64,000 bases of DNA from Moorella thermoacetica (GTDB lineage: Bacteria > Bacillota > DSM-521 > Neomoorellales > Neomoorellaceae): assembly GCF_001267405.1 (NCBI RefSeq), contig NZ_CP012369.1, positions 1,452,001 through 1,516,000 on the forward strand. The letters run 5' to 3'. Positions 1-64,000 of this stretch are shown piece after piece. The notes beneath the pieces are model-generated. The model ran no database searches. It was given only the letters and a program-made list of their open reading frames with translations, and was not told the DNA's origin. The position numbers and the translations under genes were made by a program. The number at the start of each line of letters is the position of its first letter. Within the stretch, counting starts at the first letter, position 1.

Positions 1-609
1 TTCCTTACCTCGGGAATACATGGGGTCCGTCCGCAGGCGGGAAAGATAGGCCGCCAGGCCACCAACCGGAGGGGCGATAGACATCTCATTATCATTTAAG
101 ACAACAATCAAGTTGGCCTGCAGGTGGCCGGCATGGTTCATGGCTTCGAAAGCCATCCCGCCCGTCAGGGCACCATCGCCGATAACAGCCACCACCTGGT
201 AGTCTTCTCCCTTTAAGTCCCGGGCCAGGGCCATCCCCAGGGCAGCCGAGATCGAGGTGCTGCTATGCCCGGTATCAAAGGCGTCGTAGGGGCTTTCGGC
301 CCGCTTGGGAAAACCGCTCAGGCCCCCGAACTGACGCAGGCTGGTCATTTCCTGGCGCCGTCCGGTAAGGATCTTATGAACGTAGCACTGGTGGCCGACG
401 TCCCAGATGATTTTATCCCGGGGTAGATCAAAGACGCTGTGCAGGGCCAGGGTCAGCTCCACAACCCCAAGGTTGGGGGCCAGGTGACCGCCCGTGCGGG
501 CGACCGTCTGGACCAGTTCCTGGCGGATTTCCCTGGCGAGTATATCAAGCTCGGCAAGGGTAAATTTTTTTATGGCTGCCGGTTCGTTGATTTTTTCTAG
601 CAGGCTCAT
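1..609 (-). CDS. dxs: 1-deoxy-D-xylulose-5-phosphate synthase, N-terminal part (runs off the window)
   Basis: First enzyme of the MEP isoprenoid pathway: a thiamine-diphosphate enzyme that condenses pyruvate and glyceraldehyde-3-phosphate. The visible ~203 residues start [10 protein letters not shown]. They include the Dxs segments [28 protein letters not shown] and the ThDP-binding [18 protein letters not shown] followed by [14 protein letters not shown]. The ATG (CAT at 607-609) overlaps the stop of the upstream membrane-protein gene as ATGA, so translation is probably coupled. The C-terminal two thirds lie beyond position 1. The identification is firm. ispA, another isoprenoid gene, lies 1.4 kb upstream in the same direction. 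Confidence 0.96.
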
Positions 610-1220
610 GGCCGCCTTCCTTTCCTGGGTCCATTTGGTATGGGTTGCCACCCGGTTAGCCTTTCGATGGCATACAAGACCCGACCCACAAAAAAGACAA
701 CCTCGTTGGCCTCACGCAGGGCGAAACTCTTGCCCATCGCCTTGCCGCCCACTGTTACCGCTGCGATCACTGCCGTTGTGATGGTGCTTATGAGGATATC
801 TTCCGCCCCGTGCTGGCCGGCCAAGCGCAGGATGATCACCGCCCCTACTGCCCCGCTTAAGGTGCCGCTGGCGTCGCCAACGACGTCGTTACAAAAGGTG
901 GTTACGCGATCGGCTTTGCGCAACAGCCTTAAGGCCTGGCGGGCTCCGGGTATCCTTTTGGCAGCCCTGGCGTTCAGGGGGGCTTCGCTGGCGGCCGCCG
1001 TGGCCACGCCAATAATATCAAAGATGATGCCTGCCAGTATAATAAAGAGCAACAGGGCGAAGGAGAGAATTATCGACGTTATTTTACCCAAAAAAAACTG
1101 GGAACCATAGCCTGCTGCCAGGGCTATAAAAAAAGTCCCCCCGCCCATGGTCAGGGCATTCTTCCAGGAGGAACGACCTTGTGTCTTGGCCAAGTATATT
1201 GATGCCTCCGCCACCGACAA
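606..1220 (-). CDS. Integral membrane protein upstream of dxs, possibly CNNM/DUF21-like
   Basis: A 204-residue protein of unknown function. Hydrophobic stretches lie near residues 25-45, 47-70, 120-135 and 140-160. The segment after the second stretch ([20 protein letters not shown]) resembles the membrane core of CNNM/DUF21 transporters, but no CBS or CorC domain follows. It overlaps dxs by 4 bp, so the two are probably cotranscribed. The start is a guess, and ~800 bp upstream hold no gene. The family assignment is inferred from pattern only; it could equally be a lineage-specific membrane protein. Confidence 0.7.
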
Positions 1221-1249
1221 GGTTATGTAGGGCTAAAACATAGAAATGA

Positions 1250-1880
1250 AAATTACGGGTGGGTGGCGACTGGCCGGATAAATGTTATGGCTTAGGTCCA
1301 GTAGGTTTTCCCGGTAGCCTACCATGCGTCGCCGTCATGGCGGTTTCCCTTTAAAGGCTGCCCTGCGCCGTCACCGGTAGCAGGACTGGATTACCACTTA
1401 GCACATACTTTAATCCCCGGCCAGCCTTACACGTGGTAAACAGTCTAGGGGTTTTCCCCGGCAATTCCATCCATCTTCTAGCCTCTTTTGCAACAGGGGT
1501 TTCCGCTTACTCCACGATTTTCGGCGAAAATCGTGATAGGCTTATCGCCTGCATCCACCCCTGCCGCTCAAGGCAGGCTACACTGCAGCCAGCACCCTCA
1601 GTACCAACTGCAGATTTCCACCCCAAGCCATAGTATTTGCTCCTGCCGCGGAACTTTCCCACGAACTTGGGTCTCCACGGAGGGAGGGTCCACGCCTACA
1701 TGCCATTGTAGATCGCCCCCCCTCCTTAACTCCCAGTACCAACCCCCGACTGGGCGTCGGCAGCCAGCACCAGGAACTTCATCGGTGTGCCCTTGACGGA
1801 TTTTTAGGCCCGCCTTCAAAGATGGTGGTCTTGACTAGAATACTGCGCCACCCACCAAAACATGGTATGCAAGTTTTTTC
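1250..1880. other. Long non-coding stretch with internal repeats and hairpins
   Basis: No convincing gene lies between the membrane protein and ispA; the ORFs here have no family character. Visible structure includes a perfect 10-bp hairpin (CACGATTTTC/GAAAATCGTG, about 1532-1554). A partial internal duplication is also present: CAGCCAGCACC occurs near 1587 and 1760, each next to a CAGTACCAAC-type motif near 1599 and 1734. Several G/C-rich stems are possible. It could be a structured RNA, an orphan omega/HEARO-type RNA, or a decayed mobile element. None of these is shown. Confidence 0.4.
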
Positions 1881-2013
1881 GCTGACATGATGTATTATAA
1901 GATATCAGGCCGTAATCGGCAAGCACCACGGCTTAAGTCCCCGGTTGGCCACAGGCGACCTCAGTTGCTGGCCGGCAGCGTAACCTTTTGCCCTCCCTGA
2001 GGCACCTTCATGC

Positions 2014-2907
2014 TCAGCCTTGCCGCCTTAGGACAAAGCCTGCCAGGAGTTCCAGGGGTTCGGCCGCCGGTCCCAGGGCCCTGGCCAAGGCTCCTGCCTC
2101 AGCGCATAATTCCCCGGCCTTTTGCCGGGAGGCCTCCACCCCCAGGCAGGCCGGGTAGGTCGCCTTGCCCCGGGCGGCATCCACCCCGCCCTGCTTGCCC
2201 GTCTGGCTGAAATCGCCGGTAATATCCAGAATGTCGTCGGTTATCTGGAAGGCCAGGCCCAGGGCTTCCCCGTAACGGGTCAGTAAGGCCAGTTGTTCCT
2301 CTCCCGCGCCTCCCAGGATGCCCCCCAGGCGCAGGCAGGCCCGGATCAGGCTACCGGTTTTATGGTTATGAATGTAGTTTACCTTTTCTAAAGTAACCGG
2401 CTGCCCTTCGGCCTCCATATCCACCACCTGGCCGCCTATAAGCCCCTGGCTACCGGCGGAGGCAGCCAGCTCCCTGGTTGCCCGGAGAATTCTCTCCGGC
2501 GGTATGGTCGCCGGTATCCTGCTCAAGACTTCAAAAGCTAGGGTCAGGAGGGCATCACCGGCCAGCAGGGCGATAGCTTCACCGTAGACTTTATGGCATG
2601 TCGGCCGGCCGCGGCGGTAATCGTCATTATCCATCGCCGGCAGGTCATCGTGGATAAGGGAATAGGTGTGGATAAATTCCACGGCGCAGGCTGCCGGTAA
2701 TAAGGGCTCCGGCTGGCTGCCCACGGCTTCGCCGGCAGCCAGGACGAGGATAGGCCTTAGCCTTTTACCCCCGGCAAAAAGGCTGTAGTGCATGGCCTGG
2801 TGCACCGCCGGCGGGTAGGTGTCCGGAGGTGGCAGGTTGCGGGCCAGGGCCTCCTGGACCAGTTGCCGCCGTTCAGCCAGGTAGCTTTCAAGTTCCGTGG
2901 TTTTCAC
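2014..2907 (-). CDS. ispA: Polyprenyl (farnesyl/geranyl) diphosphate synthase
   Basis: A 297-residue trans-prenyltransferase that makes C15 (possibly C20) diphosphates from IPP and DMAPP, supplying undecaprenyl and quinone precursors in the cytoplasm. It has the first aspartate-rich motif (HDDLPAMDNDD, about residues 91-101), the GGKRLRP substrate motif near 47, and the second motif (TDDILDITGD, about 222-231). Length is normal for IspA. It overlaps xseB by 20 bp, so the two are translationally coupled, the standard xseB-ispA order of Firmicutes. Product chain length cannot be fixed from sequence alone. Confidence 0.93.
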   Translation of the reverse strand: MKTTELESYLAERRQLVQEALARNLPPPDTYPPAVHQAMHYSLFAGGKRLRPILVLAAGEAVGSQPEPLLPAACAVEFIHTYSLIHDDLPAMDNDDYRRGRPTCHKVYGEAIALLAGDALLTLAFEVLSRIPATIPPERILRATRELAASAGSQGLIGGQVVDMEAEGQPVTLEKVNYIHNHKTGSLIRACLRLGGILGGAGEEQLALLTRYGEALGLAFQITDDILDITGDFSQTGKQGGVDAARGKATYPACLGVEASRQKAGELCAEAGALARALGPAAEPLELLAGFVLRRQG

Positions 2908-3139
2908 CCCCGGGAAGGGAGAGCTCCCTGGTTACTACTTCCCCGTCCTGGAGGAGGATCACCTGGAGCTTACCCTCAACCTCTTTCAGGCGCTGCCGGC
3001 ACAGGCGTACCAGGCGAATGCCTTCCTGGTAATAGGCCAGGGAATCCTCCAGGGTCAGGCCTTCACCCTCCAGGGCCTGGACTACTTCTTCCAGCTTTTG
3101 CAGGGCCGCTTCGAAGGTCAACTGTTCCTCTTCGGGCAT
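2888..3139 (-). CDS. xseB: Exodeoxyribonuclease VII small subunit
   Basis: An 83-residue small helical subunit of exonuclease VII, which binds XseA and is needed for degrading single-stranded DNA. The family pattern is TFEAALQKLEEVVQALEGEGLTLEDSLAYYQEG, read here in pieces from residue 8 onward, followed by a helix rich in E/K/R. Normal length. It overlaps ispA downstream. Unusually, it is separated from its partner xseA by about 390 bp containing a palindromic repeat; these two genes normally adjoin. Confidence 0.93.
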   Translation of the reverse strand: MPEEEQLTFEAALQKLEEVVQALEGEGLTLEDSLAYYQEGIRLVRLCRQRLKEVEGKLQVILLQDGEVVTRELSLPGGENHGT

Positions 3140-3188
3140 ATCGTTCCTCCGGATATAGGATTACTACCAAAAACGTTGCTTACGTATT

Positions 3189-3506
3189 CCAGCTTCTTGG
3201 GGGCTGGAGGTACAGGCTCCGGTCTCCGGTGGTTCTCGGCTAGCAAACTTGGCGCTCAGCCTTGCTCGGCGGCGGGGGTGGCACGGCACTATCTCTTGGG
3301 ATAATCGTTGCGGAGAGTGGAACCTTTCGTTCCTGATCTCTCGTTACGATCCCCATCCCGTTCACCGCCGCCTCCCTGCGGCTTCGCTGAGTTTGCTAGC
3401 GCCTCGAACCAAGTCGCCCTCCGCCTGTACCCCCAGCCCCTATCGCTTACATTTTCATTGTTCATGGCGGAGGCGTCGGCTCCCATGTGGGGCTCCTCCG
3501 TGAAAT
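3189..3506. repeat. Dispersed ~320-bp imperfect palindrome, copy 1 (between xseA and xseB)
   Basis: This segment is strongly similar to 19260-19584. It folds back on itself. The left arm GGCTGGAGGTACAGGC matches the reverse complement of right-arm GCCTGTACCCCCAGCC. GCTAGCAAACT on the left pairs with AGTTTGCTAGC on the right, and CGGCGGCGGGGGTGG pairs with the CCCGTTCACCGCCGCC region. A central hairpin sits at about 3303-3350. It ends near CTCCTCCG at 3493-3500. There is no coding potential shared with the other copy. It looks like a non-autonomous (MITE-like) or structured-RNA repeat sitting inside an operon. Confidence 0.85.
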
Positions 3507-3531
3507 TGTGGCTTGGTTTGTAAGTTGCATC

Positions 3532-4740
3532 CTATCCGCCGACTTCTTCGACCTGGCACCGGAGAAGGCCTTCCTTCAGGATGACCTCCACCTTCTCCCC
3601 GGGGAGCACTTCCCGGCTGGATTTCAGGGGCGCTCCGTCGCCGGGACGGCGGCAAACGGCGTAGCCACGCGCCAGGATGGCCAGGGGGCTGGCGGCTTCC
3701 AGGCGGGCAGCCAGGAGATTAAGACCCTGCTCCCGCTCCCGGGAACGACGCTCCCAGGAGGCCAGCAGGCGCTGTTCCAGGCCATCCACGTACTGCTGGC
3801 GGTAATATAGCTCCTGGCGGGGCCGATCCAGGCCGCTGCTTTTGGTCAGGCGCTCCAGCCGAGCCCGGGCTAACTCCAGGCGGTGTTCCATACCGCGGCG
3901 GGCCCGCTCCGCCAGGCTCTTCAGGCGCTGTTCCAGTTCTGCCCGCACCGGTACGGCCATTTCCGCCGCCGCCGAAGGAGTAGGCGCCCGCCGGTCGGCT
4001 ACCCTGTCGGCCAGGGTGAGATCCGTCTCATGGCCTACGGCAGCAATGACGGGTACCGGACAGGCATAGATGGCCCTGGCCACCAGTTCGGTGTTGAAGG
4101 CGCTTAAATCTTCGGCCGAGCCGCCACCGCGGCCGATAATAATGACATCAACGCCTCCCCTTTTTGCCAGAAGTTCCAGGGCCAGGGCCAGCTGGCGGGG
4201 CGCCACCTCCCCCTGGACCCTGGCCGGCGCCAGGATCAGTTCAATCCCGGGGAAGCGGCGCCGGCTGATGGTTATCATATCCCGTAGGGCGGCCCCGGTT
4301 GGGGAGGTCACCAGGCCCACCCGGCGTGGCAACAGGGGCAGGGGCCGCTTGCGGTCGGCGGCAAAGAGACCCTCCCGTTCCAGGCGGGCGGTCAACTCCT
4401 GGAGGGCCAGGCTGGCCAGGCCGGTCCCTGCCGGGAAGATTTCGGCTACATAGAGCTGGTAGACGCCGTCCCGGGGGTAAATGGCCACCTGACCCCTGGC
4501 GATTACCTCCAGGCCGTCGCGCAGGCCCAGGGATAGGCCCCGGCTACGGCCCTGAAACATCACGCAGCGCAGGGTCGCAGCCTGGTCCTTGAGACTGAAA
4601 TAGAGATGGCCCGAGGTTGGAGAGCGCAGGTTGGAGATCTCGCCCTTTACCCAGACATTGGCCAGGCGGCCGTCGTTGGCCAGGAGGCGCTGCAAATAGG
4701 CGGTGAGTTCCCTCACCGCCAGGACTTTAACCTCCGGCAC
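3532..4740 (-). CDS. xseA: Exodeoxyribonuclease VII large subunit
   Basis: Catalytic large subunit of the single-strand exonuclease VII. The protein has an N-terminal OB fold (about residues 1-100, including WVKGEISNLR), then the catalytic domain with HETDLTLADRVADRRAPTPS and the GRGGGSAEDL motif, then a coiled-coil C-terminus. I place the start at the GTG at 4738-4740 (402 aa, beginning MPEVKVLAVREL). It overlaps the folD stop as TAGTG, has a GAGGCGG upstream, and matches the family's N-terminus. A longer reading to 4824 would run through folD sequence. Cotranscribed with folD. Confidence 0.94.
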   Translation of the reverse strand: MPEVKVLAVRELTAYLQRLLANDGRLANVWVKGEISNLRSPTSGHLYFSLKDQAATLRCVMFQGRSRGLSLGLRDGLEVIARGQVAIYPRDGVYQLYVAEIFPAGTGLASLALQELTARLEREGLFAADRKRPLPLLPRRVGLVTSPTGAALRDMITISRRRFPGIELILAPARVQGEVAPRQLALALELLAKRGGVDVIIIGRGGGSAEDLSAFNTELVARAIYACPVPVIAAVGHETDLTLADRVADRRAPTPSAAAEMAVPVRAELEQRLKSLAERARRGMEHRLELARARLERLTKSSGLDRPRQELYYRQQYVDGLEQRLLASWERRSREREQGLNLLAARLEAASPLAILARGYAVCRRPGDGAPLKSSREVLPGEKVEVILKEGLLRCQVEEVGG

Positions 4741-5582
4741 TAGCGCCGGGCCGCCTCGACTGTATTCTTCAAGAGCATGGCAATGGTCATGGGACCTACC
4801 CCGCCGGGTACGGGAGTGATCCAACCGGCCTTCTGGGCCGCACTCTCGAAGTGGACGTCGCCCACCAGCTTTTTCTCGCCGACCCGGTTGATACCTACGT
4901 CGATAACTACCGCGCCCTCTTTAATCATATCCCCGGTAATCAACTCCGGCTTCCCTACGGCCGCAATGAGAATGTCGGCCTGCCGGCATTCGGCTGCCAG
5001 GTCCCTGGTGCGGGAGTGACAGATGGTCACCGTGGCGTGGCGGGCCAGGAGCATCATTGCTACTGGCTTGCCGACGATATTGCTCCGGCCGACGACCACT
5101 GCCTTTTTACCCTTGGGATCAATACCGGCTTTTTCCAGCAAAACCATACAGCCGTGGGGTGTGCATGGATAGAAGCATTTATCGCCGATAACCAGGTTGC
5201 CGACGTTGGCCGGGCTGAACCCGTCAACATCCTTTTCCAGGGCGATGGCATCGATGACTTTCTTCTCATCAATATGATCAGGCAACGGCAACTGGACCAG
5301 GATGCCGTGAATCTTGGGATCTTTATTGAGCTGGTCGATCAGCTTTAAGAGTTCGGCCTGGCTGGTCGCCGCCGGCAGGCGGTGAACCTCGGAGTAGATA
5401 CCGACCTCCTCACAGGCGCGGTGCTTGTTACGGACGTACACCTGGGAAGCCGGGTCTTCGCCCACCAGGACTACGGCCAGGCCTGGGTTAATACCTTCCG
5501 CCTTTAACCGGGATACCTCCTCCTTTACTTCAGCCCTTACTTCGGCAGCAATCTTTTTCCCGTCGAGGATCTGGGCTGGCAT
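4740..5582 (-). CDS. folD: Bifunctional methylene-THF dehydrogenase / methenyl-THF cyclohydrolase
   Basis: A 280-residue FolD. It interconverts 5,10-methylene-, methenyl- and 10-formyl-tetrahydrofolate using NADP. In acetogens this is a methyl-branch step of the Wood-Ljungdahl pathway. Seen in sequence: the catalytic [14 protein letters not shown] region (about 50-63), [12 protein letters not shown], the nucleotide-binding GRSNIVGKP and the C-terminal [13 protein letters not shown]. It sits directly downstream of nfnB (22-bp gap), which couples a pyridine-nucleotide enzyme to an NADPH-balancing transhydrogenase. An AGGAGGGT sits just before the ATG. Confidence 0.96.
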
Positions 5583-5603
5583 AAAAATACCCTCCTTTAT
5601 ATA

Positions 5604-6995
5604 TTATTTTTCCCGTAGATAGGCGTCAATGGCCCGGGCGGCCGCTTTACCGGCTCCCATGGCCAGGATGACGGTAGCCGCCCCGGTGACGATGTCACCG
5701 CCGGCAAAAACGCCCTTACGGGAAGTGGCACCGGTTGCCTCGTCGGCGGCAATGGTTCCCTTGCTTGTGAGCTTCAGGCCCGGAGTTGTCCGCAGGACCA
5801 AGGGATTAGGTCCCTGGCCGATGGCGATGACGACGGTATCGACCGCCATGTCGTACTCAGAACCGGGAATGGGCACCGGACGTCGCCGGCCGGAGGCATC
5901 GGGTTCGCCCAGTTCGAAGCGCTGGCAGGTCATGCCTGTAACTACGCCCTGGTCGTTGCCGTGGATACGCACAGGACTGGTTAGGAGGCGGAACTGGACG
6001 CCTTCTTCCTCGGCGTGCTCGACTTCTTCCTTGCGGGCTGGCATCTCCGCTGCCGAACGGCGGTAAACGATATAGGATTCCTCGGCTCCCAGGCGCAAAG
6101 CTGTACGGGCGGCATCCATGGCTACATTGCCGGCGCCGATGACGGCCACCCGTTTCCCGACCTTGATGGGAGTAGCATACCGGGGGAATAGGTAGGCCTT
6201 CATCAGGTTGGTCCGGGTCAAAAACTCATTGGCCGAGTAAACGCCCAGGAGGTTCTCCCCGGGAATCCCCATAAAGTGGGGCAACCCGGCCCCCGTACCG
6301 ATGAAGACGGCGTCGTAACCGTTCTCCAGCAACTCGTCCACCGTAGTCAGCTTGCCTACCACGGCATTGGTCCGGATCTCCACCCCAAGACGGCGAATAG
6401 TATCTATCTCCTGTTGAACAATCCTTTTCGGCAACCGGAACTCGGGAATACCGTACATGAGCACGCCCCCGGGTACATGGAGGGCCTCAAAGACTGTTAC
6501 CTGATGTCCCATCCTGGCCAGGTCGGCAGCAGCCGTCAGGCCGGCCGGCCCGGAACCGATGACCGCCACTTTGTAACCGCTGGGTGGCGCCTTTTCGCTA
6601 CTGGCCGTCTCGCCTTTGGCCAGCTGGTAATCGGCCAGGAAGCGCTCCAGGCGACCGATGGCCACTGGCTCGTGTTTTTTGCCGAGGGTGCAGAATTTTT
6701 CACACTGGTTTTCCTGGGGGCAAACCCGGCCGCAGATGGCCGGCAGGTTATTCTTTTCTTTGATCTTGGCAATGGCGCCGTCAAAGTCCTGCTCCTTCAA
6801 GCGGGCGATAAAGGCCGGTATATCTACTTCTACCGGGCAACCCTGGCGGCAGGGGGCCTTTTTGCACTGAAGGCAACGCTGAGCCTCAGCCAGGGCCATT
6901 TCCCGGGTATAACCCTGCGCTACTTCGTTGAAGTTATGAATCCGCTCCCTGGGTTCCTGGGAAGGCATAGGGGTCTTCTTAGGGATTAATGGCAT
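5604..6995 (-). CDS. nfnB: NADH-dependent reduced ferredoxin:NADP+ oxidoreductase, large subunit NfnB
   Basis: A 463-residue flavoprotein related to the glutamate synthase small subunit. In NfnAB it carries the bifurcating FAD, two [4Fe-4S] clusters and the NADP(H) site. Visible: an N-terminal cysteine set (CLQCKKAPCRQGCP, about 41-54, and CGRVCPQENQCEKFC, about 88-102), the FAD Rossmann motif GSGPAG (147-152), the NADPH motif VIGAGNVAMDAAR (about 286-298) and the C-terminal GGDIVTGAATVILAMGAGK. It overlaps nfnA by 10 bp. A glutamate synthase role is unlikely because no large subunit is present and nfnA adjoins. The complex interconverts NADPH with NADH plus reduced ferredoxin. Confidence 0.93.
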   Translation of the reverse strand: MPLIPKKTPMPSQEPRERIHNFNEVAQGYTREMALAEAQRCLQCKKAPCRQGCPVEVDIPAFIARLKEQDFDGAIAKIKEKNNLPAICGRVCPQENQCEKFCTLGKKHEPVAIGRLERFLADYQLAKGETASSEKAPPSGYKVAVIGSGPAGLTAAADLARMGHQVTVFEALHVPGGVLMYGIPEFRLPKRIVQQEIDTIRRLGVEIRTNAVVGKLTTVDELLENGYDAVFIGTGAGLPHFMGIPGENLLGVYSANEFLTRTNLMKAYLFPRYATPIKVGKRVAVIGAGNVAMDAARTALRLGAEESYIVYRRSAAEMPARKEEVEHAEEEGVQFRLLTSPVRIHGNDQGVVTGMTCQRFELGEPDASGRRRPVPIPGSEYDMAVDTVVIAIGQGPNPLVLRTTPGLKLTSKGTIAADEATGATSRKGVFAGGDIVTGAATVILAMGAGKAAARAIDAYLREK

Positions 6996-7825
6996 CCGCA
7001 GCCACCTCCCTCATGGGCTTTAATAATTTCCTGCTCTTCTTCCCGGTACATGTTCATCCGTCGTAAAGCCAGTTGCCAGTCAATCTCATGGCCGTCAAAT
7101 TCCGGCCCGTCGACGCAGGCAAACTTGGTCTCCCCGCCAACGCTTACCCGGCAGGCACCACACATGCCGGTACCATCAACCATGATGGGGTTCATACTGA
7201 CAATAGTTTTGACGCCAAAGGGCCGGGTGGTTTCGGCCACCGCCCGCATCATGACCACCGGGCCGATACCCCAGACCCGTGCTACCTTGCCCCTTTCCTC
7301 CAGGACCTGCTTTAACAGGTCAGTGACGAAACCATGGTGACCGTAGCTACCGTCATCGGTAGCAACCAAAAGTTCACTGGATACAGCCCGCATCTCGTCT
7401 TCCAACAGTAGCAAGTCTTTGGTCCGGGCGCCGATAATGGATATCACTTCATTACCGGCTTCCTTTAAAGCCCTGGCTATAGGATAAACCGGGGCTACAC
7501 CCACGCCGCCGCCCACGCAGACCACGCGACCGTAATTCTCAATCTCCGAGGGTAGTCCCAGGGGGCCAACAAAATCGGCCAGGCTATCCCCCGTCTCCAG
7601 GCAACCCAGGCGCCGGGTGGTATAACCAACTTCCTGGAAAATGGTCGTGATGGTGCCCCGGGTACGGTCAAAGTCGGCAATGGTCAAGGGAATGCGCTCT
7701 CCCTCTTCATCCAGGCGGAGAATGATAAACTGGCCCGGTTGAGCCTTGGCAGCTACTTCCGGGGCCTCAATCTCCAGCAGCTTGATAACCGGCGACATGA
7801 CCTCTTTGCGGACAATGCGGTACAC
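6986..7825 (-). CDS. nfnA: NADH-dependent reduced ferredoxin:NADP+ oxidoreductase, small subunit NfnA
   Basis: A 279-residue ferredoxin-NADP reductase-type subunit. It binds FAD and NADH and carries a [2Fe-2S] cluster in the C-terminal third (MCGACRVSV, then FACVDGPEFDG). The RxxxR/IPLT-type flavin-binding stretch (RIPLTIADFD) and the VCVGGGVGVAPVYPIA nucleotide motif are present. The start is the GTG at 7823-7825 after GGGGGTAGGG. It opens the nfnA-nfnB-folD-xseA operon. It could be called sulfide dehydrogenase beta subunit by similarity, but pairing with NfnB next to folD favours Nfn. Confidence 0.92.
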   Translation of the reverse strand: MYRIVRKEVMSPVIKLLEIEAPEVAAKAQPGQFIILRLDEEGERIPLTIADFDRTRGTITTIFQEVGYTTRRLGCLETGDSLADFVGPLGLPSEIENYGRVVCVGGGVGVAPVYPIARALKEAGNEVISIIGARTKDLLLLEDEMRAVSSELLVATDDGSYGHHGFVTDLLKQVLEERGKVARVWGIGPVVMMRAVAETTRPFGVKTIVSMNPIMVDGTGMCGACRVSVGGETKFACVDGPEFDGHEIDWQLALRRMNMYREEEQEIIKAHEGGGCGCH

Positions 7826-8056
7826 TAACAGCCCTACCCCCTTGCTTATGATGTTAAGGCCTAACAGATGTTATTCTATCACAAAAAAACCTTTTCATAA
7901 ATTATGAGTTCGACGCAAAAATCTTTATTCCTGCTAACTGTCCCAAATCATGTGCATGAATTCACAATACTCCTTTCGCCCATCTCCTCCAGCGTAAATG
8001 GTCCTTGACCGCCAATCATACCGGTATTAATATATGAAGAGATTGGGGGTATAGCT
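7826..8056. promoter_or_regulatory. Divergent intergenic region between nfnA and the MFS gene
   Basis: A 231-bp AT-richer gap between divergent genes must hold both promoters. On the minus strand TAGAAT (7871-7876) is a plausible -10 for nfnA, with no clear -35. On the plus strand a GATTGGGGG ribosome site precedes the TTG start at 8057. No riboswitch motif was recognised. Confidence 0.35.
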
Positions 8057-9271
8057 TTGAGGAAACGAATTCTCTATCTTTTAAGCCTGGGGCATATGGT
8101 TACCGATATCAACCAGGGCCTCCTGCCCATCTTCCTTTCCGTCTATAAAGATCAGTATGGCCTGAGCTATGCAGCTGCAGGCCTGGTAGTCTTCCTTTCT
8201 AATATCAGTTCTTCGGTAATCCAACCACTCTTCGGCTACTGGTCGGACCGGCACCAGCTGCGCTGGCTGCTCCCTGCAGGTTGCCTGGTGGCTGGGCTGG
8301 GGATGGTGGCCGCGGGCTATGCCGCCAATTACTACCTCTTGGTAGCAGCCGTCTTTATCAGCGGCCTGGGAGTTGCCGCCTATCACCCGGAGGCCTCTAA
8401 ATCGGCCCACTACATCAGCGGGCCTATGCAGGCCAGTTCCATGTCTATTTTTTCCGTCGGCGGCAACGTGGGCTTTGGCCTGGGACCCCTCATTGCCACC
8501 TTTATCCTCAGCCATGGCGGGCTCCGGGCCTCCTGGATAATCCTTATTCCTACATCTGTTACTGTAGCCCTGCTCAGCCATACCCTGCCTGCCCTGGGCC
8601 GGGCCATGGCCGGGGGCCATCAAGCAGCCCCCGCCGGTAACCCCCGGGCAAAAACAAGCCAGGCCCCCCTGGTAGCCATTACCCTGCTGGTGCTGGTGGT
8701 CATCATGCGTTCCTGGCTCCAGAGCGGCCTTACCTATTACATCCCCTTCTATTACCTGAATTTCCTCCACGGGAATGAACACTTCGCCAGCAGCATGCTG
8801 TCTATTTTCCTCATTGCCGGGGCGGTGGGCACCCTGGTGGGTGGGCGGCTGGCCGACTACTGGGGCGCAAAGAGGATGATAATTGGCTCGATGCTGGTCC
8901 TCATCCCCATGGTGGTGACTTTCCCCTATGTCCAGGGAGCCTGGGTGGCCATCCTGCTCGCCCTGAGCGGTTTTGCCCTGGTTTCAACCTTTGCCCCGGC
9001 CATTGTCCTGGCCCAGAATATTCTCCCCGAACACGTCGGTATGGCCTCGGGCCTGATGATGGGATTTGCCATCGGCACCGGCGGCCTGGGGACCTTCCTC
9101 CTGGGGGGTATTGCCGACGCCCACGGGGTACCCTTCACCATCCAGATCATGGCCGTTATCCCGGCCATTGGCGCCGCTCTGGCTTTCTTCATCCCGGACC
9201 TGCGCCAGCAACCGTCCGCCCGGCAAGTCAGAGTTGAACCAGTGCCGGAAGAAAAAAATAGCCGGGCTTGA
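8057..9271 (+). CDS. MFS transporter, fosmidomycin-resistance (Fsr) type
   Basis: A 404-residue major facilitator with about 12 hydrophobic segments. The N-terminus (GHMVTDINQGLLPIFL) and FGYWSDRHQLRW loop are typical of the Fsr/fosmidomycin-resistance branch of the MFS; VGGRLADYWGAKRMI is the repeat of that loop in the second half. It should sit in the cytoplasmic membrane and export a small molecule; the substrate is not known. TTG start after GGGGG. It is the only plus-strand gene in the first 59 kb and ends at a strong hairpin terminator. Fosmidomycin targets the pathway of nearby dxs, but the link is speculative. Confidence 0.85.
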   Translation: MRKRILYLLSLGHMVTDINQGLLPIFLSVYKDQYGLSYAAAGLVVFLSNISSSVIQPLFGYWSDRHQLRWLLPAGCLVAGLGMVAAGYAANYYLLVAAVFISGLGVAAYHPEASKSAHYISGPMQASSMSIFSVGGNVGFGLGPLIATFILSHGGLRASWIILIPTSVTVALLSHTLPALGRAMAGGHQAAPAGNPRAKTSQAPLVAITLLVLVVIMRSWLQSGLTYYIPFYYLNFLHGNEHFASSMLSIFLIAGAVGTLVGGRLADYWGAKRMIIGSMLVLIPMVVTFPYVQGAWVAILLALSGFALVSTFAPAIVLAQNILPEHVGMASGLMMGFAIGTGGLGTFLLGGIADAHGVPFTIQIMAVIPAIGAALAFFIPDLRQQPSARQVRVEPVPEEKNSRA

Positions 9272-9285
9272 AGCCCGGTTTTTCC
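9257..9285. terminator. Bidirectional intrinsic terminator
   Basis: The hairpin CCGGGCTT-G-AAGCCCGG (9262-9278) is followed by TTTTT on the plus strand and by TATTTTTTT on the minus strand. It ends the MFS gene and the converging TsaD-like operon. Confidence 0.85.
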
Positions 9286-9293
9286 CCTGCAAC

Positions 9294-10259
9294 CTATCCT
9301 TTTTCCCGGGGGTCTACCTCCAGTCCCAGGAGGGCTACGCCGATAGCGTTGTCGGAGCTGTGTTCCGGGGCGGCAAAATGCAGGCGCGCCGCTACTGCCG
9401 GATGTTCCAGGCGGTGGCGCAGGCGCTGCCGCAGGTAGTTGTTGGCCGCTACCCCGCCGACAATTAAGATATCCCGCAGGCCGGTAGCCTCTACTGCCGG
9501 CCGCAGCACCCGCTCCAGGGTATTGGCAATACACTGTTCCACCGCCCTGGCCACGGCGGCCGGAGGTGCCCCGGCCGCGAGGAGCCGCTCCGCCTGGCTG
9601 GCCGGGCCGGAAAAGCTGAAGTTATAGCCCCTCACGGCCGAGGTCAGGTGGACCTTTTCCATTTCCGGGCCCGCTTCCCGGGCCAGGCGCTCCAGGGCGG
9701 GGCCAGCCGGAAACTCGAGCCCCATCAGGACCCCGGCGCGGTCAACTAGCTGGCCGGCATGAAGGTCCAGGGTACCTCCCAGCTTCTCAATGGTAAAGCC
9801 CCCCGGTTTCCGGCTCACCAGGAGTACTTCCGAGGTACCGCCCGAGAGATGGACCGCCAGAAAGGAGTCCGACGGCTGCCAGCCTGACGACCACAAGCCG
9901 GCCTGTATATGGCCTTCCTGGTGGGTGGTGGCCCGAAAGGGTACGCCTAAAGCGGCCGCCAGGATGCGACCCTGCCCGGCAGCCACGGTAAAGACCGGCA
10001 TATAAGAGCCTTCTACCGGCCGCGGTTTGACAGAGGCAACCACTCTCCTGATCCTGGCCGCCGGGACGGCGGCAAAAACTTCTGACAGGACCTCCGGCAG
10101 GATCTGGACGTGATGAAAAACCGCCGTAGCCTGCTGCAGGCCCCTTTCACCCGGAGGTACCGGCAAAAGGCGACGGTGGGCTGCCAATAGTTCGCCATCC
10201 TGGCTGATGGCGGCCGCCGAACAGGTATAGGCGCTGGTGTCAATCCCCAGAATAGCCAT
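9294..10259 (-). CDS. TsaD/Kae1-like ASKHA protein (paralog, not canonical TsaD)
   Basis: A 321-residue protein of the TsaD/Kae1/M22 fold. TsaD makes the t6A tRNA modification, but this member is more divergent. It keeps an HxxxH metal pair (HQEGHIQAG, near residue 136), an [11 protein letters not shown] phosphate loop and a C-terminal [10 protein letters not shown] motif. Similar second copies of the fold occur next to nusB in clostridia, and canonical TsaD is usually elsewhere, so the t6A role is uncertain. It overlaps nusB by 20 bp and ends at a bidirectional terminator. Confidence 0.8.
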
Positions 10260-10677
10260 TTTCTATTTCCTCACTCAGCCCCAGATCCTTGCGGGCGTTA
10301 TCCAGGAGACCGTTGACGAAGCGGCCAGCTTCTTCGTTATTAAAGTTTTTGGCCAGTTCGATGGCCTCATTGATGACCACACGGACCGGTGTCTCCCGGT
10401 GGTACTGCATCTCGTACAATGCCATCCGCAGAATATTGCGATCTACCGCCGCCAAGCGTTCCAACCGCCAGCCCACGGCGTATTTACGGATAATCGCATC
10501 GATCGCATCGCGCTTGGCCATTGTTCCCTCTACCAGTTCCCTGGTGAAGGTCATAGCCCTGGGTGGTAGTTCCCCTTCCTCCAGTACCTGTTCCAGGGCC
10601 ATATCCGGGCTGGTACCTCCAACGTCAATGGCAAAGAGAGCCTGCAAGGCCTTGGCCCTTGCTGCCCGTCTAAGCAA
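10240..10677 (-). CDS. nusB: Transcription antitermination protein NusB
   Basis: A 145-residue all-helical RNA-binding protein that, with NusE, loads onto boxA RNA to aid rRNA antitermination. Typical features: an N-terminal [13 protein letters not shown] arginine-rich start and the family signature [13 protein letters not shown] followed by [12 protein letters not shown] and FVNGLLDNA. Length is standard. It follows the DUF2273-AmaP-Asp23 genes by a short gap and overlaps the TsaD-like gene. Confidence 0.95.
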
Positions 10678-10689
10678 ATGCCATCCCCC

Positions 10690-10917
10690 TTACCAGCGAT
10701 CGCCAAAAAAGCGTTTCCATAGTTCTTGCCACCCCTGGCCCTCATCAAGGCGGCGTCCCACCAAGTAACCCAGGGTCGCACAAATGCCGATAAAAAGGGC
10801 CTTGCCGAAGCCCCAGATGGCTGTTAAAAGACCAAAGAGAAGGCCCAGCACAACTCCCAATACCTTCCCCCGGTGCTCTCGCCACAGGTAGCCCAACCAG
10901 GCGACGAATTCTTCCAT
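10690..10917 (-). CDS. DUF2273-family small membrane protein
   Basis: A 75-residue protein with two hydrophobic helices (about 18-35 and 38-52) and a charged C-terminal tail ending in RKRFFGDRW-like residues. Such proteins are encoded with Asp23 and AmaP and are thought to help organise the membrane-linked Asp23 layer. An 11-bp gap to amaP and a 12-bp gap to nusB support one transcript. The molecular function is not established. Confidence 0.85.
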   Translation of the reverse strand: MEEFVAWLGYLWREHRGKVLGVVLGLLFGLLTAIWGFGKALFIGICATLGYLVGRRLDEGQGWQELWKRFFGDRW

Positions 10918-10928
10918 GCCTCTCTCCC

Positions 10929-11471
10929 CTATTCCACCCGGCGCTGGCCTTCCTGGAAGATACCATTAATGCGTACCTGGACCTCCGGTACCTCCAGGCC
11001 GGCAGTGGCAATTACATACTCCCGGACTTTCTCCTGGAGCTCCGCGGCCATTTCCGGCAGGTTGCGGTCGGGGTTAACGGTGATGTTTAACCTGATGGCC
11101 AGCCCTTCAGGCCCATAGTTCAGCCGGGGACGAATCTCCCGTACGCCCTTTACCTGGCGGGCCGCCCTGGTAACCAGGTGCTCCAGGGCCGGCAGGGAGA
11201 TACTCACCAGGCCCAGGTCGGCGGCTTTAATAACCGCCCTCCCTTCGCCAGCCTGTGCCAGGCGCAGACTGCCCAGGAGAAAACGCATGGCCAGCAGGAA
11301 AAAGATAAGGGCGACGACCCCTGCCAGCAGGCGGTAATCGTTGTTTAAGAGGCTAAGCTCAAAAAGATCCAGGGGAACACTCCAACCGGCAATTACCGCC
11401 AGGAAGATTCCGGCCAGGATGGCGGTTATTAAAGCAAAAAGGGCCAGCAGGGCCCGGTCAAGTACCGACAA
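10929..11471 (-). CDS. amaP: Alkaline shock response membrane anchor protein AmaP
   Basis: A 180-residue protein. Two N-terminal membrane helices (about 8-30 and 48-68) are followed by an Asp23-like soluble part (LPALEHLVTRAARQVKGV, then YGPEGLAIRLNITVNPD). AmaP tethers Asp23 to the membrane in Gram-positives. It lies between the Asp23 gene and the DUF2273 gene, the usual arrangement. Confidence 0.88.
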   Translation of the reverse strand: MSVLDRALLALFALITAILAGIFLAVIAGWSVPLDLFELSLLNNDYRLLAGVVALIFFLLAMRFLLGSLRLAQAGEGRAVIKAADLGLVSISLPALEHLVTRAARQVKGVREIRPRLNYGPEGLAIRLNITVNPDRNLPEMAAELQEKVREYVIATAGLEVPEVQVRINGIFQEGQRRVE

Positions 11472-11483
11472 TGTCCCTCCCCC

Positions 11484-11897
11484 CTAGCGTACCCGGCTGG
11501 TTTCTTCATCCCTGGTCTCCTGGGGGAAGACAACACCCTGGACGTGGACGTTGACCTCGACGACCTGGAGACCGGTCATTCCTTCGATGGCCTTTTTCAC
11601 ATTCTCCTGGACCTTGATGGCCACATCGGGAATGCGGACGCCGAAATTGACTACTATGTACAGGTCTACGGCAGCTTCCTTTTCGCCAACCTCGACTTTG
11701 ACGCCCTTGGCCAGGTTCTTCCGGCCCAGGAGTTCGGTAATGCCCCCGGCAATACCGCCGCTCATGCCGGCTACACCTTCAATCTCCGTGGCCGCCAGGC
11801 CGGCGATGATAGCCACCACCTCATTGGCGATCTTAATGGTGCCTAGGTCAGTTTTGGCCTCTTGTTCCAGGATTTGATCCACCCTGCCCACCTCCAT
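11484..11897 (-). CDS. Asp23/Gls24 family envelope stress protein
   Basis: A 137-residue Asp23 domain protein. It has the family start GTIKIANEVVAIIAGLAATEIEGV and the C-terminal VAIKVQENVKKAIEGMTGLQV repeat, each read in part. Asp23 is a cytosolic, membrane-associated protein linked to cell-envelope stress. First gene of the set before nusB. A CCCACCTCC ribosome-site complement precedes the ATG. The name asp23 is not assigned because clostridial genomes carry several paralogs. Confidence 0.93.
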   Translation of the reverse strand: MEVGRVDQILEQEAKTDLGTIKIANEVVAIIAGLAATEIEGVAGMSGGIAGGITELLGRKNLAKGVKVEVGEKEAAVDLYIVVNFGVRIPDVAIKVQENVKKAIEGMTGLQVVEVNVHVQGVVFPQETRDEETSRVR

Positions 11898-11957
11898 TTA
11901 TTCGTCCTTTTATTATACCAAAGGCTGGCAGCGACCTCAACTGCCAGCCTGTAAATC

Positions 11958-13304
11958 TTAACCGGCCATTAAGCGGCGCTGGATGAAGTTGGTGTAGATC
12001 TCCCCGCGCCGGAAAAAGGCATTGGCCATAATCTGCTGGTGAAAGGGAATGGTAGTAGGCACCCCTTCAATCACCATTTCTTTCAAAGCCCCGCTCATGC
12101 GGTTGATGGCTGCTTCCCTGTCCGGGGCCCAGGCAATAACCTTGGCAATCAAGGAGTCATAAAAGGGCGGGATGGTGTAACCGCTGTAAACAGCGCTCTC
12201 CACCCGGATGCCGAATCCCCCTGGCGCGTGATAGCGTTCAATACGGCCCGGGGCCGGCCGGAAGTTATGGGCTGGGTCCTCGGCATTGATCCGGCACTCC
12301 AGGGCATGGCCACGGATCTGGACATCCTCCTGGGCCAGGCGCAGCGGCTCGCCGGCGGCAATTTTAATCTGTTCCTGAACCAGGTCGATGCCGGTGACGG
12401 CCTCGGTAACCGGGTGTTCCACCTGGATGCGGGTATTCATTTCTATAAAATAGTAATGGCCGTATTTATCCAGTAAAAACTCTACCGTGCCGGTGCTGTA
12501 GTAATTGGCGGCCCTGGCGGCCTTCAGGGCCAGGGCGCCCATTTCCTGGCGCAGTTCGGGGGTAAGGGCTCCTGAAGGAGCCTCCTCCAGGATTTTCTGG
12601 TTGCGCCGCTGCAAGGAGCAGTCGCGCTCCCCAAGGTGGATGATATTTCCTTCCCTGTCGCCGATTATTTGAAACTCTATATGGCGCGGTTTTTCAATAT
12701 ATTTCTCCAGGTAAACCTGGGAGTTTCCAAAGGCGGCCTCGGCTTCCCGCTGGGCGGTAAAAACGGCCTGGCGTAGCTCCCTGGGCCCCTGGGCGACGCG
12801 GATCCCCCGGCCGCCACCGCCGGCCGCAGCTTTAATCAACACCGGGTATCCTATCTCTTTGGCTACCGCCAGGGCGGCGTCCAGGTCTTTGATTACACCC
12901 TCGGAGCCGGGGACTACCGGCACCCCGGCGGCGATCATGGTTGCCCGGGCCGTGGCCTTATCCCCCATAAGCTGCATGGAACGAGGCGAGGGGCCGATGA
13001 AGGTAATCCCCGACGTTTCGCACATCTCGGCGAAGTAGGGATTCTCCGCCAGGAAACCGTAACCGGGGTGAATGGCGTCGGCTCCGCTCATCCTGGCGGC
13101 GGTAATGATGCTGGGAATATGCAGGTAGCTGCGGTTAGCCGGGGCCGGCCCGATACAGACGGCCTTATCGGCCAGGCGGGTATGCAGGGAATCCCGGTCA
13201 GCCTCTGAATAAACGGCCACCGTTTCAATATCCAGTTCCCGGCAGGCCCGGATAATCCGTACGGCAATCTCGCCGCGGTTGGCAACTAAAACCCTTCTAA
13301 ACAT
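11958..13304 (-). CDS. accC: Biotin carboxylase (pyruvate/acetyl-CoA carboxylase type)
   Basis: A 448-residue ATP-grasp enzyme that carboxylates biotin on its carrier using bicarbonate and ATP. It begins [20 protein letters not shown] and contains the glycine-rich ATP loop [10 protein letters not shown] (about 163-172), [12 protein letters not shown] and the [13 protein letters not shown] active-site stretch. It follows the carboxyltransferase-BCCP fusion by 26 bp. Together they form a two-subunit pyruvate carboxylase or an acyl-CoA carboxylase; the partner argues for pyruvate. Confidence 0.93.
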
Positions 13305-13330
13305 CGCTAGCCTCCAGAGTTGTGCAGACT

Positions 13331-15184
13331 TTAATCCTTCTTGATCTGGAACAAGACCTGGCCGTATTCCACCGGCTGGCCGTTTTCGGCCAGGATGGCC
13401 ACCACCTGGCCGCCGGTTTCAGCCGTGAGCTCGTTCATTAGCTTCATCGCCTCTATTATGCACAGGGTTTGTCCTGCCTTAACCCTGGTCCCCACCTCGA
13501 CAAAAGGGGGCGCGTCGGGAGAGGGAGCCCGGTAAAAGGTACCCACCATGGGCGCCCGGACTTCAATGATATCTCCGGCCGGGACAGGTGTTTCCTGAGC
13601 GCCGCCGTCTGTGGCCAGTACCTCTGCAGCAGTTTTTATCTCCGGTGCGGGGATCTCCGCCGCCCCCTGGCCGCTACCGCGGCGGATCATGACCTTTACC
13701 CCTTCGCTCTCCAGGTTCAGTTCGGTAATCCCCGTCTCTTCCAGGGCTTTAATGAGCTGGGTGATATCCTTGAGATCCATCTTTGCTGTACCTCCTGCCT
13801 CTGCCTTATCCTGGCCCCTGGATGGTAAAGACTGCCGGCCCGGCCGGAGCTGGCCCTGCTGGCGCTTCTCAAAGAATTTCCGGGCAATCTGGGGAAACAT
13901 GGCGTAGGCAACCACGTCGTCCTCATTACGGGCCAGATCGCCGATCTCCCGCCGCGCTTCCTCCAGGCGGGGCTCCAGGATGTCGGCCGGTCGCCCCTGG
14001 ATGGGCTCTTCATCGCCGATTATCAGGCGCCGGATCTCCTCGGAAATGGGTGCCGGCGGCCGGCCGTACAGGCCCCGGACGTAATTCTTCACCTCGCCGG
14101 GTACCATCTTGTAACGTTCGCCCAGGAGGACGTTTAAAACCGCCTGGGTACCGACAATCTGGCTGGTGGGCGTGACCAGGGGCGGGTAACCCAGGTCGGC
14201 CCGTACCCGGGGTATCTCGGCCAGGACCTCGTTGATCCGGTCGGCGGCCTTTTGTTCCTTTAACTGGCTGACCAGGTTGGAGATCATGCCCCCGGGGACC
14301 TGGTGCTGGAAAACCCACATATCGGTAATCCGGGTGACGCCGCGCTCGTAACCCAGTTCCCGGCGCAGGTCGTCGAAATAGCGGGCGATTTCAAAGAGGA
14401 GGTTGAGATCCAGGCCGGTGTCATAGGGCGTTCCCTCCAGGGCCCGGACCACCGTCTCCACCGGCGGCTGGGAGGCGCCGAAGGCCAGGGGAACAGAGGC
14501 TGTGTCGACGACATCCACCCCGGCCCGGGCCGCTTCCAGGTAGGCCCCAACCGCCAGACCGCCGATGTAATGGCTATGGAGCTGAACGGGGACGTGGAGT
14601 TTTTCTTTAAAGAGCTTGACCAGTTTATAGGCTTCAAAGGGAGCCAGGAGGCCGGCCATATCTTTAATGCAAATGGAATCGACCCCCATACTCTCCAGTT
14701 CCAGGGCTGTTTTCAGGTAGTGCTCGGTGGTATGCACCGGGCTGATGGTATAGACCACCGTTCCCTGGACGTGGACACCTTCCTTTTTGGCGGCTTCCAC
14801 CGGGACTTCCATGTTGCGCAGGTCGTTCAGGGCGTCGAAAATGCGGATAATATCAATGCCGTTGGCCGCGGCCCTGGCGATAAAGGCCCGTACTACATCG
14901 TCCGGGTACAGCTGGTAGCCCACCAGGGACTGGGCCCGGAGAAGCATCTGCAGGGGCGTCCGCCGGGCATATTTTTTCAAGGTACGGAGGCGCTCCCAGG
15001 GATCCTCATCCAGGAAGCGCATGCAGACATCGAAGGTGGCCCCACCCCAGACCTCCAGGGAGTGGTACCCGACACTATCGATCTTTTCGATAATGGGCAG
15101 CATATCGGCCGTAGTCATCCTGGTGGCCCAAAGGCTCTGGTGGCCATCGCGCAAGGTGGTGTCTGTAATCTTCAACTGGCTCAA
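13331..15184 (-). CDS. Pyruvate/oxaloacetate carboxyltransferase fused to biotin carrier domain
   Basis: A 617-residue fusion. The first ~450 residues are the PycB/OadA carboxyltransferase, with [18 protein letters not shown] at the N-terminus and the [11 protein letters not shown] stretch. After a short linker, [18 protein letters not shown] matches an AccB N-terminus. The last 80 residues are a lipoyl/biotinyl domain with the target lysine in EAMKLMNE. The start is the TTG at 15182-15184 preceded by GGGGGAGGAG; the longer reading to 15262 would cross a terminator-like hairpin and is rejected. With accC it probably makes oxaloacetate from pyruvate, though a decarboxylase role cannot be excluded. 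Confidence 0.9.
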
Positions 15185-15200
15185 AACTGCTCCTCCCCCG

Positions 15201-15258
15201 TAAAGAAAAACCCTGGCTAAAGCCAGGGCGACATTCCCCATGGCTGGCTCTGCAACCG
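15201..15258 (-). promoter_or_regulatory. Leader hairpin with U-run before the carboxyltransferase gene (possible attenuator)
   Basis: The hairpin CCCTGGC-TTTA-GCCAGGG (15211-15228 on the complement), followed by TTTTTCTTT, lies between the predicted promoter and the ribosome site. It has the form of an intrinsic terminator. Upstream leader bases reading AGCCAG (about 15241-15246 on the complement) could instead pair with CTGGCT of the stem, giving an alternative fold. Attenuation is therefore plausible. The ligand or trigger is unknown. Confidence 0.55.
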
Positions 15259-15267
15259 CCATGCCCT

Positions 15268-15296
15268 ATTATATAAATAGCAATCCCATCATTCAA
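15268..15296 (-). promoter_or_regulatory. Sigma-A type promoter of the carboxylase operon
   Basis: On the minus strand TTGAAT (15291-15296) and TATAAT (15268-15273) are separated by 17 bp, an excellent vegetative promoter. Transcription would begin near 15260, giving a ~75-nt leader that contains the terminator-like hairpin. Confidence 0.7.
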
Positions 15297-15382
15297 TACC
15301 CCGAGAACAAGTATACAATATATTTGTGCTTTAAGCTGCAATACCGTGCGCCGGTTTTTCAAGCAAACTTCTAAATTTGAGT

Positions 15383-15772
15383 TCACTTCCGTGGATTAAA
15401 AGTAGATACAAAAGGAAAATGGGCCGGATTTGAAGTTACAACGGTGAGCCCTCTCCTTACAGCGATAGCTCCATGAAGGGCATCAGCCAGAGCAAGAGTA
15501 ATACCCTTTCTGGCATAATCCCAGCGAATTTCCCCGGCATGCACCGCATCTTCGAAGGTAACTGGTAAAACGTTAAAGGCCAATAAGTAGTCTTTGGCCT
15601 GATTTCGTTTGTCGATTGGGAGACTTGAAAAATACTCAGCTACTACCACAGTTGAGGTGGCTAAAACCCCTGGTTCATCCGCCCATGATATTAGCCAATC
15701 AATTACAGCCTTATTCCCTCTGGAAACATCGATAAAAACCGTCGTATCAAGCAAATAGGTTACATCTGCCAT
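15383..15772 (-). CDS. vapC: PIN-domain toxin, VapC family
   Basis: A 129-residue PIN-domain ribonuclease. The acidic metal-binding residues appear in YLLDTTVFIDVSRG at the N-terminus, in AEYFSSL, in LALADALHGAIA and in TSNPAHF. VapC proteins cleave RNA, often initiator tRNA, when the antitoxin is degraded. It overlaps the antitoxin gene by 13 bp. No other genes share the transcript, so this is a self-contained pair. Confidence 0.87.
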   Translation of the reverse strand: MADVTYLLDTTVFIDVSRGNKAVIDWLISWADEPGVLATSTVVVAEYFSSLPIDKRNQAKDYLLAFNVLPVTFEDAVHAGEIRWDYARKGITLALADALHGAIAVRRGLTVVTSNPAHFPFVSTFNPRK

Positions 15773-16050
15773 TTATCTTCAAGCGCCTTTCTGTCAACCT
15801 TCCGGTTATCGGCTAGCCATTTATTGATGGCCTCGTCATCTTTCCAGTGGGGAACTTCTTCTTCGGTCAGCATACCAGCCAGGCCTTTTACGGCCTTAAG
15901 ATAATGTTCCTTTTTTAGCCTGCTCGCAACAGCCTCGACAATAAACCTGGAACGGGACCCAGGACGAGACGATTTTTTAATCAGATCATCCAATTCTTTA
16001 ACAAGAGAAACAGGCATTCTAATATGGATCATTTTTGTGTTCTCAGCCAT
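15760..16050 (-). CDS. Ribbon-helix-helix antitoxin for the PIN toxin
   Basis: A 96-residue protein. The N-terminus (MIHIRMPVSLVKELDDLIKK) is a CopG/Arc-type ribbon-helix-helix DNA-binding unit with the following SRSRFIVEAV helix; the acidic C-terminal tail should wrap the toxin. I start at the ATG at 16048-16050 with GGGAG eight bases upstream, not at 16065, which lacks a ribosome site. It likely represses its own operon. Confidence 0.85.
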   Translation of the reverse strand: MAENTKMIHIRMPVSLVKELDDLIKKSSRPGSRSRFIVEAVASRLKKEHYLKAVKGLAGMLTEEEVPHWKDDEAINKWLADNRKVDRKALEDKWQM

Positions 16051-16129
16051 GTATCTCACTCCCATATATCATATTATGATTATATCTTATATTATTCCGG
16101 GAAGCAATATGTATTATTGAACCGAACCA

Positions 16130-16166
16130 TAGACAAAAGCCCTGCAGGAGTATTGCCAGCAGGGCT
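16130..16166 (-). terminator. Terminator-like hairpin downstream of the permease
   Basis: AGCCCTGC...GCAGGGCT (16138-16166) forms an 8-bp stem. On the minus strand it is followed by TTTTGTCT. It is placed to stop transcription from the APC permease before the toxin-antitoxin pair. Confidence 0.55.
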
Positions 16167-16320
16167 GTTCTATTTAGGCGAAGTAACAAAGGGTGAAAAG
16201 CGTCCTTTTAAGTATAACTTAAAGTGGTACCCCAAACCCTCTCCATACCATCGCCGTACCCTCTCCGTTTTATGGACGATAGTATCATAAAGCAAGATTT
16301 AATACATGGAAGTTCAATTC

Positions 16321-17718
16321 CTAAACCGGGTTGCGCCCGGGGCCACCCAGGAGTCGCTCCAGCCAGCCGGCTGCTTCCTCCCTGTTACCTGCCTCCGGGG
16401 CCAGCTTCTCCCTCTTCACCAAAATACCTATACCCAGCAGAATCAGGGTGCTGGCGACCATTACCAGCAGGGAGAACCTCTGCTCCGGCATGGTCAATCC
16501 TAAAAGGGATATGGCTGTCAGGCCGGCCAGCCCTGCCCCTGCAACGACTAACCCTTTCGTATCCAGGCGGCCTTCATTTTTGATCGGCAGGGAGAGGTAC
16601 AGGCGGGCTGCCAGGATGGCCCCCCAGTTAACAAAGCTGAAGTAACCGGTAGCCGTTACGGCATACTGGTAGATATGGCGGGGTAAGAAGATAGCCAGCA
16701 AGGATACCAGGAGCATCACCCCCGCCGTCACTACGAGGGCCTTTACCGGCTTTTCTCCTTCGCCGGCAATCAAGAACGCCGGGGCTTCCCTGTCCCGGGC
16801 CAGGGAAGCCAGCATAGTTACGGCCGTAAACATTGACCCCAACAAAACCGAAGAGGAGGCGACCAGGACAATGGCGTTTAGCACTGAGCCGCCAAGGCGG
16901 ATACCGGCGTGTTCCAGACCGGTTACAAAGGGGCTGGACTGGCTGCTGATCAGAAACCAGGGCGTAACAGCCACCAGGGCGGTAACCGGCAGCAGGAAAA
17001 AAAGGGCCTGGGCCAGGGCCATTCCGGCAGTCGCCAGAGGTACGGCCCGGCGCGGGTTTCGAGTATCGCCCACGGCCGCGGCCAGGGCCCCGGCGCCATA
17101 GGCAAAGGTAGTGACGACAATGGCCTGGCTTAAACCCCTTAAGCCGTTGGGAAAGAATGGCAGTAAACCGGTCGCCGCCACCGCGATCCTTCTAGCAAGG
17201 ACTATATACAGCATCACGCCGGTGAAGGCCAGGACGCTCCCCGCCTTGATAACCGTCAGCCCGCCTTCAAATTTATCTACGATGTCAACGCCAAAATAGT
17301 TGATCCCCGCCACCAGAAAACCATAAGCCATGACCAGGATCCAGATTGGCAGCCAGGGAAACCAGAAACGGGTGTAAATGGCCATAGCCACGGCCTCGCT
17401 CACCATGCCCACCAGGCTGGTTAGCCATAGATTCCAGCCGGTTATAAAGGCTCCCGTGGGCCCGAGGGCTTCTTCCACATAACCGCGTACGGATTCCCTC
17501 TGTCTGTATTTCAGGGCCAGGTGACCCAGGGATACCAGTACCAGGTAAAATACGAAGCCGCTAAAAATATACCCCAGGATGACTGCCGGCCCGGCGGCCC
17601 GGATGGCCATCCCGGAAGCCAGGAAAAAGCTGCTGCCTATAGTTAAACCGAGGCCAAGGAAGATCAAGCTAAAGGCACTCAGGTTTTTCCGGCGTTCTTC
17701 GCCTTTACCGCCTGTCAA
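16321..17718 (-). CDS. APC-family amino acid permease
   Basis: A 465-residue protein with about 12 hydrophobic segments. It has the APC superfamily start (LIFLGLGLTIGSSFFLASG) and repeats of small-residue helices. It should move amino acids or polyamines across the cytoplasmic membrane; specificity cannot be told. It is a single gene with its own gap on both sides and a hairpin after its stop. Charged loops and a long final helix pair are normal for the family. Confidence 0.83.
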   Translation of the reverse strand: MTGGKGEERRKNLSAFSLIFLGLGLTIGSSFFLASGMAIRAAGPAVILGYIFSGFVFYLVLVSLGHLALKYRQRESVRGYVEEALGPTGAFITGWNLWLTSLVGMVSEAVAMAIYTRFWFPWLPIWILVMAYGFLVAGINYFGVDIVDKFEGGLTVIKAGSVLAFTGVMLYIVLARRIAVAATGLLPFFPNGLRGLSQAIVVTTFAYGAGALAAAVGDTRNPRRAVPLATAGMALAQALFFLLPVTALVAVTPWFLISSQSSPFVTGLEHAGIRLGGSVLNAIVLVASSSVLLGSMFTAVTMLASLARDREAPAFLIAGEGEKPVKALVVTAGVMLLVSLLAIFLPRHIYQYAVTATGYFSFVNWGAILAARLYLSLPIKNEGRLDTKGLVVAGAGLAGLTAISLLGLTMPEQRFSLLVMVASTLILLGIGILVKREKLAPEAGNREEAAGWLERLLGGPGRNPV

Positions 17719-17773
17719 ATAAATTCCCCCAGTAGTAGTATTTTATAAATACCGTTCTCAGAAAGCGGGGAAG

Positions 17774-17808
17774 TTAAAAACAGGACCTGAAGGCTCAGGC
17801 CCCAGGTC
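17774..17808 (-). terminator. Terminator after spoIIIAH
   Basis: On the minus strand GACCTG...CAGGTC (17784-17808) closes a GC-rich loop and is followed, after CTG, by TTTTTAA. It is a weak intrinsic terminator, well placed to end the spoIIIA operon. Confidence 0.5.
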
Positions 17809-17825
17809 TAGTTTTTTCCCTGCCC

Positions 17826-18500
17826 TTACTTTTTATTAATCATGGTTATCTGCTCCCGGGGGCGGCCTGTAGAGCGGGAAACCAGGTCGCCGATTTTATT
17901 GGCGTCCTCGTCACCGAACTTATCGGCCATGACAATGACATTGACGGCGTTGGGCTGGATAAAGACGGCTGCATCTTTATAGCCCTTGGCAACAATCAAT
18001 TTCTCCAGCTGCATCTCCAAGTCCATCTGCTGGGTCAGTTCCACCAGTCGCTTCTGGGCTTCCTGCTTACCCTCACCTCCGGAGTTGGGGTTGTCGATGA
18101 TTTGTTTGAGCAGGGCTATCTGCTGGCTGCGCTGGCGGTCCCTCTCCAGGCGGTATTCAATAAAGAAGGCAGTTCCACCGCTGGCTTTAGCGCTGGCACC
18201 CTGGAGAATATCTTCGGCTTTGGGGCCGGAAACTGCCTGGTCTCCGTCAGGTGCTGTAACTTTAGTGGCCTCGCTGGTAGTGGCATTACTGGCACTTGAC
18301 TGGCCCGCCGGCTGGCTCCCCTGCTGGCCGGCCTGTTGATTGAGCTGCTGGACCGGCCATTCCGGAGGAGGCTCGCTGCCGGCCTGCTGGCTTCCCTTCC
18401 GATCCCCCTGGACCAGATAGGCCAGGACGCCAAAGGTTAAGAGCAGGGCAATTATTACCCGACCTTTATCACCTATGTTGATCACTCTTCTCCCTCCCAT
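17826..18500 (-). CDS. spoIIIAH: Stage III sporulation protein AH
   Basis: A 224-residue single-pass membrane protein. An N-terminal helix (about 13-27) is followed by a Gln/Ser/Ala-rich linker and the conserved C-terminal domain (residues ~125-224) of the YscJ/FliF-like ring fold, with AKGYKDAAVFIQPNAVNVIV. In the family it meets forespore SpoIIQ to form the channel between mother cell and forespore. Last gene of the operon, 22 bp after spoIIIAG. Confidence 0.92.
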   Translation of the reverse strand: MGGRRVINIGDKGRVIIALLLTFGVLAYLVQGDRKGSQQAGSEPPPEWPVQQLNQQAGQQGSQPAGQSSASNATTSEATKVTAPDGDQAVSGPKAEDILQGASAKASGGTAFFIEYRLERDRQRSQQIALLKQIIDNPNSGGEGKQEAQKRLVELTQQMDLEMQLEKLIVAKGYKDAAVFIQPNAVNVIVMADKFGDEDANKIGDLVSRSTGRPREQITMINKK

Positions 18501-18522
18501 TAACAGGTTAAGTTTGATAAAT

Positions 18523-19146
18523 TTATTTGGGGTTCCCGCCTGGTTCCATCGGTAATACCTGGACCTGGTGGGGCGCCAGACCCCAGAGGGTCTCTACAGC
18601 CTGGCTCAGTCGCAGCCTTACCAGGGCGTCACCGGCTCCTTCGGCCACTACCACCACCCCCTGGACCTCCGGTTTGGATTCCCTGCTGACCACCGGGGCT
18701 TCACCGCCACTCCCCTGGCCGTTGCGGGCCATGACCAGGGTGGCGTCTTCATTGCTGTCGGTGGTCACCCTGGTACCACCGCCCTGATCCTTCTCTTCCA
18801 CACTGTGTTTGGTTGTTTTAGTATTGGTGGCGAACTCCTTTTTGGGGCTGGATTGCAGGGAAACGGTGACTGTCACCCGGCCGGCTCCGGCTATTTTTGC
18901 CAGGGTCTCCTGGAGCTGGTCTGCCATTTCCCTGGCAGTTGCCATGAGCTCAGTTGCCGCCCGGTCCTGATCATTCGGCCGGGCCTGCGAGGCTGCTTGC
19001 TGGCCGGCTTGTGGCTGGCCGGTCCCGTTGATTTTACCTACGCTCATAAGAATGCTGCCAAGGATAATGGCACCCGTTGCCAACCACAGGTACCAGGGCG
19101 GCTTCTGGGGCAGGAAGCGCCATTTGTCCCGCTCCATCCCCATCAC
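18523..19146 (-). CDS. spoIIIAG: Stage III sporulation protein AG
   Basis: A 207-residue ring-forming protein of the SpoIIIA-SpoIIQ channel. One N-terminal membrane segment (about 19-36) precedes the conserved region with AGAGRVTVTVSLQSSPKKEF and a C-terminal AVETLWGLAPHQVQVLPM. It is normally contiguous with spoIIIAF, but here 446 bp with a palindromic repeat separate the two. Confidence 0.92.
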   Translation of the reverse strand: MMGMERDKWRFLPQKPPWYLWLATGAIILGSILMSVGKINGTGQPQAGQQAASQARPNDQDRAATELMATAREMADQLQETLAKIAGAGRVTVTVSLQSSPKKEFATNTKTTKHSVEEKDQGGGTRVTTDSNEDATLVMARNGQGSGGEAPVVSRESKPEVQGVVVVAEGAGDALVRLRLSQAVETLWGLAPHQVQVLPMEPGGNPK

Positions 19147-19195
19147 CTCCTTCTCCCGGGATTGATTATCATACCTTTACCCCGCCGGGCGGGTT

Positions 19196-19219
19196 CCATG
19201 ACGGGCTCCTCCGAAAATA
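19196..19219. repeat. 24-bp direct repeat flanking palindrome copy 2 (left unit)
   Basis: This 24-bp unit begins CCATGACGGG and matches 19561-19584 with two mismatches; a related unit with CTCCTCCG ends copy 1 near 3482-3505. It may be a remnant of another element end or part of the repeat. Confidence 0.6.
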
Positions 19220-19259
19220 GGATTTTGGCAAAAATGGCGATTGCTGGTTGAGTTGTGCT

Positions 19260-19584
19260 CCAGCTTCTAGTGGGCTGGCGGGTACAGTCTGCGGGCTCCG
19301 GTGGTTCTCGGCGAGCAAACTTGGCGCTCAGCCTCGCTCGGCGGCGGGGGTGGCTTACTAATTCTCTTGACCTAATCGTTACGAGGAGTGCAACTCTTCA
19401 TTCCTGAAGCTACGTTACGATCCCCATCCCGTTCACCGCCGCCTCACTTCGGCTTCGCTGAGTTTGCTAACGCCTCAAACCAAAGTCGCCCTCCGCCTGT
19501 ACCCGCCAGCCCCTTGCCTTAAGCCTACATTTTCATTGTTCGTGGCGAGGGCGCCAGCCCCCATGAGGGACTCCTCCGAAAATA
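19260..19584. repeat. Dispersed ~320-bp imperfect palindrome, copy 2 (between spoIIIAF and spoIIIAG)
   Basis: Second copy of the element at 3189-3506. The outer arm GGGCTGGCGGGTACAG pairs with CTGTACCCGCCAGCCC near 19497-19513. Compared with copy 1, both arms differ in ways that often keep pairing. The inner parts AGCAAACT/AGTTTGCT and CGGCGGCGGGGG/CCGCCGCC are kept. A central hairpin region lies at about 19384-19431. It is non-coding and lies inside what is normally an unbroken operon. Confidence 0.85.
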
Positions 19585-19592
19585 CAGGGCTG

Positions 19593-20429
19593 CTAGCTCC
19601 CGGCGGGGGTTAGCACCGTCACTTCCACCTGGCCGGGTTCCAGGCCGTAGAAATGGCAGACCATATCCCGGATGCGGGTTTTCACCTGCTGGACTACGGT
19701 ACTGGTAGCACCGTTCGCCCCGGGAGGGCTACCTGCCTCCGTGGTCTCCTGGTTAGCCCGGCCCGGCCCACCGGCCGGTGTTTGCTGTTGGCCGGTCGCT
19801 TCCGGTTTAACAGGTAGGGTGCCGGTCCCTGCTTTCCCATCCGGCTGCTCACGGGGCGGGTTCCCGGAGCCTGCTGTCGGCTGGCCAGTCGCCAGGGAGG
19901 ACGTATTCTCGTCCGCCGCCCCCGGCTTTACTTCTATACGGTCAACCCGGACCTGTGGTCCGCTCCCTCCCTCCTTTCCCGTCCCTGTCTTCCCCGTTTC
20001 CGCCAGGGTGACGGTAATGACTACCTGCTGGATGGCCCCCCGGTAGCCCTGTTCCCCGGCCACCCGCACCAGCACATCGACCGTGCGGATGCCAGGTATC
20101 AAGGCAACCAGGGCGCGGATCTGGCCGGCCAGGCGATCCCGGTAGACCTCCAGGGCCGCCTCCTCGTTGGCGGCCGCCAGCTCCCGCCCCTGCTCCACCG
20201 GCGTTGCCGTCACCGGATCCAGGCGTAGGTCCCAGGCCGCCACGTCCAGGTCCAGGCCGGGGCGCACCCCTTCCACCAGGGGGCTCAAAATAGCTACCAC
20301 TACAAAGAGCCCCAGGACCAGGCGCACGTAGCGAGTCATCTTTTTCTCCGGCAGCAGCATTTCCAGGAAGGCGGCCAGAAGGGCGATAAGGGCCACCTGG
20401 CGGACAATGACGCCAATTTTAGCTAGCAA
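19593..20429 (-). CDS. spoIIIAF: Stage III sporulation protein AF
   Basis: A 278-residue protein. It has two N-terminal membrane helices (about 9-27 and 34-52, with YVRLVLGLFVVVAILSPLVEG read in part) and a soluble C-terminal domain containing VRDMVCHFYGLEPGQVEV-type sequence. A long Gly/Pro/Thr-rich linker makes it longer than the ~200 aa typical of the family. It is part of the mother-cell SpoIIIA complex and is followed by the palindromic repeat. Confidence 0.9.
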   Translation of the reverse strand: MLAKIGVIVRQVALIALLAAFLEMLLPEKKMTRYVRLVLGLFVVVAILSPLVEGVRPGLDLDVAAWDLRLDPVTATPVEQGRELAAANEEAALEVYRDRLAGQIRALVALIPGIRTVDVLVRVAGEQGYRGAIQQVVITVTLAETGKTGTGKEGGSGPQVRVDRIEVKPGAADENTSSLATGQPTAGSGNPPREQPDGKAGTGTLPVKPEATGQQQTPAGGPGRANQETTEAGSPPGANGATSTVVQQVKTRIRDMVCHFYGLEPGQVEVTVLTPAGS

Positions 20430-20433
20430 CCGC

Positions 20434-21675
20434 CTACCCCCTTAAGGCCACCGTCAGATTACCCAGGACAACAATAACGGCAATGGCCATAAAGAAAATC
20501 AAGCCAGTCACGGCCACGCAAGCGAAGACCAGGGTCAGGGCACCGCCGATGCCGTCCAGGGCTTCGGCCAGTTTTTCCTCGCCGAAGGGCTGGACAACGG
20601 CCGCCGCCACTTTATAAACCACCAGCAGGGAGAGGATCTTGAGCATGGGGAAGGCCGCCAGGAAAAAGATAATGGCTACGCCCACCAGGCTGACGGCGCT
20701 CTTTAAGAGCAGGGTCGTCCCGGCGATGGTTTCCACGGCATCGGAGAGCATCCCCCCCACGACGGGCAACAAGGCATCGGTGGCAAACTGGATGGTCCGC
20801 AGTCCCACCCCGTCGGCCACCGAACCGGCCACGCCATAAATAGAGAGAACACCCGTGAAGACGGTCATCATGGCCCCCAGCCCCAGCATGGTCACCTGTT
20901 TAAGGAGTCCCGCCAGTTTGGCCACCTGGAAGCGGTCGGCAATCTGGCTGACAACCGTCAGCACCGCCGTCAGGTATAAAAGGGGAAAGAGGACATTATG
21001 CATCAAGGTGCCGATAATAGTCACGGCGTAGATTAAAACCGGTTGTAACAGGGTGGAAGTGGTAATGCCCCCGGTAGCTGCCAGCAGGGTAATCAGGGCC
21101 GGCAGGAGGGACTGGAAAAAGGAAACCATATTGTCAATGGCCTCGCCCCCGGTACGTACGGCTATGGTAAAGGAGGCCAGGGCCAGGGTGATCAAGGCCA
21201 GGAAGGCCACTCCCCGGGCCAGGGTGCCGGTGCTGCCCTCGCTAAATGCCGATTGCAAGTTCTGCAACACGGCGCAGGCTACAGCCAGGATGATAAGTTG
21301 CCCCAGGAGGGCACCGCTGGCCAGGATTTCATGGAAAAGGTACTGTAACAATCCCCGGGCGGCCGCCCCCGGGTCCAGGGGCATTTTACCCTGGCGCAGG
21401 TTGGCCAGGATCTCCTGCAAGCTAAAGCTCGGCAGATACTGGCCCACTTCCCGGTCCAGCTGATTCAGGTAGGTATCAATCCCCCCCAGGTTCAATTTGG
21501 CCAGCTGGCGTTTCAGGTGTTCGTCCAGGGTCATGGCGGCAGCAGCCTCCGTCCCGGAAGCCGGAGGCGGGTAATAGGCCAGGGCCGCCGGCGCTGCCAG
21601 GGTGTACACGCCGCAGAGGAAAAAGATTATTATAATCAACCGCAACTTGGGCCCGGCAGTTACCCCACCATGCAA
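20434..21675 (-). CDS. spoIIIAE: Stage III sporulation protein AE
   Basis: A 413-residue polytopic membrane protein with a probable signal peptide (about 10-33, ending AAPAALA) and many hydrophobic segments from residue 115 on. The family stretch GGITTSTLLQPVLIYAVTIIG is present in pieces. SpoIIIAE is the largest membrane subunit of the feeding-tube channel. The start appears to be TTG after GAGGTGGTGA. Five bp separate it from spoIIIAF. Confidence 0.92.
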   Translation of the reverse strand: MHGGVTAGPKLRLIIIIFFLCGVYTLAAPAALAYYPPPASGTEAAAAMTLDEHLKRQLAKLNLGGIDTYLNQLDREVGQYLPSFSLQEILANLRQGKMPLDPGAAARGLLQYLFHEILASGALLGQLIILAVACAVLQNLQSAFSEGSTGTLARGVAFLALITLALASFTIAVRTGGEAIDNMVSFFQSLLPALITLLAATGGITTSTLLQPVLIYAVTIIGTLMHNVLFPLLYLTAVLTVVSQIADRFQVAKLAGLLKQVTMLGLGAMMTVFTGVLSIYGVAGSVADGVGLRTIQFATDALLPVVGGMLSDAVETIAGTTLLLKSAVSLVGVAIIFFLAAFPMLKILSLLVVYKVAAAVVQPFGEEKLAEALDGIGGALTLVFACVAVTGLIFFMAIAVIVVLGNLTVALRG

Positions 21676-21705
21676 TCACCACCTCACAGCTGCAATCTCT
21701 ATGCT

Positions 21706-22095
21706 TTATGGCAGGAGGCGAATAATGCTCTCCAGGATGGCGACGATAATGGGAATGGCCAGGACCATGATTAAAACCTTGGCGGCCAGTTCCACCTTGC
21801 TGGCAATGGCGTTCTCCCCGGCGTCCCGGCAGACCTGGCTGCCAAACTCGGCTACATAGGCAATGCCAATAATCTTTAAGATGGTATTCAGATAAAACTG
21901 GTTAATACCCGCCCGCTGGGAGAGGTCGGCCAGTACCTGGATAACGGTACCAATCCGATCCAGGAGAAGGAGAAAGATGGTGGCCCCGACCACCAGGCTG
22001 ATCAGGAGGGCCGCCTCATTGCCCCGGGACTGGCGCACCAGGACGATAATCATGGTCGCCGTAAGGGCAAGGCCGGCGATCTGGAAGATTTCCAT
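21706..22095 (-). CDS. spoIIIAD: Stage III sporulation protein AD
   Basis: A 129-residue protein with four hydrophobic helices. The ends match the family (MEIFQIAGLALTATMIIVLV and the closing IPIIVAILESIIRLLP). It forms part of the membrane complex with AC and AE. Length is standard. It lies 14 bp after spoIIIAC. Confidence 0.93.
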   Translation of the reverse strand: MEIFQIAGLALTATMIIVLVRQSRGNEAALLISLVVGATIFLLLLDRIGTVIQVLADLSQRAGINQFYLNTILKIIGIAYVAEFGSQVCRDAGENAIASKVELAAKVLIMVLAIPIIVAILESIIRLLP

Positions 22096-22109
22096 ACCCC
22101 GGCACCCCT

Positions 22110-22316
22110 TTAATACAGCTGGAAGACAGCCCGCACGGCCTCGAAAAGCTCAAGAATCAGGGGTATAACCCAGAGAAGGGCTATGGCCAGGCCGGCCAAT
22201 ACCGTCATATAGGCGTACTCGTCCCTGCCGGCCTGTTTCAGAAAGGTATAAAAAATGGTAATGATGATGGCCAGGGCCGCTAGCTTAAAGATCAGGGTAA
22301 CGTCCAGGCTCAGCAT
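22110..22316 (-). CDS. spoIIIAC: Stage III sporulation protein AC
   Basis: A 68-residue protein with two membrane helices, close to the usual 65-68 aa. I use the ATG at 22314-22316 (MLSLDVTLIFKLAAL), preceded by GGTGGGG, instead of the upstream start at 22397, which would overlap spoIIIAB and add unrelated residues. The conserved FLKQAGRDEYAYM loop is present. Confidence 0.92.
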   Translation of the reverse strand: MLSLDVTLIFKLAALAIIITIFYTFLKQAGRDEYAYMTVLAGLAIALLWVIPLILELFEAVRAVFQLY

Positions 22317-22342
22317 CTTGACCCCACCTTCCCCTTCTTTAT

Positions 22343-22861
22343 TTAGTACAGCAAGAGAACCAGGGTAACGCCCAAGAGAAACCCCAGGGTCTGCCACATC
22401 CGGCCCTGGCGGTTATTGATCTCCAGGGCTGCCAGTTGCTGTTGCCCCAGGAGCTGGCGGGTCATTTCCAGGTTTTTTACCTGGTCGTTAACCCCGGACC
22501 TGCCGAGCATGGGCCCCAGGGCCCTGAGGATCTCCAGGTCGTCGGCTTCCAGGGCGCCCCTGGCCCGCAAATCTTCCAGGCCCCTCTCCCAGGCTGCCAG
22601 GGCCCCCGCGGCGGCATCGGCCTTTAAAACCCCGGCGACAGTGTGAAAAAAATGGGCGATTGCTCCGGGTAGCTGGTTGCCGACCCGGATCAGGGCCAGG
22701 GGCAGGGGGGTCGCGGTATACCTGATCTCCGTCTCCAGCATTTTCAGGCCGGCATTCAGGTGGCGCAGCTGTTCGATCCGTGCCCTGTACCCCCGGGCGA
22801 CCATTAACCCCAAGGAGCCACAGGTCGTAATTATCAATACCCCACCCAGAAGCTTGATCAC
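22343..22861 (-). CDS. spoIIIAB: Stage III sporulation protein AB
   Basis: A 172-residue protein with an N-terminal membrane helix (about 4-20) and a C-terminal one (157-172), and a helical middle containing LKMLETEIRYTATPLPLAL, the family hallmark. Structurally like type II secretion F-domain proteins. It overlaps spoIIIAA by 4 bp. Confidence 0.93.
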   Translation of the reverse strand: MIKLLGGVLIITTCGSLGLMVARGYRARIEQLRHLNAGLKMLETEIRYTATPLPLALIRVGNQLPGAIAHFFHTVAGVLKADAAAGALAAWERGLEDLRARGALEADDLEILRALGPMLGRSGVNDQVKNLEMTRQLLGQQQLAALEINNRQGRMWQTLGFLLGVTLVLLLY

Positions 22862-23910
22862 GGTCGGGCCTCCCCCCGCCAGGGACCCCGCTTCAGGGTA
22901 CGGTGATCCCCGGAAAAAACGCCTTCAATAGTTCCCGGACCCAGGGTGCGCCCCAGGAGCACCAGGCGCTGCCAGAAGCCCTGCTTAAGCAGGGGGCCCC
23001 AGCCCGGGCGGTGTTGCAGCTCTTCCAGGCTACCGGCGTGGACGCTGGCCAGCATGGTGACGCCGGCGTGGAGAACATCCTGCAGGGCCGCCAGTTCCTC
23101 CGGCCGGCCGATCTCGTCGGTGGCAATGACTTCCGGTCCCATAGACCGCAGGAGCATGAGCATCCCTGCCGCTTTGGGGCAGCGGTCCAGGACATCCGTC
23201 CGCGGGCCTACCTCGAGCTGCGGTACCCCCAGCCAGCAGCCGGCAATTTCCGACCGCTCGTCCACCACACCCACATTGACACCGGAAAACTTAAGCTCTG
23301 GTACGCCGGTACTTAGGAGGCGGATGAGATCCCGCAGGAGGGTTGTCTTGCCGCACCGCGGCGGTGAGAGGATCAGGGTATGCAGGGGGCGCCCTCCCTC
23401 CAGAAGGTAAGGAATGAGGCTCCTGGCGCAACCGGGGATATCCCTCGCCAGGCGCAGGTTGAGTCCGGCAAAGTTTTTCAAGGTGCGGATTTCCCCCTGG
23501 AGTACAACCGCCTCCCCTACCAGGCCTACCCGGTGGCCGCCGCTGATGGTGATATAACCGGAACGCAGCTCCTCTTCCAGGGCGTAAAGGGAACTCCTGG
23601 TCAGGGCCTCAATGGTCCGCCCCAGATCGGCAGCAGTTACTTTATAAGCGCCATCCGGGCCGGCGGCCAGGCCGCCGCTGGCTGCGACCCAGCCTTCGCC
23701 GCCGCTCCAGCGAACCTGAAGGGGACGCTCCCGGCGCAGGCGAATCTCTTCCAGATTATCCCTAATTCCGGCGGGAAGACTTTCCACAGCGGCCTTGATA
23801 TTCGGCGGTAGCAACTCCTCGATCCCTGCCAGGGGGTCTCCATCCCGGCGGGGTGCCTGTCCAGGAGGCTGATTGGCGGTTTCAACCTGTACCAGGTGTA
23901 CGGTAGCCAT
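22858..23910 (-). CDS. spoIIIAA: Stage III sporulation protein AA (ATPase)
   Basis: A 350-residue secretion-type ATPase that powers the SpoIIIA complex. Walker A is PPRCGKTTLLRDLIRLL. A Walker B region (EVIATDEIGRPEELAAL) and the GLNLRLARDIPGC segment are present. I use the ATG at 23908-23910 (MATVHLVQ) with AGGAGGG just upstream; the longer reading to 23988 crosses a terminator hairpin. First gene of the operon. Confidence 0.92.
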   Translation of the reverse strand: MATVHLVQVETANQPPGQAPRRDGDPLAGIEELLPPNIKAAVESLPAGIRDNLEEIRLRRERPLQVRWSGGEGWVAASGGLAAGPDGAYKVTAADLGRTIEALTRSSLYALEEELRSGYITISGGHRVGLVGEAVVLQGEIRTLKNFAGLNLRLARDIPGCARSLIPYLLEGGRPLHTLILSPPRCGKTTLLRDLIRLLSTGVPELKFSGVNVGVVDERSEIAGCWLGVPQLEVGPRTDVLDRCPKAAGMLMLLRSMGPEVIATDEIGRPEELAALQDVLHAGVTMLASVHAGSLEELQHRPGWGPLLKQGFWQRLVLLGRTLGPGTIEGVFSGDHRTLKRGPWRGEARP

Positions 23911-23957
23911 CCTATTCCCTCCTGACATTATCCTTATTAAGGACCTGCCAATTTTAT

Positions 23958-23985
23958 GCAAAAAAAAGAGCCCCCGCAGGGGCTC
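23958..23985 (-). terminator. Terminator between the CD1247-like gene and spoIIIAA
   Basis: On the minus strand GAGCCCC-TGCG-GGGGCTC (23968-23985) is followed by TTTTTTT. It separates housekeeping genes upstream from the spoIIIA operon, which should therefore have its own promoter. A CATAAAAT just downstream resembles a sigma-E -10, but no matching -35 is visible. Confidence 0.85.
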
Positions 23986-24002
23986 CATACTGCTGGCCGG
24001 AA

Positions 24003-24524
24003 TTAGATATCGTCGGTATCTTTACTGGAATCTTCCGCGGCAGGAGTTTTCTTTCCCTTTCCATCGCCTGCCGGAGAACCTTCTTCCCCGGCTTCGTTGA
24101 CGAAGACCACTGTTTCACAATTGGGACAGGTAACCTCGACCACGTCTTCGTCATCCAGGATGTCGGCGTCAAAACAGACGATTTCATGGCACTTGGGGCA
24201 CTCTACTTCAATATAGTCGTCCTCGTCGTCATCATCGTCGAAGTCTTCGTCTTCTTCATCCTCATCCTCGTCTTCATCTTCGTCTTCGTCTTTGTCGTAG
24301 ATCTCGTCTTCCAGGTCGTAGAGGTCCTCGTCAATGCTCTCCAGGTACTCTTCCAGTTCCTCGTAGTCTTCGTGCAGGTCGTGGATGGCGTCAGCCATTT
24401 TTTCCATGACCTCCACTACCTCCCGCAGGAGGCGGGTTTCCTTGCTCTGGGGATCGAGATCCATCCCCGCCATCAACCCCTGGAGGTAAGCTACCTGTTT
24501 CCGCAGGTCTTTCATCCTGGCCAC
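24003..24524 (-). CDS. CD1247-type acidic zinc-ribbon protein
   Basis: A 173-residue protein common between efp and spoIIIAA in clostridia. The N-terminal helix region begins MARMKDLRKQVAYLQGL. The middle (about 75-105) is an extreme run of Asp and Glu. A zinc-ribbon follows with two CxxC pairs (CPKC near 110 and CPNC near 133). The acidic run is encoded by GAC/GAA repeats that could slip. Function unknown; it may bind nucleic acid or basic proteins. It is sometimes mislabelled as a regulator. Confidence 0.8.
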   Translation of the reverse strand: MARMKDLRKQVAYLQGLMAGMDLDPQSKETRLLREVVEVMEKMADAIHDLHEDYEELEEYLESIDEDLYDLEDEIYDKDEDEDEDEDEDEEDEDFDDDDDEDDYIEVECPKCHEIVCFDADILDDEDVVEVTCPNCETVVFVNEAGEEGSPAGDGKGKKTPAAEDSSKDTDDI

Positions 24525-24572
24525 TCCTTTCCTTCCACCCTTTTATTATTGCCAGCCCTGGCCGGCCTTAAA

Positions 24573-25130
24573 CTAAGCCCGCTCGATATACTCGCCGGTA
24601 CGGGTGTCGATGCGCACGACATCTCCCGTTTCGATAAAGAGGGGTACCTGGATGACGGCCCCGGTTTCCAGGACGGCGTTCTTGGTACCGCCAGTGGCCG
24701 TATCGCCCTTGATGCCAGGCTCCGTTTCCACGACCTTCAGCTCCACAGAGTTTGGCAGTTCGATGCCAATGGTCTCCCCGTTGTAAGTAAGGACGAAGAT
24801 GTTCATGTTATCCTTCAGGTACTTAATAGCGTCTTCCAGTTGCTCTTTCCGCAGGGATAACTGCTCAAAGGTCTCGGTGTCCATAAAGTAGTAGTTATCG
24901 CCGTCGTTATAAAGGTACTGCATCTCCCGCCGTTCGACATGGGCCCGGTTGACCTTTTCCCCGGCGCGGAAGGTACGTTCGATGACGGCTCCGGTGCGCC
25001 GGTTTTTCAATTTGGTGCGGACGAAGGCCGACCCCTTGCCGGGTTTAACGTGCATAAACTCGACCACCGTGTAGACGTCGCCGTCAACTTCAATGGTAAG
25101 ACCAGTCCGGAAATCGTTGGTGGAAATCAA
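24573..25130 (-). CDS. efp: Translation elongation factor P
   Basis: A 185-residue EF-P, which relieves ribosomes stalled at polyproline. Three beta-barrel domains are expected. The tip loop is [14 protein letters not shown], with the modifiable lysine at residue 32, and the end is the [12 protein letters not shown]-type family C-terminus. I choose the TTG at 25128-25130 ([10 protein letters not shown]) with GGAGG eight bases upstream, which gives the standard length; the first TTG is too close to the ribosome site. Confidence 0.95.
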
Positions 25131-25219
25131 ACACAATACCTCCTACAAAAAAATATCTCCTTGCCCCCGCTTTTCCCTTTTCGCTATTGTCGAACCGCCG
25201 CCATGCAGGCTACCGGCCC

Positions 25220-26299
25220 TCACAGCTCAATAAACTCTTTGGGGGCGCGGGAGAGGACCCGAGCGCCTCCCTCCTGGATGAGAACAACATCCTCGATGCG
25301 GATGCCCCCCCGTCCCGGGAGGTAAACACCCGGTTCCACCGTGACTACCATCCCCGGAGCCAGTTTGACCTCGCTCCGGCTTGAGAGGGTGGGGTCTTCG
25401 TGGATGGCCAGGCCGACTCCATGTCCCAGGCCGTGGCTGAAATAATCGCCATATCCGGCAGCGGCAATAGCCTCCCGCGCCACGGCATCAGCTTCTCTGC
25501 CTTGAATCCCGGGGCGAAGGGCGGCTATGGCCTGTTGCTGGGCCTCCAGGACAATATCATAGAGGCGCCGCCATTCGGCTGTCACCGGGGCCAGGGCCAC
25601 CGTCCGCGTCAGGTCGGAATGGTAGCCGCCATAAACGGCGCCAAAATCCATGACTATCATGTCTCCCGGTTGCAGGACCCGGTCCGAGGCCACCCCGTGG
25701 GGCAGGGCCGACCGGGGCCCACTGGCGATAATGGTGGTAAAGGACGGCCCCCTGGAACCCTGCTTACCCATAAAATACTCCAGTTCCAGGGCTATATCCC
25801 GCTCGGTAAGGCCGGGACGCAGGATACTTAATAGGTGGTTGTAGCCGGCGTCAGCTATGGCAATGGCCTTTTCCAGGACGGCGATTTCCTCCGCGTCTTT
25901 CACCTGGCGCAGCCTGGCTACCAGGCCCTTCACCGGCGCCAGGCTGACGGGCCGCGGCCAGTCCCTGGCTTTCTCTAGGAATTCTTCGTAGGTGGCATAG
26001 GTCAAGTGCTCGGCTTCAAAAAAGAGTTTCTCTATGCCGGCGGCGGCCAGGGTCTGGCCCAGTTGCTCCCATGGATGCGGGCCCAGGTCGATGATTTGAA
26101 AGTCCGGCGCTTCTTCCCGGGCCTGCTCTGTAAAGCGGCCGTCGGTTAACAGGTACTGGGCTGTGGGGGTAATGAGTAGGGTGCCGCTGTCGCCGGTAAA
26201 ACCGCTTAAGTAGCGGCGGTTTTCGTCCTGGTGCACCCAGAGGGCGGTAATCCCTTCCCGCTCCATGAGCTCCCGCAGCCGGGTTAATCTGCTGGACAA
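25220..26299 (-). CDS. Xaa-Pro aminopeptidase/dipeptidase, M24 family
   Basis: A 359-residue metallopeptidase that removes residues next to proline. It has a creatinase-like N-terminal domain (about 1-130) and a catalytic pita-bread fold with the metal ligands in [43 protein letters not shown] and GIRIEDVVL. The start is the TTG at 26297-26299 after GGAGGAGG. It lies upstream of efp, the usual arrangement in Firmicutes. Confidence 0.93.
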
Positions 26300-26386
26300 T
26301 AAACTCCTCCTCCGGCAATAAGGTTCTACCAAAAGTGGGTGTCATTACCTCCAGGATGAGGCAGGTTCTTCCCTACGGGCGCTGGC

Positions 26387-26857
26387 TTAGCCATTAGACC
26401 CACCGTCAGGAGGGGCTTCCCGGCGCCGGCGGGCCAGTTCGATGGCTGCTTCCAGCCCTAGACGATAGCTTAATGGACCGAAGCCACTGATCTGGCCGGC
26501 CACTACTGCTGCCGTCACCGTGTGGTGGCGGAACTCTTCCCGGCGGTAGATGTTGGACAGGTGGACCTCCACTGCCGGGTAATCTACCGCCGCAAGGGCG
26601 TCCCGCAGGGCGATACTGTAATGACCCAGGGCCCCGGGGTTAATGACCGCGGCATCCACCCGGCCCCGGGCGGCGTGTAAGCAGTCGATGAGGGCTCCCT
26701 CATGGTTGGACTGGAAGAACTCGATTTCCACCCCGGCCTGGCTGGCCTGCCGCCGCAGTTCCGCCTCGATGGTCGCCAGGGTGGTCCGGCCATAGGTCTC
26801 CGGTTCCCGGTTACCTAAGAGGTTCAGGTTGGGCCCGTTTATAACTAGAATCTTCAT
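26387..26857 (-). CDS. aroQ: 3-dehydroquinate dehydratase, type II
   Basis: A 156-residue enzyme for the third shikimate step. The type II signature is the N-terminal [17 protein letters not shown] with the catalytic tyrosine in YGRTTL (near residue 22), then [31 protein letters not shown] and [15 protein letters not shown]. It lies apart from the other aro genes 15 kb away, but completes the set. Confidence 0.95.
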
Positions 26858-26921
26858 GGCTGCTATTTTACCATAATATTGCTCGTTTAGGTAGGTCCTG
26901 CTTTATAAATTACTTTTTCCT

Positions 26922-28274
26922 TTAGCCGCTGATGGTCATGCTGGCGATCCGGATGGTGGGGGCGCCGGTGGCACCGAAAAAGGTCAGGTCGTTGGCCACG
27001 GCGTCAATGGCCTCCAGGAGGCCAATGATGTTTCCGGCAATGGCCACCCCCCGCACCGGCGTGGTCAACTCGCCCTTTTCGATCCAGATACCGGTGGCGC
27101 CGACGGAGAAATCCCCGGAAATGGGGTTGGCCATGTGCATGCCCATGACCTCAGTGACGTAGAGACCCTTTGGAATCTCCTTGATGATTTCTTCCGGCGA
27201 GCGCGATCCGGCCTCGATATAGAAATTGGTGGTGCCGACTTCAGGCGTGGTCTTGAAGGAACCCCGGGCACCGTTACCGGTGGATCTCACCCCGTCCCGG
27301 GCGGCGGTGTAGGTATTATGGAGGAAGCACCGCAAAACGCCCTTTTCAATCAGGACGGTATGTTCCGTGGGCACCCCTTCCCCGTCAAAGGGGCTGGAGG
27401 CAATGCCGTCCGGCCGGCAACCGTCGTCGATGAGGTTAATCACCGGCGCGGCTACCTGCTGGCCGACCCGGCCGCGGAAGAGGGATTTGCCCTTCTGGAC
27501 GGCATCGGCGGCCAGGGCCGGGGCGATGACGCCCAGGAAGTTGGTGGCCACGTAAGGGTCAAAGACAACCGCTGCCCGCTGGGTATTGACCCTTTTGGCC
27601 CCCAGCATGCGTACGGCCTTGCTGGCCCCCTCCCGGCCCACCTTGGCAGGGTCGATGTTTTTGAACTTCAACCCGTAGGCCAGGCCGAAGCCGGTCTGGC
27701 TTTCTCCATTTTCTACTGCCACCACAAAGGTGCTGGCGCCACAGTTGGCAGCGTGATAGGCTGCCGTTATTCCCTGGGAGTTCGCCAGGGCCACCAGGTA
27801 GCGGGAGTCATTATAGGAACAACTTTCCGTTATCTTGACCCGCGGGTCATAGGCCCTGGCCTGGCGCTCAATCTCTTTGGCTAACTCAATCTTTTTCTCC
27901 AGGGGCGTAGCGGTAATCTCGGGATCCCAGAGGTCCAGGGCCGGATAACCGGGATAGCGGGCCGGCAGGCAGTTGTGCTCATCAGGAGTGGCCATCCGGG
28001 CGTTGGCCAGGGCCTGTTCGATGCAGGCGTCGAGGGCCGCCGGGCTGAAGTCGGTGGTAAAGGCGAAACCTACCCGGTGGTCCCGGATAACCCTTAAGCC
28101 CAGGCCCTGATCCCGGGCTGTGGTCAGGGCCTCGACCTGCTGGTCCCGGACCTCAATGCTCAGTTCTTCCCCGGCAGTAAGGTAGGCTTCTGCCAGGACT
28201 CCTCGTTTGGCCGCTTTCTCGACCACCTGACCGGCCAGGTCCAGGTATTTTTTCTCTAGTTCCTGGTAATCCAT
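26922..28274 (-). CDS. tldE: TldE/PmbA-type metalloprotease subunit
   Basis: A 450-residue partner of TldD. The pair forms a barrel-shaped protease that processes unfolded peptides. It has the family blocks SIEVRDQQVEALTTARDQGLGLRVI and GARGSFKTTPEVGTTNFYIE in part, plus the C-terminal MTISG. It lacks the HExxxH motif, as expected of TldE. It abuts tldD with a 1-bp overlap. Confidence 0.9.
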   Translation of the reverse strand: MDYQELEKKYLDLAGQVVEKAAKRGVLAEAYLTAGEELSIEVRDQQVEALTTARDQGLGLRVIRDHRVGFAFTTDFSPAALDACIEQALANARMATPDEHNCLPARYPGYPALDLWDPEITATPLEKKIELAKEIERQARAYDPRVKITESCSYNDSRYLVALANSQGITAAYHAANCGASTFVVAVENGESQTGFGLAYGLKFKNIDPAKVGREGASKAVRMLGAKRVNTQRAAVVFDPYVATNFLGVIAPALAADAVQKGKSLFRGRVGQQVAAPVINLIDDGCRPDGIASSPFDGEGVPTEHTVLIEKGVLRCFLHNTYTAARDGVRSTGNGARGSFKTTPEVGTTNFYIEAGSRSPEEIIKEIPKGLYVTEVMGMHMANPISGDFSVGATGIWIEKGELTTPVRGVAIAGNIIGLLEAIDAVANDLTFFGATGAPTIRIASMTISG

Positions 28275-29677
28275 TATTCTTTATCCCCCTCATCCAGGAT
28301 ACCGCCAACTACCAGCTCGGGGATCCTGATGGTTGGCTGCGCGTCCCCGACCGGAACACCCTGGCCGTCTTTGCCGCAGATGCCCAGGCTGAAGCCCAGA
28401 TCGCCGGCCACCCGGTCAATGATTCGTAAAACCTCGGGACCGTTGCCGGTGAGGGTCGCACCCCTGACGGCCGGGCCGATCTGGCCATCCTGGATCAGGT
28501 AACCCTCAGCAACGTCAAAAACAAAATCACCGTTGGTGGTATTGACCTGCCCACCGCCCATACGTTTGACCAGCAAGCCGTATTTAGTGTCCCTGAGGAT
28601 TGCCGCGGCATCATCCTTGCCAGGAGCAATATAAGTATTGGTCATCCTGGGAATGGGCCGGTCCTGGTAGGACTCGCGGCGGCCGTTGCCGGTGGAGCGC
28701 CGACCCTCTTTACGGGCGGTGAGATAATCGTACATGTACTCTTTGAGGACACCGTTTTCAATCAGGACCGTCTTTTGCCCGGGGTTGCCCTCATCGTCAA
28801 AGGAGTAGGAGCCGTATTTCCCCGGAATGGTAGCGTCGTCGATAACCGTGACGATATCGGCGGCCACCTTTTGCCCTTTTTTACCGGCGTAGACGGAAAG
28901 CTGCTTCTGGACCAGGTCGGCCTCCAGGCCGTGACCGCAGGCCTCGTGAATCATGGTACCGCCGGCCTCACCGGCCATGACTACCGGCATCTTTCCGGCC
29001 GGGGCCGGTCGGGCCTCCAGCATCATCACCGCCCGCCGGGCCGCCAGCCGGGCCATTTCTTCAGGATTCACGGTCTCAAAAAGCTCCCAGCCCTGGTGGC
29101 CCCCGGCTGATTCGTAGCCCGTCTGGATATGTTTACCGTCGGTGGCCACGGCGTTGACGACCAGGCGACAGCGGACCCGCTCATCATCCACCAGGGTCCC
29201 GTCGCTGTTGGCAATGGTTACTTCCTGAATAACGTCGCCGTAACCAACCGTGACCTGGGCAATGCGTTTATCGACGGCCCGGGCGGCGTCATTGGCCCTG
29301 CGTACCAGGTTCACCTTTTCTTCTACCGCCACCTGGTCGGGCCGTTTTTTTATGGTGAACTTTACCCGGGACTTGGGCCGGGTAAAGTTAATCTCCCGTG
29401 GCCGTGGCTGGCTCTGCACAGCTTTACCCACCAGGATGGCAGTTTCGATAAGGCTCTCGCGGCTCAGGTCATTACTGTAGCCGTAGGCGGTATTCTCCCC
29501 GGCGATGACACGGATGCCCGCTCCCTGGTCAAAGCCGGATGTCACCCGCTCGATTTTATTTTCTTCGCAGCCGATACTGGTAGTCCGGCGGCGTTCCAGG
29601 AAAATTTCGGCAAAATCGCCTCCCTGCTGCAGGGCTGCCTGGAGGATGGCTTTGAGATCTGTTTCTGGTAAAAGCAT
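28274..29677 (-). CDS. tldD: TldD-type metalloprotease catalytic subunit
   Basis: A 467-residue zinc protease. The metal site is HEACGHGLEADL (near residue 242), and the conserved YDYLTARKEGRRSTGNGRRE stretch follows in pieces. It acts with TldE in the cytoplasm. tldD precedes tldE in one transcript. It follows the pilus genes by about 60 bp. Confidence 0.93.
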   Translation of the reverse strand: MLLPETDLKAILQAALQQGGDFAEIFLERRRTTSIGCEENKIERVTSGFDQGAGIRVIAGENTAYGYSNDLSRESLIETAILVGKAVQSQPRPREINFTRPKSRVKFTIKKRPDQVAVEEKVNLVRRANDAARAVDKRIAQVTVGYGDVIQEVTIANSDGTLVDDERVRCRLVVNAVATDGKHIQTGYESAGGHQGWELFETVNPEEMARLAARRAVMMLEARPAPAGKMPVVMAGEAGGTMIHEACGHGLEADLVQKQLSVYAGKKGQKVAADIVTVIDDATIPGKYGSYSFDDEGNPGQKTVLIENGVLKEYMYDYLTARKEGRRSTGNGRRESYQDRPIPRMTNTYIAPGKDDAAAILRDTKYGLLVKRMGGGQVNTTNGDFVFDVAEGYLIQDGQIGPAVRGATLTGNGPEVLRIIDRVAGDLGFSLGICGKDGQGVPVGDAQPTIRIPELVVGGILDEGDKE

Positions 29678-29738
29678 TGATCCACCCCTTCTATTAACTT
29701 CTTCCTAGTATAATTCAAGGGGCGGGAAAATATTCCTG

Positions 29739-31058
29739 CTAGGGCTGGCGAGAAAAATGAATGCTGGCCAGGGTAGCCAGTAATTGATCGTAGCTACCAG
29801 TATCACCAGCCTGCCATTCCAGGCTGAAGGTCAGTTGCCGGACTAGAAAGAGGGGTAACTCCAGGTACCGGGGGTAATCCCCCGGCTTGATTTCCCCCTG
29901 ATAAATCTGGCGGCCATCGGCAAAAATGGTTACTTTAACTTTGCCGCTGCTGTTGGCAAAGCTATCGTCGATGCCGGTATACCCCTGGAGACGGGTGTAC
30001 CGGCCGCGGAGATCGACCTTTAATTCGGCTTTAGTTTGACCTTTGCTTAAATTTACGCCTATACTGCGGCCCAGGTTCATACCCGCCAGGGCTGCCGGCC
30101 TGGAGAGGACGAAGAAAGGACCGACGTTCCGCAACACGCGCAGCTCGTCCAGCCAGACATCACCGTTGCCGGCCGGAGGGTCCGTAAAAGCCGGACCCGG
30201 AACCAGCCGTCCCCCCTGCTGGCGGGGCAGGGTATAGGCCGGCGTCCCGCCAATCTCCTCAGCCGGCTGGGACGGAGCTGCGGAAGGTGACGTCCGGGCC
30301 GAAGGTTGGGAAGACGCCGGTGGCGGGCTGCCTGCCGGACCGGGTTTTGTTGGTGCCTGCTGGCTGCCCTGGCTGCTGTTTACCTGGACTCCCTGGCCGG
30401 GGGAGGCCGTTACCGTCCCTCCCCCTACCGGCGAGGCAACCCCTGGCGGTGGGGCAAAGCTGTCGGCCCTGCCGCCGGGGAAAAGGGCCACCGCAGCCGG
30501 TACCGGTACAGTCTCGCCCAGGTCGTAGAGGTCGATAATAAAGCTGGCTTCGACTGTTGCAGCGTTTCCCTGGCGTGCAAGGATCTTCAAATTGTGGATG
30601 GCCGTCAGGGCCGGCAGGGATTCTAGCTGGCTTATATAATCCTGTAACGCCGGATAAGGGCCGCTGACGGTGACTTCATAGGGATATACCTGAAAGGGAT
30701 CTCTTTTTTCAACCGGGAGGGGCTTGAAGACCAGGATCCGGAGGGCCGGGTCACGGGGTTGAGCAGCATCCAGAAAGGCTGAGGTACCCTGGAGGGTAAA
30801 GCCCAGTCGCTGTCTGGTAGCCTCCCAGGCGGCCCGGGCCTGTTCGGCATTTTTTGTCAGGGATGGTGCCGTAGCCGCTGCCTGCTGGGCGGCAGCCAGG
30901 CGTGCCTGGTCCGCCAGAAGGCGGCTCCTGACCTCCCTGTAGGCGGGAAGCTGTTTTCCCCAGACCACGTGATAAAAGAAAAAAGCAAGTAAAACTGCCG
31001 CCATTATACCCAGCAACCTCACTTCCCGGCGGCTGAGCTCATAGTTACCAATCTTCAT
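29739..31058 (-). CDS. PilO-like pilus assembly protein with C-terminal NPCBM-type domain
   Basis: A 439-residue protein. Residues 1-190 are PilO-like: a short cytoplasmic start, one membrane helix (about 16-31), a coiled coil and the ferredoxin-like fold with YPYEVTVSGPYPALQDYI. A long Pro/Ser/Gln-rich linker (about 210-285) follows. Residues ~310-439 resemble an NPCBM carbohydrate-binding module (SIGVNLSKGQTKAELKVDL, DDSFANSSGKVKVTIFADG, IYQGEI). Ordinary PilO is ~200 aa. It overlaps pilN by 4 bp. Binding a glycan is inferred, not shown. Confidence 0.83.
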   Translation of the reverse strand: MKIGNYELSRREVRLLGIMAAVLLAFFFYHVVWGKQLPAYREVRSRLLADQARLAAAQQAAATAPSLTKNAEQARAAWEATRQRLGFTLQGTSAFLDAAQPRDPALRILVFKPLPVEKRDPFQVYPYEVTVSGPYPALQDYISQLESLPALTAIHNLKILARQGNAATVEASFIIDLYDLGETVPVPAAVALFPGGRADSFAPPPGVASPVGGGTVTASPGQGVQVNSSQGSQQAPTKPGPAGSPPPASSQPSARTSPSAAPSQPAEEIGGTPAYTLPRQQGGRLVPGPAFTDPPAGNGDVWLDELRVLRNVGPFFVLSRPAALAGMNLGRSIGVNLSKGQTKAELKVDLRGRYTRLQGYTGIDDSFANSSGKVKVTIFADGRQIYQGEIKPGDYPRYLELPLFLVRQLTFSLEWQAGDTGSYDQLLATLASIHFSRQP

Positions 31059-31687
31059 GGGACGTTGCCTGCCTTGCCGGAACCTGCCTGGCCCCCATCG
31101 GTTTTACTTTGGGGACCCCCGGCCGTGTCTGGTTTAACCTGGTTCCCCCGGCTCCCCGGGGCTCCCTTAAAAACGGCCTGGATGGTAAAGTTAAGGCTGT
31201 TGCCGTCGCCCTTAACCTCCTGGAGGGTCACGGCCTGCCAGAGGTTGCTTCCCTGGAGGTTGTTTAAAAAATCACCTACCGCCCCCAGGGAGGTGCTGCC
31301 CCCGGTGAGGGTTAACAACCCTTTGCCCTCGTCCTCCTCCAGGCCGGTCAGCCATACTTCTTCGGGCAGGGCTTCGTCTATGGTTTTTAAAATTGGTTCC
31401 CAGCGTCGTTCTTCAGTAACCAGGCGCTGCAATGCTTTCTCCCTTTGCTGCCAGTAGCTAATGGCCTTCTGACTGGCCTGCGCTTGACTGGCGCCAGATT
31501 GGTAAAAGGCCAGTTGTTGCTCAATCATGGCCACCCTCCTGGAAATAAGGAACATCTGGCCCAGGAAGGCCAGGTAGAGTAAAAAGACAACTCCCCCCGC
31601 TATAAAAGCTACCAGGAGGCCCCTGGACAAAGGCTCGCGCTGCCGGGGACGGTATTCCGGCGGCAATAGGTTAATGGCTACGCTCAT
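31055..31687 (-). CDS. pilN: Type IV pilus assembly protein PilN
   Basis: A 210-residue bitopic protein. The N-terminal cytoplasmic peptide INLLPPEYRPRQ binds PilM in the family; a membrane helix follows (about 23-45), then a coiled coil and a ferredoxin-like fold. The C-terminus is a Gly/Ser/Lys-rich tail not usual for PilN. It overlaps pilM and the PilO-like gene by 4 bp each. Confidence 0.88.
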   Translation of the reverse strand: MSVAINLLPPEYRPRQREPLSRGLLVAFIAGGVVFLLYLAFLGQMFLISRRVAMIEQQLAFYQSGASQAQASQKAISYWQQREKALQRLVTEERRWEPILKTIDEALPEEVWLTGLEEDEGKGLLTLTGGSTSLGAVGDFLNNLQGSNLWQAVTLQEVKGDGNSLNFTIQAVFKGAPGSRGNQVKPDTAGGPQSKTDGGQAGSGKAGNVP

Positions 31688-32586
31688 GGTTTGATCTCCC
31701 TCAAGGCCAAACCAACGGCCACGGCCAGGGCAGGTTCCGCGTCTCCCCCAGCCAGGCCCGGGCGGCCTGGTATCACCGGCACTCCCAGTTCCTCCTGGCA
31801 GAAATCAAGCAGCCCTTCCACACCCACCCCTTCTCCGGTGAGGACCAGCCGTTCGGGGTTAAATTCTCCTCCCGACTGGGAGCGGTAAAACTCCAGGGAA
31901 CGCCGGACTTCCTGGGTCAGTTCGGACAGGCGGCTGGTACCGGCAATCCCCGGACGGGCCAGTTCCCCGGCACCCATGGCTATTACCCGGCTGAAGAGGG
32001 GTTGCCCTGACCGGGTCAGGACCAGGTGGCTCCAGCGATCGCCAATGTCCAGCAGAGTCACCGCCCCGCTGATGGTGGCCGCCAGGGCGCGGCAGAGGGC
32101 TAGAGGCACCAGGTCGATGGCTACCAGGTCCAGCCCGGCACCCTGAAAGATATTATATAATTGGGTCACCTGTTCCCGGGGCGCCGCCGCCAGGAGAACG
32201 GGCATCTGGTTATTGTTCCGGCCGGACCTGTCATCCAGGATGGTCCAGTCGACAACCATATCCCGGGCACCGGTGGGCAGGTAGTTTTCCAGTTCATAGG
32301 CCATCCCGGCTTTCAACTCCGCCGGGGCCATCTGCGGCAGACGGAGGTAGCGAACTACCACCCTCTCGCCAGTAATGGCAGTCACGGCCTGACGGCCGTG
32401 CCAGCCCGTCCGGGAGGCCGCTTCGGCCAGGGCCGCGACCAGGGCCTGGGGATCATTCAGCCCGCCGGGCGGGGCCGGCACAGTGGCCGTGAGTAACTCC
32501 CGGCCCCGGTAAACAGCGGTCCTTATAGCCGTGGCACCGAGATCAACGCCCAGATAGTGGCGGCGTTTAAATAATGTCCCGAGCAC
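31684..32586 (-). CDS. pilM: Type IV pilus assembly protein PilM
   Basis: A 300-residue cytoplasmic actin-like ATP-binding protein. It has the YLGVDLGATAIRTAV start, MAYELENYLPTGARDMVVDW and DIGDRWSHLVLT motifs and the ending LAVAVGLALREI. PilM ties the inner-membrane PilN/PilO platform to the motor. It overlaps pilN. Confidence 0.9.
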   Translation of the reverse strand: MLGTLFKRRHYLGVDLGATAIRTAVYRGRELLTATVPAPPGGLNDPQALVAALAEAASRTGWHGRQAVTAITGERVVVRYLRLPQMAPAELKAGMAYELENYLPTGARDMVVDWTILDDRSGRNNNQMPVLLAAAPREQVTQLYNIFQGAGLDLVAIDLVPLALCRALAATISGAVTLLDIGDRWSHLVLTRSGQPLFSRVIAMGAGELARPGIAGTSRLSELTQEVRRSLEFYRSQSGGEFNPERLVLTGEGVGVEGLLDFCQEELGVPVIPGRPGLAGGDAEPALAVAVGLALREIKP

Positions 32587-32664
32587 AGGTAGTCAACGCC
32601 TCCGGAAGACTCATTTTCCTTGTTTCCTTGTTCGGGGTTCGCCCCTTTGAATGACCCAAAGCTA

Positions 32665-33912
32665 TTAATTAGCCACAGTTCTCCAGGAGAGGACCTGCCA
32701 CCCACCCAAATTCAATCGATTATTTAAAGCTGCATTAAAGCTAGGATCATAGGTAATGTCCAGCAGGCTCAAATAACTATTAACGCCCCGGGCGACAATA
32801 CTCCCGGTTATATTCAAGTAAGAAATAAACTGGGTGGAAAAATATCCCCCGCTGATAATAATGCCTTGAATATTAAAACTGCCTAATAAACCCCATAGGT
32901 CGCCGACATAAAAATTTCCTCCGCTTACCAGCGCCCAGGAACTACCAGGATCGGCCTCTAAATTTGTTTTCAGGGTGATCGTCCCAGAAGCAGCTATAAT
33001 ACCTTTCCCGTGATAAGTGGAAAGGTCCGATTTATCAATTACCAGGTCGCCGTCCCGATATAAAATTTTAATATCACCTGGTCCGGAATCGATAATATCC
33101 TGCAATTCAGCCAGGGTATATTTCTCTTTTGTTAGCTGGATGCCATTCTTGTAGGAGGCATCAGGTTCATTTACCCCCCGGGGAAAGACCAGGTTAACCA
33201 TTTCCTTACCCATACCACTCGGGTTGCCTGAATAACTATTACCGTAATAAGCTTTGCCTTTAATGCTCCCATAGTTAATCAAGTTTTGGCCGGCAACGGC
33301 ATTACCTTTGATAGTTCCAATGACGTTGTACAAATTACCGGAAGCAGCTACGTTACCGTCCAGGGTTTGCAGTGTAATATACAGATTTCCTAAATAAAGG
33401 ATATCGCCTTTTATTGTCATCAGTGGTGTCTCCCATAAACTCCCCTGCCCATTACCGGCCATCAGGGCATAAGTGGTTAACGGGCGGGATACATCGGCAA
33501 CGATTGACCGGCGAATACCTCCAACCTCGGCGTCAGCCTGTAAACTTAAACTTAAAGGCTTTTCCCTGACAGTAACCTGGTTAATACGCCCCCAACTTGT
33601 CAGTTGAATATTGTTCAGTCCTTTTCGCCATCCGGGGTCACGGCGTAAGTTTGCCAGGGCCAGGTTTATCCCGGCCTCTGCTAGGTAAGTAGCTTGGTTG
33701 ATTTTTAAATCGGTGGCCGCCCCCTGGTGTTCACTCAAGGCCAGGTTGAGGAGCCCGGCTCCCAGGAGGGAAAGGACTATGGTTACCAGCAAAACCACCG
33801 GCAGGGCACTACCCCGCCGGCACCATAGGAACCGCAAAATCCGGGGCGGCTGCGACGTTTTCTTTTCTACTACCAGATCAGCGATACGGTTTACTTTAAA
33901 CCCAAGCATCAC
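32665..33912 (-). CDS. PilX-like pilus protein with a polymer-forming (bactofilin-like) C-terminal region
   Basis: A 415-residue protein. A prepilin-like N-terminal helix (GSALPVVLLVTIVLSLLGAG, about 33-52) ends in a conserved EAGINLALANLRR segment of PilX N-terminal type. The rest is beta-rich, with short repeats such as TIKGDILYLGN, TLDGNVAASGN and TIKGNAVAGQN, then TLKTNLEADPGSSW. These resemble bactofilin/polymer-forming repeats. Base composition is more AT-rich than the flanking genes. Function in the pilus is inferred from context. Confidence 0.75.
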   Translation of the reverse strand: MMLGFKVNRIADLVVEKKTSQPPRILRFLWCRRGSALPVVLLVTIVLSLLGAGLLNLALSEHQGAATDLKINQATYLAEAGINLALANLRRDPGWRKGLNNIQLTSWGRINQVTVREKPLSLSLQADAEVGGIRRSIVADVSRPLTTYALMAGNGQGSLWETPLMTIKGDILYLGNLYITLQTLDGNVAASGNLYNVIGTIKGNAVAGQNLINYGSIKGKAYYGNSYSGNPSGMGKEMVNLVFPRGVNEPDASYKNGIQLTKEKYTLAELQDIIDSGPGDIKILYRDGDLVIDKSDLSTYHGKGIIAASGTITLKTNLEADPGSSWALVSGGNFYVGDLWGLLGSFNIQGIIISGGYFSTQFISYLNITGSIVARGVNSYLSLLDITYDPSFNAALNNRLNLGGWQVLSWRTVAN

Positions 33913-34105
33913 TATTCCCCGCTATGCCCCGGGTAGATATTAGCCCCGGGCTGCTCCTGTTCCCTGCGGCTAAGGCCAGTTACCTTATCATCAAGCTGAC
34001 TTTTAGTTTAGCTTCTCCTATCCAGGTACCATTACCGCCGGCAAGGAAAGTAGGGTAGGAGGGCAGAACTTCGCATTTATCTACCATTTACTGCTATGGG
34101 GCTAC

Positions 34106-34612
34106 CTAACTCTCTCCGTTCATCACCTTGAGGCGGAGGGCTACCGTGGTGGTAACGGCGAAATCCTGCCCCTGGCCATCCCGGACAACCAGGTGGATGG
34201 TAACCATCTTGCTTTGCTCCGGTGGGTTTCGATCGTAGGTGAACTCCAGGGTGCGTACCCCGTAAGCCAGGGGATTATAGCCACTGAAATCCAGAAAACC
34301 CTTATTCTTCACGGCCCGGCGCAGGTTGTCACCGGCCAGTTCATATTTGTACTGGTTGCCACCGGTATCCTCAATAATCAAGGTCTGGCTGTTGGAGCCG
34401 GACACCACCTGGCTGGCGGCCTGGATCTCCCCTGTCATATGCATGAGGGCGATACGGGCGTTCTGCTGGGCGTCCATCCGGTCCCAGCCTCGCTGCCACC
34501 ACCTCAAGGCGGCCCCCATGATGCTCAAGGAGGCTCCCAGGACCAGGACCATCAGGCTGGCGGCCAGGACCGTTTCTACCAGGGTAAAACCAGCCCGCCA
34601 CCTCATGGCCAC
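34106..34612 (-). CDS. Type IV minor pilin, PilW/PulJ-like
   Basis: A 168-residue prepilin with the class III cleavage signal RAGFTLVETVLAASL (Glu at +5) near residue 7 and one hydrophobic helix. The remainder is a small globular domain with a conserved NARIALMHMTGEIQAA helix. It overlaps the next prepilin gene by 10 bp. The precise type (PilW, PulJ) is inferred from order. Confidence 0.82.
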   Translation of the reverse strand: MAMRWRAGFTLVETVLAASLMVLVLGASLSIMGAALRWWQRGWDRMDAQQNARIALMHMTGEIQAASQVVSGSNSQTLIIEDTGGNQYKYELAGDNLRRAVKNKGFLDFSGYNPLAYGVRTLEFTYDRNPPEQSKMVTIHLVVRDGQGQDFAVTTTVALRLKVMNGES

Positions 34613-35001
34613 CTGGCAACCAGGGTCGCCAGTTCCACCTGCCCTGCCGGGTCATTAACGGGCCGTTCCTGCACCACGACCTTTTTCACTTCCAGCGAGG
34701 TGTCGTACTCAGACACCAATACTATATATTCGTAATTGCTATTCCCGGGGTCCTCCTGCCAGGACCCGTTCACCCCAGGCATTTCCTCGAGGCCGTTATA
34801 TCCGGCCGCCAGGCAAGTCTCCAGGTGCGCCCGGGCCAGGTTCAGAGCTACCGTTTCCCGGCCGCCCTGGACGTAGCTCCGCGCAGCGGTGGTGAACATC
34901 CCCAGCATGGGGGCCAGCACCGCCGCCAGGATGACACTGGCCACCAGGACTTCAATAAGGGTCAGGCCGCGCTTATCCTTCAGCCAGCTGGAGAGCTTCA
35001 C
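34603..35001 (-). CDS. Type IV minor pilin, PilV-like
   Basis: A 132-residue prepilin. The signal KRGLTLIEVLVASVILAAV has Glu at the usual place. The body is short, with AHLETCLAAGYNG and a C-terminal VELATLVARWP. It overlaps the upstream and downstream prepilins by 4-10 bp, so these minor pilins are cotranslated. It would initiate or cap the pilus. Confidence 0.82.
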   Translation of the reverse strand: MKLSSWLKDKRGLTLIEVLVASVILAAVLAPMLGMFTTAARSYVQGGRETVALNLARAHLETCLAAGYNGLEEMPGVNGSWQEDPGNSNYEYIVLVSEYDTSLEVKKVVVQERPVNDPAGQVELATLVARWP

Positions 35002-35519
35002 GTCGTCCCCCCTGCCTTGACCCGGCCGGTAACCGGCATAATGGTTATATAATACTCCCGGCCATAGCGGTTCTTCAGGACTATATCCCCGCTGTTTACC
35101 GGTTCTCCCTCAATGGTAAAGGATATTTCGTTGGGGTAAACAGTTCCCGGCATGGAACCGGTATGCTGTAAACGTAATTCCATAGTAATTCCAGCCGGTA
35201 AGGGGGTTTTCTGAATAATAGTTGTATCTTTTTTCAAGAGGTACAGCTTATTACCGGTATCAAAAAGGAGCATCCGGTGGCGATCCTCGCCACCCATTGC
35301 TATTTGCTGCAGGTTACGGATGTCATTAACAATTTGCCAGGCCGCCGTCTGCAACTGCCACCAGGCAAGACTCCTGGCCACTATAGGCAGGACCACCGTA
35401 GCCAGGAGGCCGGTGATGGCCATGACGGCTACCATTTCTACCAGGGTAAAACCGCCATTTCCCTTTAACGGCCGCCTGGAGCCAGCCCCTGCTCCCCCTG
35501 CCATGTCGAGTACCCTCAT
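34998..35519 (-). CDS. Type IV minor pilin, GspH/FimT-like
   Basis: A 173-residue prepilin by my start at 35519 (MRVLDMAGGAGAG). A longer one at 35594 would run into pilD. The cleavage site GNGGFTLVEMVAVMAITGLL lies near residue 22. The body contains AWQIVNDIRNLQQIAMGGEDRHRM, read in part, typical of GspH/FimT. A ribosome site is weak, so the exact start is uncertain. Confidence 0.78.
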   Translation of the reverse strand: MRVLDMAGGAGAGSRRPLKGNGGFTLVEMVAVMAITGLLATVVLPIVARSLAWWQLQTAAWQIVNDIRNLQQIAMGGEDRHRMLLFDTGNKLYLLKKDTTIIQKTPLPAGITMELRLQHTGSMPGTVYPNEISFTIEGEPVNSGDIVLKNRYGREYYITIMPVTGRVKAGGTT

Positions 35520-35550
35520 GTTAACAGCCTGCGTTTCGCTTGGCCTGATT

Positions 35551-36294
35551 TTACATAAACCTGCCAAGATACCAGTGCAACATTTTCTCGCCAAAAAACA
35601 ATGCCAGCAACCCCCCTATGGCGATAAAGGGCGCGAAGGGAAGGGGGTCCTCCCGTTTTTTTAGGCCAGATACCAGCAAGCAAACGCCCGCCAGGCCGCC
35701 TGTGACCAGGGAAAGGAAGAGAGCCAGGGATGCCAGGGGCCAGCCGAGGAAAAGCCCTACCATACCTGCAAGTTTCACATCCCCGCCGCCCATGCCACCA
35801 TTACTAATTACGGCAACGAGCAGCAAAAATCCTGCTGCTGCGACAGATCCCCCTAAAGCAGCCCGGAACCCCACATCCCGCGCCAGCAGGCTAAAAAGAA
35901 TACCTCCGCAGGCTCCGGTCACCACTAGGCTATCGGGGATTAAGTAATGCTCCAGGTCGATGAAGCTTGCGGCTACCAGCACGGCGCCCAGGAAAAGGTA
36001 TTTTACCAGGACCCAGGAGAGGCCGAAATTATAAAAAAGGGTGGTAAACACCACGCCAGTAACAAGCTCAACTATAGGGTATCGAGGGGAAATCGGCAGG
36101 TGGCAGTAACGGCACCTGCCCCGCAGAAACAGGTAGCTCAATACGGGAATAAGGTCGTACCAGGCCAGCTCCCGCCCGCAGGTCGGGCAGTGCGAACGGC
36201 CCCAGACCACCGTTTCTCCGCGCGGTAAGCGGTATACGACCACGTTGAGGAAACTGCCGATAAAAAGACCCGCCAAGAAAAAAAATACCAGCAT
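35551..36294 (-). CDS. pilD: Prepilin leader peptidase / N-methyltransferase
   Basis: A 247-residue membrane aspartyl protease that cuts prepilins after glycine and methylates the new N-terminus. The zinc-type cysteine pairs (CPTCGRELAWYDLIP and CRYCHLPISPRYP) are near residues 38-80. The catalytic aspartates sit in FIDLEHYLIPD and in GGGDVKLAG. About seven membrane helices. Standard length. It lies between the major pilin and minor pilins. Confidence 0.94.
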   Translation of the reverse strand: MLVFFFLAGLFIGSFLNVVVYRLPRGETVVWGRSHCPTCGRELAWYDLIPVLSYLFLRGRCRYCHLPISPRYPIVELVTGVVFTTLFYNFGLSWVLVKYLFLGAVLVAASFIDLEHYLIPDSLVVTGACGGILFSLLARDVGFRAALGGSVAAAGFLLLVAVISNGGMGGGDVKLAGMVGLFLGWPLASLALFLSLVTGGLAGVCLLVSGLKKREDPLPFAPFIAIGGLLALFFGEKMLHWYLGRFM

Positions 36295-36403
36295 GACTTT
36301 TTCCTTATTACTCCTGTAGAATTTGCCTGGCTATCCTGTTATCACCCGTTTATAAATATTTAGCCCTGCTTTGCTCCTGTAAACCTTAGCAGCCGGATGG
36401 CCT

Positions 36404-36436
36404 GCTCCCGGTACCGGACGAGTGAGTACCGGGAGC
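36404..36436. other. 11-bp stem hairpin between pilA and pilD
   Basis: GCTCCCGGTAC...GTACCGGGAGC is a perfect 11-bp stem with an 11-nt loop, just after the pilA stop in the direction of transcription. On the minus strand no U-run follows. It may be a processing or stabilising hairpin at the end of the pilA message, or a partial terminator. Confidence 0.5.
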
Positions 36437-36462
36437 AATTTTAAAAACCGCCATTATCAACA

Positions 36463-36978
36463 TTATTGGGAGTTATTACTTTGGGATGTATCGTCTTTGG
36501 AAATTAAAATGGTTATTGTTCCATTTTCCTCTGTCACTATATTACCAAGATCACCCTGTAACTTCTGTAAAGCAGTGTCGGGTACTTTATCAAGTTGCAA
36601 GTACCTGGATTTTTGATTTGTGTCGTTTATATAAGTATAACTTCCGCCCCACGGGTTCTTGGTCGGCCAGCGATCAAGGTAGGGTCCGTTCCAAGTATCC
36701 GGGGCACCACTCCAATTATTTTTGTCTACAAGGCCAGGATCTCGGCCCTGAGCTGTTGATGAAGGTGGCCAAACTCCCGTATCAGTATACGCGTTCAATA
36801 CCGCAGCTTTAATCGTCCGGTAATCTGCCTCGGCGGCCGCCACCTTGCTTTTATCGATGGAATTAAAGGCAACGGGGGCGATAATTGCCGCCAGGATGCC
36901 GATGATGGCAATAACAACTAACAGCTCGACCAGGGTGAAGCCTCGCTGGTCCCGCGCCTTTTTCAGTCTCTGCCACAT
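36463..36978 (-). CDS. pilA: Type IV major pilin (prepilin)
   Basis: A 171-residue prepilin. The cleavage site [18 protein letters not shown] with Glu at +5 sits near residue 13; the mature protein has the long hydrophobic helix, then a small C-terminal domain rich in Asn, Gly, Trp ([19 protein letters not shown]). The C-terminal half has WPPSS and a DDTSQSNN tail. It is a monocistron or first gene after pilC. The role as major pilin is inferred from length, helix and position. Confidence 0.85.
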
Positions 36979-37222
36979 AAATCAATCAACCTCCCTGATT
37001 TTTTGCCTGCGCTTTTTACTCTCCTGCAGCCAGCTCGCCGGGGAAACCTACAAGTAAATCACCCCCCTCTTACCCGTATCTTTATCCCCGCTCTCAAACG
37101 CCGCAGGATGCAGAGCTATCCTGGCACTCCTCGACATGGAACCGCCGGCCAGGGCATTGTCATGAGGGCAGGCTGCTAGAGTAGCCATCGTCAAAATGAG
37201 AAAAAAGATACCCCGGCGCCCT

Positions 37223-38431
37223 CTACTTTATGCCGCCCAGCATCTGAAAGTAGGGCAGAAAGACCGAAATCACGATCAGCCCTACTATGCCACCGAGGCC
37301 GACGATGAGGACGGGTTCTATCAGTGAGGCCAGGCGGCTTACGACCGCCTCCACCTCCAGCTCATAAAGGACTGCCACCCGCTCGAGCATAGCGTCCAGG
37401 GCTCCCGTTTCCTCGCCCACCGTAATCATTTCCACCATCATGGGAGGGAAGATCCCGCTCGCTTCCAGGGGAGCCGCCAGGCTCTGCCCGTCGCGTACGC
37501 TCTCGGCCGCCCGCTCCACCGCTCTGGCCACCACGGCGTTGCCCACGGTGCGCCGCACTACTTCCAGGGCCAGCAAAACGGGCACGCCGCTGTGCAGGAG
37601 GGTACCCAGGGTACGGCTGAAGCGGGCTAAAAGTGTCTTCTGATGTACGGGTCCGAAGATCGGCAAACGTAAAAGCAGGTGGTCGACCTGATACCGCCCG
37701 TCCGGACCCTGCCGCCAGCGGTAAAACCCGTAACCGGCGCCAGCCAGGAGAAGTACCAGGACAAACCACCAGCGCCGCAGTCCTTCACTCAACCCCAGGA
37801 TCATCCGCGTCGGCCAGGGCAGGGGAACCTGCAGGCTGTTTAACATCACCTGAAAGGAGGGCAGGACGTAGGTGAGGAGGAAGATAACCGCCCCCACCGC
37901 TACCAGGCTCACCACCGCCGGGTAGGTCAGGGCCGATTTGACCTTTTCCTCCACCTCATGCTCCCTTTCCAGGTGCCCGGCCAGGCGCTCCAGGGTCTCG
38001 TCCAGGGCGCCTCCCAGTTCACCGGCCTCGACGGTATGGATAACGATAGGGGGATAGACCCGGGGCTGCCGTCCCAGGGCCCGGTAAAAGGCCTCTCCGG
38101 ACTCCAGGTCCTGGAGGAGCACACCGATGCTTTCACGCAGGGAAGGATTTTCTACCTGCCGCTGTAAAACACGCAGGGCGGACATAATCGGCAGGCCGGC
38201 CCCCAGCATAGTCGCCAGTTGACGACAGAAGAGGGCCAGGTCGCGGCGGGATACCGGCCGGCGGAAGAGGCCCCGCCAGTCCAGGGCAGGCTTGACATCT
38301 ACCGGCCGTAAGGAAGTAATAAAGATCCCCTGCCGCCGCAGTTCCTGGATGGCCACTTCCTGGTTTTCCGCTTCTAGATTCCCGCTAACTGCATTCCCCC
38401 TGGCATCCCTTCCCCGGTAGGCAAAGTTCAT
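37223..38431 (-). CDS. pilC: Type IV pilus inner-membrane platform protein PilC
   Basis: A 402-residue GspF-family protein. It has two cytoplasmic helical repeats (DLALFCRQLATMLGAGLPI near 69 and LLARFSRTLGTLLHSGVPV near 270) and three main membrane helices. It ends ISVFLPYFQMLGGIK-like. I start at the ATG at 38429-38431 with GGAGGGG upstream, not 38464. It works between PilB/PilT motors and pilins. Confidence 0.92.
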   Translation of the reverse strand: MNFAYRGRDARGNAVSGNLEAENQEVAIQELRRQGIFITSLRPVDVKPALDWRGLFRRPVSRRDLALFCRQLATMLGAGLPIMSALRVLQRQVENPSLRESIGVLLQDLESGEAFYRALGRQPRVYPPIVIHTVEAGELGGALDETLERLAGHLEREHEVEEKVKSALTYPAVVSLVAVGAVIFLLTYVLPSFQVMLNSLQVPLPWPTRMILGLSEGLRRWWFVLVLLLAGAGYGFYRWRQGPDGRYQVDHLLLRLPIFGPVHQKTLLARFSRTLGTLLHSGVPVLLALEVVRRTVGNAVVARAVERAAESVRDGQSLAAPLEASGIFPPMMVEMITVGEETGALDAMLERVAVLYELEVEAVVSRLASLIEPVLIVGLGGIVGLIVISVFLPYFQMLGGIK

Positions 38432-38626
38432 GCTTCCCCTCCAAACATATAAATAAATAGCCACCGGTAGCAGGGAAAGGCAAAACTCTTCCCCGGCAGC
38501 CCGGCGGCCATGACTTGCGTCTGCAGGCCCGTGGCTTTGCGCCCCTGGCTTTCACCAGGTTTGCCCTTAACAAGGATATTTTTCTATTCGCCGCAAACCG
38601 CCAGAATCCTCCTTTAGCCGGTGTCC

Positions 38627-39646
38627 TTAACCAATATTTAAACCTTCCTCAAAAATTACTCCCCGGGTGATCAGTTGCCGCAGCGCCATCTCCATGGTCT
38701 GCATCCCGTAGCGGGCTCCGGTCTGCATAGTGGAAACGATTTGATGGGTTTTACCCTCGCGGATGAGATTCTTCACTGCCGGGGTGGCTATCAACACTTC
38801 TACAGCCGCCACCCGGCCCTTCCTGTCGGCCCGCGGTAAAAGCTGCTGGGTGATCACCCCTTCCAGGGTGTCGGCAAGCTGGATCCGTACCTGCCCCTGC
38901 TGGTGGGGCGGGAAAACGTCAATGATCCGATCCACACTCTGGACGGCACTGCTGGTGTGCAAAGTCGCCAGGACCAGGTGACCTGTTTCGGCAGCCGTAA
39001 TGGCCGTGGCGATGGTTTCCAGGTCGCGCATCTCCCCGACCAGGATAACGTCGGGGTCCTGACGCAGGGCGGCCCGCAGGGCGCTGGCAAAGGACCTGGT
39101 ATCAGAACCCACTTCCCGCTGGTTGACTATGCTGCGGCGGTGCTGGTGCAAGTACTCAATGGGGTCTTCCAGGGTGATGATGTGACAGCTCCGCTCCCGG
39201 TTGATTTTATCCACCATGGCCGCCAGGGTGGTGGATTTACCGCTGCCCGTCGGCCCCGTCACCAGGATCAGGCCGTGCTGTCTGCCCGCCAGTTCGGCCA
39301 CCACCGGCGGTAAACCCAGGGACTCCAGGCTGGGTATCTCCCTGGGGATAAGGCGGATGGCCGCCCCGACGCTCCCCCGCTGGTGAAAGACATTGACCCG
39401 GAAACGGCTTACACCGGGCAGGGAGTAAGCCAGATCGATTTCACCTTGCTCCTGAAATACCTCCCACTTATCGCCCACTATAGGCCGTACCAGGCGGGCT
39501 GTCATCTCCAAATCCAGGGGGTCCCACTGGCGCTGGACCTGGAGTTCGCCGTGCACCCGGAAAACCGGCGGTAGCCCAACAGAGATATGGACGTCGGAGG
39601 CACCGGCGGCGGCAGCCGCTACCAGGATTGTTTCGATATCGAGCAT
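38627..39646 (-). CDS. pilT: Pilus retraction ATPase PilT
   Basis: A 339-residue hexameric ATPase that retracts pili. Walker A is GPTGSGKSTTLAAM (about 128-141); Asp box, Walker B (DPDVILVGEMRDLETI) and His box (ETGHLVLATLHT) are all clear. The C-terminus has the AIRNLIREGKTHQI type motif here as AVKNLIREGK. It follows pilB by 13 bp. A second motor supports true twitching function. Confidence 0.94.
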   Translation of the reverse strand: MLDIETILVAAAAAGASDVHISVGLPPVFRVHGELQVQRQWDPLDLEMTARLVRPIVGDKWEVFQEQGEIDLAYSLPGVSRFRVNVFHQRGSVGAAIRLIPREIPSLESLGLPPVVAELAGRQHGLILVTGPTGSGKSTTLAAMVDKINRERSCHIITLEDPIEYLHQHRRSIVNQREVGSDTRSFASALRAALRQDPDVILVGEMRDLETIATAITAAETGHLVLATLHTSSAVQSVDRIIDVFPPHQQGQVRIQLADTLEGVITQQLLPRADRKGRVAAVEVLIATPAVKNLIREGKTHQIVSTMQTGARYGMQTMEMALRQLITRGVIFEEGLNIG

Positions 39647-39659
39647 CTTGACCCTCCCA

Positions 39660-41330
39660 TTACAAACCTCCCAGGGAAACGCGTAGGACCTCGCTCACCG
39701 TAGTGATCCCCTGGCGGGCTTTTTCCAAACCGTCGTCAATCAAAGGAACCATACCGCCGGCCACCGCTGCCTCCTTCAGGGCCGTAGCCGGCGCCTTGGC
39801 GGCTACCAGGCGCCGGAGTTCTTCATTCATGACCAGGACCTCCTGGATGGCCGTCCGGTTGGTGTAACCGGTATAATGGCAGTTTTCGCAACCCCGGCCG
39901 CGCCAGAGCCGTTCCGCGCCCGGCAACCAGGCCCTTTCCGGAGAGCCCGGCTCCGGCTCGTACATCTCCCGGCAATGGGGACAGATGCGGCGCACCAGGC
40001 GCTGGGCCACCACGCCAATAAGGGAGGAATTGACCAGGTAGCCTTCCACTCCCATATCCAGGAGGCGGGTTACGGCGCCGGCGGCGTCATTGGTGTGCAG
40101 GGTCGTTAAGACCAGGTGACCGGTAGTCGCCGCCCGGACGGCGATATCGGCCGTCTCCCGGTCGCGAATCTCCCCGACCATAATGATATCCGGGTCCTGA
40201 CGCAGGATGGAACGCAGCCCTGAAGCAAAGGTCAGGCCGGCCTTGGGGTTAACCCGCACCTGATTGATGCCGGGCAGCAGGTATTCTACCGGATCCTCAA
40301 TGGTAATGATATTTTTTTCCGGCGAGCTTAAAATGTTAAGAGTAGCATAAAGGGTCGTCGTCTTACCGCTGCCCGTGGGACCGGTAATGAGGAGCATGCC
40401 GTAGGAACTGTGGATGAGACTCTCAAAGCGTTCTTTTATGGCCGGCAAAAATCCCAGGTCGTCCAGGGGCAGGAGCATGGCCTCCTGGTCCAGGAGGCGC
40501 AGGACGATCTTTTCGCCGTAAACAGTAGGCAGGCTGGAAACCCTGAGGTCGACACTGCGTTTACCCAGGGTAAACTGAAAACGGCCGTCCTGGGGCAAGC
40601 GTTTTTCGGCGATGTCCATGCCGGCCATGATCTTGATCCTGGAGATCAGGCTACTTAAAACCCCCAGGGGCAGGCGGGTCAACTCCCGCAGCAGGCCGTC
40701 TACCCGCAGGCGCACCCGGACCTCCCCCTCCTGGGGCTCTATATGGATGTCGCTGGCCCGGGTCTGGATGGCCTGCTGGATAAAACTGTTGACCAGGCGC
40801 ACAGCCGGCGCGCCTTCCGTGCCGCCGGCGCGCCCGCCAGATTCCGCGGCGGCGACGGCTGCCGCTACTTCGCTCATGCTCGTAACGGGTTCCCGTTGCC
40901 AGAACCGGCTTAAAGCTGCCTCGATTTCCTTCTCGGCGGCTATAGCCGGCATAATCTCCTTGCCGGTGACCAGGCGCAGGTCGTCCAGGGCCACGAGGTT
41001 CAGGGGATCGGCCATGGCCACCAGGAGGCGGTTGCCGTCCAGGCGGATGGGGATGGCCTGGTAGCGCCGGGCCAGGCCTTCCGGCACCAGGCGGACCACC
41101 TCCGGATCCAGGTGGTAGTCAGCCAGGACCACCTTGGGGATCCCCAGCTGGAACTCCAGGACCTCCAGCATGCTGGCCTCGGTGATAAATCCCAGGCGGA
41201 TTAAAACCTTACCCAGGCGCTCCCCGCTGCGTTTCTGTTCCTGCAGGGCCTGTTCCAGCTGGGCCGGGGTAAGCATCCCGGCTTCGATCAACAGGTCCCC
41301 CAGTCGTCGTCGACTATCCATATGACTCAC
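39660..41330 (-). CDS. pilB: Pilus extension ATPase PilB
   Basis: A 556-residue GspE-family ATPase for pilin polymerisation. An N-terminal GspE_N-like region is followed by the ATPase core with Walker A GPTGSGKTTTLYATL, DPDIIMVGEIRDRETAD and GHLVLTTLHTNDA. A zinc-binding tetracysteine lies near 455-490 (CPHC and CENC). It overlaps aroB by 4 bp, linking pilus and shikimate genes in one transcript. Positions are approximate. Confidence 0.93.
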   Translation of the reverse strand: MSHMDSRRRLGDLLIEAGMLTPAQLEQALQEQKRSGERLGKVLIRLGFITEASMLEVLEFQLGIPKVVLADYHLDPEVVRLVPEGLARRYQAIPIRLDGNRLLVAMADPLNLVALDDLRLVTGKEIMPAIAAEKEIEAALSRFWQREPVTSMSEVAAAVAAAESGGRAGGTEGAPAVRLVNSFIQQAIQTRASDIHIEPQEGEVRVRLRVDGLLRELTRLPLGVLSSLISRIKIMAGMDIAEKRLPQDGRFQFTLGKRSVDLRVSSLPTVYGEKIVLRLLDQEAMLLPLDDLGFLPAIKERFESLIHSSYGMLLITGPTGSGKTTTLYATLNILSSPEKNIITIEDPVEYLLPGINQVRVNPKAGLTFASGLRSILRQDPDIIMVGEIRDRETADIAVRAATTGHLVLTTLHTNDAAGAVTRLLDMGVEGYLVNSSLIGVVAQRLVRRICPHCREMYEPEPGSPERAWLPGAERLWRGRGCENCHYTGYTNRTAIQEVLVMNEELRRLVAAKAPATALKEAAVAGGMVPLIDDGLEKARQGITTVSEVLRVSLGGL

Positions 41331-42421
41331 CCCTCCGCTGCCGCACCGTTTTCAACCACCGCCGCGATTTCCTCGATACTGACGGGGACAAGACGCACCC
41401 GGCCCAGGCTTTCCGGCAGGACCATCCGCAGCTGGCCCTGGCGGATCTTTTTGTCGTGGCCCAGGGCCGCCCGGAAGGTTGCCGGATCGAGGTCCGGCAG
41501 GGTCACCGGCAGGCCGGCCCTTGCTAAAAGGCGCACCAGCCGCCCGGTCTCTTCCATAGAAAACATACCCCGCCGGACGGCCAGGCGGGCGGCGGCCACC
41601 ATACCCATGGCCACCGCCTCACCGTGGCGGTAGGCGGTAAAACCGGTAACGGCCTCAACGGCATGACCGACTGTATGCCCGAAGTTCAGGACGGCCCGCA
41701 GGCCGCTTTCCCGCTCGTCCCTGGCCACCACCGCCGCCTTCATGGCGCAGCTACGCAGGACGATGGTTTCCAGGACTTCCTTATCCCCGGCCAGGGCTCC
41801 CTCCAGGTGCTCTTCTAAATAAGCAAAAAAGCTGGCGTCGCCGATTACCCCGTACTTGATGACCTCAGCCAGGCCGGCCCGGATCTCCCGCGGCGGCAGG
41901 GTGGTCAGGGTATCCAGATCGGCGATAACGGCCAGCGGCTGGTAAAAGGCGCCGATGAGGTTTTTGCCGCCGGGGTGGTTGACGGCCACCTTGCCGCCGA
42001 CGCTGGAATCCACCTGGGCCAGGAGGGTGGTGGGCACCTGGATGAAAGGAACCCCCCGCAGCCAGGTGGCGGCTATAAACCCGGAGACATCGCCCACCAC
42101 TCCGCCGCCCAGGGCGATGACGGCGGCCTGGCGCTCGATCCCGGCGGCCAGGGCGGAGTCGTAGAGGCTAGCTGCCACCTGAAGGGTTTTGGCCTCTTCT
42201 CCATCGGGTACCAGGGCCAGGTGGGGGTTAAAGCCTCCGGCCTTCAGGCTGGATTCCAGCACAGGCCAGTAGAGCCCGGCCACAGTGGCATTGCTTACCA
42301 CCAGGCAGGGGGCTGCCAGATTAAGATTACGCAAGATGGAACCTGCCACCGGCAGCAATCCGGAGCCGCAGTGGATTTTATAAGTTCGCTCGCCCAGGTC
42401 TACGTTAAGCTCTCCAGCCAC
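41327..42421 (-). CDS. aroB: 3-dehydroquinate synthase
   Basis: A 364-residue NAD- and metal-dependent enzyme that cyclises DAHP to 3-dehydroquinate. It contains the family blocks ALGGGVVGDVSGFIAATWLRG, PTTLLAQVDSSVGGKVAVNH and the metal-binding LNFGHTVGHAVEA and HGEAVAMGM, each read partly. It overlaps aroK by 22 bp. Standard length. Confidence 0.96.
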   Translation of the reverse strand: MAGELNVDLGERTYKIHCGSGLLPVAGSILRNLNLAAPCLVVSNATVAGLYWPVLESSLKAGGFNPHLALVPDGEEAKTLQVAASLYDSALAAGIERQAAVIALGGGVVGDVSGFIAATWLRGVPFIQVPTTLLAQVDSSVGGKVAVNHPGGKNLIGAFYQPLAVIADLDTLTTLPPREIRAGLAEVIKYGVIGDASFFAYLEEHLEGALAGDKEVLETIVLRSCAMKAAVVARDERESGLRAVLNFGHTVGHAVEAVTGFTAYRHGEAVAMGMVAAARLAVRRGMFSMEETGRLVRLLARAGLPVTLPDLDPATFRAALGHDKKIRQGQLRMVLPESLGRVRLVPVSIEEIAAVVENGAAAEG

Positions 42422-42921
42422 GCCTTTAAAGCCTCCTTTATTTCCCGCGCCACGGCGGCCGCCTCCTTACCGTCGGTATCGATATAGATATCAGCGAAGG
42501 CATAATAGGGCTCCCGGCGCCGGAGGAGGGCGGCGATGTCCCGTGGTTCCCGCCCCTGGAGTAGGGGACGGCTGTCGTCCAGCCCGGCCCGTTTGAGGGC
42601 CGTCTCCGGCCGCACCTGAAGCCAGACGACCTTGTTGCCCTCCCGCAGCAACTTGACGTTGACCCCGCAAAGGACCGCCCCCCCGCCGGTGGCAATAACT
42701 GCCTGCCGGGCGGTCGCCACCCGGGCGACGGCTTCTTTTTCTACTTCCCGGAAAAACTCCTCCCCTTCCCGGGCAAAGATCTCTTTTACGGGCAGGCCCA
42801 AGCGTTCCTCAACCATGGTATCGGTGTCCAGGAAGCTCCACCCCAGATCCCGGGCCAGGAGCCGGCCGACGGTCGTCTTACCGCTGCCCATAAAACCGAT
42901 CAGGACGATGTTCCCCGGCAT
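42400..42921 (-). CDS. aroK: Shikimate kinase
   Basis: A 173-residue P-loop kinase. NIVLIGFMGSGKTTVGRLLA is the Walker A; FLDTDTMVEERLG carries the shikimate-binding aspartate; IATGGGAVLCG and RPLLQGREPRDIAALLRRREPYY complete the pattern in part. It phosphorylates shikimate at the 3-position. It follows aroC by 50 bp and overlaps aroB. Confidence 0.95.
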   Translation of the reverse strand: MPGNIVLIGFMGSGKTTVGRLLARDLGWSFLDTDTMVEERLGLPVKEIFAREGEEFFREVEKEAVARVATARQAVIATGGGAVLCGVNVKLLREGNKVVWLQVRPETALKRAGLDDSRPLLQGREPRDIAALLRRREPYYAFADIYIDTDGKEAAAVAREIKEALKAWLESLT

Positions 42922-42973
42922 CCTTCCTCACCCCTTCTGTTAGCAAGAAATGTCAATTCAATTGAATTCAGTC

Positions 42974-44125
42974 TCAAATTTCCTGCAGGTACTGCCGGTA
43001 GGCAGCCAGGCGTTCCTGGATGACCGGTAAATAGTTGCCCCCGAATTGTTCCAGTATAGCCCCGGCCAGGACCCAGGCCACCGCTGCCGCGGCTACCACC
43101 GCCGCCGCCGGAACGGCGCAGACATCGGAACGCTCGATGCTGGCTGTCGCCGGTTGTTTGGTGACCAAATCGACGCTGGGCAGTGGGTGCATTAGGGTGG
43201 GAATGGGTTTCATGGCTGCTCGCAGGACGAGGGTTTCGCCATTGGTCAGGCCGCCTTCCAGGCCGCCGGCCCGGTTGGTAGGATGATAGAAGCCCTGCCC
43301 CTTGCGGTAGGCAATGGCGTCGTGGGCCCGGCTCCCCGGCAGGGCAGCCACCCTGAAGCCGGCGCCGATCTCAACTCCTTTGATGGCCGGGATGCTCATG
43401 AGCGCCTGGGCCAGGCGGCCGTCCAGGCGCCGGTCCCAGTGGACATGACTGCCCAGGCCGGCAGGAACGCCCCGGGCCAGGACCTCGACTACCCCTCCCA
43501 GGGTATCTCCCTGCTGTCGTGCTTCTTCAATGGCCGCCACCATGGCCCGGCCCGCTTCCGGGTCAGCGCAGTAGACCGGTGACTCGACGGCCCGGCAGGC
43601 GGCCTCCCAATCCACCTGCTCCCGGACCTCTACGGGCCCGATCCGCACGACGTGGAAGGCCAGTTCAATGGCTAATTCTTTGAGCAGCACTGCCGCCACC
43701 GCCCCGGCGGCCACCCTGGCCGCCGTTTCCCGGGCGCTGGCCCGCTCCAGGATATTGCGCAGGTCCGCCTGGTGGTATTTCAATCCTCCCGCCAGGTCGG
43801 CATGTCCCGGCCGCGGTCGGGTTACTACCCGGGCGGCCCTGGCTTCCGGTCCCGGGGCCATGATCTCCTGCCAGTTCTCCCAGTCCCGGTTGGCGATGAA
43901 GAGGGCTATAGGACTGCCCAGGGTCAGGCCACCGCGCACCCCGGCCAGGATCTCGGCCTGATCCCGTTCAATGGCCATGCGGCCGCCGCGGCCATATCCC
44001 CCCTGGCGGCGGGTCAGCCAGGTATTTATGTCTCCATCTGTCAGGGGCACCCCGGCCGGCAGCCCTTCGACAATGACGCTCAGGCCCCGGCCGTGGGATT
44101 CCCCGGCAGTCAGATAGCGCAGCAT
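42974..44125 (-). CDS. aroC: Chorismate synthase
   Basis: A 383-residue FMN-dependent enzyme for the last shikimate-pathway step. It begins [21 protein letters not shown] and contains [30 protein letters not shown] and [17 protein letters not shown], all family signatures. The C-terminal region has [14 protein letters not shown]. Length is standard. It is preceded by aroE. Confidence 0.96.
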
Positions 44126-44149
44126 ATGTATCCATCCTTTCTCAAGCTT

Positions 44150-45037
44150 TCACCGGCCGGCAGCAGGCCCGCCTGAACTCGCCCCCATGGCCTCCCGGAG
44201 GACCCTGTCCATGACTGCTACCGGGGCTTCGCGGCCCGTCCAGAGAGTAAAGGCCGCGGCCCCCTGGTAGAGGAGCATATCCAGGCCGGAGATCACCCGG
44301 CAGCCCCGGCGCCGGGCACCTGCCAGGAATTTGGTTTCCAGGGGGTTGTAAACCAGGTCGTAGACCCATTGTCCGGGCCGGAACCAGTCCGGTGGCAGCG
44401 GCGTTTCTTCGACCCGGGGCCACATACCCAGGCTGGTGGTATTGAGTACCAGGTCGGCGGCCTCCACTTCGGACCGCATCCCGGCATCTCCCAGCCGGTA
44501 AACTACGGGCGCCGGCAGGCCGGCTCCTGCCAGGGCACCGGCCAGTTCCGTGGCCCGTTCCGGGGTCCGGTTGGCCAGGACCAGGCTCCCACAGCCGGCC
44601 GTCGCCAGGGCGAAGGCCACCGCCCTGGCGGCGCCACCTGCACCCAGGATTACTGCCCTCTTCCCGGCCGGGTCAAAACCGGCCTCCTCCAGGGAACGCA
44701 AAAAACCGCTGCCGTCGGTGTTGTAGCCTTTCAGGCACCGGTCCTCATTGACGATAGTATTCACGGCCCCGATCCTGGCTGCTACCGGGTCGACTGCATC
44801 CAGGTAGGGGATTATCGCTTCCTTATGGGGTACGGTGACGTTGGCCCCGCGGAAACCCAGGGCCTTTAATCCGGCCAGGGCGGCAGCTAAATCACCCGGT
44901 TTAACATCAAAGGCCAGGTAGACCAGGTTCTGGCCGCCGGCCGCAAAGGCGGCATTATGCATAAGAGGCGAAAGGGAGTGTTGCACCGGGTGTCCCAGGA
45001 GGGCAACCAGCCCGGTGGAAGCTTTAACCTGTATCAT
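44150..45037 (-). CDS. aroE: Shikimate dehydrogenase
   Basis: A 295-residue NADPH-dependent dehydrogenase. HSLSPLMHNAAF and NVTVPHKEAIIPYLD hold the shikimate site; GAGGAARAVAFALA is the nucleotide motif; NTTSLGMWP is also present. I start at the ATG at 45035-45037 (MIQVKASTG), which has AGGA upstream; an ATG 15 nt earlier is possible. It lies ahead of aroC. Confidence 0.94.
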   Translation of the reverse strand: MIQVKASTGLVALLGHPVQHSLSPLMHNAAFAAGGQNLVYLAFDVKPGDLAAALAGLKALGFRGANVTVPHKEAIIPYLDAVDPVAARIGAVNTIVNEDRCLKGYNTDGSGFLRSLEEAGFDPAGKRAVILGAGGAARAVAFALATAGCGSLVLANRTPERATELAGALAGAGLPAPVVYRLGDAGMRSEVEAADLVLNTTSLGMWPRVEETPLPPDWFRPGQWVYDLVYNPLETKFLAGARRRGCRVISGLDMLLYQGAAAFTLWTGREAPVAVMDRVLREAMGASSGGPAAGR

Positions 45038-45052
45038 CTGCCATCCTACCAT

Positions 45053-45156
45053 CCTTTATTGAAGTTCGCCTCGCACCCGGGTTGTTACTCCCGGGCCGGG
45101 GAAGTCCTTATTTTGCCGTGGGGGCACACGCAGGGGTATGGTGCCCCCGGTTATGC
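45053..45156. other. Intergenic region with two hairpins
   Basis: Between yqeG and aroE lie a CCCGGG...CCCGGG hairpin near 45076-45095 and GGGGGCAC...GTGCCCCC near 45119-45148. Neither has a clear U-run in the direction of transcription, so they are RNA hairpins of unknown role rather than proven terminators. Confidence 0.4.
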
Positions 45157-45678
45157 CTACGGGCGTTTATCGTAGCCGCTTAAATCGGCAACCGGTAGGT
45201 GCCGGGTGAATAACCTCTCCACATGGCGCATCATTCTGGTGCCGATAAACTCGCGGCTGTTGATGGGCATCACCAGCACCGTATATAAGCCCAGGCGGTT
45301 GCCCCCCAGGATATCGGTAAAGACCTGGTCGCCAATGACGGCGGTACTGCCGGCCTCTGTCTCCATGACGGCCATGGCCTGGCGAAAGGCCCGGCGCCGG
45401 GGCTTTCCCGCCCGGGAAATCCCTGGTATCCCCAGGGCATCAGCCACTTTCTTCACCCGGCCACTGCGATTATTTGAGACCAGGCAGGCCCTGATGCCCT
45501 CCTCCTTTAAATCCGCAAACCAGCGGCGTACTCCCCGGTCCAGGGTGGCCCGGCCCCATTCAGTGACTGTATTATCCAGGTCAATAATCAAGCCCCGGAT
45601 GCCCCTGGCTTTTAAATGGGCCAGGGGTATATCGCACAGGGAACGCACATAGAGATCCGGTTGGAGAAGTCTGATCAT
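45157..45678 (-). CDS. YqeG family HAD IIIA-type phosphatase
   Basis: A 173-residue HAD phosphatase. Motif I is LIIDLDNTVTEWG, motif II LVSNNRSGR, motif III KPRRRAF and motif IV IGDQVFTDILGGNRLG. YqeG proteins usually sit with aroE and yqeH in Firmicutes, as here with aroE. The natural substrate is unknown. A hydrophobic-basic C-terminal helix, REFIGTRMMRHVERL, is normal for the family. Confidence 0.92.
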   Translation of the reverse strand: MIRLLQPDLYVRSLCDIPLAHLKARGIRGLIIDLDNTVTEWGRATLDRGVRRWFADLKEEGIRACLVSNNRSGRVKKVADALGIPGISRAGKPRRRAFRQAMAVMETEAGSTAVIGDQVFTDILGGNRLGLYTVLVMPINSREFIGTRMMRHVERLFTRHLPVADLSGYDKRP

Positions 45679-45753
45679 TGTTCACCCCAATTACAGGAAC
45701 TTAAAGGTTATTATACCATAAAAAGCAGGTCACCTGCGCCTGCCGGGTAAAAA

Positions 45754-46527
45754 TCATCCCGTACCCGGAGAGTCTTCAGACTTACTTTTCCCCGTCTCCT
45801 CAAGGCCAATGCGGGGGCAGAGCCCGGCCAGAGGGCAGCTTAAGCAGGCAGGCGCTTTTTTCAGGCAGATACGGTTGGCCAGACCGTCAATCAGGGCGTG
45901 GTACTCATTGTAAAGACGGTTATCCCGGGGCAGGTGGACCATAAAGAAGTCCTGCATATCCTGGTAGGAAGCCCTGGCCCCGAAGAATCCCAGGCGGGAA
46001 AAGACCCGGCGGGTGTAGGCGTCCATGACCATGATCGGATAGTTACCGGCATAGCAAAGGATGGCATCGGCCGTTTCCGGGCCAATACCAAAAACGCCCA
46101 GGACCTCGGGCCGTAATTCTTCCAAGGGCCGGGCAAACATGGCCTCCAGGGAGCCGTTGTACCGTTCCTGGAGGTAATTCATAAAGGCCTTGAGCTTTTT
46201 CGCCTTCACCCGGTAGTAACCGGTCGGCCGGATATGAGGTTCCAGCTCTTCTATTGTGGCCCTGGCCATGGCCTCAGGGGAAAGGAGCCCGGCGGCCTTG
46301 AGGTTGGCAATGGCCTTTTCTACATTTTTCCAGGCTACATTCTGGGTGAGGATGGCCCCGACAATAACCTCGAAGGGCGTCTCGGCCGGCCACCAGTGCC
46401 GGGGACCAAAATACCGGTAGAGGCGGTTAAATATCTCCATCAGCCGGGCTGTCGTCCCTCCTGGTACGTCCGGCCCGGCCGTTTGCGGGCCGCCAGGGCC
46501 ACCGGCGGCCTTTTTTTCCTGCTGCAA
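45754..46527 (-). CDS. HhH-GPD base excision DNA glycosylase with a [4Fe-4S] cluster (endonuclease III-like)
   Basis: A 257-residue DNA glycosylase. The core has LTQNVAWKNVEKAI and the helix-hairpin-helix VFGIGPETADAILCYA with the catalytic aspartate in VMDAYTRR. The usual endonuclease III lysine in the hairpin region is absent, which suggests a monofunctional glycosylase. The cysteine set C-x6-C-x2-C-x5-C is at the C-terminus. A low-complexity N-terminal tail (about 30 aa) may be untranslated if MEIFNRL is the start. Confidence 0.85.
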   Translation of the reverse strand: MQQEKKAAGGPGGPQTAGPDVPGGTTARLMEIFNRLYRYFGPRHWWPAETPFEVIVGAILTQNVAWKNVEKAIANLKAAGLLSPEAMARATIEELEPHIRPTGYYRVKAKKLKAFMNYLQERYNGSLEAMFARPLEELRPEVLGVFGIGPETADAILCYAGNYPIMVMDAYTRRVFSRLGFFGARASYQDMQDFFMVHLPRDNRLYNEYHALIDGLANRICLKKAPACLSCPLAGLCPRIGLEETGKSKSEDSPGTG

Positions 46528-46595
46528 ACCCTGTGCACCCTTCCCTTCTAGTGGGTCTAACCTTCGTAAAACAAGGAGCTTTTATCCCCAGGCTA

Positions 46596-48236
46596 TTATA
46601 CAGCTAAAATCGTCAGATGGATAATTCCTTCAGTAACTTTTGGATGGCCTTTTTTTCGATGTGTGCAAGTTAAAACACTACTTGAAAGTGGTTCTTTTAA
46701 GTTTTTCTGTGTGGTTAATGTTGTAGGTTCTTCGCAATGATCCGAAACATTTTTACCCGGCCCGGTAAAGGGGATGTTAAAGTACCCTTCTATCTCCAGG
46801 CTGCCGTCAGCATATATTTTTACCCTCTGCACTAGCTCGCGGGTGATATTCTGCTTTTGAAAAAAGTTTAGTTCATCCACCGACCTTGCCAGGTTTTCAG
46901 CGTACTGGCGCAGGAATTCTACGCCTTTTTGCACTTGTTCCTGGGCGTTAATTACGGCTTCAAGCCTCTTGATATCTTCTTCTATTCTTACTAGCTCTCC
47001 TTCTTGTTCCGCCCGGTAACGCTTGTAGTCTTCTTCGGGCAACGCCTCCAGGATAAAATAGGCCCGGTCAATCCGCTCGATCACCCGTTGCACCTGCTCT
47101 AGCCTCTTCCGCGCTTCCTCCAGGCGCCTCCGGGGAATGCTGGCTGTTTCAAGCTTTTCGCTGGTAATATACTGGTAGAAAAGCTCCGGGTTCTTAATTA
47201 TGGAAGCTATAGTATCCCATACTGTCTTATCTATTTCTTCCGTCCGCCAGGGTGGGAGCCCGCATCTGCCTACCCGGCCCTGGTCGTCAAACTTGGTAGG
47301 GTAACGCCCGGGACAGGTATAATAGCTATACTTCGCCCTCTGGGGATTGTTATGGGTGACGACTGTAAGCCTCCGCCCGCACTCCCCGCATACCAGCAAC
47401 CGCTGCAACAGGAATCTTCTCCTGGTAGTCTTAGGGTTGAAACGCTTGGACCTGGCAAGCATCTCCTGGGCTCTCATAAAGGTTTCCTGGTCAATTATGG
47501 CCGGCACAAGGACCGGTTTCCAATCAGGCTGCTCATCCTTGCGCCTCAACCGGCCTGTATATACGGGATTTTTCAGCATCCGTACCACCGAAGAGTGGAC
47601 CCACCCCTTGCCCCTGGGACCCTGGGGATACACCTGGCCCAGCTTCTGGGTAATCTGCCAGGGAGTTAAGGGTTCCAGGGGATCCGTTAGCCACTCAAAC
47701 ATCTGCTTGACGATTGCGGCTTCCTGGGGATTAATTACCAGGGTATCCCTCTCGGCGTCCCAGTCGTAACCAAAAGGCTTGGCGTAGCAGCGGATCTTGC
47801 CGCTGGCCGCTTTTTTGGCCTTGCCCCTCTGGGTACGCTCCTTGATGAGCGCATGCTCGAATTCGGCAAAGGCCCCCCGCATCTGCAAGAAGAGCATCCC
47901 CTGGGGCGTCTTTTGCCAGTCAAAATTAACAAACTCCAGCCTTACTCCTGCCTTATCAAATTCCCGGCAAAGGATGAGCAAATCTGTAAGGTTGCGGGAA
48001 AGCCTGTCGGGGTCATATACAACTACAAGGTCCACTTTCCCGGCAGCTACGAGCTGCCTCACATAATCCAGGCTAGGGCGGTTCAATTCCGTCCCGGTGT
48101 AAGCGTCTTCAACAACTTCGACTTCTAAAGCCCCTAAAGCCCTGGCCTTCTTCTCGCAGAGTTCTTTCTGGGTGGCCAGGGAAAAACCGAGAGCCTGGTC
48201 CTGGGTGCTTACCCTAGCATATATCACGGCTTTCAT
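46596..48236 (-). CDS. Large serine recombinase (resolvase/integrase)
   Basis: A 546-residue site-specific recombinase. The N-terminal catalytic domain starts MKAVIYARVSTQDQ with nucleophile Ser10. It is followed by a recombinase domain, a zinc-ribbon (CGECGRRL near 310, with C near 345) and a coiled-coil region (370-470) typical of large serine integrases. Such enzymes integrate phages, ICEs or the sigK skin element. It sits at the end of an accessory island, next to a conserved housekeeping gene. Attachment sites could not be identified by eye. Confidence 0.9.
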   Translation of the reverse strand: MKAVIYARVSTQDQALGFSLATQKELCEKKARALGALEVEVVEDAYTGTELNRPSLDYVRQLVAAGKVDLVVVYDPDRLSRNLTDLLILCREFDKAGVRLEFVNFDWQKTPQGMLFLQMRGAFAEFEHALIKERTQRGKAKKAASGKIRCYAKPFGYDWDAERDTLVINPQEAAIVKQMFEWLTDPLEPLTPWQITQKLGQVYPQGPRGKGWVHSSVVRMLKNPVYTGRLRRKDEQPDWKPVLVPAIIDQETFMRAQEMLARSKRFNPKTTRRRFLLQRLLVCGECGRRLTVVTHNNPQRAKYSYYTCPGRYPTKFDDQGRVGRCGLPPWRTEEIDKTVWDTIASIIKNPELFYQYITSEKLETASIPRRRLEEARKRLEQVQRVIERIDRAYFILEALPEEDYKRYRAEQEGELVRIEEDIKRLEAVINAQEQVQKGVEFLRQYAENLARSVDELNFFQKQNITRELVQRVKIYADGSLEIEGYFNIPFTGPGKNVSDHCEEPTTLTTQKNLKEPLSSSVLTCTHRKKGHPKVTEGIIHLTILAV

Positions 48237-48417
48237 CTTTCTTCTTCCCCGTAGCAGGATTCATGTTTATTTCCTTCAACATCTCTTGCGGGTTTTCCTG
48301 CCTGTCAGGGCAGGCCTGGCGTATAATATCAACTACCCGGGCGTAGGCCCTTTTGTGATCGGAAACATTTCCCACAGGAATAACCCTTATCCTGGGTACA
48401 GGCCGCCCCATTTGCAT
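48214..48417 (-). CDS. Small protein overlapping the recombinase, possible recombination directionality partner
   Basis: A 67-residue basic protein that overlaps the recombinase by 23 bp. I start at the ATG at 48415-48417 (MQMGRPVPRIRV), which has GGGGGAG five bases upstream, instead of 48573, which precedes a terminator-like hairpin. It shows a PVGNVSDHKRAYARVVDIIRQ helix. No family was recognised. Its tight coupling to the recombinase suggests a helper role, which is inferred only. Confidence 0.6.
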   Translation of the reverse strand: MQMGRPVPRIRVIPVGNVSDHKRAYARVVDIIRQACPDRQENPQEMLKEINMNPATGKKKDESRDIC

Positions 48418-48494
48418 AAGCTCTCCCCCTTTCCCTATTCCTTTCCTTATGAAAATATGCGCGACTGCTTGTTCGCCCGGCATGTCCTGAAAAA

Positions 48495-48523
48495 CAAAAA
48501 ACCGGGTATAACCCGGTTTTTTA
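48495..48523. terminator. Intrinsic terminator, symmetric
   Basis: ACCGGGT-ATA-ACCCGGT (48501-48517) is flanked by an A-run and a T-run, so it can act on either strand. It lies just upstream of the small protein and next to the left end of the IS remnant. Confidence 0.7.
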
Positions 48524-48524
48524 T

Positions 48525-48961
48525 CCCACATTCCGCACTTTTGGATATAATTACCAACGTTTTCTTGGGGCACTAAAAAATACTTCTACCTGCCACCGCG
48601 AGGTGGAAAAAGATATATTTCCTTACTGAAGCCAGCAAGTTCAAGGGCTCTAATCACCTCCGGCCCCTGATAGTAGTTGCTCACTATTTCTTCATCAACT
48701 GTGCCCTTTAGGATGAAAGGTTGGTGGCGGTATTCTTGGTAGAAGAGTTCTAGGGCTTTTTTGGCGTCGGCCTCACAGGCGAAGGGACGGCGGGAAAGAT
48801 CTTTGGCGGCCTTTTCCAGAACTTCTCTTTGCTTGGCCCACTTTTTCAAGAGACTATTCTCTTTGCGCTTATCCAGGGTTGTGGAGTGGACCACGATTAA
48901 CCGGTAATCGCGCACCCTATAAAAATTATTTTTGGGTTCCTCACAGGGTGCGGAATATGGG
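48525..48961. mobile_element. Internally deleted insertion sequence with 14-bp terminal inverted repeats (IS1634-like)
   Basis: The left end CCCACATTCCGCAC (48525-48538) and right end GTGCGGAATATGGG (48948-48961) are inverted repeats matching at 13 of 14 positions. Between them lies only a ~110-residue transposase C-terminus. The full IS should be about 1.6-2 kb, so most is gone. No clear target duplication was found. This is a non-autonomous derivative. Confidence 0.6.
48586..48915 (-). pseudogene. IS1634-family transposase, C-terminal fragment
   Basis: Encodes ~109 residues (MRDYRLIVVHSTTLDKRKEN, then KDLSRRPFACEADAKKALELF) resembling the DDE-transposase C-terminal part of the IS1634 family, in which long proteins of over 500 aa are usual. 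The N-terminal catalytic part is missing. It lies within matching inverted repeats. Family call is from memory of conserved text, so moderate confidence. Confidence 0.55.
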
Positions 48962-48963
48962 TT

Positions 48964-49350
48964 TTAAGATATACCCGCCAAATATGCGGACACCTCGTCG
49001 ATTAAAGACCGGACAGCTTTTCTCGCATCCGCAGCTTCTTGAAGGCTGAAACTCTTAAAGTCGTCATAATCAGCCTCGGAACGCATGGCAAAAATCGTAG
49101 ACAGGGTTTTACTCGCTTCTTTACTTATTACTCCAGTTTTCACATATTCACGGTTAAACAATGAAATAACGCCGCTATGTTTGGCTGAATCTAGCTTTTT
49201 AAGGGCCAGTAATGCCCTCACAGCATGAAATGCTGCATAATAAAAGCGGTTAATAGCACCATTGTAAAATCCCACATCTAATAGCTGTTCTCCTTCTTTG
49301 AAGGTCCTCTCGGCTTTTTCCAGCCGCCACCGGCATAAATCTATACTCAC
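48964..49350 (-). CDS. HEPN-domain protein (toxin partner)
   Basis: A 128-residue helical protein with the HEPN pattern: RLEKAERTFKEGEQLL, then NGAINRFYYAAFHAVRALL, and a C-terminal helix. HEPN proteins are RNases or RNase-like partners of minimal nucleotidyltransferases. It overlaps its MNT partner by 4 bp. The classical RxxxxH motif is not seen in standard form, so activity is uncertain. Confidence 0.82.
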   Translation of the reverse strand: MSIDLCRWRLEKAERTFKEGEQLLDVGFYNGAINRFYYAAFHAVRALLALKKLDSAKHSGVISLFNREYVKTGVISKEASKTLSTIFAMRSEADYDDFKSFSLQEAADARKAVRSLIDEVSAYLAGIS

Positions 49351-49682
49351 AGAGGTATCCCCTCTTCCTGGATGGACTTATAAAAAAAAGTCTCCTGGAA
49401 TAGTGGACCTGAATAACGCGCCGCTGACATGATTATTGGTGAGATTACAACGTCATACTTTAAATTTATATCTACTGCTGCTTCGATTACTATTTCCCTG
49501 GTAAGCTTATCCTCGTTTTTTACAACGACAAGAATATCAATATCCGACTCAGGTGTAGCAGTACCCCGGGCTACCGAACCAAACAGGCGAGTTGCTAGAA
49601 GTTTTCCACCCAACTGTTGCTTCAAGAGCTCGCAAAACTCTTTGATAGCCTTATCTATCCTGCTGGATATAATCTTCCTCAT
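49347..49682 (-). CDS. Minimal nucleotidyltransferase (MNT), HEPN partner
   Basis: A 111-residue NT fold. The catalytic signature is LFGSVARGTATPESDIDILVV. In HEPN/MNT pairs the MNT adenylylates or AMPylates the HEPN toxin to neutralise it. I start at the ATG at 49680-49682 (MRKIIS) with GAGGATGG upstream; other ATGs are within 30 nt. Operon of two genes. Confidence 0.82.
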   Translation of the reverse strand: MRKIISSRIDKAIKEFCELLKQQLGGKLLATRLFGSVARGTATPESDIDILVVVKNEDKLTREIVIEAAVDINLKYDVVISPIIMSAARYSGPLFQETFFYKSIQEEGIPL

Positions 49683-49774
49683 GGTCACCATCCTCTTTTG
49701 CACCATAGGCATACAGCTTTTACCATCGTGAATCTTCCCTCCCCTTCAATGGAGGGAGAATTCACTTACCCCGG

Positions 49775-50077
49775 TTACAACTGGTACTCTATTGTTTCCG
49801 GTTGGGTCAAGATATGGCGGATAAAGTTTCCTTCCCGTTTCATTAAACCTTCTACTTCTTCGGGTGTATAGGCTAAAGGTTCTACCGGCTCCATAATGCG
49901 GGCAACAGCTTTACCAAGGACCTCACACCTGCGCCAGGCCGGCATTTTAGAAAAATCACTGGAGATTACTATAAGGTCTATGTCGCTGTTCTCGTTGGCC
50001 TCACCCCTTGCATGAGACCCATAAAGGAAAGCTCTGTCTACTTTAATGCCTTGCGAGGTTACCGCCCGGAGGAGTGT
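49775..50077 (-). pseudogene. Minimal nucleotidyltransferase, N-terminally damaged
   Basis: Frame from 50077 reads VTSQGIKVDRAFLYGSHARG and then ENSDIDLIVIS, a clear MNT, and ends IRHILTQPETIEYQL at 49775. No ATG, GTG or TTG codon lies in this frame upstream of the NT core before a stop at 50078-50080. It may be expressed by frameshift from the HEPN gene that overlaps it, or be a dead copy. Confidence 0.65.
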
Positions 50078-50328
50078 TCAAGATTGGAATGAATTCTTTT
50101 TTATCATCGCCCAGGTTAACCTGGGCTAATTTGGCTAGCCTGATAAGGTCGTGAATTTTAGGTGGGATGGTTCCTGTACGCTCCGCTATAACTGCTTTAA
50201 GTCCTTTTTCTATTGCTAGATGGCACATGAATACAGTATAGCCATACCTGCCGGCTTTTGTGCATAGCTTCGGCAGTTTCCAGGTCGTATTCGGCCTCTT
50301 TAAGCCATTCTCCTGCCTCCGGGCACAT
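50043..50328 (-). pseudogene. HEPN-domain gene with a frameshift
   Basis: The start reads MCPEAGEWLKEAEYDLETA in one frame up to about 50259. The rest (GRYGYTVFMCHLAIEKGLKA, then KIHDLIRLAKLAQVNLGD) is in a second frame. The switch lies at a TTTT/AAAA run (50256-50259); one base fewer restores a complete HEPN protein of about 95 aa. Overlaps the damaged MNT. Natural pseudogene, sequencing error or slippage are all possible. Confidence 0.7.
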
Positions 50329-50382
50329 ACAGCTTTTTCCACCTTTCAAATACATAGTACCATATAGTGTCAGAAAAAGCAA

Positions 50383-50861
50383 TCAAATGACCCTTATATC
50401 TAATCCGGCCACCAGGGCGTCATCTATCCCTTTTTCTTCTTTCGACTTGGCTCTCCATATCGTATCCCGTACCGTTATGCCCAATTTCTTTAATTCTGCC
50501 ACCAGCATTCTTTTACCCCTGGCCACTTCTTTATTTGTTTCCTTGTCCCTGTCGTAGGCGATAACTACTTCTTTTGCCCCCAGTTCCATCACCACCGGGA
50601 CCACCGGTTTCCAGGAGGTGGCGCCCTGGGCGCCGACTACCTCTGCAGCTGCATGAGGGTGAGCGAGGGAGCCTTTAAACACATTACCCTCAGCAACGGC
50701 CAGTTGGCCCACCTGCACCAGCTGCAACCGGGCAGGGTAATCCCTGACAAGGAACGGCTGTTAAACCCGCACCAGTCCGTTTTGCCGCAAACAGGGCAGG
50801 GCTCGCGCCGTGAAGCTTTTCTAAAACCCTCATACTCTAGCTCTACCCTGGCCGCTCCCAT
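50383..50861 (-). pseudogene. DUF3854/toprim primase-like gene, frameshifted and truncated
   Basis: One frame (50637-50861) holds MGAARVELEYEGFRKASRR and the zinc-finger CPVCGKTDWC. A second (50383-50727) holds VVIAYDRDKETNKEVARGK, then KKLGITVRDTIWR and GIDDALVAG, typical of the DUF3854 domain in plasmid- or phage-encoded primases. The join lies near 50755. The predicted whole is ~160 aa, far shorter than normal. A replicon remnant. Confidence 0.6.
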
Positions 50862-50888
50862 TTCTCTTCTCCTCCTTTGCTTACGGCT

Positions 50889-51050
50889 TTATCTGTCAAC
50901 CCTTCTGGCTTTAAGGGAGGTAACGCCGCACCAATAGTCTGACGGCTTGATGCCCCACTTCTTGCAGGCGAGGCGTTTCGCCTGGCTGGAATCCTTGGCT
51001 TCCACAACCAGTTTTCTCCCGCTCGGCGCCTTGACTTCGTACTGTGGCAT
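50889..51050 (-). CDS. 53-residue small protein
   Basis: Starts at the ATG at 51048-51050 with GGAGG nine bases upstream and stops at 50889. The sequence begins MPQYEVKAPSGRKLVVEA and ends VTSLKARRVDR. It is basic with two cysteines. No family was recognised. A good ribosome site supports translation. It lies between two decayed replication genes. Confidence 0.6.
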   Translation of the reverse strand: MPQYEVKAPSGRKLVVEAKDSSQAKRLACKKWGIKPSDYWCGVTSLKARRVDR

Positions 51051-51137
51051 TAGTTGCTGCCTCCTTTTTTGTGCCCTGCCTCCCGGGCGGCAGGCTGTTT
51101 ACCCGGGAGGCAGGGCTATAATCCGGCTCGCTATTCC

Positions 51138-51675
51138 TTATGCCGCCCTATCCGCCGTCATGCCGGCTGCCTCGAAGATGCGACTTAACACTTCCTCCAC
51201 TTCCCCCAGGACCGCCATAATCGCCTTCAGGGCCATCCTTGGCTCCTGGCCGGCGTAATGCTTGATGTACTCCCACCCGTGCCAGAGGTATCCTTGCGCC
51301 CCGTAGAGCTCGCATAAAACGCAGGCCACCGTTTCCGCAACTATCTCCTGGTCCCGGTGCTGGCCGCCATGCTTGAAAGGGATCATGCAGGTAATATATG
51401 TTCGTCTGGTTTAACCCCCGCCGCTTCCAGCTTACTAAACCGGCGGTCCTAAGTTCTTTCAGGTATTTCTCTATTGTGTTCCTATGGCAGCCGGCAATCT
51501 GGGCCAACCGCTCATGCCCTGGCCAGCACTCATTTTCTTGCCAGGCAAAGGATAAAAGAATGATATAAAGCCATCGCGCCCCTATTGAGAGGGAAGAATC
51601 GTATAAAACTGCATTGGGCGCCGAAGTAAAGCCCTTCTTGAGTACGGGACTGTCGATTATTAGGGTCTTTTCCAA
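51138..51675 (-). pseudogene. Fused remnants: HTH replication-type N-terminus and ArdC-like C-terminus
   Basis: The frame from 51675 reads MEKTLIIDSPVLKKGFTSAP, then a HTH_36-type helix-turn-helix (WPGHERLAQIAGCHRNTIEKY cut short). Past ~51385 this frame becomes low-complexity, while another frame (51138-51386) reads HRDQEIVAETVACVLCELYG, resembling the C-terminal part of ArdC-type zinc peptidases. A deletion has probably joined two genes out of frame. The HTH part might still be expressed. Confidence 0.55.
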
Positions 51676-51703
51676 AGTGCCCCCTCCTTTTCCGCTGCCT
51701 GCA

Positions 51704-51735
51704 ATAAAAAAGCCGGTGGTTTTTAGACCACCGGC
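51704..51735 (-). terminator. Terminator of the YgiT/DUF4258 operon
   Basis: On the minus strand GCCGGTGGT-CTAAAA-ACCACCGGC (51712-51735) is followed by TTTTTTATT. A strong intrinsic terminator just downstream of the antitoxin stop. Confidence 0.9.
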
Positions 51736-51753
51736 AAGGAGAAGGTTACTTTC

Positions 51754-52008
51754 TTAAGCTTGGGCAATATGGCGGAATGGCAATACCGGCACATTAATTT
51801 GCTTAATTGGTTTGATATCCGAATCCAATAGAACATCTATATCCTTGGAAGTCCTGGCGGAAATTAATTGTTCACCGCAGTCTTTACAAACCTGGGCCGG
51901 TACTCCTTCTATCACGATTAATCGGCCTTTATAACGAAAATCAAGCTGGATTAGTTTCTCTTCTAGCGTTCCCCCGCATACTGGGCAAATACTTTGGTCG
52001 TTCTTCAT
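51754..52008 (-). CDS. YgiT-type zinc-finger antitoxin-like protein
   Basis: An 84-residue protein. CPVCGG near the N-terminus and CKDCGEQ near residue 45 form a zinc site, as in the N-terminal part of MqsA. The C-terminus LDSDIKPIKQINVPV is short, and the helix-turn-helix of MqsA is absent. I start at the ATG at 52006-52008 with AGGAG upstream. It overlaps nothing, but follows the DUF4258 gene by 5 bp. Probably the antitoxin of the pair. Confidence 0.8.
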   Translation of the reverse strand: MKNDQSICPVCGGTLEEKLIQLDFRYKGRLIVIEGVPAQVCKDCGEQLISARTSKDIDVLLDSDIKPIKQINVPVLPFRHIAQA

Positions 52009-52013
52009 GGCGG

Positions 52014-52319
52014 TTACTCCTTTCGCCTGACTTTGTAATCTATCCACTTTTTCTCATCCGGAAGGTAGAGGGTGATAATATCGCTTATGGGCGCCAAACT
52101 GCAAACTACATGTAACGGCAGCCCGGAAAGTGTGTGACCGTAAATAAGGTAACTTGGAAAAGGTTTATCGTTGGGATATTCTTCGATAATTTCTCCATTC
52201 AATATAGCGGCTTCCATATCGCCAGTTGTAATTCCCCGCTCCTTGGAACGAATTGCAGCATGGACTGTTAAACGGTATTGCCCCTTTCTTATTTTGTCCC
52301 GGATTTTCTCTATATCCAA
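52014..52319 (-). CDS. DUF4258-domain protein, probable toxin
   Basis: A 101-residue protein. RLTVHAAIRSKERGITTGDM and EIIEEYPNDKPFPSYLIYG match DUF4258, a BECR-fold RNase relative usually next to YgiT/MqsA-type proteins. It likely cleaves RNA, which is inferred. Typical gene order, toxin first. Confidence 0.78.
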   Translation of the reverse strand: MDIEKIRDKIRKGQYRLTVHAAIRSKERGITTGDMEAAILNGEIIEEYPNDKPFPSYLIYGHTLSGLPLHVVCSLAPISDIITLYLPDEKKWIDYKVRRKE

Positions 52320-52340
52320 GGTTTTCTCCTCCGTTATAAG

Positions 52341-52754
52341 TTATAGTACCATACGTAATTGACGGAAACAATCTATGTAACCCACAATCTCTCTCCACGA
52401 GGTAAAAGCCTTAATTCCGCGCCCTTTAGTATTCAGGTTATAAGGCCACGCCGGAACTAATACCCTTCCAACCGCCTTTTGTAATTGAAGCACCTCTGCC
52501 GGGTCATCCTCAAAAACCAGGTCAATACTGTAATAAAGCGCAAAAAACTTTTTGTGTCCCCTGGGCAGGAAAACAATAGAACCGCGCGGGAAGCCATGGG
52601 CAGCAAGCCATGCCCGGGTTAAATCGATTGCCAGGACGGGCCTGCTTGTCAAATACACGATTTCATGCCCCAACTTCGCAAGAATATCCAGTTCTGATAC
52701 CTGTATGTGCACCGGTACAAACGGGTTCTTCTCCCCCACCTCTGGCCACCACAT
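52341..52754 (-). CDS. HAD-like protein lacking motif I (truncated?)
   Basis: A 137-residue protein. HEIVYLTSRPVL is HAD motif II and DLVFEDDPAEV is motif IV, as in 5'-nucleotidase-type HADs. No DxD motif I is found before residue 30, so catalysis is doubtful or the true start lies upstream. It begins 4 bp inside the end of the previous gene region and is in the same direction. It could be a truncated copy. Confidence 0.6.
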   Translation of the reverse strand: MWWPEVGEKNPFVPVHIQVSELDILAKLGHEIVYLTSRPVLAIDLTRAWLAAHGFPRGSIVFLPRGHKKFFALYYSIDLVFEDDPAEVLQLQKAVGRVLVPAWPYNLNTKGRGIKAFTSWREIVGYIDCFRQLRMVL

Positions 52755-52757
52755 CTC

Positions 52758-53015
52758 CTAAAAATCAAAAACCCCCGCCAGGGTTTCCCGGAATTCGATA
52801 GGGTCAATTTTCTTCCCTTCCCCATTGCCAGCGCCTGAAGTAGGAGGAATAGACCCCCGCTCTTCCAGCTTGGCCAGCCTTTCTTCTATGGCCGCCAGGC
52901 GCATCCCCAGGTCCAACCATTCCCGAGCAACTTTCGGCCTTATACGGGGCGGGTACCGAAATACGGGATGTTCTGACGGCAACCGCAAATCAAGGCGCTT
53001 CAAGGTTTCAGGCAC
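52758..53015 (-). CDS. Small coiled-coil hypothetical protein
   Basis: An 85-residue protein. The middle (MRLAAIEERLAKLEERG) forms a short coiled coil; the N-terminus is basic and proline-rich, and the end reads IEFRETLAGVFDF. Start supported by GAGGTG seven bases upstream of the ATG. No family recognised. Possibly an accessory-element protein. Confidence 0.6.
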   Translation of the reverse strand: MPETLKRLDLRLPSEHPVFRYPPRIRPKVAREWLDLGMRLAAIEERLAKLEERGSIPPTSGAGNGEGKKIDPIEFRETLAGVFDF

Positions 53016-53101
53016 ATTTTTTCACCTCGTTTGCCGCAAATAACTTATATTACACCCTATAAACCCCACCGTTGCGGCAAAATCTCTTAAAAAACAATTC
53101 T

Positions 53102-53716
53102 TTAGTTGAATAAAGTCCACAGAGGCGTAAAATTGTACCGTCCGTCATTGATCGTCACGACCCAGCTGGTGCCGCTGTCCCCCATGTCGAGGGGGTTGGT
53201 CGGCGATGCGCTGGTGGTGTTCGGTACGGCTTTGAACCACGTCCCGTAGACGTTATGGTAAAAGATGTTCCTCACGGCGGTGCTGCCCTGCTTGGCTCCG
53301 GCGTCCGTGACGTTATAGTACCCGTCAGTTGCAGGCCACTCCAGGGCCTCCAGCCAGGTGCTCAAGTCCTGCGGGATCGCCGCAGGATGCAGGAAGCCGT
53401 ACCCTTTCTCTATGTTGAGGCTGCCCGTGGACCAGTCTATGGGCGCGAAGAGCAGGTCCGGCGCGAAGCGGCTCTCCGGGGGCATATTGACAAATTGGGT
53501 ATCGCTGGGCAGGTTATTCTGGCTAAACTGCCCTATCTCGAAGGGGTTCACCAGGTAGAACTGGAAGAATGCCCCCTCGGTATAGGCGTATTTTAGGCCG
53601 TAGGGGCCTTGCGTCGCAGTCGCAAAGGCGCCGGCCTCCCGCGGCAAAGAAAGCACCAGCGCCATTACCAGGGCGAGAGAAAGAAAAGAGGAGAGAAAAC
53701 CTCTCCTTCCGTACAT
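53102..53716 (-). CDS. Secreted protein of unknown function
   Basis: A 204-residue protein from the ATG at 53716 (MYGRRGFLSSFLSLALVMAL), with a clear signal peptide cut after GAFA-type residues around 31-34. The mature part is rich in aromatic and Asn/Thr residues (FQFYLVNPFEIGQFSQNN; NIFYHNVYGTWFKAV) and has no cysteine or recognised domain. It has a good ribosome site (GGGAGGTGAG) but separated from the ATG by a perfect hairpin. It follows the stalk-domain gene. Confidence 0.65.
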   Translation of the reverse strand: MYGRRGFLSSFLSLALVMALVLSLPREAGAFATATQGPYGLKYAYTEGAFFQFYLVNPFEIGQFSQNNLPSDTQFVNMPPESRFAPDLLFAPIDWSTGSLNIEKGYGFLHPAAIPQDLSTWLEALEWPATDGYYNVTDAGAKQGSTAVRNIFYHNVYGTWFKAVPNTTSASPTNPLDMGDSGTSWVVTINDGRYNFTPLWTLFN

Positions 53717-53723
53717 AGCCGCC

Positions 53724-53748
53724 GGCCCCGGCATAGACTGCCGGGGCC
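53724..53748. other. 10-bp perfect hairpin upstream of the secreted-protein start
   Basis: GGCCCCGGCA-TAGAC-TGCCGGGGCC is a perfect stem between the GGAGG and the ATG at 53716. If folded, the ribosome site lies ~12 nt from the ATG across the hairpin, a normal spacing. If unfolded, it is ~37 nt away. It could control initiation, or be a remnant terminator without a U-run. Confidence 0.45.
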
Positions 53749-53776
53749 GCTCACCTCCCGTATAAATTTAGATTTG

Positions 53777-54274
53777 TTACTTCTGCGGCAGATAAATGCC
53801 CACTATCTTATCGGGACCATCATCATAACCAACCTCGTACCCGAACGTCTCGGCCACGAACCTGGCTGGCAGGAACACACGGTCGTCTCTCATCAGCGGG
53901 GCCACGTCCATTTCCTGGGGCTTGCCGTTGACATAGAGGGTCTTGCTGCCCACCTGGAGCTCCAACGTGGTGCCATCCATGCTTAAAGCAACGGTCTGGC
54001 TTGCCTCATCCCAATTTACGTCCTTCTCCGCCACACCCAGGCCGTAGGCCAGGTAGCGCACGGGCACATAGGCACGGTCGTTCTCGATGAAGGGTGCCAC
54101 ATCCATCTTGCAATTTACAGATTTGGTTGTGTCTTCTGGAGTTGTATATCCAAAAACGTTGTAACCTATCGTAAAATCAACGTTTAAATTCTTCGCTTCC
54201 GCCACGCCCCCGGCCGCCAGGGCCAGCGTCACGGCCAGGAGGAAAGCAATGAGAAGGTTAATTTTACGGGGCAT
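53777..54274 (-). CDS. Secreted stalk-domain (copper amine oxidase N-type) protein
   Basis: A 165-residue protein with a signal peptide (MPRKINLLIAFLLAVTLALA, cut near 28). Two repeats of the stalk domain follow: DVAPFIENDRAYVPVRYLAYGLG and DVAPLMRDDRVFLPARFVAETFG. These domains form beta structures at the surface of clostridia. Start at 54274 with GGAGG eight bases upstream, not 54358. No catalytic domain is attached. Confidence 0.85.
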   Translation of the reverse strand: MPRKINLLIAFLLAVTLALAAGGVAEAKNLNVDFTIGYNVFGYTTPEDTTKSVNCKMDVAPFIENDRAYVPVRYLAYGLGVAEKDVNWDEASQTVALSMDGTTLELQVGSKTLYVNGKPQEMDVAPLMRDDRVFLPARFVAETFGYEVGYDDGPDKIVGIYLPQK

Positions 54275-54329
54275 GGTATCAGCCTCCATTACTTTGGTAG
54301 GAATCAAAAAGCACCGGCGTACCGGTACT

Positions 54330-54728
54330 TTATTCGCTTCGCAAAGCCTTGGAAACATTATTGTATATAGCTTCTGCTATCTCAATTGCTCTTTGGGCAT
54401 CTTCCCTGGTTGCTCCTGCTGCGTCTCCAGGATAACGGCCTTCAGTAACCCATCCGCTTAGCCATTCCAATCTTGTGTTATAAAATTTCTCTTGATCCTC
54501 CGGTGGTAATAACCCCACCAGGTAATCAAGGTCATGTTTATAAGCGAACCTTATCCCAAGGCGGATTAAGAGGGCTTTCAAACTTTTTTCGGCACATTGC
54601 TGTGATAAGTAACAAGCCAGATCAAATTCCGGTTCTTTATCATAAAAAAGCATCTTCGCCACCCGCAGGTCCCTTCTCGCCCTATCCTGCCATTTCAAGG
54701 CTTCTTGTTCCCTCTCCCTACTGTTCAT
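54330..54728 (-). CDS. HEPN-domain protein, second pair
   Basis: A 132-residue HEPN protein. WQDRARRDLRVAKMLFYD and ACYLSQQCAEKSLKALLIRLG are typical. It overlaps the MNT gene by 11 bp. Here MNT precedes HEPN, as in the first pair. Start at 54728 (MNSREREQEALKWQ). Not closely similar to the first pair's HEPN, so it is a separate type. Confidence 0.83.
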   Translation of the reverse strand: MNSREREQEALKWQDRARRDLRVAKMLFYDKEPEFDLACYLSQQCAEKSLKALLIRLGIRFAYKHDLDYLVGLLPPEDQEKFYNTRLEWLSGWVTEGRYPGDAAGATREDAQRAIEIAEAIYNNVSKALRSE

Positions 54729-55032
54729 AAAGAACCTTCCCTTCTTCAAGGGCAGGATGGTAAACGGTCCACCAGGCATCTTTATACTTGTTTATGTCCT
54801 CCGGGCTAGCAATTACAATATCTTTAGGAACCTTAAACTCCCGTAGTTCCTTCCTGATGGCTGCCTGTATCTCCCGCTTTTGTTCCCGCGTGCAGTCCAT
54901 GATAACTAGGATGTCAACATCGCTATCCGGCCCAGCTTCACCCCTCGCCCAGGAGCCAAAAACTATTATTTTTTCGGGATTAAACTTTTCCTGTATACGT
55001 TTGACCATAGAATAAACTATTTTGTTATTCAT
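54718..55032 (-). CDS. Minimal nucleotidyltransferase, second pair
   Basis: A 104-residue MNT with the signature IIVFGSWARGEAGPDSDVDILVI and a C-terminal KDAWWTVYHPALEEGKVLY. It should regulate the adjacent HEPN protein by nucleotide transfer. The ATG at 55032 is preceded by a GGGAGGGAC ribosome site. Confidence 0.85.
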   Translation of the reverse strand: MNNKIVYSMVKRIQEKFNPEKIIVFGSWARGEAGPDSDVDILVIMDCTREQKREIQAAIRKELREFKVPKDIVIASPEDINKYKDAWWTVYHPALEEGKVLYEQ

Positions 55033-55435
55033 GAATGGTCCCTCCCGGGCCAGGAGTATTGAAGGTGTGCCATTTTATCACCTTCCTGCCACCATTTTAC
55101 CCCAGGATTGCCAATTTATCAATATGGCTAACCACTCACCACCCTGATCTCATATCCCTTCACCCTTTGCCACCCCTCCTTCCGTTAGGCCTTCAGCCCC
55201 GGCCTCCCGGCCTTAGCTGCCAAACTTGCCGCCCGGCCGTGAGGCAAGGGCGGCCCGCAGGGTCGGGCCGAGGAATAAATGGAGGGGACCCGCCCGGAAG
55301 GCAGGGCGGAGGCCGTTTATGCCGCAGGCCGTACCCTTGCCGGACCGGCCAGGGCGTCGGTATAATCTGAGGCCGGCAGGAAGGCCGTTTTTATTACTCT
55401 TTTTTGCTTTATTTCAATGAAGCCGCAACCATAAT
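55033..55435. other. GC-rich non-coding stretch with many hairpins
   Basis: Between the MNT gene and the truncated gene lie ~400 bp. From 55180 to 55380 it is very GC-rich with nested inverted repeats, e.g. GCCGCC...GGCGGC near 55228-55256 and CGCCC...GGGCG near 55291-55308. ORFs here look like composition artefacts. It may be a structured RNA or a remnant of a transfer origin. No match could be assigned. Confidence 0.4.
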
Positions 55436-55460
55436 AAAAGGGCCGGATTTCCCCGGCCCT
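55432..55460 (-). terminator. Terminator after the truncated gene
   Basis: On the minus strand GGGCCGG-GGAAAT-CCGGCCC (55440-55459) is followed by TTTTATTAT. It ends transcription of the gene truncated by the IS110 fragment. Confidence 0.8.
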
Positions 55461-55495
55461 CTCTCTCAATGCCCCGCATTGTTTTTCTTCCGGTC

Positions 55496-55785
55496 TCACT
55501 TTTTCTGCCCCTGCTCCGGATCCGCCTGGCTGGTATCGGAGGAAGGCTGGCCGCCAGGCAAGGCGCTGACCTGTACCTGCTGCACCTGCTCCCCCGGCCG
55601 TGCTTCCCGGTGCAGGGCAAGAGCCTGGCCGTCTTTCACCAGGGCGTTAATGGTATCGCCGGCTTTAAAATATTTCGTGAGGTCTGCTTTTTGTCCCGGC
55701 TTGTCCACAAAATTCATCCCCACCTGGATAGAGGTATACTCGTTGGTGGCCAGGGTTATGGTCTGGCCGATATCCCCGCCGCGCA
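55496..55785 (-). pseudogene. C-terminal fragment of a secreted/stalk-like protein cut by the IS110 fragment
   Basis: The open frame runs from the junction at 55785 (LRGGDIGQTITLATNEYTS) through NFVDKPGQKADLTKYF to a Gln/Ser/Asp-rich C-terminus ending PEQGQKK at 55496. It has a terminator but no start. The junction with the IS110 transposase fragment is at about 55785. The N-terminal part is missing, perhaps by deletion. Confidence 0.6.
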
Positions 55786-56064
55786 GGCCTTACCTGGACC
55801 CGTTACCAGTCGGGCGATTTCGATGCCGAAGAACGTCGTTTAACTAAAAGCGGCAACCGCTACCTGCGCTATTACCTAGTCCAAGCTGCCAATTCGTTGC
55901 GGGTGCACAACGAAGAGTATAAGGCCTATTACCAGACTAAATATCGCGAGGTTACTAAGCACCAGCATAAACGAGCGCTGGTCTTGACTGCCCGTAAACT
56001 AGTAAGACTGGTCTTTGCGCTGATGAGTAAAGGCCAAATCTATAAGGGGATGGTGATGGGTTAA
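55786..56064 (+). pseudogene. IS110-family transposase, C-terminal 92 residues
   Basis: The frame reads GLTWTRYQSGDFDAEERRL, then KSGNRYLRYYLVQAANSLR, HQHKRALVLTARKLVRLVFAL and a final KGMVMG stop at 56062-56064. This is the transposase IS116/IS110/IS902 C-terminal domain. It lacks the N-terminal RuvC-like half and any start codon. The 3' non-coding end of the IS should lie just beyond, at 56065-56290. It sits on the plus strand against the island genes. Confidence 0.85.
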
Positions 56065-56195
56065 TCTTGTAACTGCAATTAACCTCTTTTTTTCAGTTAT
56101 TTCCTTATAGCTGGCTATGGAGCCGGATTGCATGAACAACCAAAAACTTTTGTGGATTGAAGTATAATCCCCCACCAACCGGCGTTCATCTACCA

Positions 56196-56225
56196 CCCTT
56201 GAAGCTGTTGCAGCAGCTTCAAGGG
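56196..56225. other. 12-bp stem hairpin downstream of the IS110 fragment
   Basis: CCCTTGAAGCTG...CAGCTTCAAGGG is a perfect 12-bp stem. On the plus strand TTTTC follows, a weak terminator. On the minus strand it lies ~70 nt after the kinase stop. It may mark the end of the IS or end the signalling operon. Confidence 0.5.
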
Positions 56226-56294
56226 TTTTCAATTACTTCCGCAGCATGGTGATAGCCACCATGAGGGTCAGAAGAGACAGCAGAGTTCCGATGA

Positions 56295-57128
56295 TCAGTT
56301 TCCATACTCCATAGGAATTTTTGGCAATCTGACCGTAAATACTGTCATTATATCATCATCACGTGAATCAAAGGAAATAGTTCCACCGCATTCCCTCACC
56401 AGATTTTTAACAATAAATAAACCCATCCCCGATCCTTCCTGTCCCTTGGTTGTAAATCCCGGTTCAAAAATCCTTTCTCGGATCTCAGGTGCAATAGTAC
56501 CCGGGTTTGTTATTTCAAAAATAAACCACTCATCTTCCTGATCGATTCTCATCTTAATCCATTTATCTTTATAGAAGCTCGTCTCGTAAATAGCATTATC
56601 AAGCAAATTGCCAAGAATACTTACCAGCTTATCTGGAGAGATAGACAACTCGGCCAAAGAAGTATTCACATCTAACGACGCCTGCAAATAACTCAGACTT
56701 GCCAGCTTGCTGCTAATAAGGGCGGCAACTTCCGGCCTTTTTAAGGAAACAAGTTTTTCAATTTGAATTAGATCTTTTGATAGACTTTTAATATAATCGG
56801 CAGCATCATTATCCATCTTCAATTGAATAAGTCCCAGGATTACCTGTAAATGGTTCACAAAATCATGATGTTTAGACCTCAAGGTGGTAATTAATTTTTC
56901 GGCTTCCTCTAACCTTACCATTACTTTCTCGGCTTCACTTTCCCTTTCAACCAGTCTAAGCATCTCCCGGACCACCCATAAACTTGAAATCATCACAGCA
57001 ATAATAGCAAACAAAACAATAGTAACGGGTATTCTGAAGCTCGTAAAAACATAATTGTAAGCCAATAAGAGGAACAAAAAAAGCTGTAACAAAAGAAGGT
57101 TTACAAAAAGCAACCATCTTTTTTCCAT
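56295..57128 (-). CDS. SpoOB/GHKL-type sensor histidine kinase (AgrC-like)
   Basis: A 277-residue kinase. Two membrane helices (about 7-27 and 35-52), a coiled coil, then a phospho-acceptor helix KHHDFVNHLQVILGLIQLK (His near 90-91) of SpoOB_a type and a GHKL ATP-binding domain with ILGNLLDNAIYE, GMGLFIVKNLV. In agr systems this protein senses the autoinducer through its membrane part, but here the membrane part is small and a separate membrane protein precedes it. No response regulator is adjacent. Nearly AT-rich relative to neighbours. Confidence 0.85.
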   Translation of the reverse strand: MEKRWLLFVNLLLLQLFLFLLLAYNYVFTSFRIPVTIVLFAIIAVMISSLWVVREMLRLVERESEAEKVMVRLEEAEKLITTLRSKHHDFVNHLQVILGLIQLKMDNDAADYIKSLSKDLIQIEKLVSLKRPEVAALISSKLASLSYLQASLDVNTSLAELSISPDKLVSILGNLLDNAIYETSFYKDKWIKMRIDQEDEWFIFEITNPGTIAPEIRERIFEPGFTTKGQEGSGMGLFIVKNLVRECGGTISFDSRDDDIMTVFTVRLPKIPMEYGN

Positions 57129-57137
57129 GAATAATCC

Positions 57138-57626
57138 CTACTTATGTATCTCCTGCGATCTAGTTAAGGTAAACCCAAACACTTTATTAATAATCAACAT
57201 TAATGCCAAAAACACAATTTCTGTATATCCCATTAATACGTGCAACCAGGGGTTACTCAAAACATTGGTAACATCCAATTGAAAATACTGTATTATGACT
57301 ATAGACATACCCCCACCTAGCATGACTAAGCTGAAGCTCACTAATGCAGCTCCCAATGCAGTGCCCCAATTTACCTTGCCTATCATTTTAATTAAGAAAG
57401 ATAAAATTACCGTTAAGATAAGGGAATGACTACCAAGAGGAATATGGTAATATTGGTATACTCCCCGAATTATCCATATGGAAGCCCCATAAGTTATACT
57501 AATAGCTGCAAGAATCTTTACATTAGTTTTATAACCAAATAATCGCAAGCCTGTCATGGTCATTAGAAATCCCTCTACAATATATAGAAAAAAAACAGGA
57601 CGCGAAGGTCCTCCAAAACAGCCCAT
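57138..57626 (-). CDS. Polytopic membrane protein, possible split sensor part of AgrC
   Basis: A 162-residue protein with about five hydrophobic helices (residues ~10-28, 34-52, 63-83, 90-110, 125-148). No enzymatic motif. It lies between agrD and the kinase, 9 bp upstream of the latter, so one transcript is likely. AgrC normally has five to seven helices fused to the kinase. This may supply the missing part. A start at 57563 (MTMTGLRLFG) with GAGGG upstream is an alternative. Confidence 0.65.
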   Translation of the reverse strand: MGCFGGPSRPVFFLYIVEGFLMTMTGLRLFGYKTNVKILAAISITYGASIWIIRGVYQYYHIPLGSHSLILTVILSFLIKMIGKVNWGTALGAALVSFSLVMLGGGMSIVIIQYFQLDVTNVLSNPWLHVLMGYTEIVFLALMLIINKVFGFTLTRSQEIHK

Positions 57627-57645
57627 CCTCTCTATTTTTAAATTT

Positions 57646-57768
57646 CTATTTCAATAACTTGGCAGGGACTTCGGGCTGGTAGCCCCAGGGTCCAGAGGCT
57701 GCAGCAACATTAGCAAAGGCAAAGATGGTAAACAACGTGGCTACCATAATAATCATAATGCGTTTCAT
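57646..57768 (-). CDS. agrD: AgrD-like cyclic lactone autoinducer precursor (40 aa)
   Basis: A 40-residue peptide starting at 57768 with AGGAGGGG in the agrB end. The N-terminal hydrophobic helix is MKRIMIIMVATLFTIFAF; the middle holds SGPWGY; the C-terminus is QPEVPAKLLK, the conserved AgrD leader sequence (acidic, Pro-rich). The ring residue that is Cys in most AgrDs is Ser25 here, so a lactone rather than thiolactone ring is predicted. Two bases separate it from agrB. Function by analogy. Confidence 0.8.
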   Translation of the reverse strand: MKRIMIIMVATLFTIFAFANVAAASGPWGYQPEVPAKLLK

Positions 57769-57770
57769 TA

Positions 57771-58400
57771 CTATCCCCTCCTTTCCATAGAAAATTTAAA
57801 CAAACTGTCCATACCTCCTACTATCTTAAAACCGATGGGTGTAAGGGTAAATAGCTGCCATGCCATACCAAAACAGCTTGCTAGAACCGTCTTGGTTTCG
57901 AAAAATTCACCTGGTGAACTTAATCCCCAAAAACTTATGCCACTCCAAAGACTTAACAAAGAAAAGGAAATGGCTCTCAAGTATTTTCTTTGCACTTGCG
58001 AGGAAACCGGCTTTCCAGGGGTTTCTGCAGGAACATATCGGTATATGACGTATATACCAATAATAGCTATAATAATCGGGAGATAAATCAGCGACTGAAC
58101 ATATGGAAATAAATTTGATATAAATCCAAGGGTTAAAAAAACGCCCACTCCAATTAAATTACATCTTAATGGAGAAGAAGCATGGGCACCGCCAGAAAAA
58201 ATCCTGAATATAGAAGCAGTAATAGCTGCTGCTAAGGCATATGGGAGTATACCCAACAATGAAGCGAGAATTATTAAGGCGACATAACCGGAAGCGCTTG
58301 TAAAAAATAAGCGCATTCCAAACAAAATTACCTCAGCATCTCGTCCGGACTCATTGGCTAAATAAAATGCCACTCTGTCCAAAAACTTACTGTTACTCAT
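57771..58400 (-). CDS. agrB: Accessory gene regulator B (AgrB) peptidase
   Basis: A 209-residue membrane cysteine peptidase that cuts the AgrD precursor and helps form the ring. The catalytic pair is in GGAHASSPLRC (His73 and Cys80). Several hydrophobic helices, about 5-6, follow. It begins with MSNSKFLDRVAFYLANES, typical of the family. First gene of the operon with agrD, the membrane protein and the kinase. Confidence 0.88.
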   Translation of the reverse strand: MSNSKFLDRVAFYLANESGRDAEVILFGMRLFFTSASGYVALIILASLLGILPYALAAAITASIFRIFSGGAHASSPLRCNLIGVGVFLTLGFISNLFPYVQSLIYLPIIIAIIGIYVIYRYVPAETPGKPVSSQVQRKYLRAISFSLLSLWSGISFWGLSSPGEFFETKTVLASCFGMAWQLFTLTPIGFKIVGGMDSLFKFSMERRG

Positions 58401-58528
58401 AATAAGAATTATTTCGACGTAATTTACCTAATTCCTGCCTTTTTCTTTAAAAACTTTCATAACAAACGCCGCCTGGCCGTCTCTATGGTCGCCCCCTGCA
58501 AAAATAAAAAATCCGGCGTAAAGCGGAT

Positions 58529-58565
58529 TAAAAAAGAAAAACCCGTCCGGCTTGCAAGAACGGGT
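58529..58565 (-). terminator. Terminator after the coiled-coil gene
   Basis: On the minus strand ACCCGT...ACGGGT (58541-58565) is followed by TTTTTCTTTTTT. A second small stem, AATCCG...CGGATT, follows at 58511-58530. Confidence 0.75.
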
Positions 58566-59060
58566 TCACTTCGGAGCCGTATAATATATTGCTACAACAA
58601 TACCTGCTGCGCCAACCAGCACCGCAAAAAATGTTCCTATCGCCGCCCAGATGACGTTATTTAACTTCCCGTCAATATGCCTTATATCATCCTTCAATTC
58701 CTGCCGTAGAGTATCTATTTCTTGCTTTATCTCTTGCCGCACGCCATTTATTTCCTGCTTCATCTCCTGGCGCAGGCTATTATTTTCCTGCTTCATCTCT
58801 TGCCGCAGGCCGTTAACCTCCTGCTTCATCTCCTGGTGCAGGCCGTTAACCTCTTGCTTAATCTCCTGGCGCAGATCCTCTTTTACTTCCATCATTTGCT
58901 GCTGGAGATCGCTTATCTGCTTTTGGAGATCGCTTTTGATGCTCCCTATCCTGTCCAGGAGAAGGTAAAAACCGAAGTCCACGGTTTTTTCTTCCCCCGC
59001 GGAAACCTCTTTCCTGCCTTTTTCAATTTCCTTTATGATATCTTCCGGCACGACCGCCAC
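58566..59060 (-). CDS. Coiled-coil protein with 11-residue repeats and a C-terminal membrane helix
   Basis: A 164-residue protein. Residues ~63-128 are six near-perfect 11-residue repeats of the form LRQEMKQEVNG, encoded by 33-bp tandem DNA repeats (58677-58874). The N-terminus is acidic, and a membrane helix (about 137-160) is near the C-terminus. Hendecad repeats form right-handed or straight coiled coils. Cellular role unknown. It may anchor something at the membrane. Confidence 0.72.
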   Translation of the reverse strand: MAVVPEDIIKEIEKGRKEVSAGEEKTVDFGFYLLLDRIGSIKSDLQKQISDLQQQMMEVKEDLRQEIKQEVNGLHQEMKQEVNGLRQEMKQENNSLRQEMKQEINGVRQEIKQEIDTLRQELKDDIRHIDGKLNNVIWAAIGTFFAVLVGAAGIVVAIYYTAPK

Positions 59061-59123
59061 CCCTCTTTCCCCTCCCTTGCCAATATTTTACCGCAATCAT
59101 AAAAAACCGTCCAGTTAAAAAAT

Positions 59124-59148
59124 ATAGCGCGGCCAAGACCGCGCCAAC
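59124..59148 (-). terminator. Terminator after sigK
   Basis: On the minus strand GCGCGG...CCGCGC (59127-59144) is followed by TATATTTTTT. Well placed for sigK. Confidence 0.75.
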
Positions 59149-59187
59149 AGGCAAACCTATTGGGAAACTATTTGGTTTTTGCAGGTA

Positions 59188-59868
59188 TTAGGAAGTTGTA
59201 TGTATATGAGCAGGCTTCTCGATGCGGGAAACATAGGAACGGGAAATGCCCATCTTCCTGGCTATATCCCTCTGGGTGCGGCGTAAACCATGCCATAGCC
59301 CGTAACGCATCTCCAGAACCTTTCTCTCCCTAGGGGTGAGGGTGCTTATCTTTTGCCGCACTCTTTGCTGTTCGTAAGAAGATTCTACCATTTCGGCTAC
59401 GTCCTGTTCCGAGCCTAGAATGTCGATGAGGGCGATCTCATTGCCTTCGCGGTCAACGCCAATTGGGTCATAGAGGGAAATTTCTCCCCGTGTCTTTTTA
59501 AGGGTCCTTAAATGCATGAGGATCTCATTCTCTATGCAACGGGCTGCATAGGTGGCCAGTTTGGTGCCTTTAGCCTTATTATAAGTGTTAATAGCTTTTA
59601 TAAGCCCAACGGTGCCTATGGATATCAGATCTTCGGTATCCTCACCGGTGTTCTCAAATTTTTTGGTTATGTGGGCCACCAGGCGCAGGTTATGTTCAAT
59701 TAGAATATTACGGGCCTTTTGATCGCCCTGCAGCCAGAGTTCCAGGTATTTTTGCTCTTCTTCTTCAGACAGGGGCTGGGGAAAGGCATTATTGCTGATA
59801 TACGACAGTAGTAAACTAATGCCCTTTAAAACAGAAAGGGCAACCAGAGCAACAAAACCTGCTTCCAT
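59188..59868 (-). CDS. sigK: RNA polymerase sporulation sigma factor, sigma-K type
   Basis: A 226-residue sigma-70 family factor with a hydrophobic pro-sequence at the N-terminus (residues ~1-25, [17 protein letters not shown]), as expected for pro-sigma-K, removed by SpoIVFB. Region 2 is [21 protein letters not shown] with [14 protein letters not shown]; region 4 has [15 protein letters not shown] and [10 protein letters not shown]. The gene is contiguous, so no skin-type element interrupts it. It could also be sigma-E like, but the pro-sequence fits K. C-terminal tail PAHIHTTS is unusual. Confidence 0.85.
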
Positions 59869-60040
59869 ATTGTATACCCCCCGGGAAGGATGGCTTTACC
59901 CTTTATATATATGGAAGCTAGGTACAATTGGTGCTTGTCCAGGTTCCGCCTTAGCCCCTCCATTTATTTATAAAATCTGGAACATCTGCCTGTTAGGCAG
60001 AATAAGTTACAGTAAATCACCACCAGATGGAGGGATCTAT

Positions 60041-60175
60041 ATGGCTGAGGAAAAGAACCTTTTCGCTGCTAGAAAGGGGAGCCAGGAAAGCGGTCTGGGA
60101 TTTACGTTCCCTGGCGGGAGTTTTGCCTTTATTCTATTCTTGATTCTTATTCTCCTTTTCTTTGGTGACAATTAG
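60041..60175 (+). CDS. YjcZ-family sporulation protein, 44 residues
   Basis: Starts at ATG 60041 with GGAGGG upstream. It reads MAEEKNLFAARKGSQES, then a glycine-rich FTFPGGSFAF and the typical hydrophobic tail ILFLILILLFFGDN. Such tiny proteins are associated with spores of Bacilli and Clostridia. Function unknown. It is upstream of a second copy. Confidence 0.8.
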   Translation: MAEEKNLFAARKGSQESGLGFTFPGGSFAFILFLILILLFFGDN

Positions 60176-60277
60176 AACCGGCATCTACCTCCTGTAACCT
60201 TCCTGGGAAAAAGGCATATATTAAATACTGGGAAATGACACCTACTAAAGAAAGGTTTACCGGAAAGGGGGATTATT

Positions 60278-60364
60278 ATGGGTGGCTTTGGAGGACCTGG
60301 CTTCTTTGGCAACTGGGGCTTCATTCTCTTCTTGATCCTTATCCTGTTATTCTTTGGCAACTAA
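60278..60364 (+). CDS. YjcZ-family sporulation protein, 28 residues (first copy)
   Basis: Start at ATG 60278 after AAAGGGGG. Reads MGGFGGPGFFGNWGFILFLI and then LILLFFGN. A glycine-rich head and hydrophobic helix define the YjcZ pattern. Followed by a bidirectional terminator. Nearly identical in sequence to 63607-63693, from which it differs at a few residues. Confidence 0.85.
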   Translation: MGGFGGPGFFGNWGFILFLILILLFFGN

Positions 60365-60377
60365 TTCCATCTCCCAG

Positions 60378-60412
60378 GGGGCTACCGGTATGTTATACTG
60401 GTAGCCTTTCTA
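60378..60412. terminator. Bidirectional terminator
   Basis: GGCTACCGGTATGTTATACTG followed by GTAGCC forms a 12-bp stem with one GC mismatch (60380-60406), followed by TTTCTATTT on the plus strand. It ends the YjcZ gene and the CoxE-like gene. Confidence 0.75.
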
Positions 60413-60413
60413 T

Positions 60414-61757
60414 TTAAAGCCCCTCCCTGGCAATGGCAATTAGCTGCTTTAGATTCGAGCATTCCCTGACAGCGTGGCAGAAGGGGGCATAAAGAGCCAT
60501 GGAGCTATCCATGGTATTCCAGGAGGCTTCCGGTTGCGGGTTCAGCCATACTACCTTTCCTGCTTTACGGCAAATAGCTGCAAAACTATCGACCTCCGGT
60601 TGCCGCCAGTTATTGCGCGCGTCGCCCAGGATTAAAATTGTAGTCTCAGGGGTTAAAACCTCTCCATAGCGTTCCAGAAACAGCTTGAAGACACGCCCGA
60701 AGTCGGAGTAACCGCTAACCGAGCAGCGGGCGAAACGGGCCACTTGCTCCATGGCCCCGGCGTCCTGCGATTCCCTGATGGCGTTGGTAACTTCAGCCAG
60801 GTCATCAACAAAAACAAAGGTCCGGACCTGGCGAAAGGCATGCTGCATGGCGTAGATCAATTCCAGCATAAAGACGCTAAAGGGCGCTACCGAACCTGAA
60901 ATGTCGCCCAGGACAAAAAGGACCGGCCTCTCCCGGCGACGGTCGCGGTAGCGGAGTTGCCAGGGAACGCCGCCGTGCCGGCAGGCTTCTTTAACAGTGC
61001 GGCGCAGGTCGATCTTCCCCCGGTGAGCGGGCCGGTAACGCCAGGAATACTTATTTCCCAGATAGCGACCCAGTTTCTTTAAATACGGTCGCATAACGGC
61101 CAGATCCCCTTCAGCCAGCTCGCTCCATCCTTTTTCGGCCAGATTGTAGGTACGGAGAATAGCCAGCATGGCTTCAGGACCAAACTCTTGCACCAGGCGC
61201 AACTCCAGGTTCCGGCGAATAATCGCTGCCAATAGCTGCAACCTCTGTTGGGCCTCCCGGGCCTCCTGCCGCCCCTCGCTTTCCATAACCCTTAACCTGT
61301 GGCGGACCATATGCCAGTTTAAAGCCAACCTGGCTTCCCTTACCTTACCCTCCAGGTGGTCCAGAGCTTCGGCATTCAATTCTCCCAGCAGGTCGATGGC
61401 CTGCTCCGCCAGGTCGTTGAGGTCTTTATCAGAACCATTAAAAAGAGCTGCCATTACGTCCTGGACCGGCAACTGCCCGCCTGCGTGCCGCGTAGCCTGC
61501 CCGGAAGCCATACCCCTGTTCTTACAGGCAGGCTGTTCCGGCCAGCCATGGCTGCCGGTGAGGGAGAGCAAGGCCGCCAGGGGCTTCAAATCCTCGTATC
61601 TCTTGACCAGGGTTACCTGCAAAACCTCCGGCCAGTAAGCCCCCGGGGTGGTCTGCCAGCCCCGTACAGCATCCACCATTTCCGCCAGGGTCACCTCTAT
61701 ACCCCCGGCGCGCAATAAGGTAGCTATCTCCTGCAGGACTTCCGGAATTGTATCCAT
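60414..61757 (-). CDS. VWA-domain CoxE-like protein
   Basis: A 447-residue protein from ATG 61757, overlapping the MoxR stop by a base. The C-terminal von Willebrand A domain has a MIDAS start FVLGDISGSVAPFSVFM and later TTILILGDARNNW. The N-terminal helical region has a long repeat-like stretch. Paired with MoxR ATPase it forms a chaperone-like insertase that aids metal-cofactor or complex assembly. The client is not known here. No cox genes are next to it. Confidence 0.85.
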   Translation of the reverse strand: MDTIPEVLQEIATLLRAGGIEVTLAEMVDAVRGWQTTPGAYWPEVLQVTLVKRYEDLKPLAALLSLTGSHGWPEQPACKNRGMASGQATRHAGGQLPVQDVMAALFNGSDKDLNDLAEQAIDLLGELNAEALDHLEGKVREARLALNWHMVRHRLRVMESEGRQEAREAQQRLQLLAAIIRRNLELRLVQEFGPEAMLAILRTYNLAEKGWSELAEGDLAVMRPYLKKLGRYLGNKYSWRYRPAHRGKIDLRRTVKEACRHGGVPWQLRYRDRRRERPVLFVLGDISGSVAPFSVFMLELIYAMQHAFRQVRTFVFVDDLAEVTNAIRESQDAGAMEQVARFARCSVSGYSDFGRVFKLFLERYGEVLTPETTILILGDARNNWRQPEVDSFAAICRKAGKVVWLNPQPEASWNTMDSSMALYAPFCHAVRECSNLKQLIAIAREGL

Positions 61758-62611
61758 TAAGCATACCACCCCGGCCGGGACTGGACCAGAGCCAGGTCTT
61801 CCTGTTTTTTAATCAAAACCGGCAGGGTAGAGCCAATTACTTCCTCATTTAAGTCCTCAACCTTGAGGGCCTGTAACACCTGCGCCCATTCCAGGGTTTC
61901 CGCGATACCGGGCGGCTTTTTTAACCCCCTGCCCCGCAGTCCCTGGACAAAATTAACTATGCCGGAGGCCAGGGAAGGCGGCAGGTGCGGTAGCTTCAGG
62001 CGTAAAATAGCCAGTTCCTCTTCGCGACCGGGGAAGTCCAGGTAGAGATAGAGGCAGCGTCGCCTCAAGGCATCGCTCAATTCGCGGACGCGGTTACTGG
62101 TAATAACCACCATGGGCACAGCGCGGGCTCTGACAGTACCGTATTCCGGTATGGAAACCTGGTAGTCAGCCAGGGCCTCCAGGAGGAAGCTTTCAAACTC
62201 TTCATCGCTTTTATCCAGCTCATCAATGAGGAGGGTAACCGGTTCCGGGCTCAAGAAGGCCTTCAGGATGGGCCGGGGTAATAAAAACTCCTCGCTGAAG
62301 AGGTCCTTCTGGACTTCCGACCATGCGCCGTGTTGCGCCTGCAGGTAGAGAAGCTGCTTCTGGTAGTTCCACTCATAAAGAGCCCGGCTTTCATCCAGTC
62401 CCTCGTAACACTGGAGGCGGATTAACCGGGTACCGGTCGCCCGGGCAAGGGCCCAGGCCAGTTCCGTCTTGCCCACCCCGGCCGGGCCTTCCACCAGCAC
62501 CGGTTTCTGCAGGATATCTGCCAGGTAGATCGCCACCTTAACGTTATTGCCGGCCAGGTAGCCAACCCGGGACAGCCTTTCCCCAACCTCGTCGGGACCC
62601 TTAAAAAACAA
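61757..62611 (-). CDS. MoxR-family AAA+ ATPase (CoxD-like)
   Basis: A 284-residue AAA ATPase. Walker A is EGPAGVGKTELAWALA (about 40-55); Walker B LLIDELDKSDEEFESFLLEAL; sensor and arginine finger regions VVITSNRVRELSDALRRRCL. Start TTG at 62611 with a GGGGG site. Works with the VWA protein downstream. Confidence 0.88.
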   Translation of the reverse strand: MFFKGPDEVGERLSRVGYLAGNNVKVAIYLADILQKPVLVEGPAGVGKTELAWALARATGTRLIRLQCYEGLDESRALYEWNYQKQLLYLQAQHGAWSEVQKDLFSEEFLLPRPILKAFLSPEPVTLLIDELDKSDEEFESFLLEALADYQVSIPEYGTVRARAVPMVVITSNRVRELSDALRRRCLYLYLDFPGREEELAILRLKLPHLPPSLASGIVNFVQGLRGRGLKKPPGIAETLEWAQVLQALKVEDLNEEVIGSTLPVLIKKQEDLALVQSRPGWYA

Positions 62612-62717
62612 TAGTCATACCCCCTTTTACTGCTTACCTAATCAGGAGTTTTTTGTTATACTTTTATCATCCAGATTTATTCCTCAAATTAACTGCCAGG
62701 GAGAGGGGAGCAACCCC

Positions 62718-62918
62718 ATGGAAGAGTTACTCAAACAAATTTTAAACGAATTACATACATTAAACAATCGGGTTGGCAACCTGGAACCGGGTCAAGAGTC
62801 CATGAACGCCAGGCTCATTTAACACGAGTTGCGCTACGTCCGGGAAGATATCAGGCGTCTTAGCAACCGCCTGAGTACCCAGGAAGAGGAGATTGTCATG
62901 CTGAAGCGGTTGAAGTAA
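62718..62918 (+). pseudogene. Small coiled-coil gene with an in-frame stop codon
   Basis: From ATG 62718 the frame reads MEELLKQILNELHTLNNRVG to a TAA at 62820-62822, then continues HELRYVREDIRRLSNRLSTQ, EEEIVMLKRLK to a stop at 62918. The two parts form one 66-residue coiled coil if the stop were CAA (Gln). A natural nonsense mutation is likely. The purpose is unknown. Confidence 0.6.
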
Positions 62919-63046
62919 TAACCAGATACCCATACCAGCCCTGACGGAATTAATCAAAGGAGGAAAATCCCGGGCGTTGGAACGCAACCGTTTATTATAA
63001 AGTTGCCGTGACAACTTTAACAGACGTAAAACAAGGTGGTGGAGGC

Positions 63047-63418
63047 ATGCGCATTTGCATAACTTTTAATAACAACATTACGGTACCTGCCGAACTAAAC
63101 GACAGTGAAACCGCCAGGAAAATCCAGGACGCCCTTCCCCTGGCCGGCAGGGTGAATACCTGGGGCCACGAAATCTACTTCTCCATTCCGGTAAAGGCAG
63201 GCCTGGAAAAGGGTGCTACAGAGGTAATGGAAATTGGCGACATCGCCTACTGGCCTCCGGGTCATGCTTTATGCCTCTTTTTCGGCCCGACTCCGGCCAG
63301 TGTCGATGATAAGCCTCGAGCGGCCAGCCCGGTAAATAAAATCGGGCGTTTTGAGGCAGATAGTCATATTTTAAAGCAAGTTCCTGACGGTGCCAGGGTG
63401 GAGATAAAGGAAGCATGA
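63047..63418 (+). CDS. Cyclophilin-like fold (TM1367-type) protein
   Basis: A 123-residue protein from ATG 63047 with GGTGGAGG upstream. It has ICITFNNNITVPAELND, LPLAGRVNTWGHEIYFSIPV and GDIAYWPPGHALCLFFGPTP, typical of the cyclophilin-like DUF369 family, which lacks prolyl isomerase residues. Function unknown. A start at 63008 is possible but lacks a ribosome site. Confidence 0.8.
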   Translation: MRICITFNNNITVPAELNDSETARKIQDALPLAGRVNTWGHEIYFSIPVKAGLEKGATEVMEIGDIAYWPPGHALCLFFGPTPASVDDKPRAASPVNKIGRFEADSHILKQVPDGARVEIKEA

Positions 63419-63424
63419 TACGAG

Positions 63425-63451
63425 CCGGCCTGCAGTAAACCTGCAGGCCGG
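63425..63451. other. Strong hairpin after the cyclophilin-like gene
   Basis: CCGGCCTGCAG-TAAAC-CTGCAGGCCGG is a perfect 11-bp stem 6 nt after the stop. No U-run follows. Probably a transcript-end or stability element. Confidence 0.55.
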
Positions 63452-63606
63452 TATGCTTAATGGCGAAATAAACACCAGTTAACCTCTAAATTCCCCCGGT
63501 GTAACCTTCCGGTAATTGCCTGCATAGATTAAATTACTGGAAGGGGTTGCCATGGGACGGAGGGTGCAGGTAATACAGTTGGAATAATAAGGTAGGAGGG
63601 ATTACT

Positions 63607-63693
63607 ATGGGTGGCTTTTTTGGACCTGGTTTCTTCGGTCACTGGGGCTTTATCCTGTTTTTGATCCTCATCCTGTTGTTCTTTGGTAATTAA
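63607..63693 (+). CDS. YjcZ-family sporulation protein, 28 residues (second copy)
   Basis: Starts at ATG 63607 with AGGAGGG upstream. Reads MGGFFGPGFFGHWGFILFLI and LILLFFGN. It matches the copy at 60278 except for two residues. A hairpin follows. Two nearly identical copies in 3.4 kb suggest recent duplication. Confidence 0.85.
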   Translation: MGGFFGPGFFGHWGFILFLILILLFFGN

Positions 63694-63722
63694 TAACCTA
63701 ACCCTTTCGTCTTAAGGCTCCC

Positions 63723-63755
63723 CGGGGCTGCTGGCAATATGCCGGCAGCCCTTAC
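63723..63755 (+). terminator. Terminator after the second YjcZ gene
   Basis: GGGCTGCTGGC...GCCGGCAGCCC (63725-63751) is followed by TTACCTTT. Moderately convincing. Confidence 0.55.
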
Positions 63756-63927
63756 CTTTAAATGCGGGTTTTACTAAAGAATATCCTGGCGCGCTTCCTC
63801 GAGGTGACTTGTAATAATAATTGGAGCTTGCTGGACGTTGATTGTAAGCTAGGCATGGAAAAATGGAACGCAGGCTGCCCCCTATTCATATAATACTCTG
63901 CAAGCCACTTGCGAGGAGGTTTCTTTT

Positions 63928-64000
63928 ATGCGTTTTGGCCTCGCCCTGGGAGGCGGGGGGCTAAAGGGAATAGCTCACCTTGGCGTCCTGCGCGTCCTGG
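63928..64000 (+). CDS. Patatin-like phospholipase, N-terminal part (runs off the window)
   Basis: Starts at ATG 63928 with GAGGAGG upstream. The first 24 residues are MRFGLALGGGGLKGIAHLGV and so on. GGGGLKG is the oxyanion-hole motif of the patatin/RssA family. The catalytic Ser (GxSxG) lies beyond 64000. Membrane-lipid hydrolase by family. Confidence 0.85.
   Translation, partial: MRFGLALGGGGLKGIAHLGVLRVL

Follow-up and report, generated by a model that had tools for sequence, protein, structure and literature searches.

The 64,000 nucleotides of the genome of the spore former Moorella thermoacetica that we analysed (NZ_CP012369.1, positions 1,452,001 to 1,516,000; hereafter the window) carry an agr-type operon, as cargo of an element inserted into the 3' end of sigK, a key gene of sporulation. 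Our reading is that the operon makes a peptide closed as a serine lactone, senses it through a receptor divided over two genes, signals to a distant regulator and exchanges its specificity genes between strains as a cassette. We give this model as a whole a probability of about 0.75. Four ORFs make up the operon, and all were found in the positions, order and strand that a first-pass annotation had given them:

57771..58400, minus strand: agrB, 209 aa, a membrane peptidase (cleaves and cyclises AgrD), matching PF04647 (E-value of 3.3e-36)
57646..57768, minus strand: agrD, a 40-aa propeptide, MKRIMIIMVATLFTIFAFANVAAASGPWGYQPEVPAKLLK, matching TIGR04223 (29.4 bits)
57138..57626, minus strand: MEM, 162 aa, a protein with five transmembrane (TM) segments (AlphaFold2)
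56295..57128, minus strand: HK, 277 aa, a kinase with SPOB_a and HATPase_c domains and two predicted TM segments

The operon is almost certainly an agr-type quorum-sensing system, as had been proposed, with AgrB and AgrD each scoring above the curated cut-off of its family profile. The agrD ORF starts two bases past the agrB stop. Searching its 40 residues against the AgrD family gave 29.4 bits with TIGR04223, above the cut-off of 19 bits, so this is an AgrD-family propeptide adjoining agrB rather than a chance ORF, a possibility that the profile match and the existence of orthologs together rule out. AgrB has the His and Cys catalytic pair of its peptidase family: H73 and C80, both named in the first-pass annotation, are unchanged in an alignment of 18 homologs, as are R66, G70 and G71. 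HK carries an HHDFVNH motif starting at residue 87, and its two domain matches agree with its earlier description as a SpoOB/GHKL-type kinase. The AlphaFold2 model of MEM consists of five long helices (mean pLDDT of 91.9), as expected for the five-helix membrane protein described before. Profile searches placed MEM in no Pfam or NCBIfam family, a PDB fold search was empty (best E-value of 0.63), a PDB sequence search gave no match, and MEM has no sequence resemblance to AgrC sensor domains. A promoter scan scored no better than shuffled sequence.

The window operon contains no AgrC that is a single polytopic protein; there are two ORFs, MEM and HK, and the operon is therefore not a canonical agrBDCA system. 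Several lines of evidence suggest that these ORFs are the two parts of one receptor. The NCBIfam model of staphylococcal AgrC aligns with its positions 140-394 to HK residues 6-245, the match starting only at AgrC position 140. MEM was found in 20 of the 22 genomes of the class. Other families have single ORFs of 448-473 aa beside agrB and agrD, in which an N-terminal MEM is followed by a C-terminal kinase. Four such fusions (448, 458, 471 and 473 aa) come from loci L154, L196 and L200, the last with two copies; a fifth, of 467 aa, in L183 has a MEM part that matches more weakly. A 441-aa frame with MEM in genome G020 was rejected as a further fusion, as the extra residues lie at its N-terminus and it includes no kinase. 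HK residues 51-269 align with residues 221-441 of the L154 fusion, so that MEM and HK together (439 aa) equal the fusion (448 aa). In a structure model of the fusion, the five helices of MEM recur ahead of TM6, TM7 and the kinase; the segment that links the two parts is modelled with low confidence. MEM is thus likely to form TM1-5, the signal-recognising half of a split AgrC, and HK would supply TM6-7 and the kinase. Compared with S. aureus agrBDCA, both systems have an AgrB peptidase, a SpoOB/GHKL kinase and an AgrD with a Pro-rich tail and a five-residue ring, which in the window is a prediction. Unlike in S. aureus, the window receptor is split into two genes, the ring residue is Ser instead of Cys, and no AgrA gene is adjacent.

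Further evidence on the receptor comes from orthologous operons. A search with MEM identified these in L057 (genome G016), L058 (G011) and L059 (G002), and a further ortholog, L199, belongs to another family of the same phylum. We compared three operons only (window, L058 and L057), in blocks of 20 codons. Between the window and L058, AgrB codons 1-80 are 93-98% identical and HK mostly 83-100%, while AgrB from codon 81 to its end, AgrD and MEM are mostly 53-80% identical. The pattern is reversed between L058 and L057, where most of the AgrB C-terminal part, AgrD and MEM are alike (MEM about 80-100%) and HK is 61-90% identical. Synonymous divergence follows: dS is 0.22 for HK and 1.61 for MEM between the window and L058, and 1.31 for HK and 0.30 for MEM between L058 and L057. 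The simplest reading is that recombination has exchanged a cassette that begins just past AgrB Cys80 and ends where MEM meets HK, and strong selection rather than recombination could have contributed to the pattern. In L057 (6820-8100) the orthologous operon has a transposase gene separating agrB from agrD. In S. aureus, the hypervariable region of agr spans agrB, agrD and agrC (PMC12312760). In functional terms the exchanged cassette covers what this staphylococcal region covers, from the C-terminal part of AgrB through AgrD to the sensor domain of the receptor. This agreement independently supports MEM as the recognising half. The natural fusions and the cassette exchange thus bear out the earlier suggestion of a sensor divided over two genes. 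Since the AgrB C-terminal part, AgrD and MEM appear to be exchanged together as a unit that sets specificity, the peptide that is made and sensed probably differs between strains.

MEM might instead be a separate accessory protein of agr operons, involved in leader processing, export or immunity, with HK sensing through its own two TM segments. This would fit the presence of MEM next to agrB in agr loci without a kinase, and the retention of MEM in L059, where the operon has no kinase. Against this, in-frame fusions in several families place TM1-5 before TM6-7 and the kinase, and the exchanged cassette unites MEM with the AgrB C-terminal part and AgrD, where a recognition part would be expected. 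We therefore regard a purely accessory MEM as improbable and retain the split receptor. Given the kinase-free loci, MEM may still have a role beyond serving HK.

The AgrD ring residue varies among these operons. The core is S-GPWG-YQP in the window, S-GSWG-YQP in L059, T-GPWS-YQP in L057 and L058, T-GFWS-YQP in L199 and C-AIFG-YQP in L150, an operon with the same gene order as that of the window. Operons of the window type thus use Ser (window, L059), Thr (L057, L058, L199) or Cys (L150) at one position, seven residues ahead of the proline in the Q/E-P motif. Classical AgrD peptides have Cys at that same distance. By alignment, this shared spacing makes the best prediction a ring from S25 through G, P and W to G29, with cleavage before Y30 and a tail from Y30 onwards. 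AgrB would then cut AgrD after Gly29, and an ester (lactone) bond formed by AgrB would close the ring of five residues, Ser25-Gly-Pro-Trp-Gly29. The ring is atypical in being rich in Gly and Pro. Ser, Thr and Cys all have nucleophilic side chains, and their variation supports a ring rather than weakening it. Provided that the peptide is made, we consider it likely that Ser closes the ring. The earlier assignment of Ser25 as the ring residue holds, since it aligns with the S, T or C of homologous AgrDs. As to whether Ser25 is conserved, Ser itself is not universal (Ser or Thr in the orthologs, Cys in a related operon), but each of these operons has a nucleophile there.

Serine rings had been described in the first-pass annotation as known in a few staphylococci, which is correct but understates their distribution. 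A wider sample of profile-ranked matches, not a random draw, included about 73 Cys, 47 Ser and 3 Thr peptides, counting duplicates and with the register of five peptides set by eye. Taking one agrD per locus with adequate flanks left 52 Cys, 38 Ser and 3 Thr (n = 93 loci). Peptides with a Ser ring are already known from S. pseudintermedius, C. difficile Agr2 and E. faecalis GBAP (PMC3673130, PMC12312760), and Ser is listed as the ring residue for the latter two species (PMC12312760). The S. pseudintermedius AIP (RIPT[STGFF]), C. difficile Agr2 (NSA[SSWVA]) and GBAP all have Ser at the ring position, as in the window, and the lactone has been demonstrated for the first and the last. Unlike these Ser-type peptides, some orthologs of the window operon use Thr, and our search of one literature library, with few subscription papers, found no agr peptide closed through Thr.

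The complete 2.53-Mb genome contains three agrB genes and five agrD genes above the cut-off, and all five peptides have Ser at the ring position. At the second agr locus, MEM, a kinase, a LytTR regulator, agrB and agrD lie in a row, with two more agrD genes downstream. At the third (L119:6016-8829), an IS3-type insertion sequence parts MEM from the kinase; the latter is 46 aa shorter than its L067 ortholog, and the insertion appears to have removed its start. These loci could be a source of crosstalk. Many loci elsewhere have MEM, AgrB and AgrD followed by a membrane GGDEF/HD-GYP protein, with no kinase, a layout that suggests coupling of peptide signalling to cyclic di-GMP. Within the class, nine of ten Cys loci have the GGDEF/HD-GYP protein without a kinase and 21 of 23 Ser/Thr loci have a kinase without this protein, although these loci are related by descent and hence are not independent; outside the class, Cys occurs with both output types. 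The GGDEF/HD-GYP layout is found in L070, L073, L107, L109, L111, L112, L113, L116, L117 and others, as well as in L161, L167, L188 and L201, for example, and its AgrD nearly always has Cys. A separate arrangement in L013 (5698-14438) has three near-identical agrD genes (TSWLAWYQPET or TSWMAWYQPET) over 9 kb with only one agrB, and small exported proteins encoded between the agrD copies.

Comparison with relatives without an insertion delimited the element that carries the operon:

46661..59214: the element, about 12.55 kb, in the 3' end of sigK, with the agr operon as cargo (junctions from comparison with L213)
59188..59868, minus strand: sigK with an altered C-terminus (Sigma70_r2 and r4), from comparison with element-free relatives
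46596..48236, minus strand: large serine recombinase, 546 aa, at the far end of the element
46600..46660, minus strand: displaced sigK 3' end at the far junction, matching the sigK end of L213

In L213, the closest relative, the regions corresponding to window positions 42963-46661 and 59215-62817 directly abut, with 93-96% identity, so 12.55 kb were inserted in the window or lost in L213. The sigK product ends in SRIEKKAIQKLLKELS in L213 and most relatives, and in the window 13 other residues stand in place of SRIEK-KAIQKLLKELSI. Both ends of the element share the junction core TT(C/T)TCGATG, and the end of the recombinase gene spans the far junction. This recombinase has Resolvase (6.5e-36), Recombinase (1.7e-14) and Zn_ribbon_recom (7.4e-13) domains. 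Altered sigK tails of the same kind occur in L225 (G011), L215 (G006) and L217 (G005). The sigK gene of G016 is in two pieces, one for residues 1-116 and one for residues 112-end; about 20 kb separate them, and this interval holds the orthologous agr operon together with a serine recombinase. We have little doubt that an element is inserted in sigK. The large serine recombinase would have integrated it, with the operon as cargo, into the sigK 3' end, and excision would restore the normal sigK tail; we see an even chance that it is excised during sporulation.

The skin elements of C. difficile and B. subtilis are a known parallel (PMC5025042). Like the window element, both B. subtilis skin and C. 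difficile skin-Cd (recombinase CD1231) are integrated in sigK and have a large serine recombinase. The G016 element breaks sigK mid-gene (around residues 112-116), as skin elements do. In contrast, the window break lies about 12 codons from the sigK stop, and the cargo includes an agr operon, unlike that of B. subtilis skin and skin-Cd. No report of agr within a sigK-intervening element turned up in the literature library that we searched, which has few subscription papers. Split sigK genes with serine recombinases nearby were also seen in G017 (L219 and L220, about 22 kb apart) and in G003 (L223 and L224, on two contigs). The window element additionally appears to encode several small HEPN/nucleotidyltransferase- and MqsRA-type toxin-antitoxin-like pairs (identified by eye) and a Cu_amine_oxidN1 domain protein (53777-54358). 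Between sigK and agrB, at 58566-59060, lies a gene for a 164-aa coiled-coil protein with a C-terminal hydrophobic segment, which is missing at that place in G011 and has a 66% relative in L116.

The ORF list of the window shows no response regulator beside the operon, as had been noted, and no AgrA (LytTR) gene within it. Spo0A had been suggested as the target of HK because sigK is next door. The agr operon adjoins sigK because the element integrated there, and this adjacency is silent on phosphotransfer, so it gives no evidence for Spo0A and we rejected that reading of it. Could the orphan kinase still pass the signal straight to Spo0A or sporulation? Clostridial agr peptides do affect sporulation, for example C. 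difficile AgrD1 (PMC10602386), and operons of the window type lie beside or within sigK in three genomes. Yet the element insertion accounts for this linkage, the kinase is AgrC-like, and related operons that include a regulator have one of the LytTR type. A direct route to Spo0A or sporulation is accordingly very unlikely. Three LytTR regulators are encoded in the genome, one of them inside another agr locus, and they are more ordinary candidate partners of HK. In our model HK would phosphorylate a response regulator from another locus, and one of the three LytTR proteins is the most likely. Orphan agr kinases are not unusual: AgrA is not adjacent in C. autoethanogenum (PMC8748961), and C. 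difficile RgaS and RgaR are encoded apart (PMC10602386).

The 5' end of MEM bears on whether the operon functions in this strain. In all four orthologs MEM begins at a common start codon, in frame with the rest of the gene, which is TTG in three and ATG in L199. Relative to them, the window has two additional nucleotides in a run of eight T at 57588-57595, the frame used by the orthologs closes after 13 codons, and the only open MEM frame starts at an ATG 10 nt upstream of the TTG. The listed ATG is thus a substitute for the conserved start, and the shift makes function in this strain uncertain. Genuine decay, slippage, phase variation or an error in sequencing could each account for the difference in the T-run, and this strain may have an inactive or phase-variable operon. 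The operon could be degenerate, with the shift breaking the receptor and leaving at most peptide production. The early closure of the conserved frame would be consistent with this, as would the position of the substitute ATG directly against its ribosome-binding site. Weighing against degeneration, MEM remains open for 162 codons from its in-frame ATG, AgrB, AgrD and HK are intact, and the difference lies in a run of eight T, in which slippage or a sequencing error may have occurred. Degeneration seems unlikely to us, and we lean towards an operon that is active in this strain.

In the model that we favour, the exported peptide would be recognised by a two-protein receptor in which MEM (TM1-5, recognition) and HK (TM6-7 and kinase) together act as one AgrC. 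Here AgrC is apparently divided exactly between its recognition and kinase parts and fused versions exist for comparison, so which part of AgrC reads the peptide becomes directly testable. The orthologs predict threonine-closed autoinducing peptides, a chemistry for which we found no report. The signalling system exchanges its specificity and lies on elements that interrupt sigK, which brings together two fields that have been studied separately. We raise as a speculation, doubtful at present, that sigK elements carry their own exchangeable quorum-sensing groups, made up of the AgrB C-terminal part, AgrD and the split receptor, with Ser- or Thr-lactone peptides, in which case the signals of neighbouring cells might influence sporulation or excision, and differing groups might interfere with one another.
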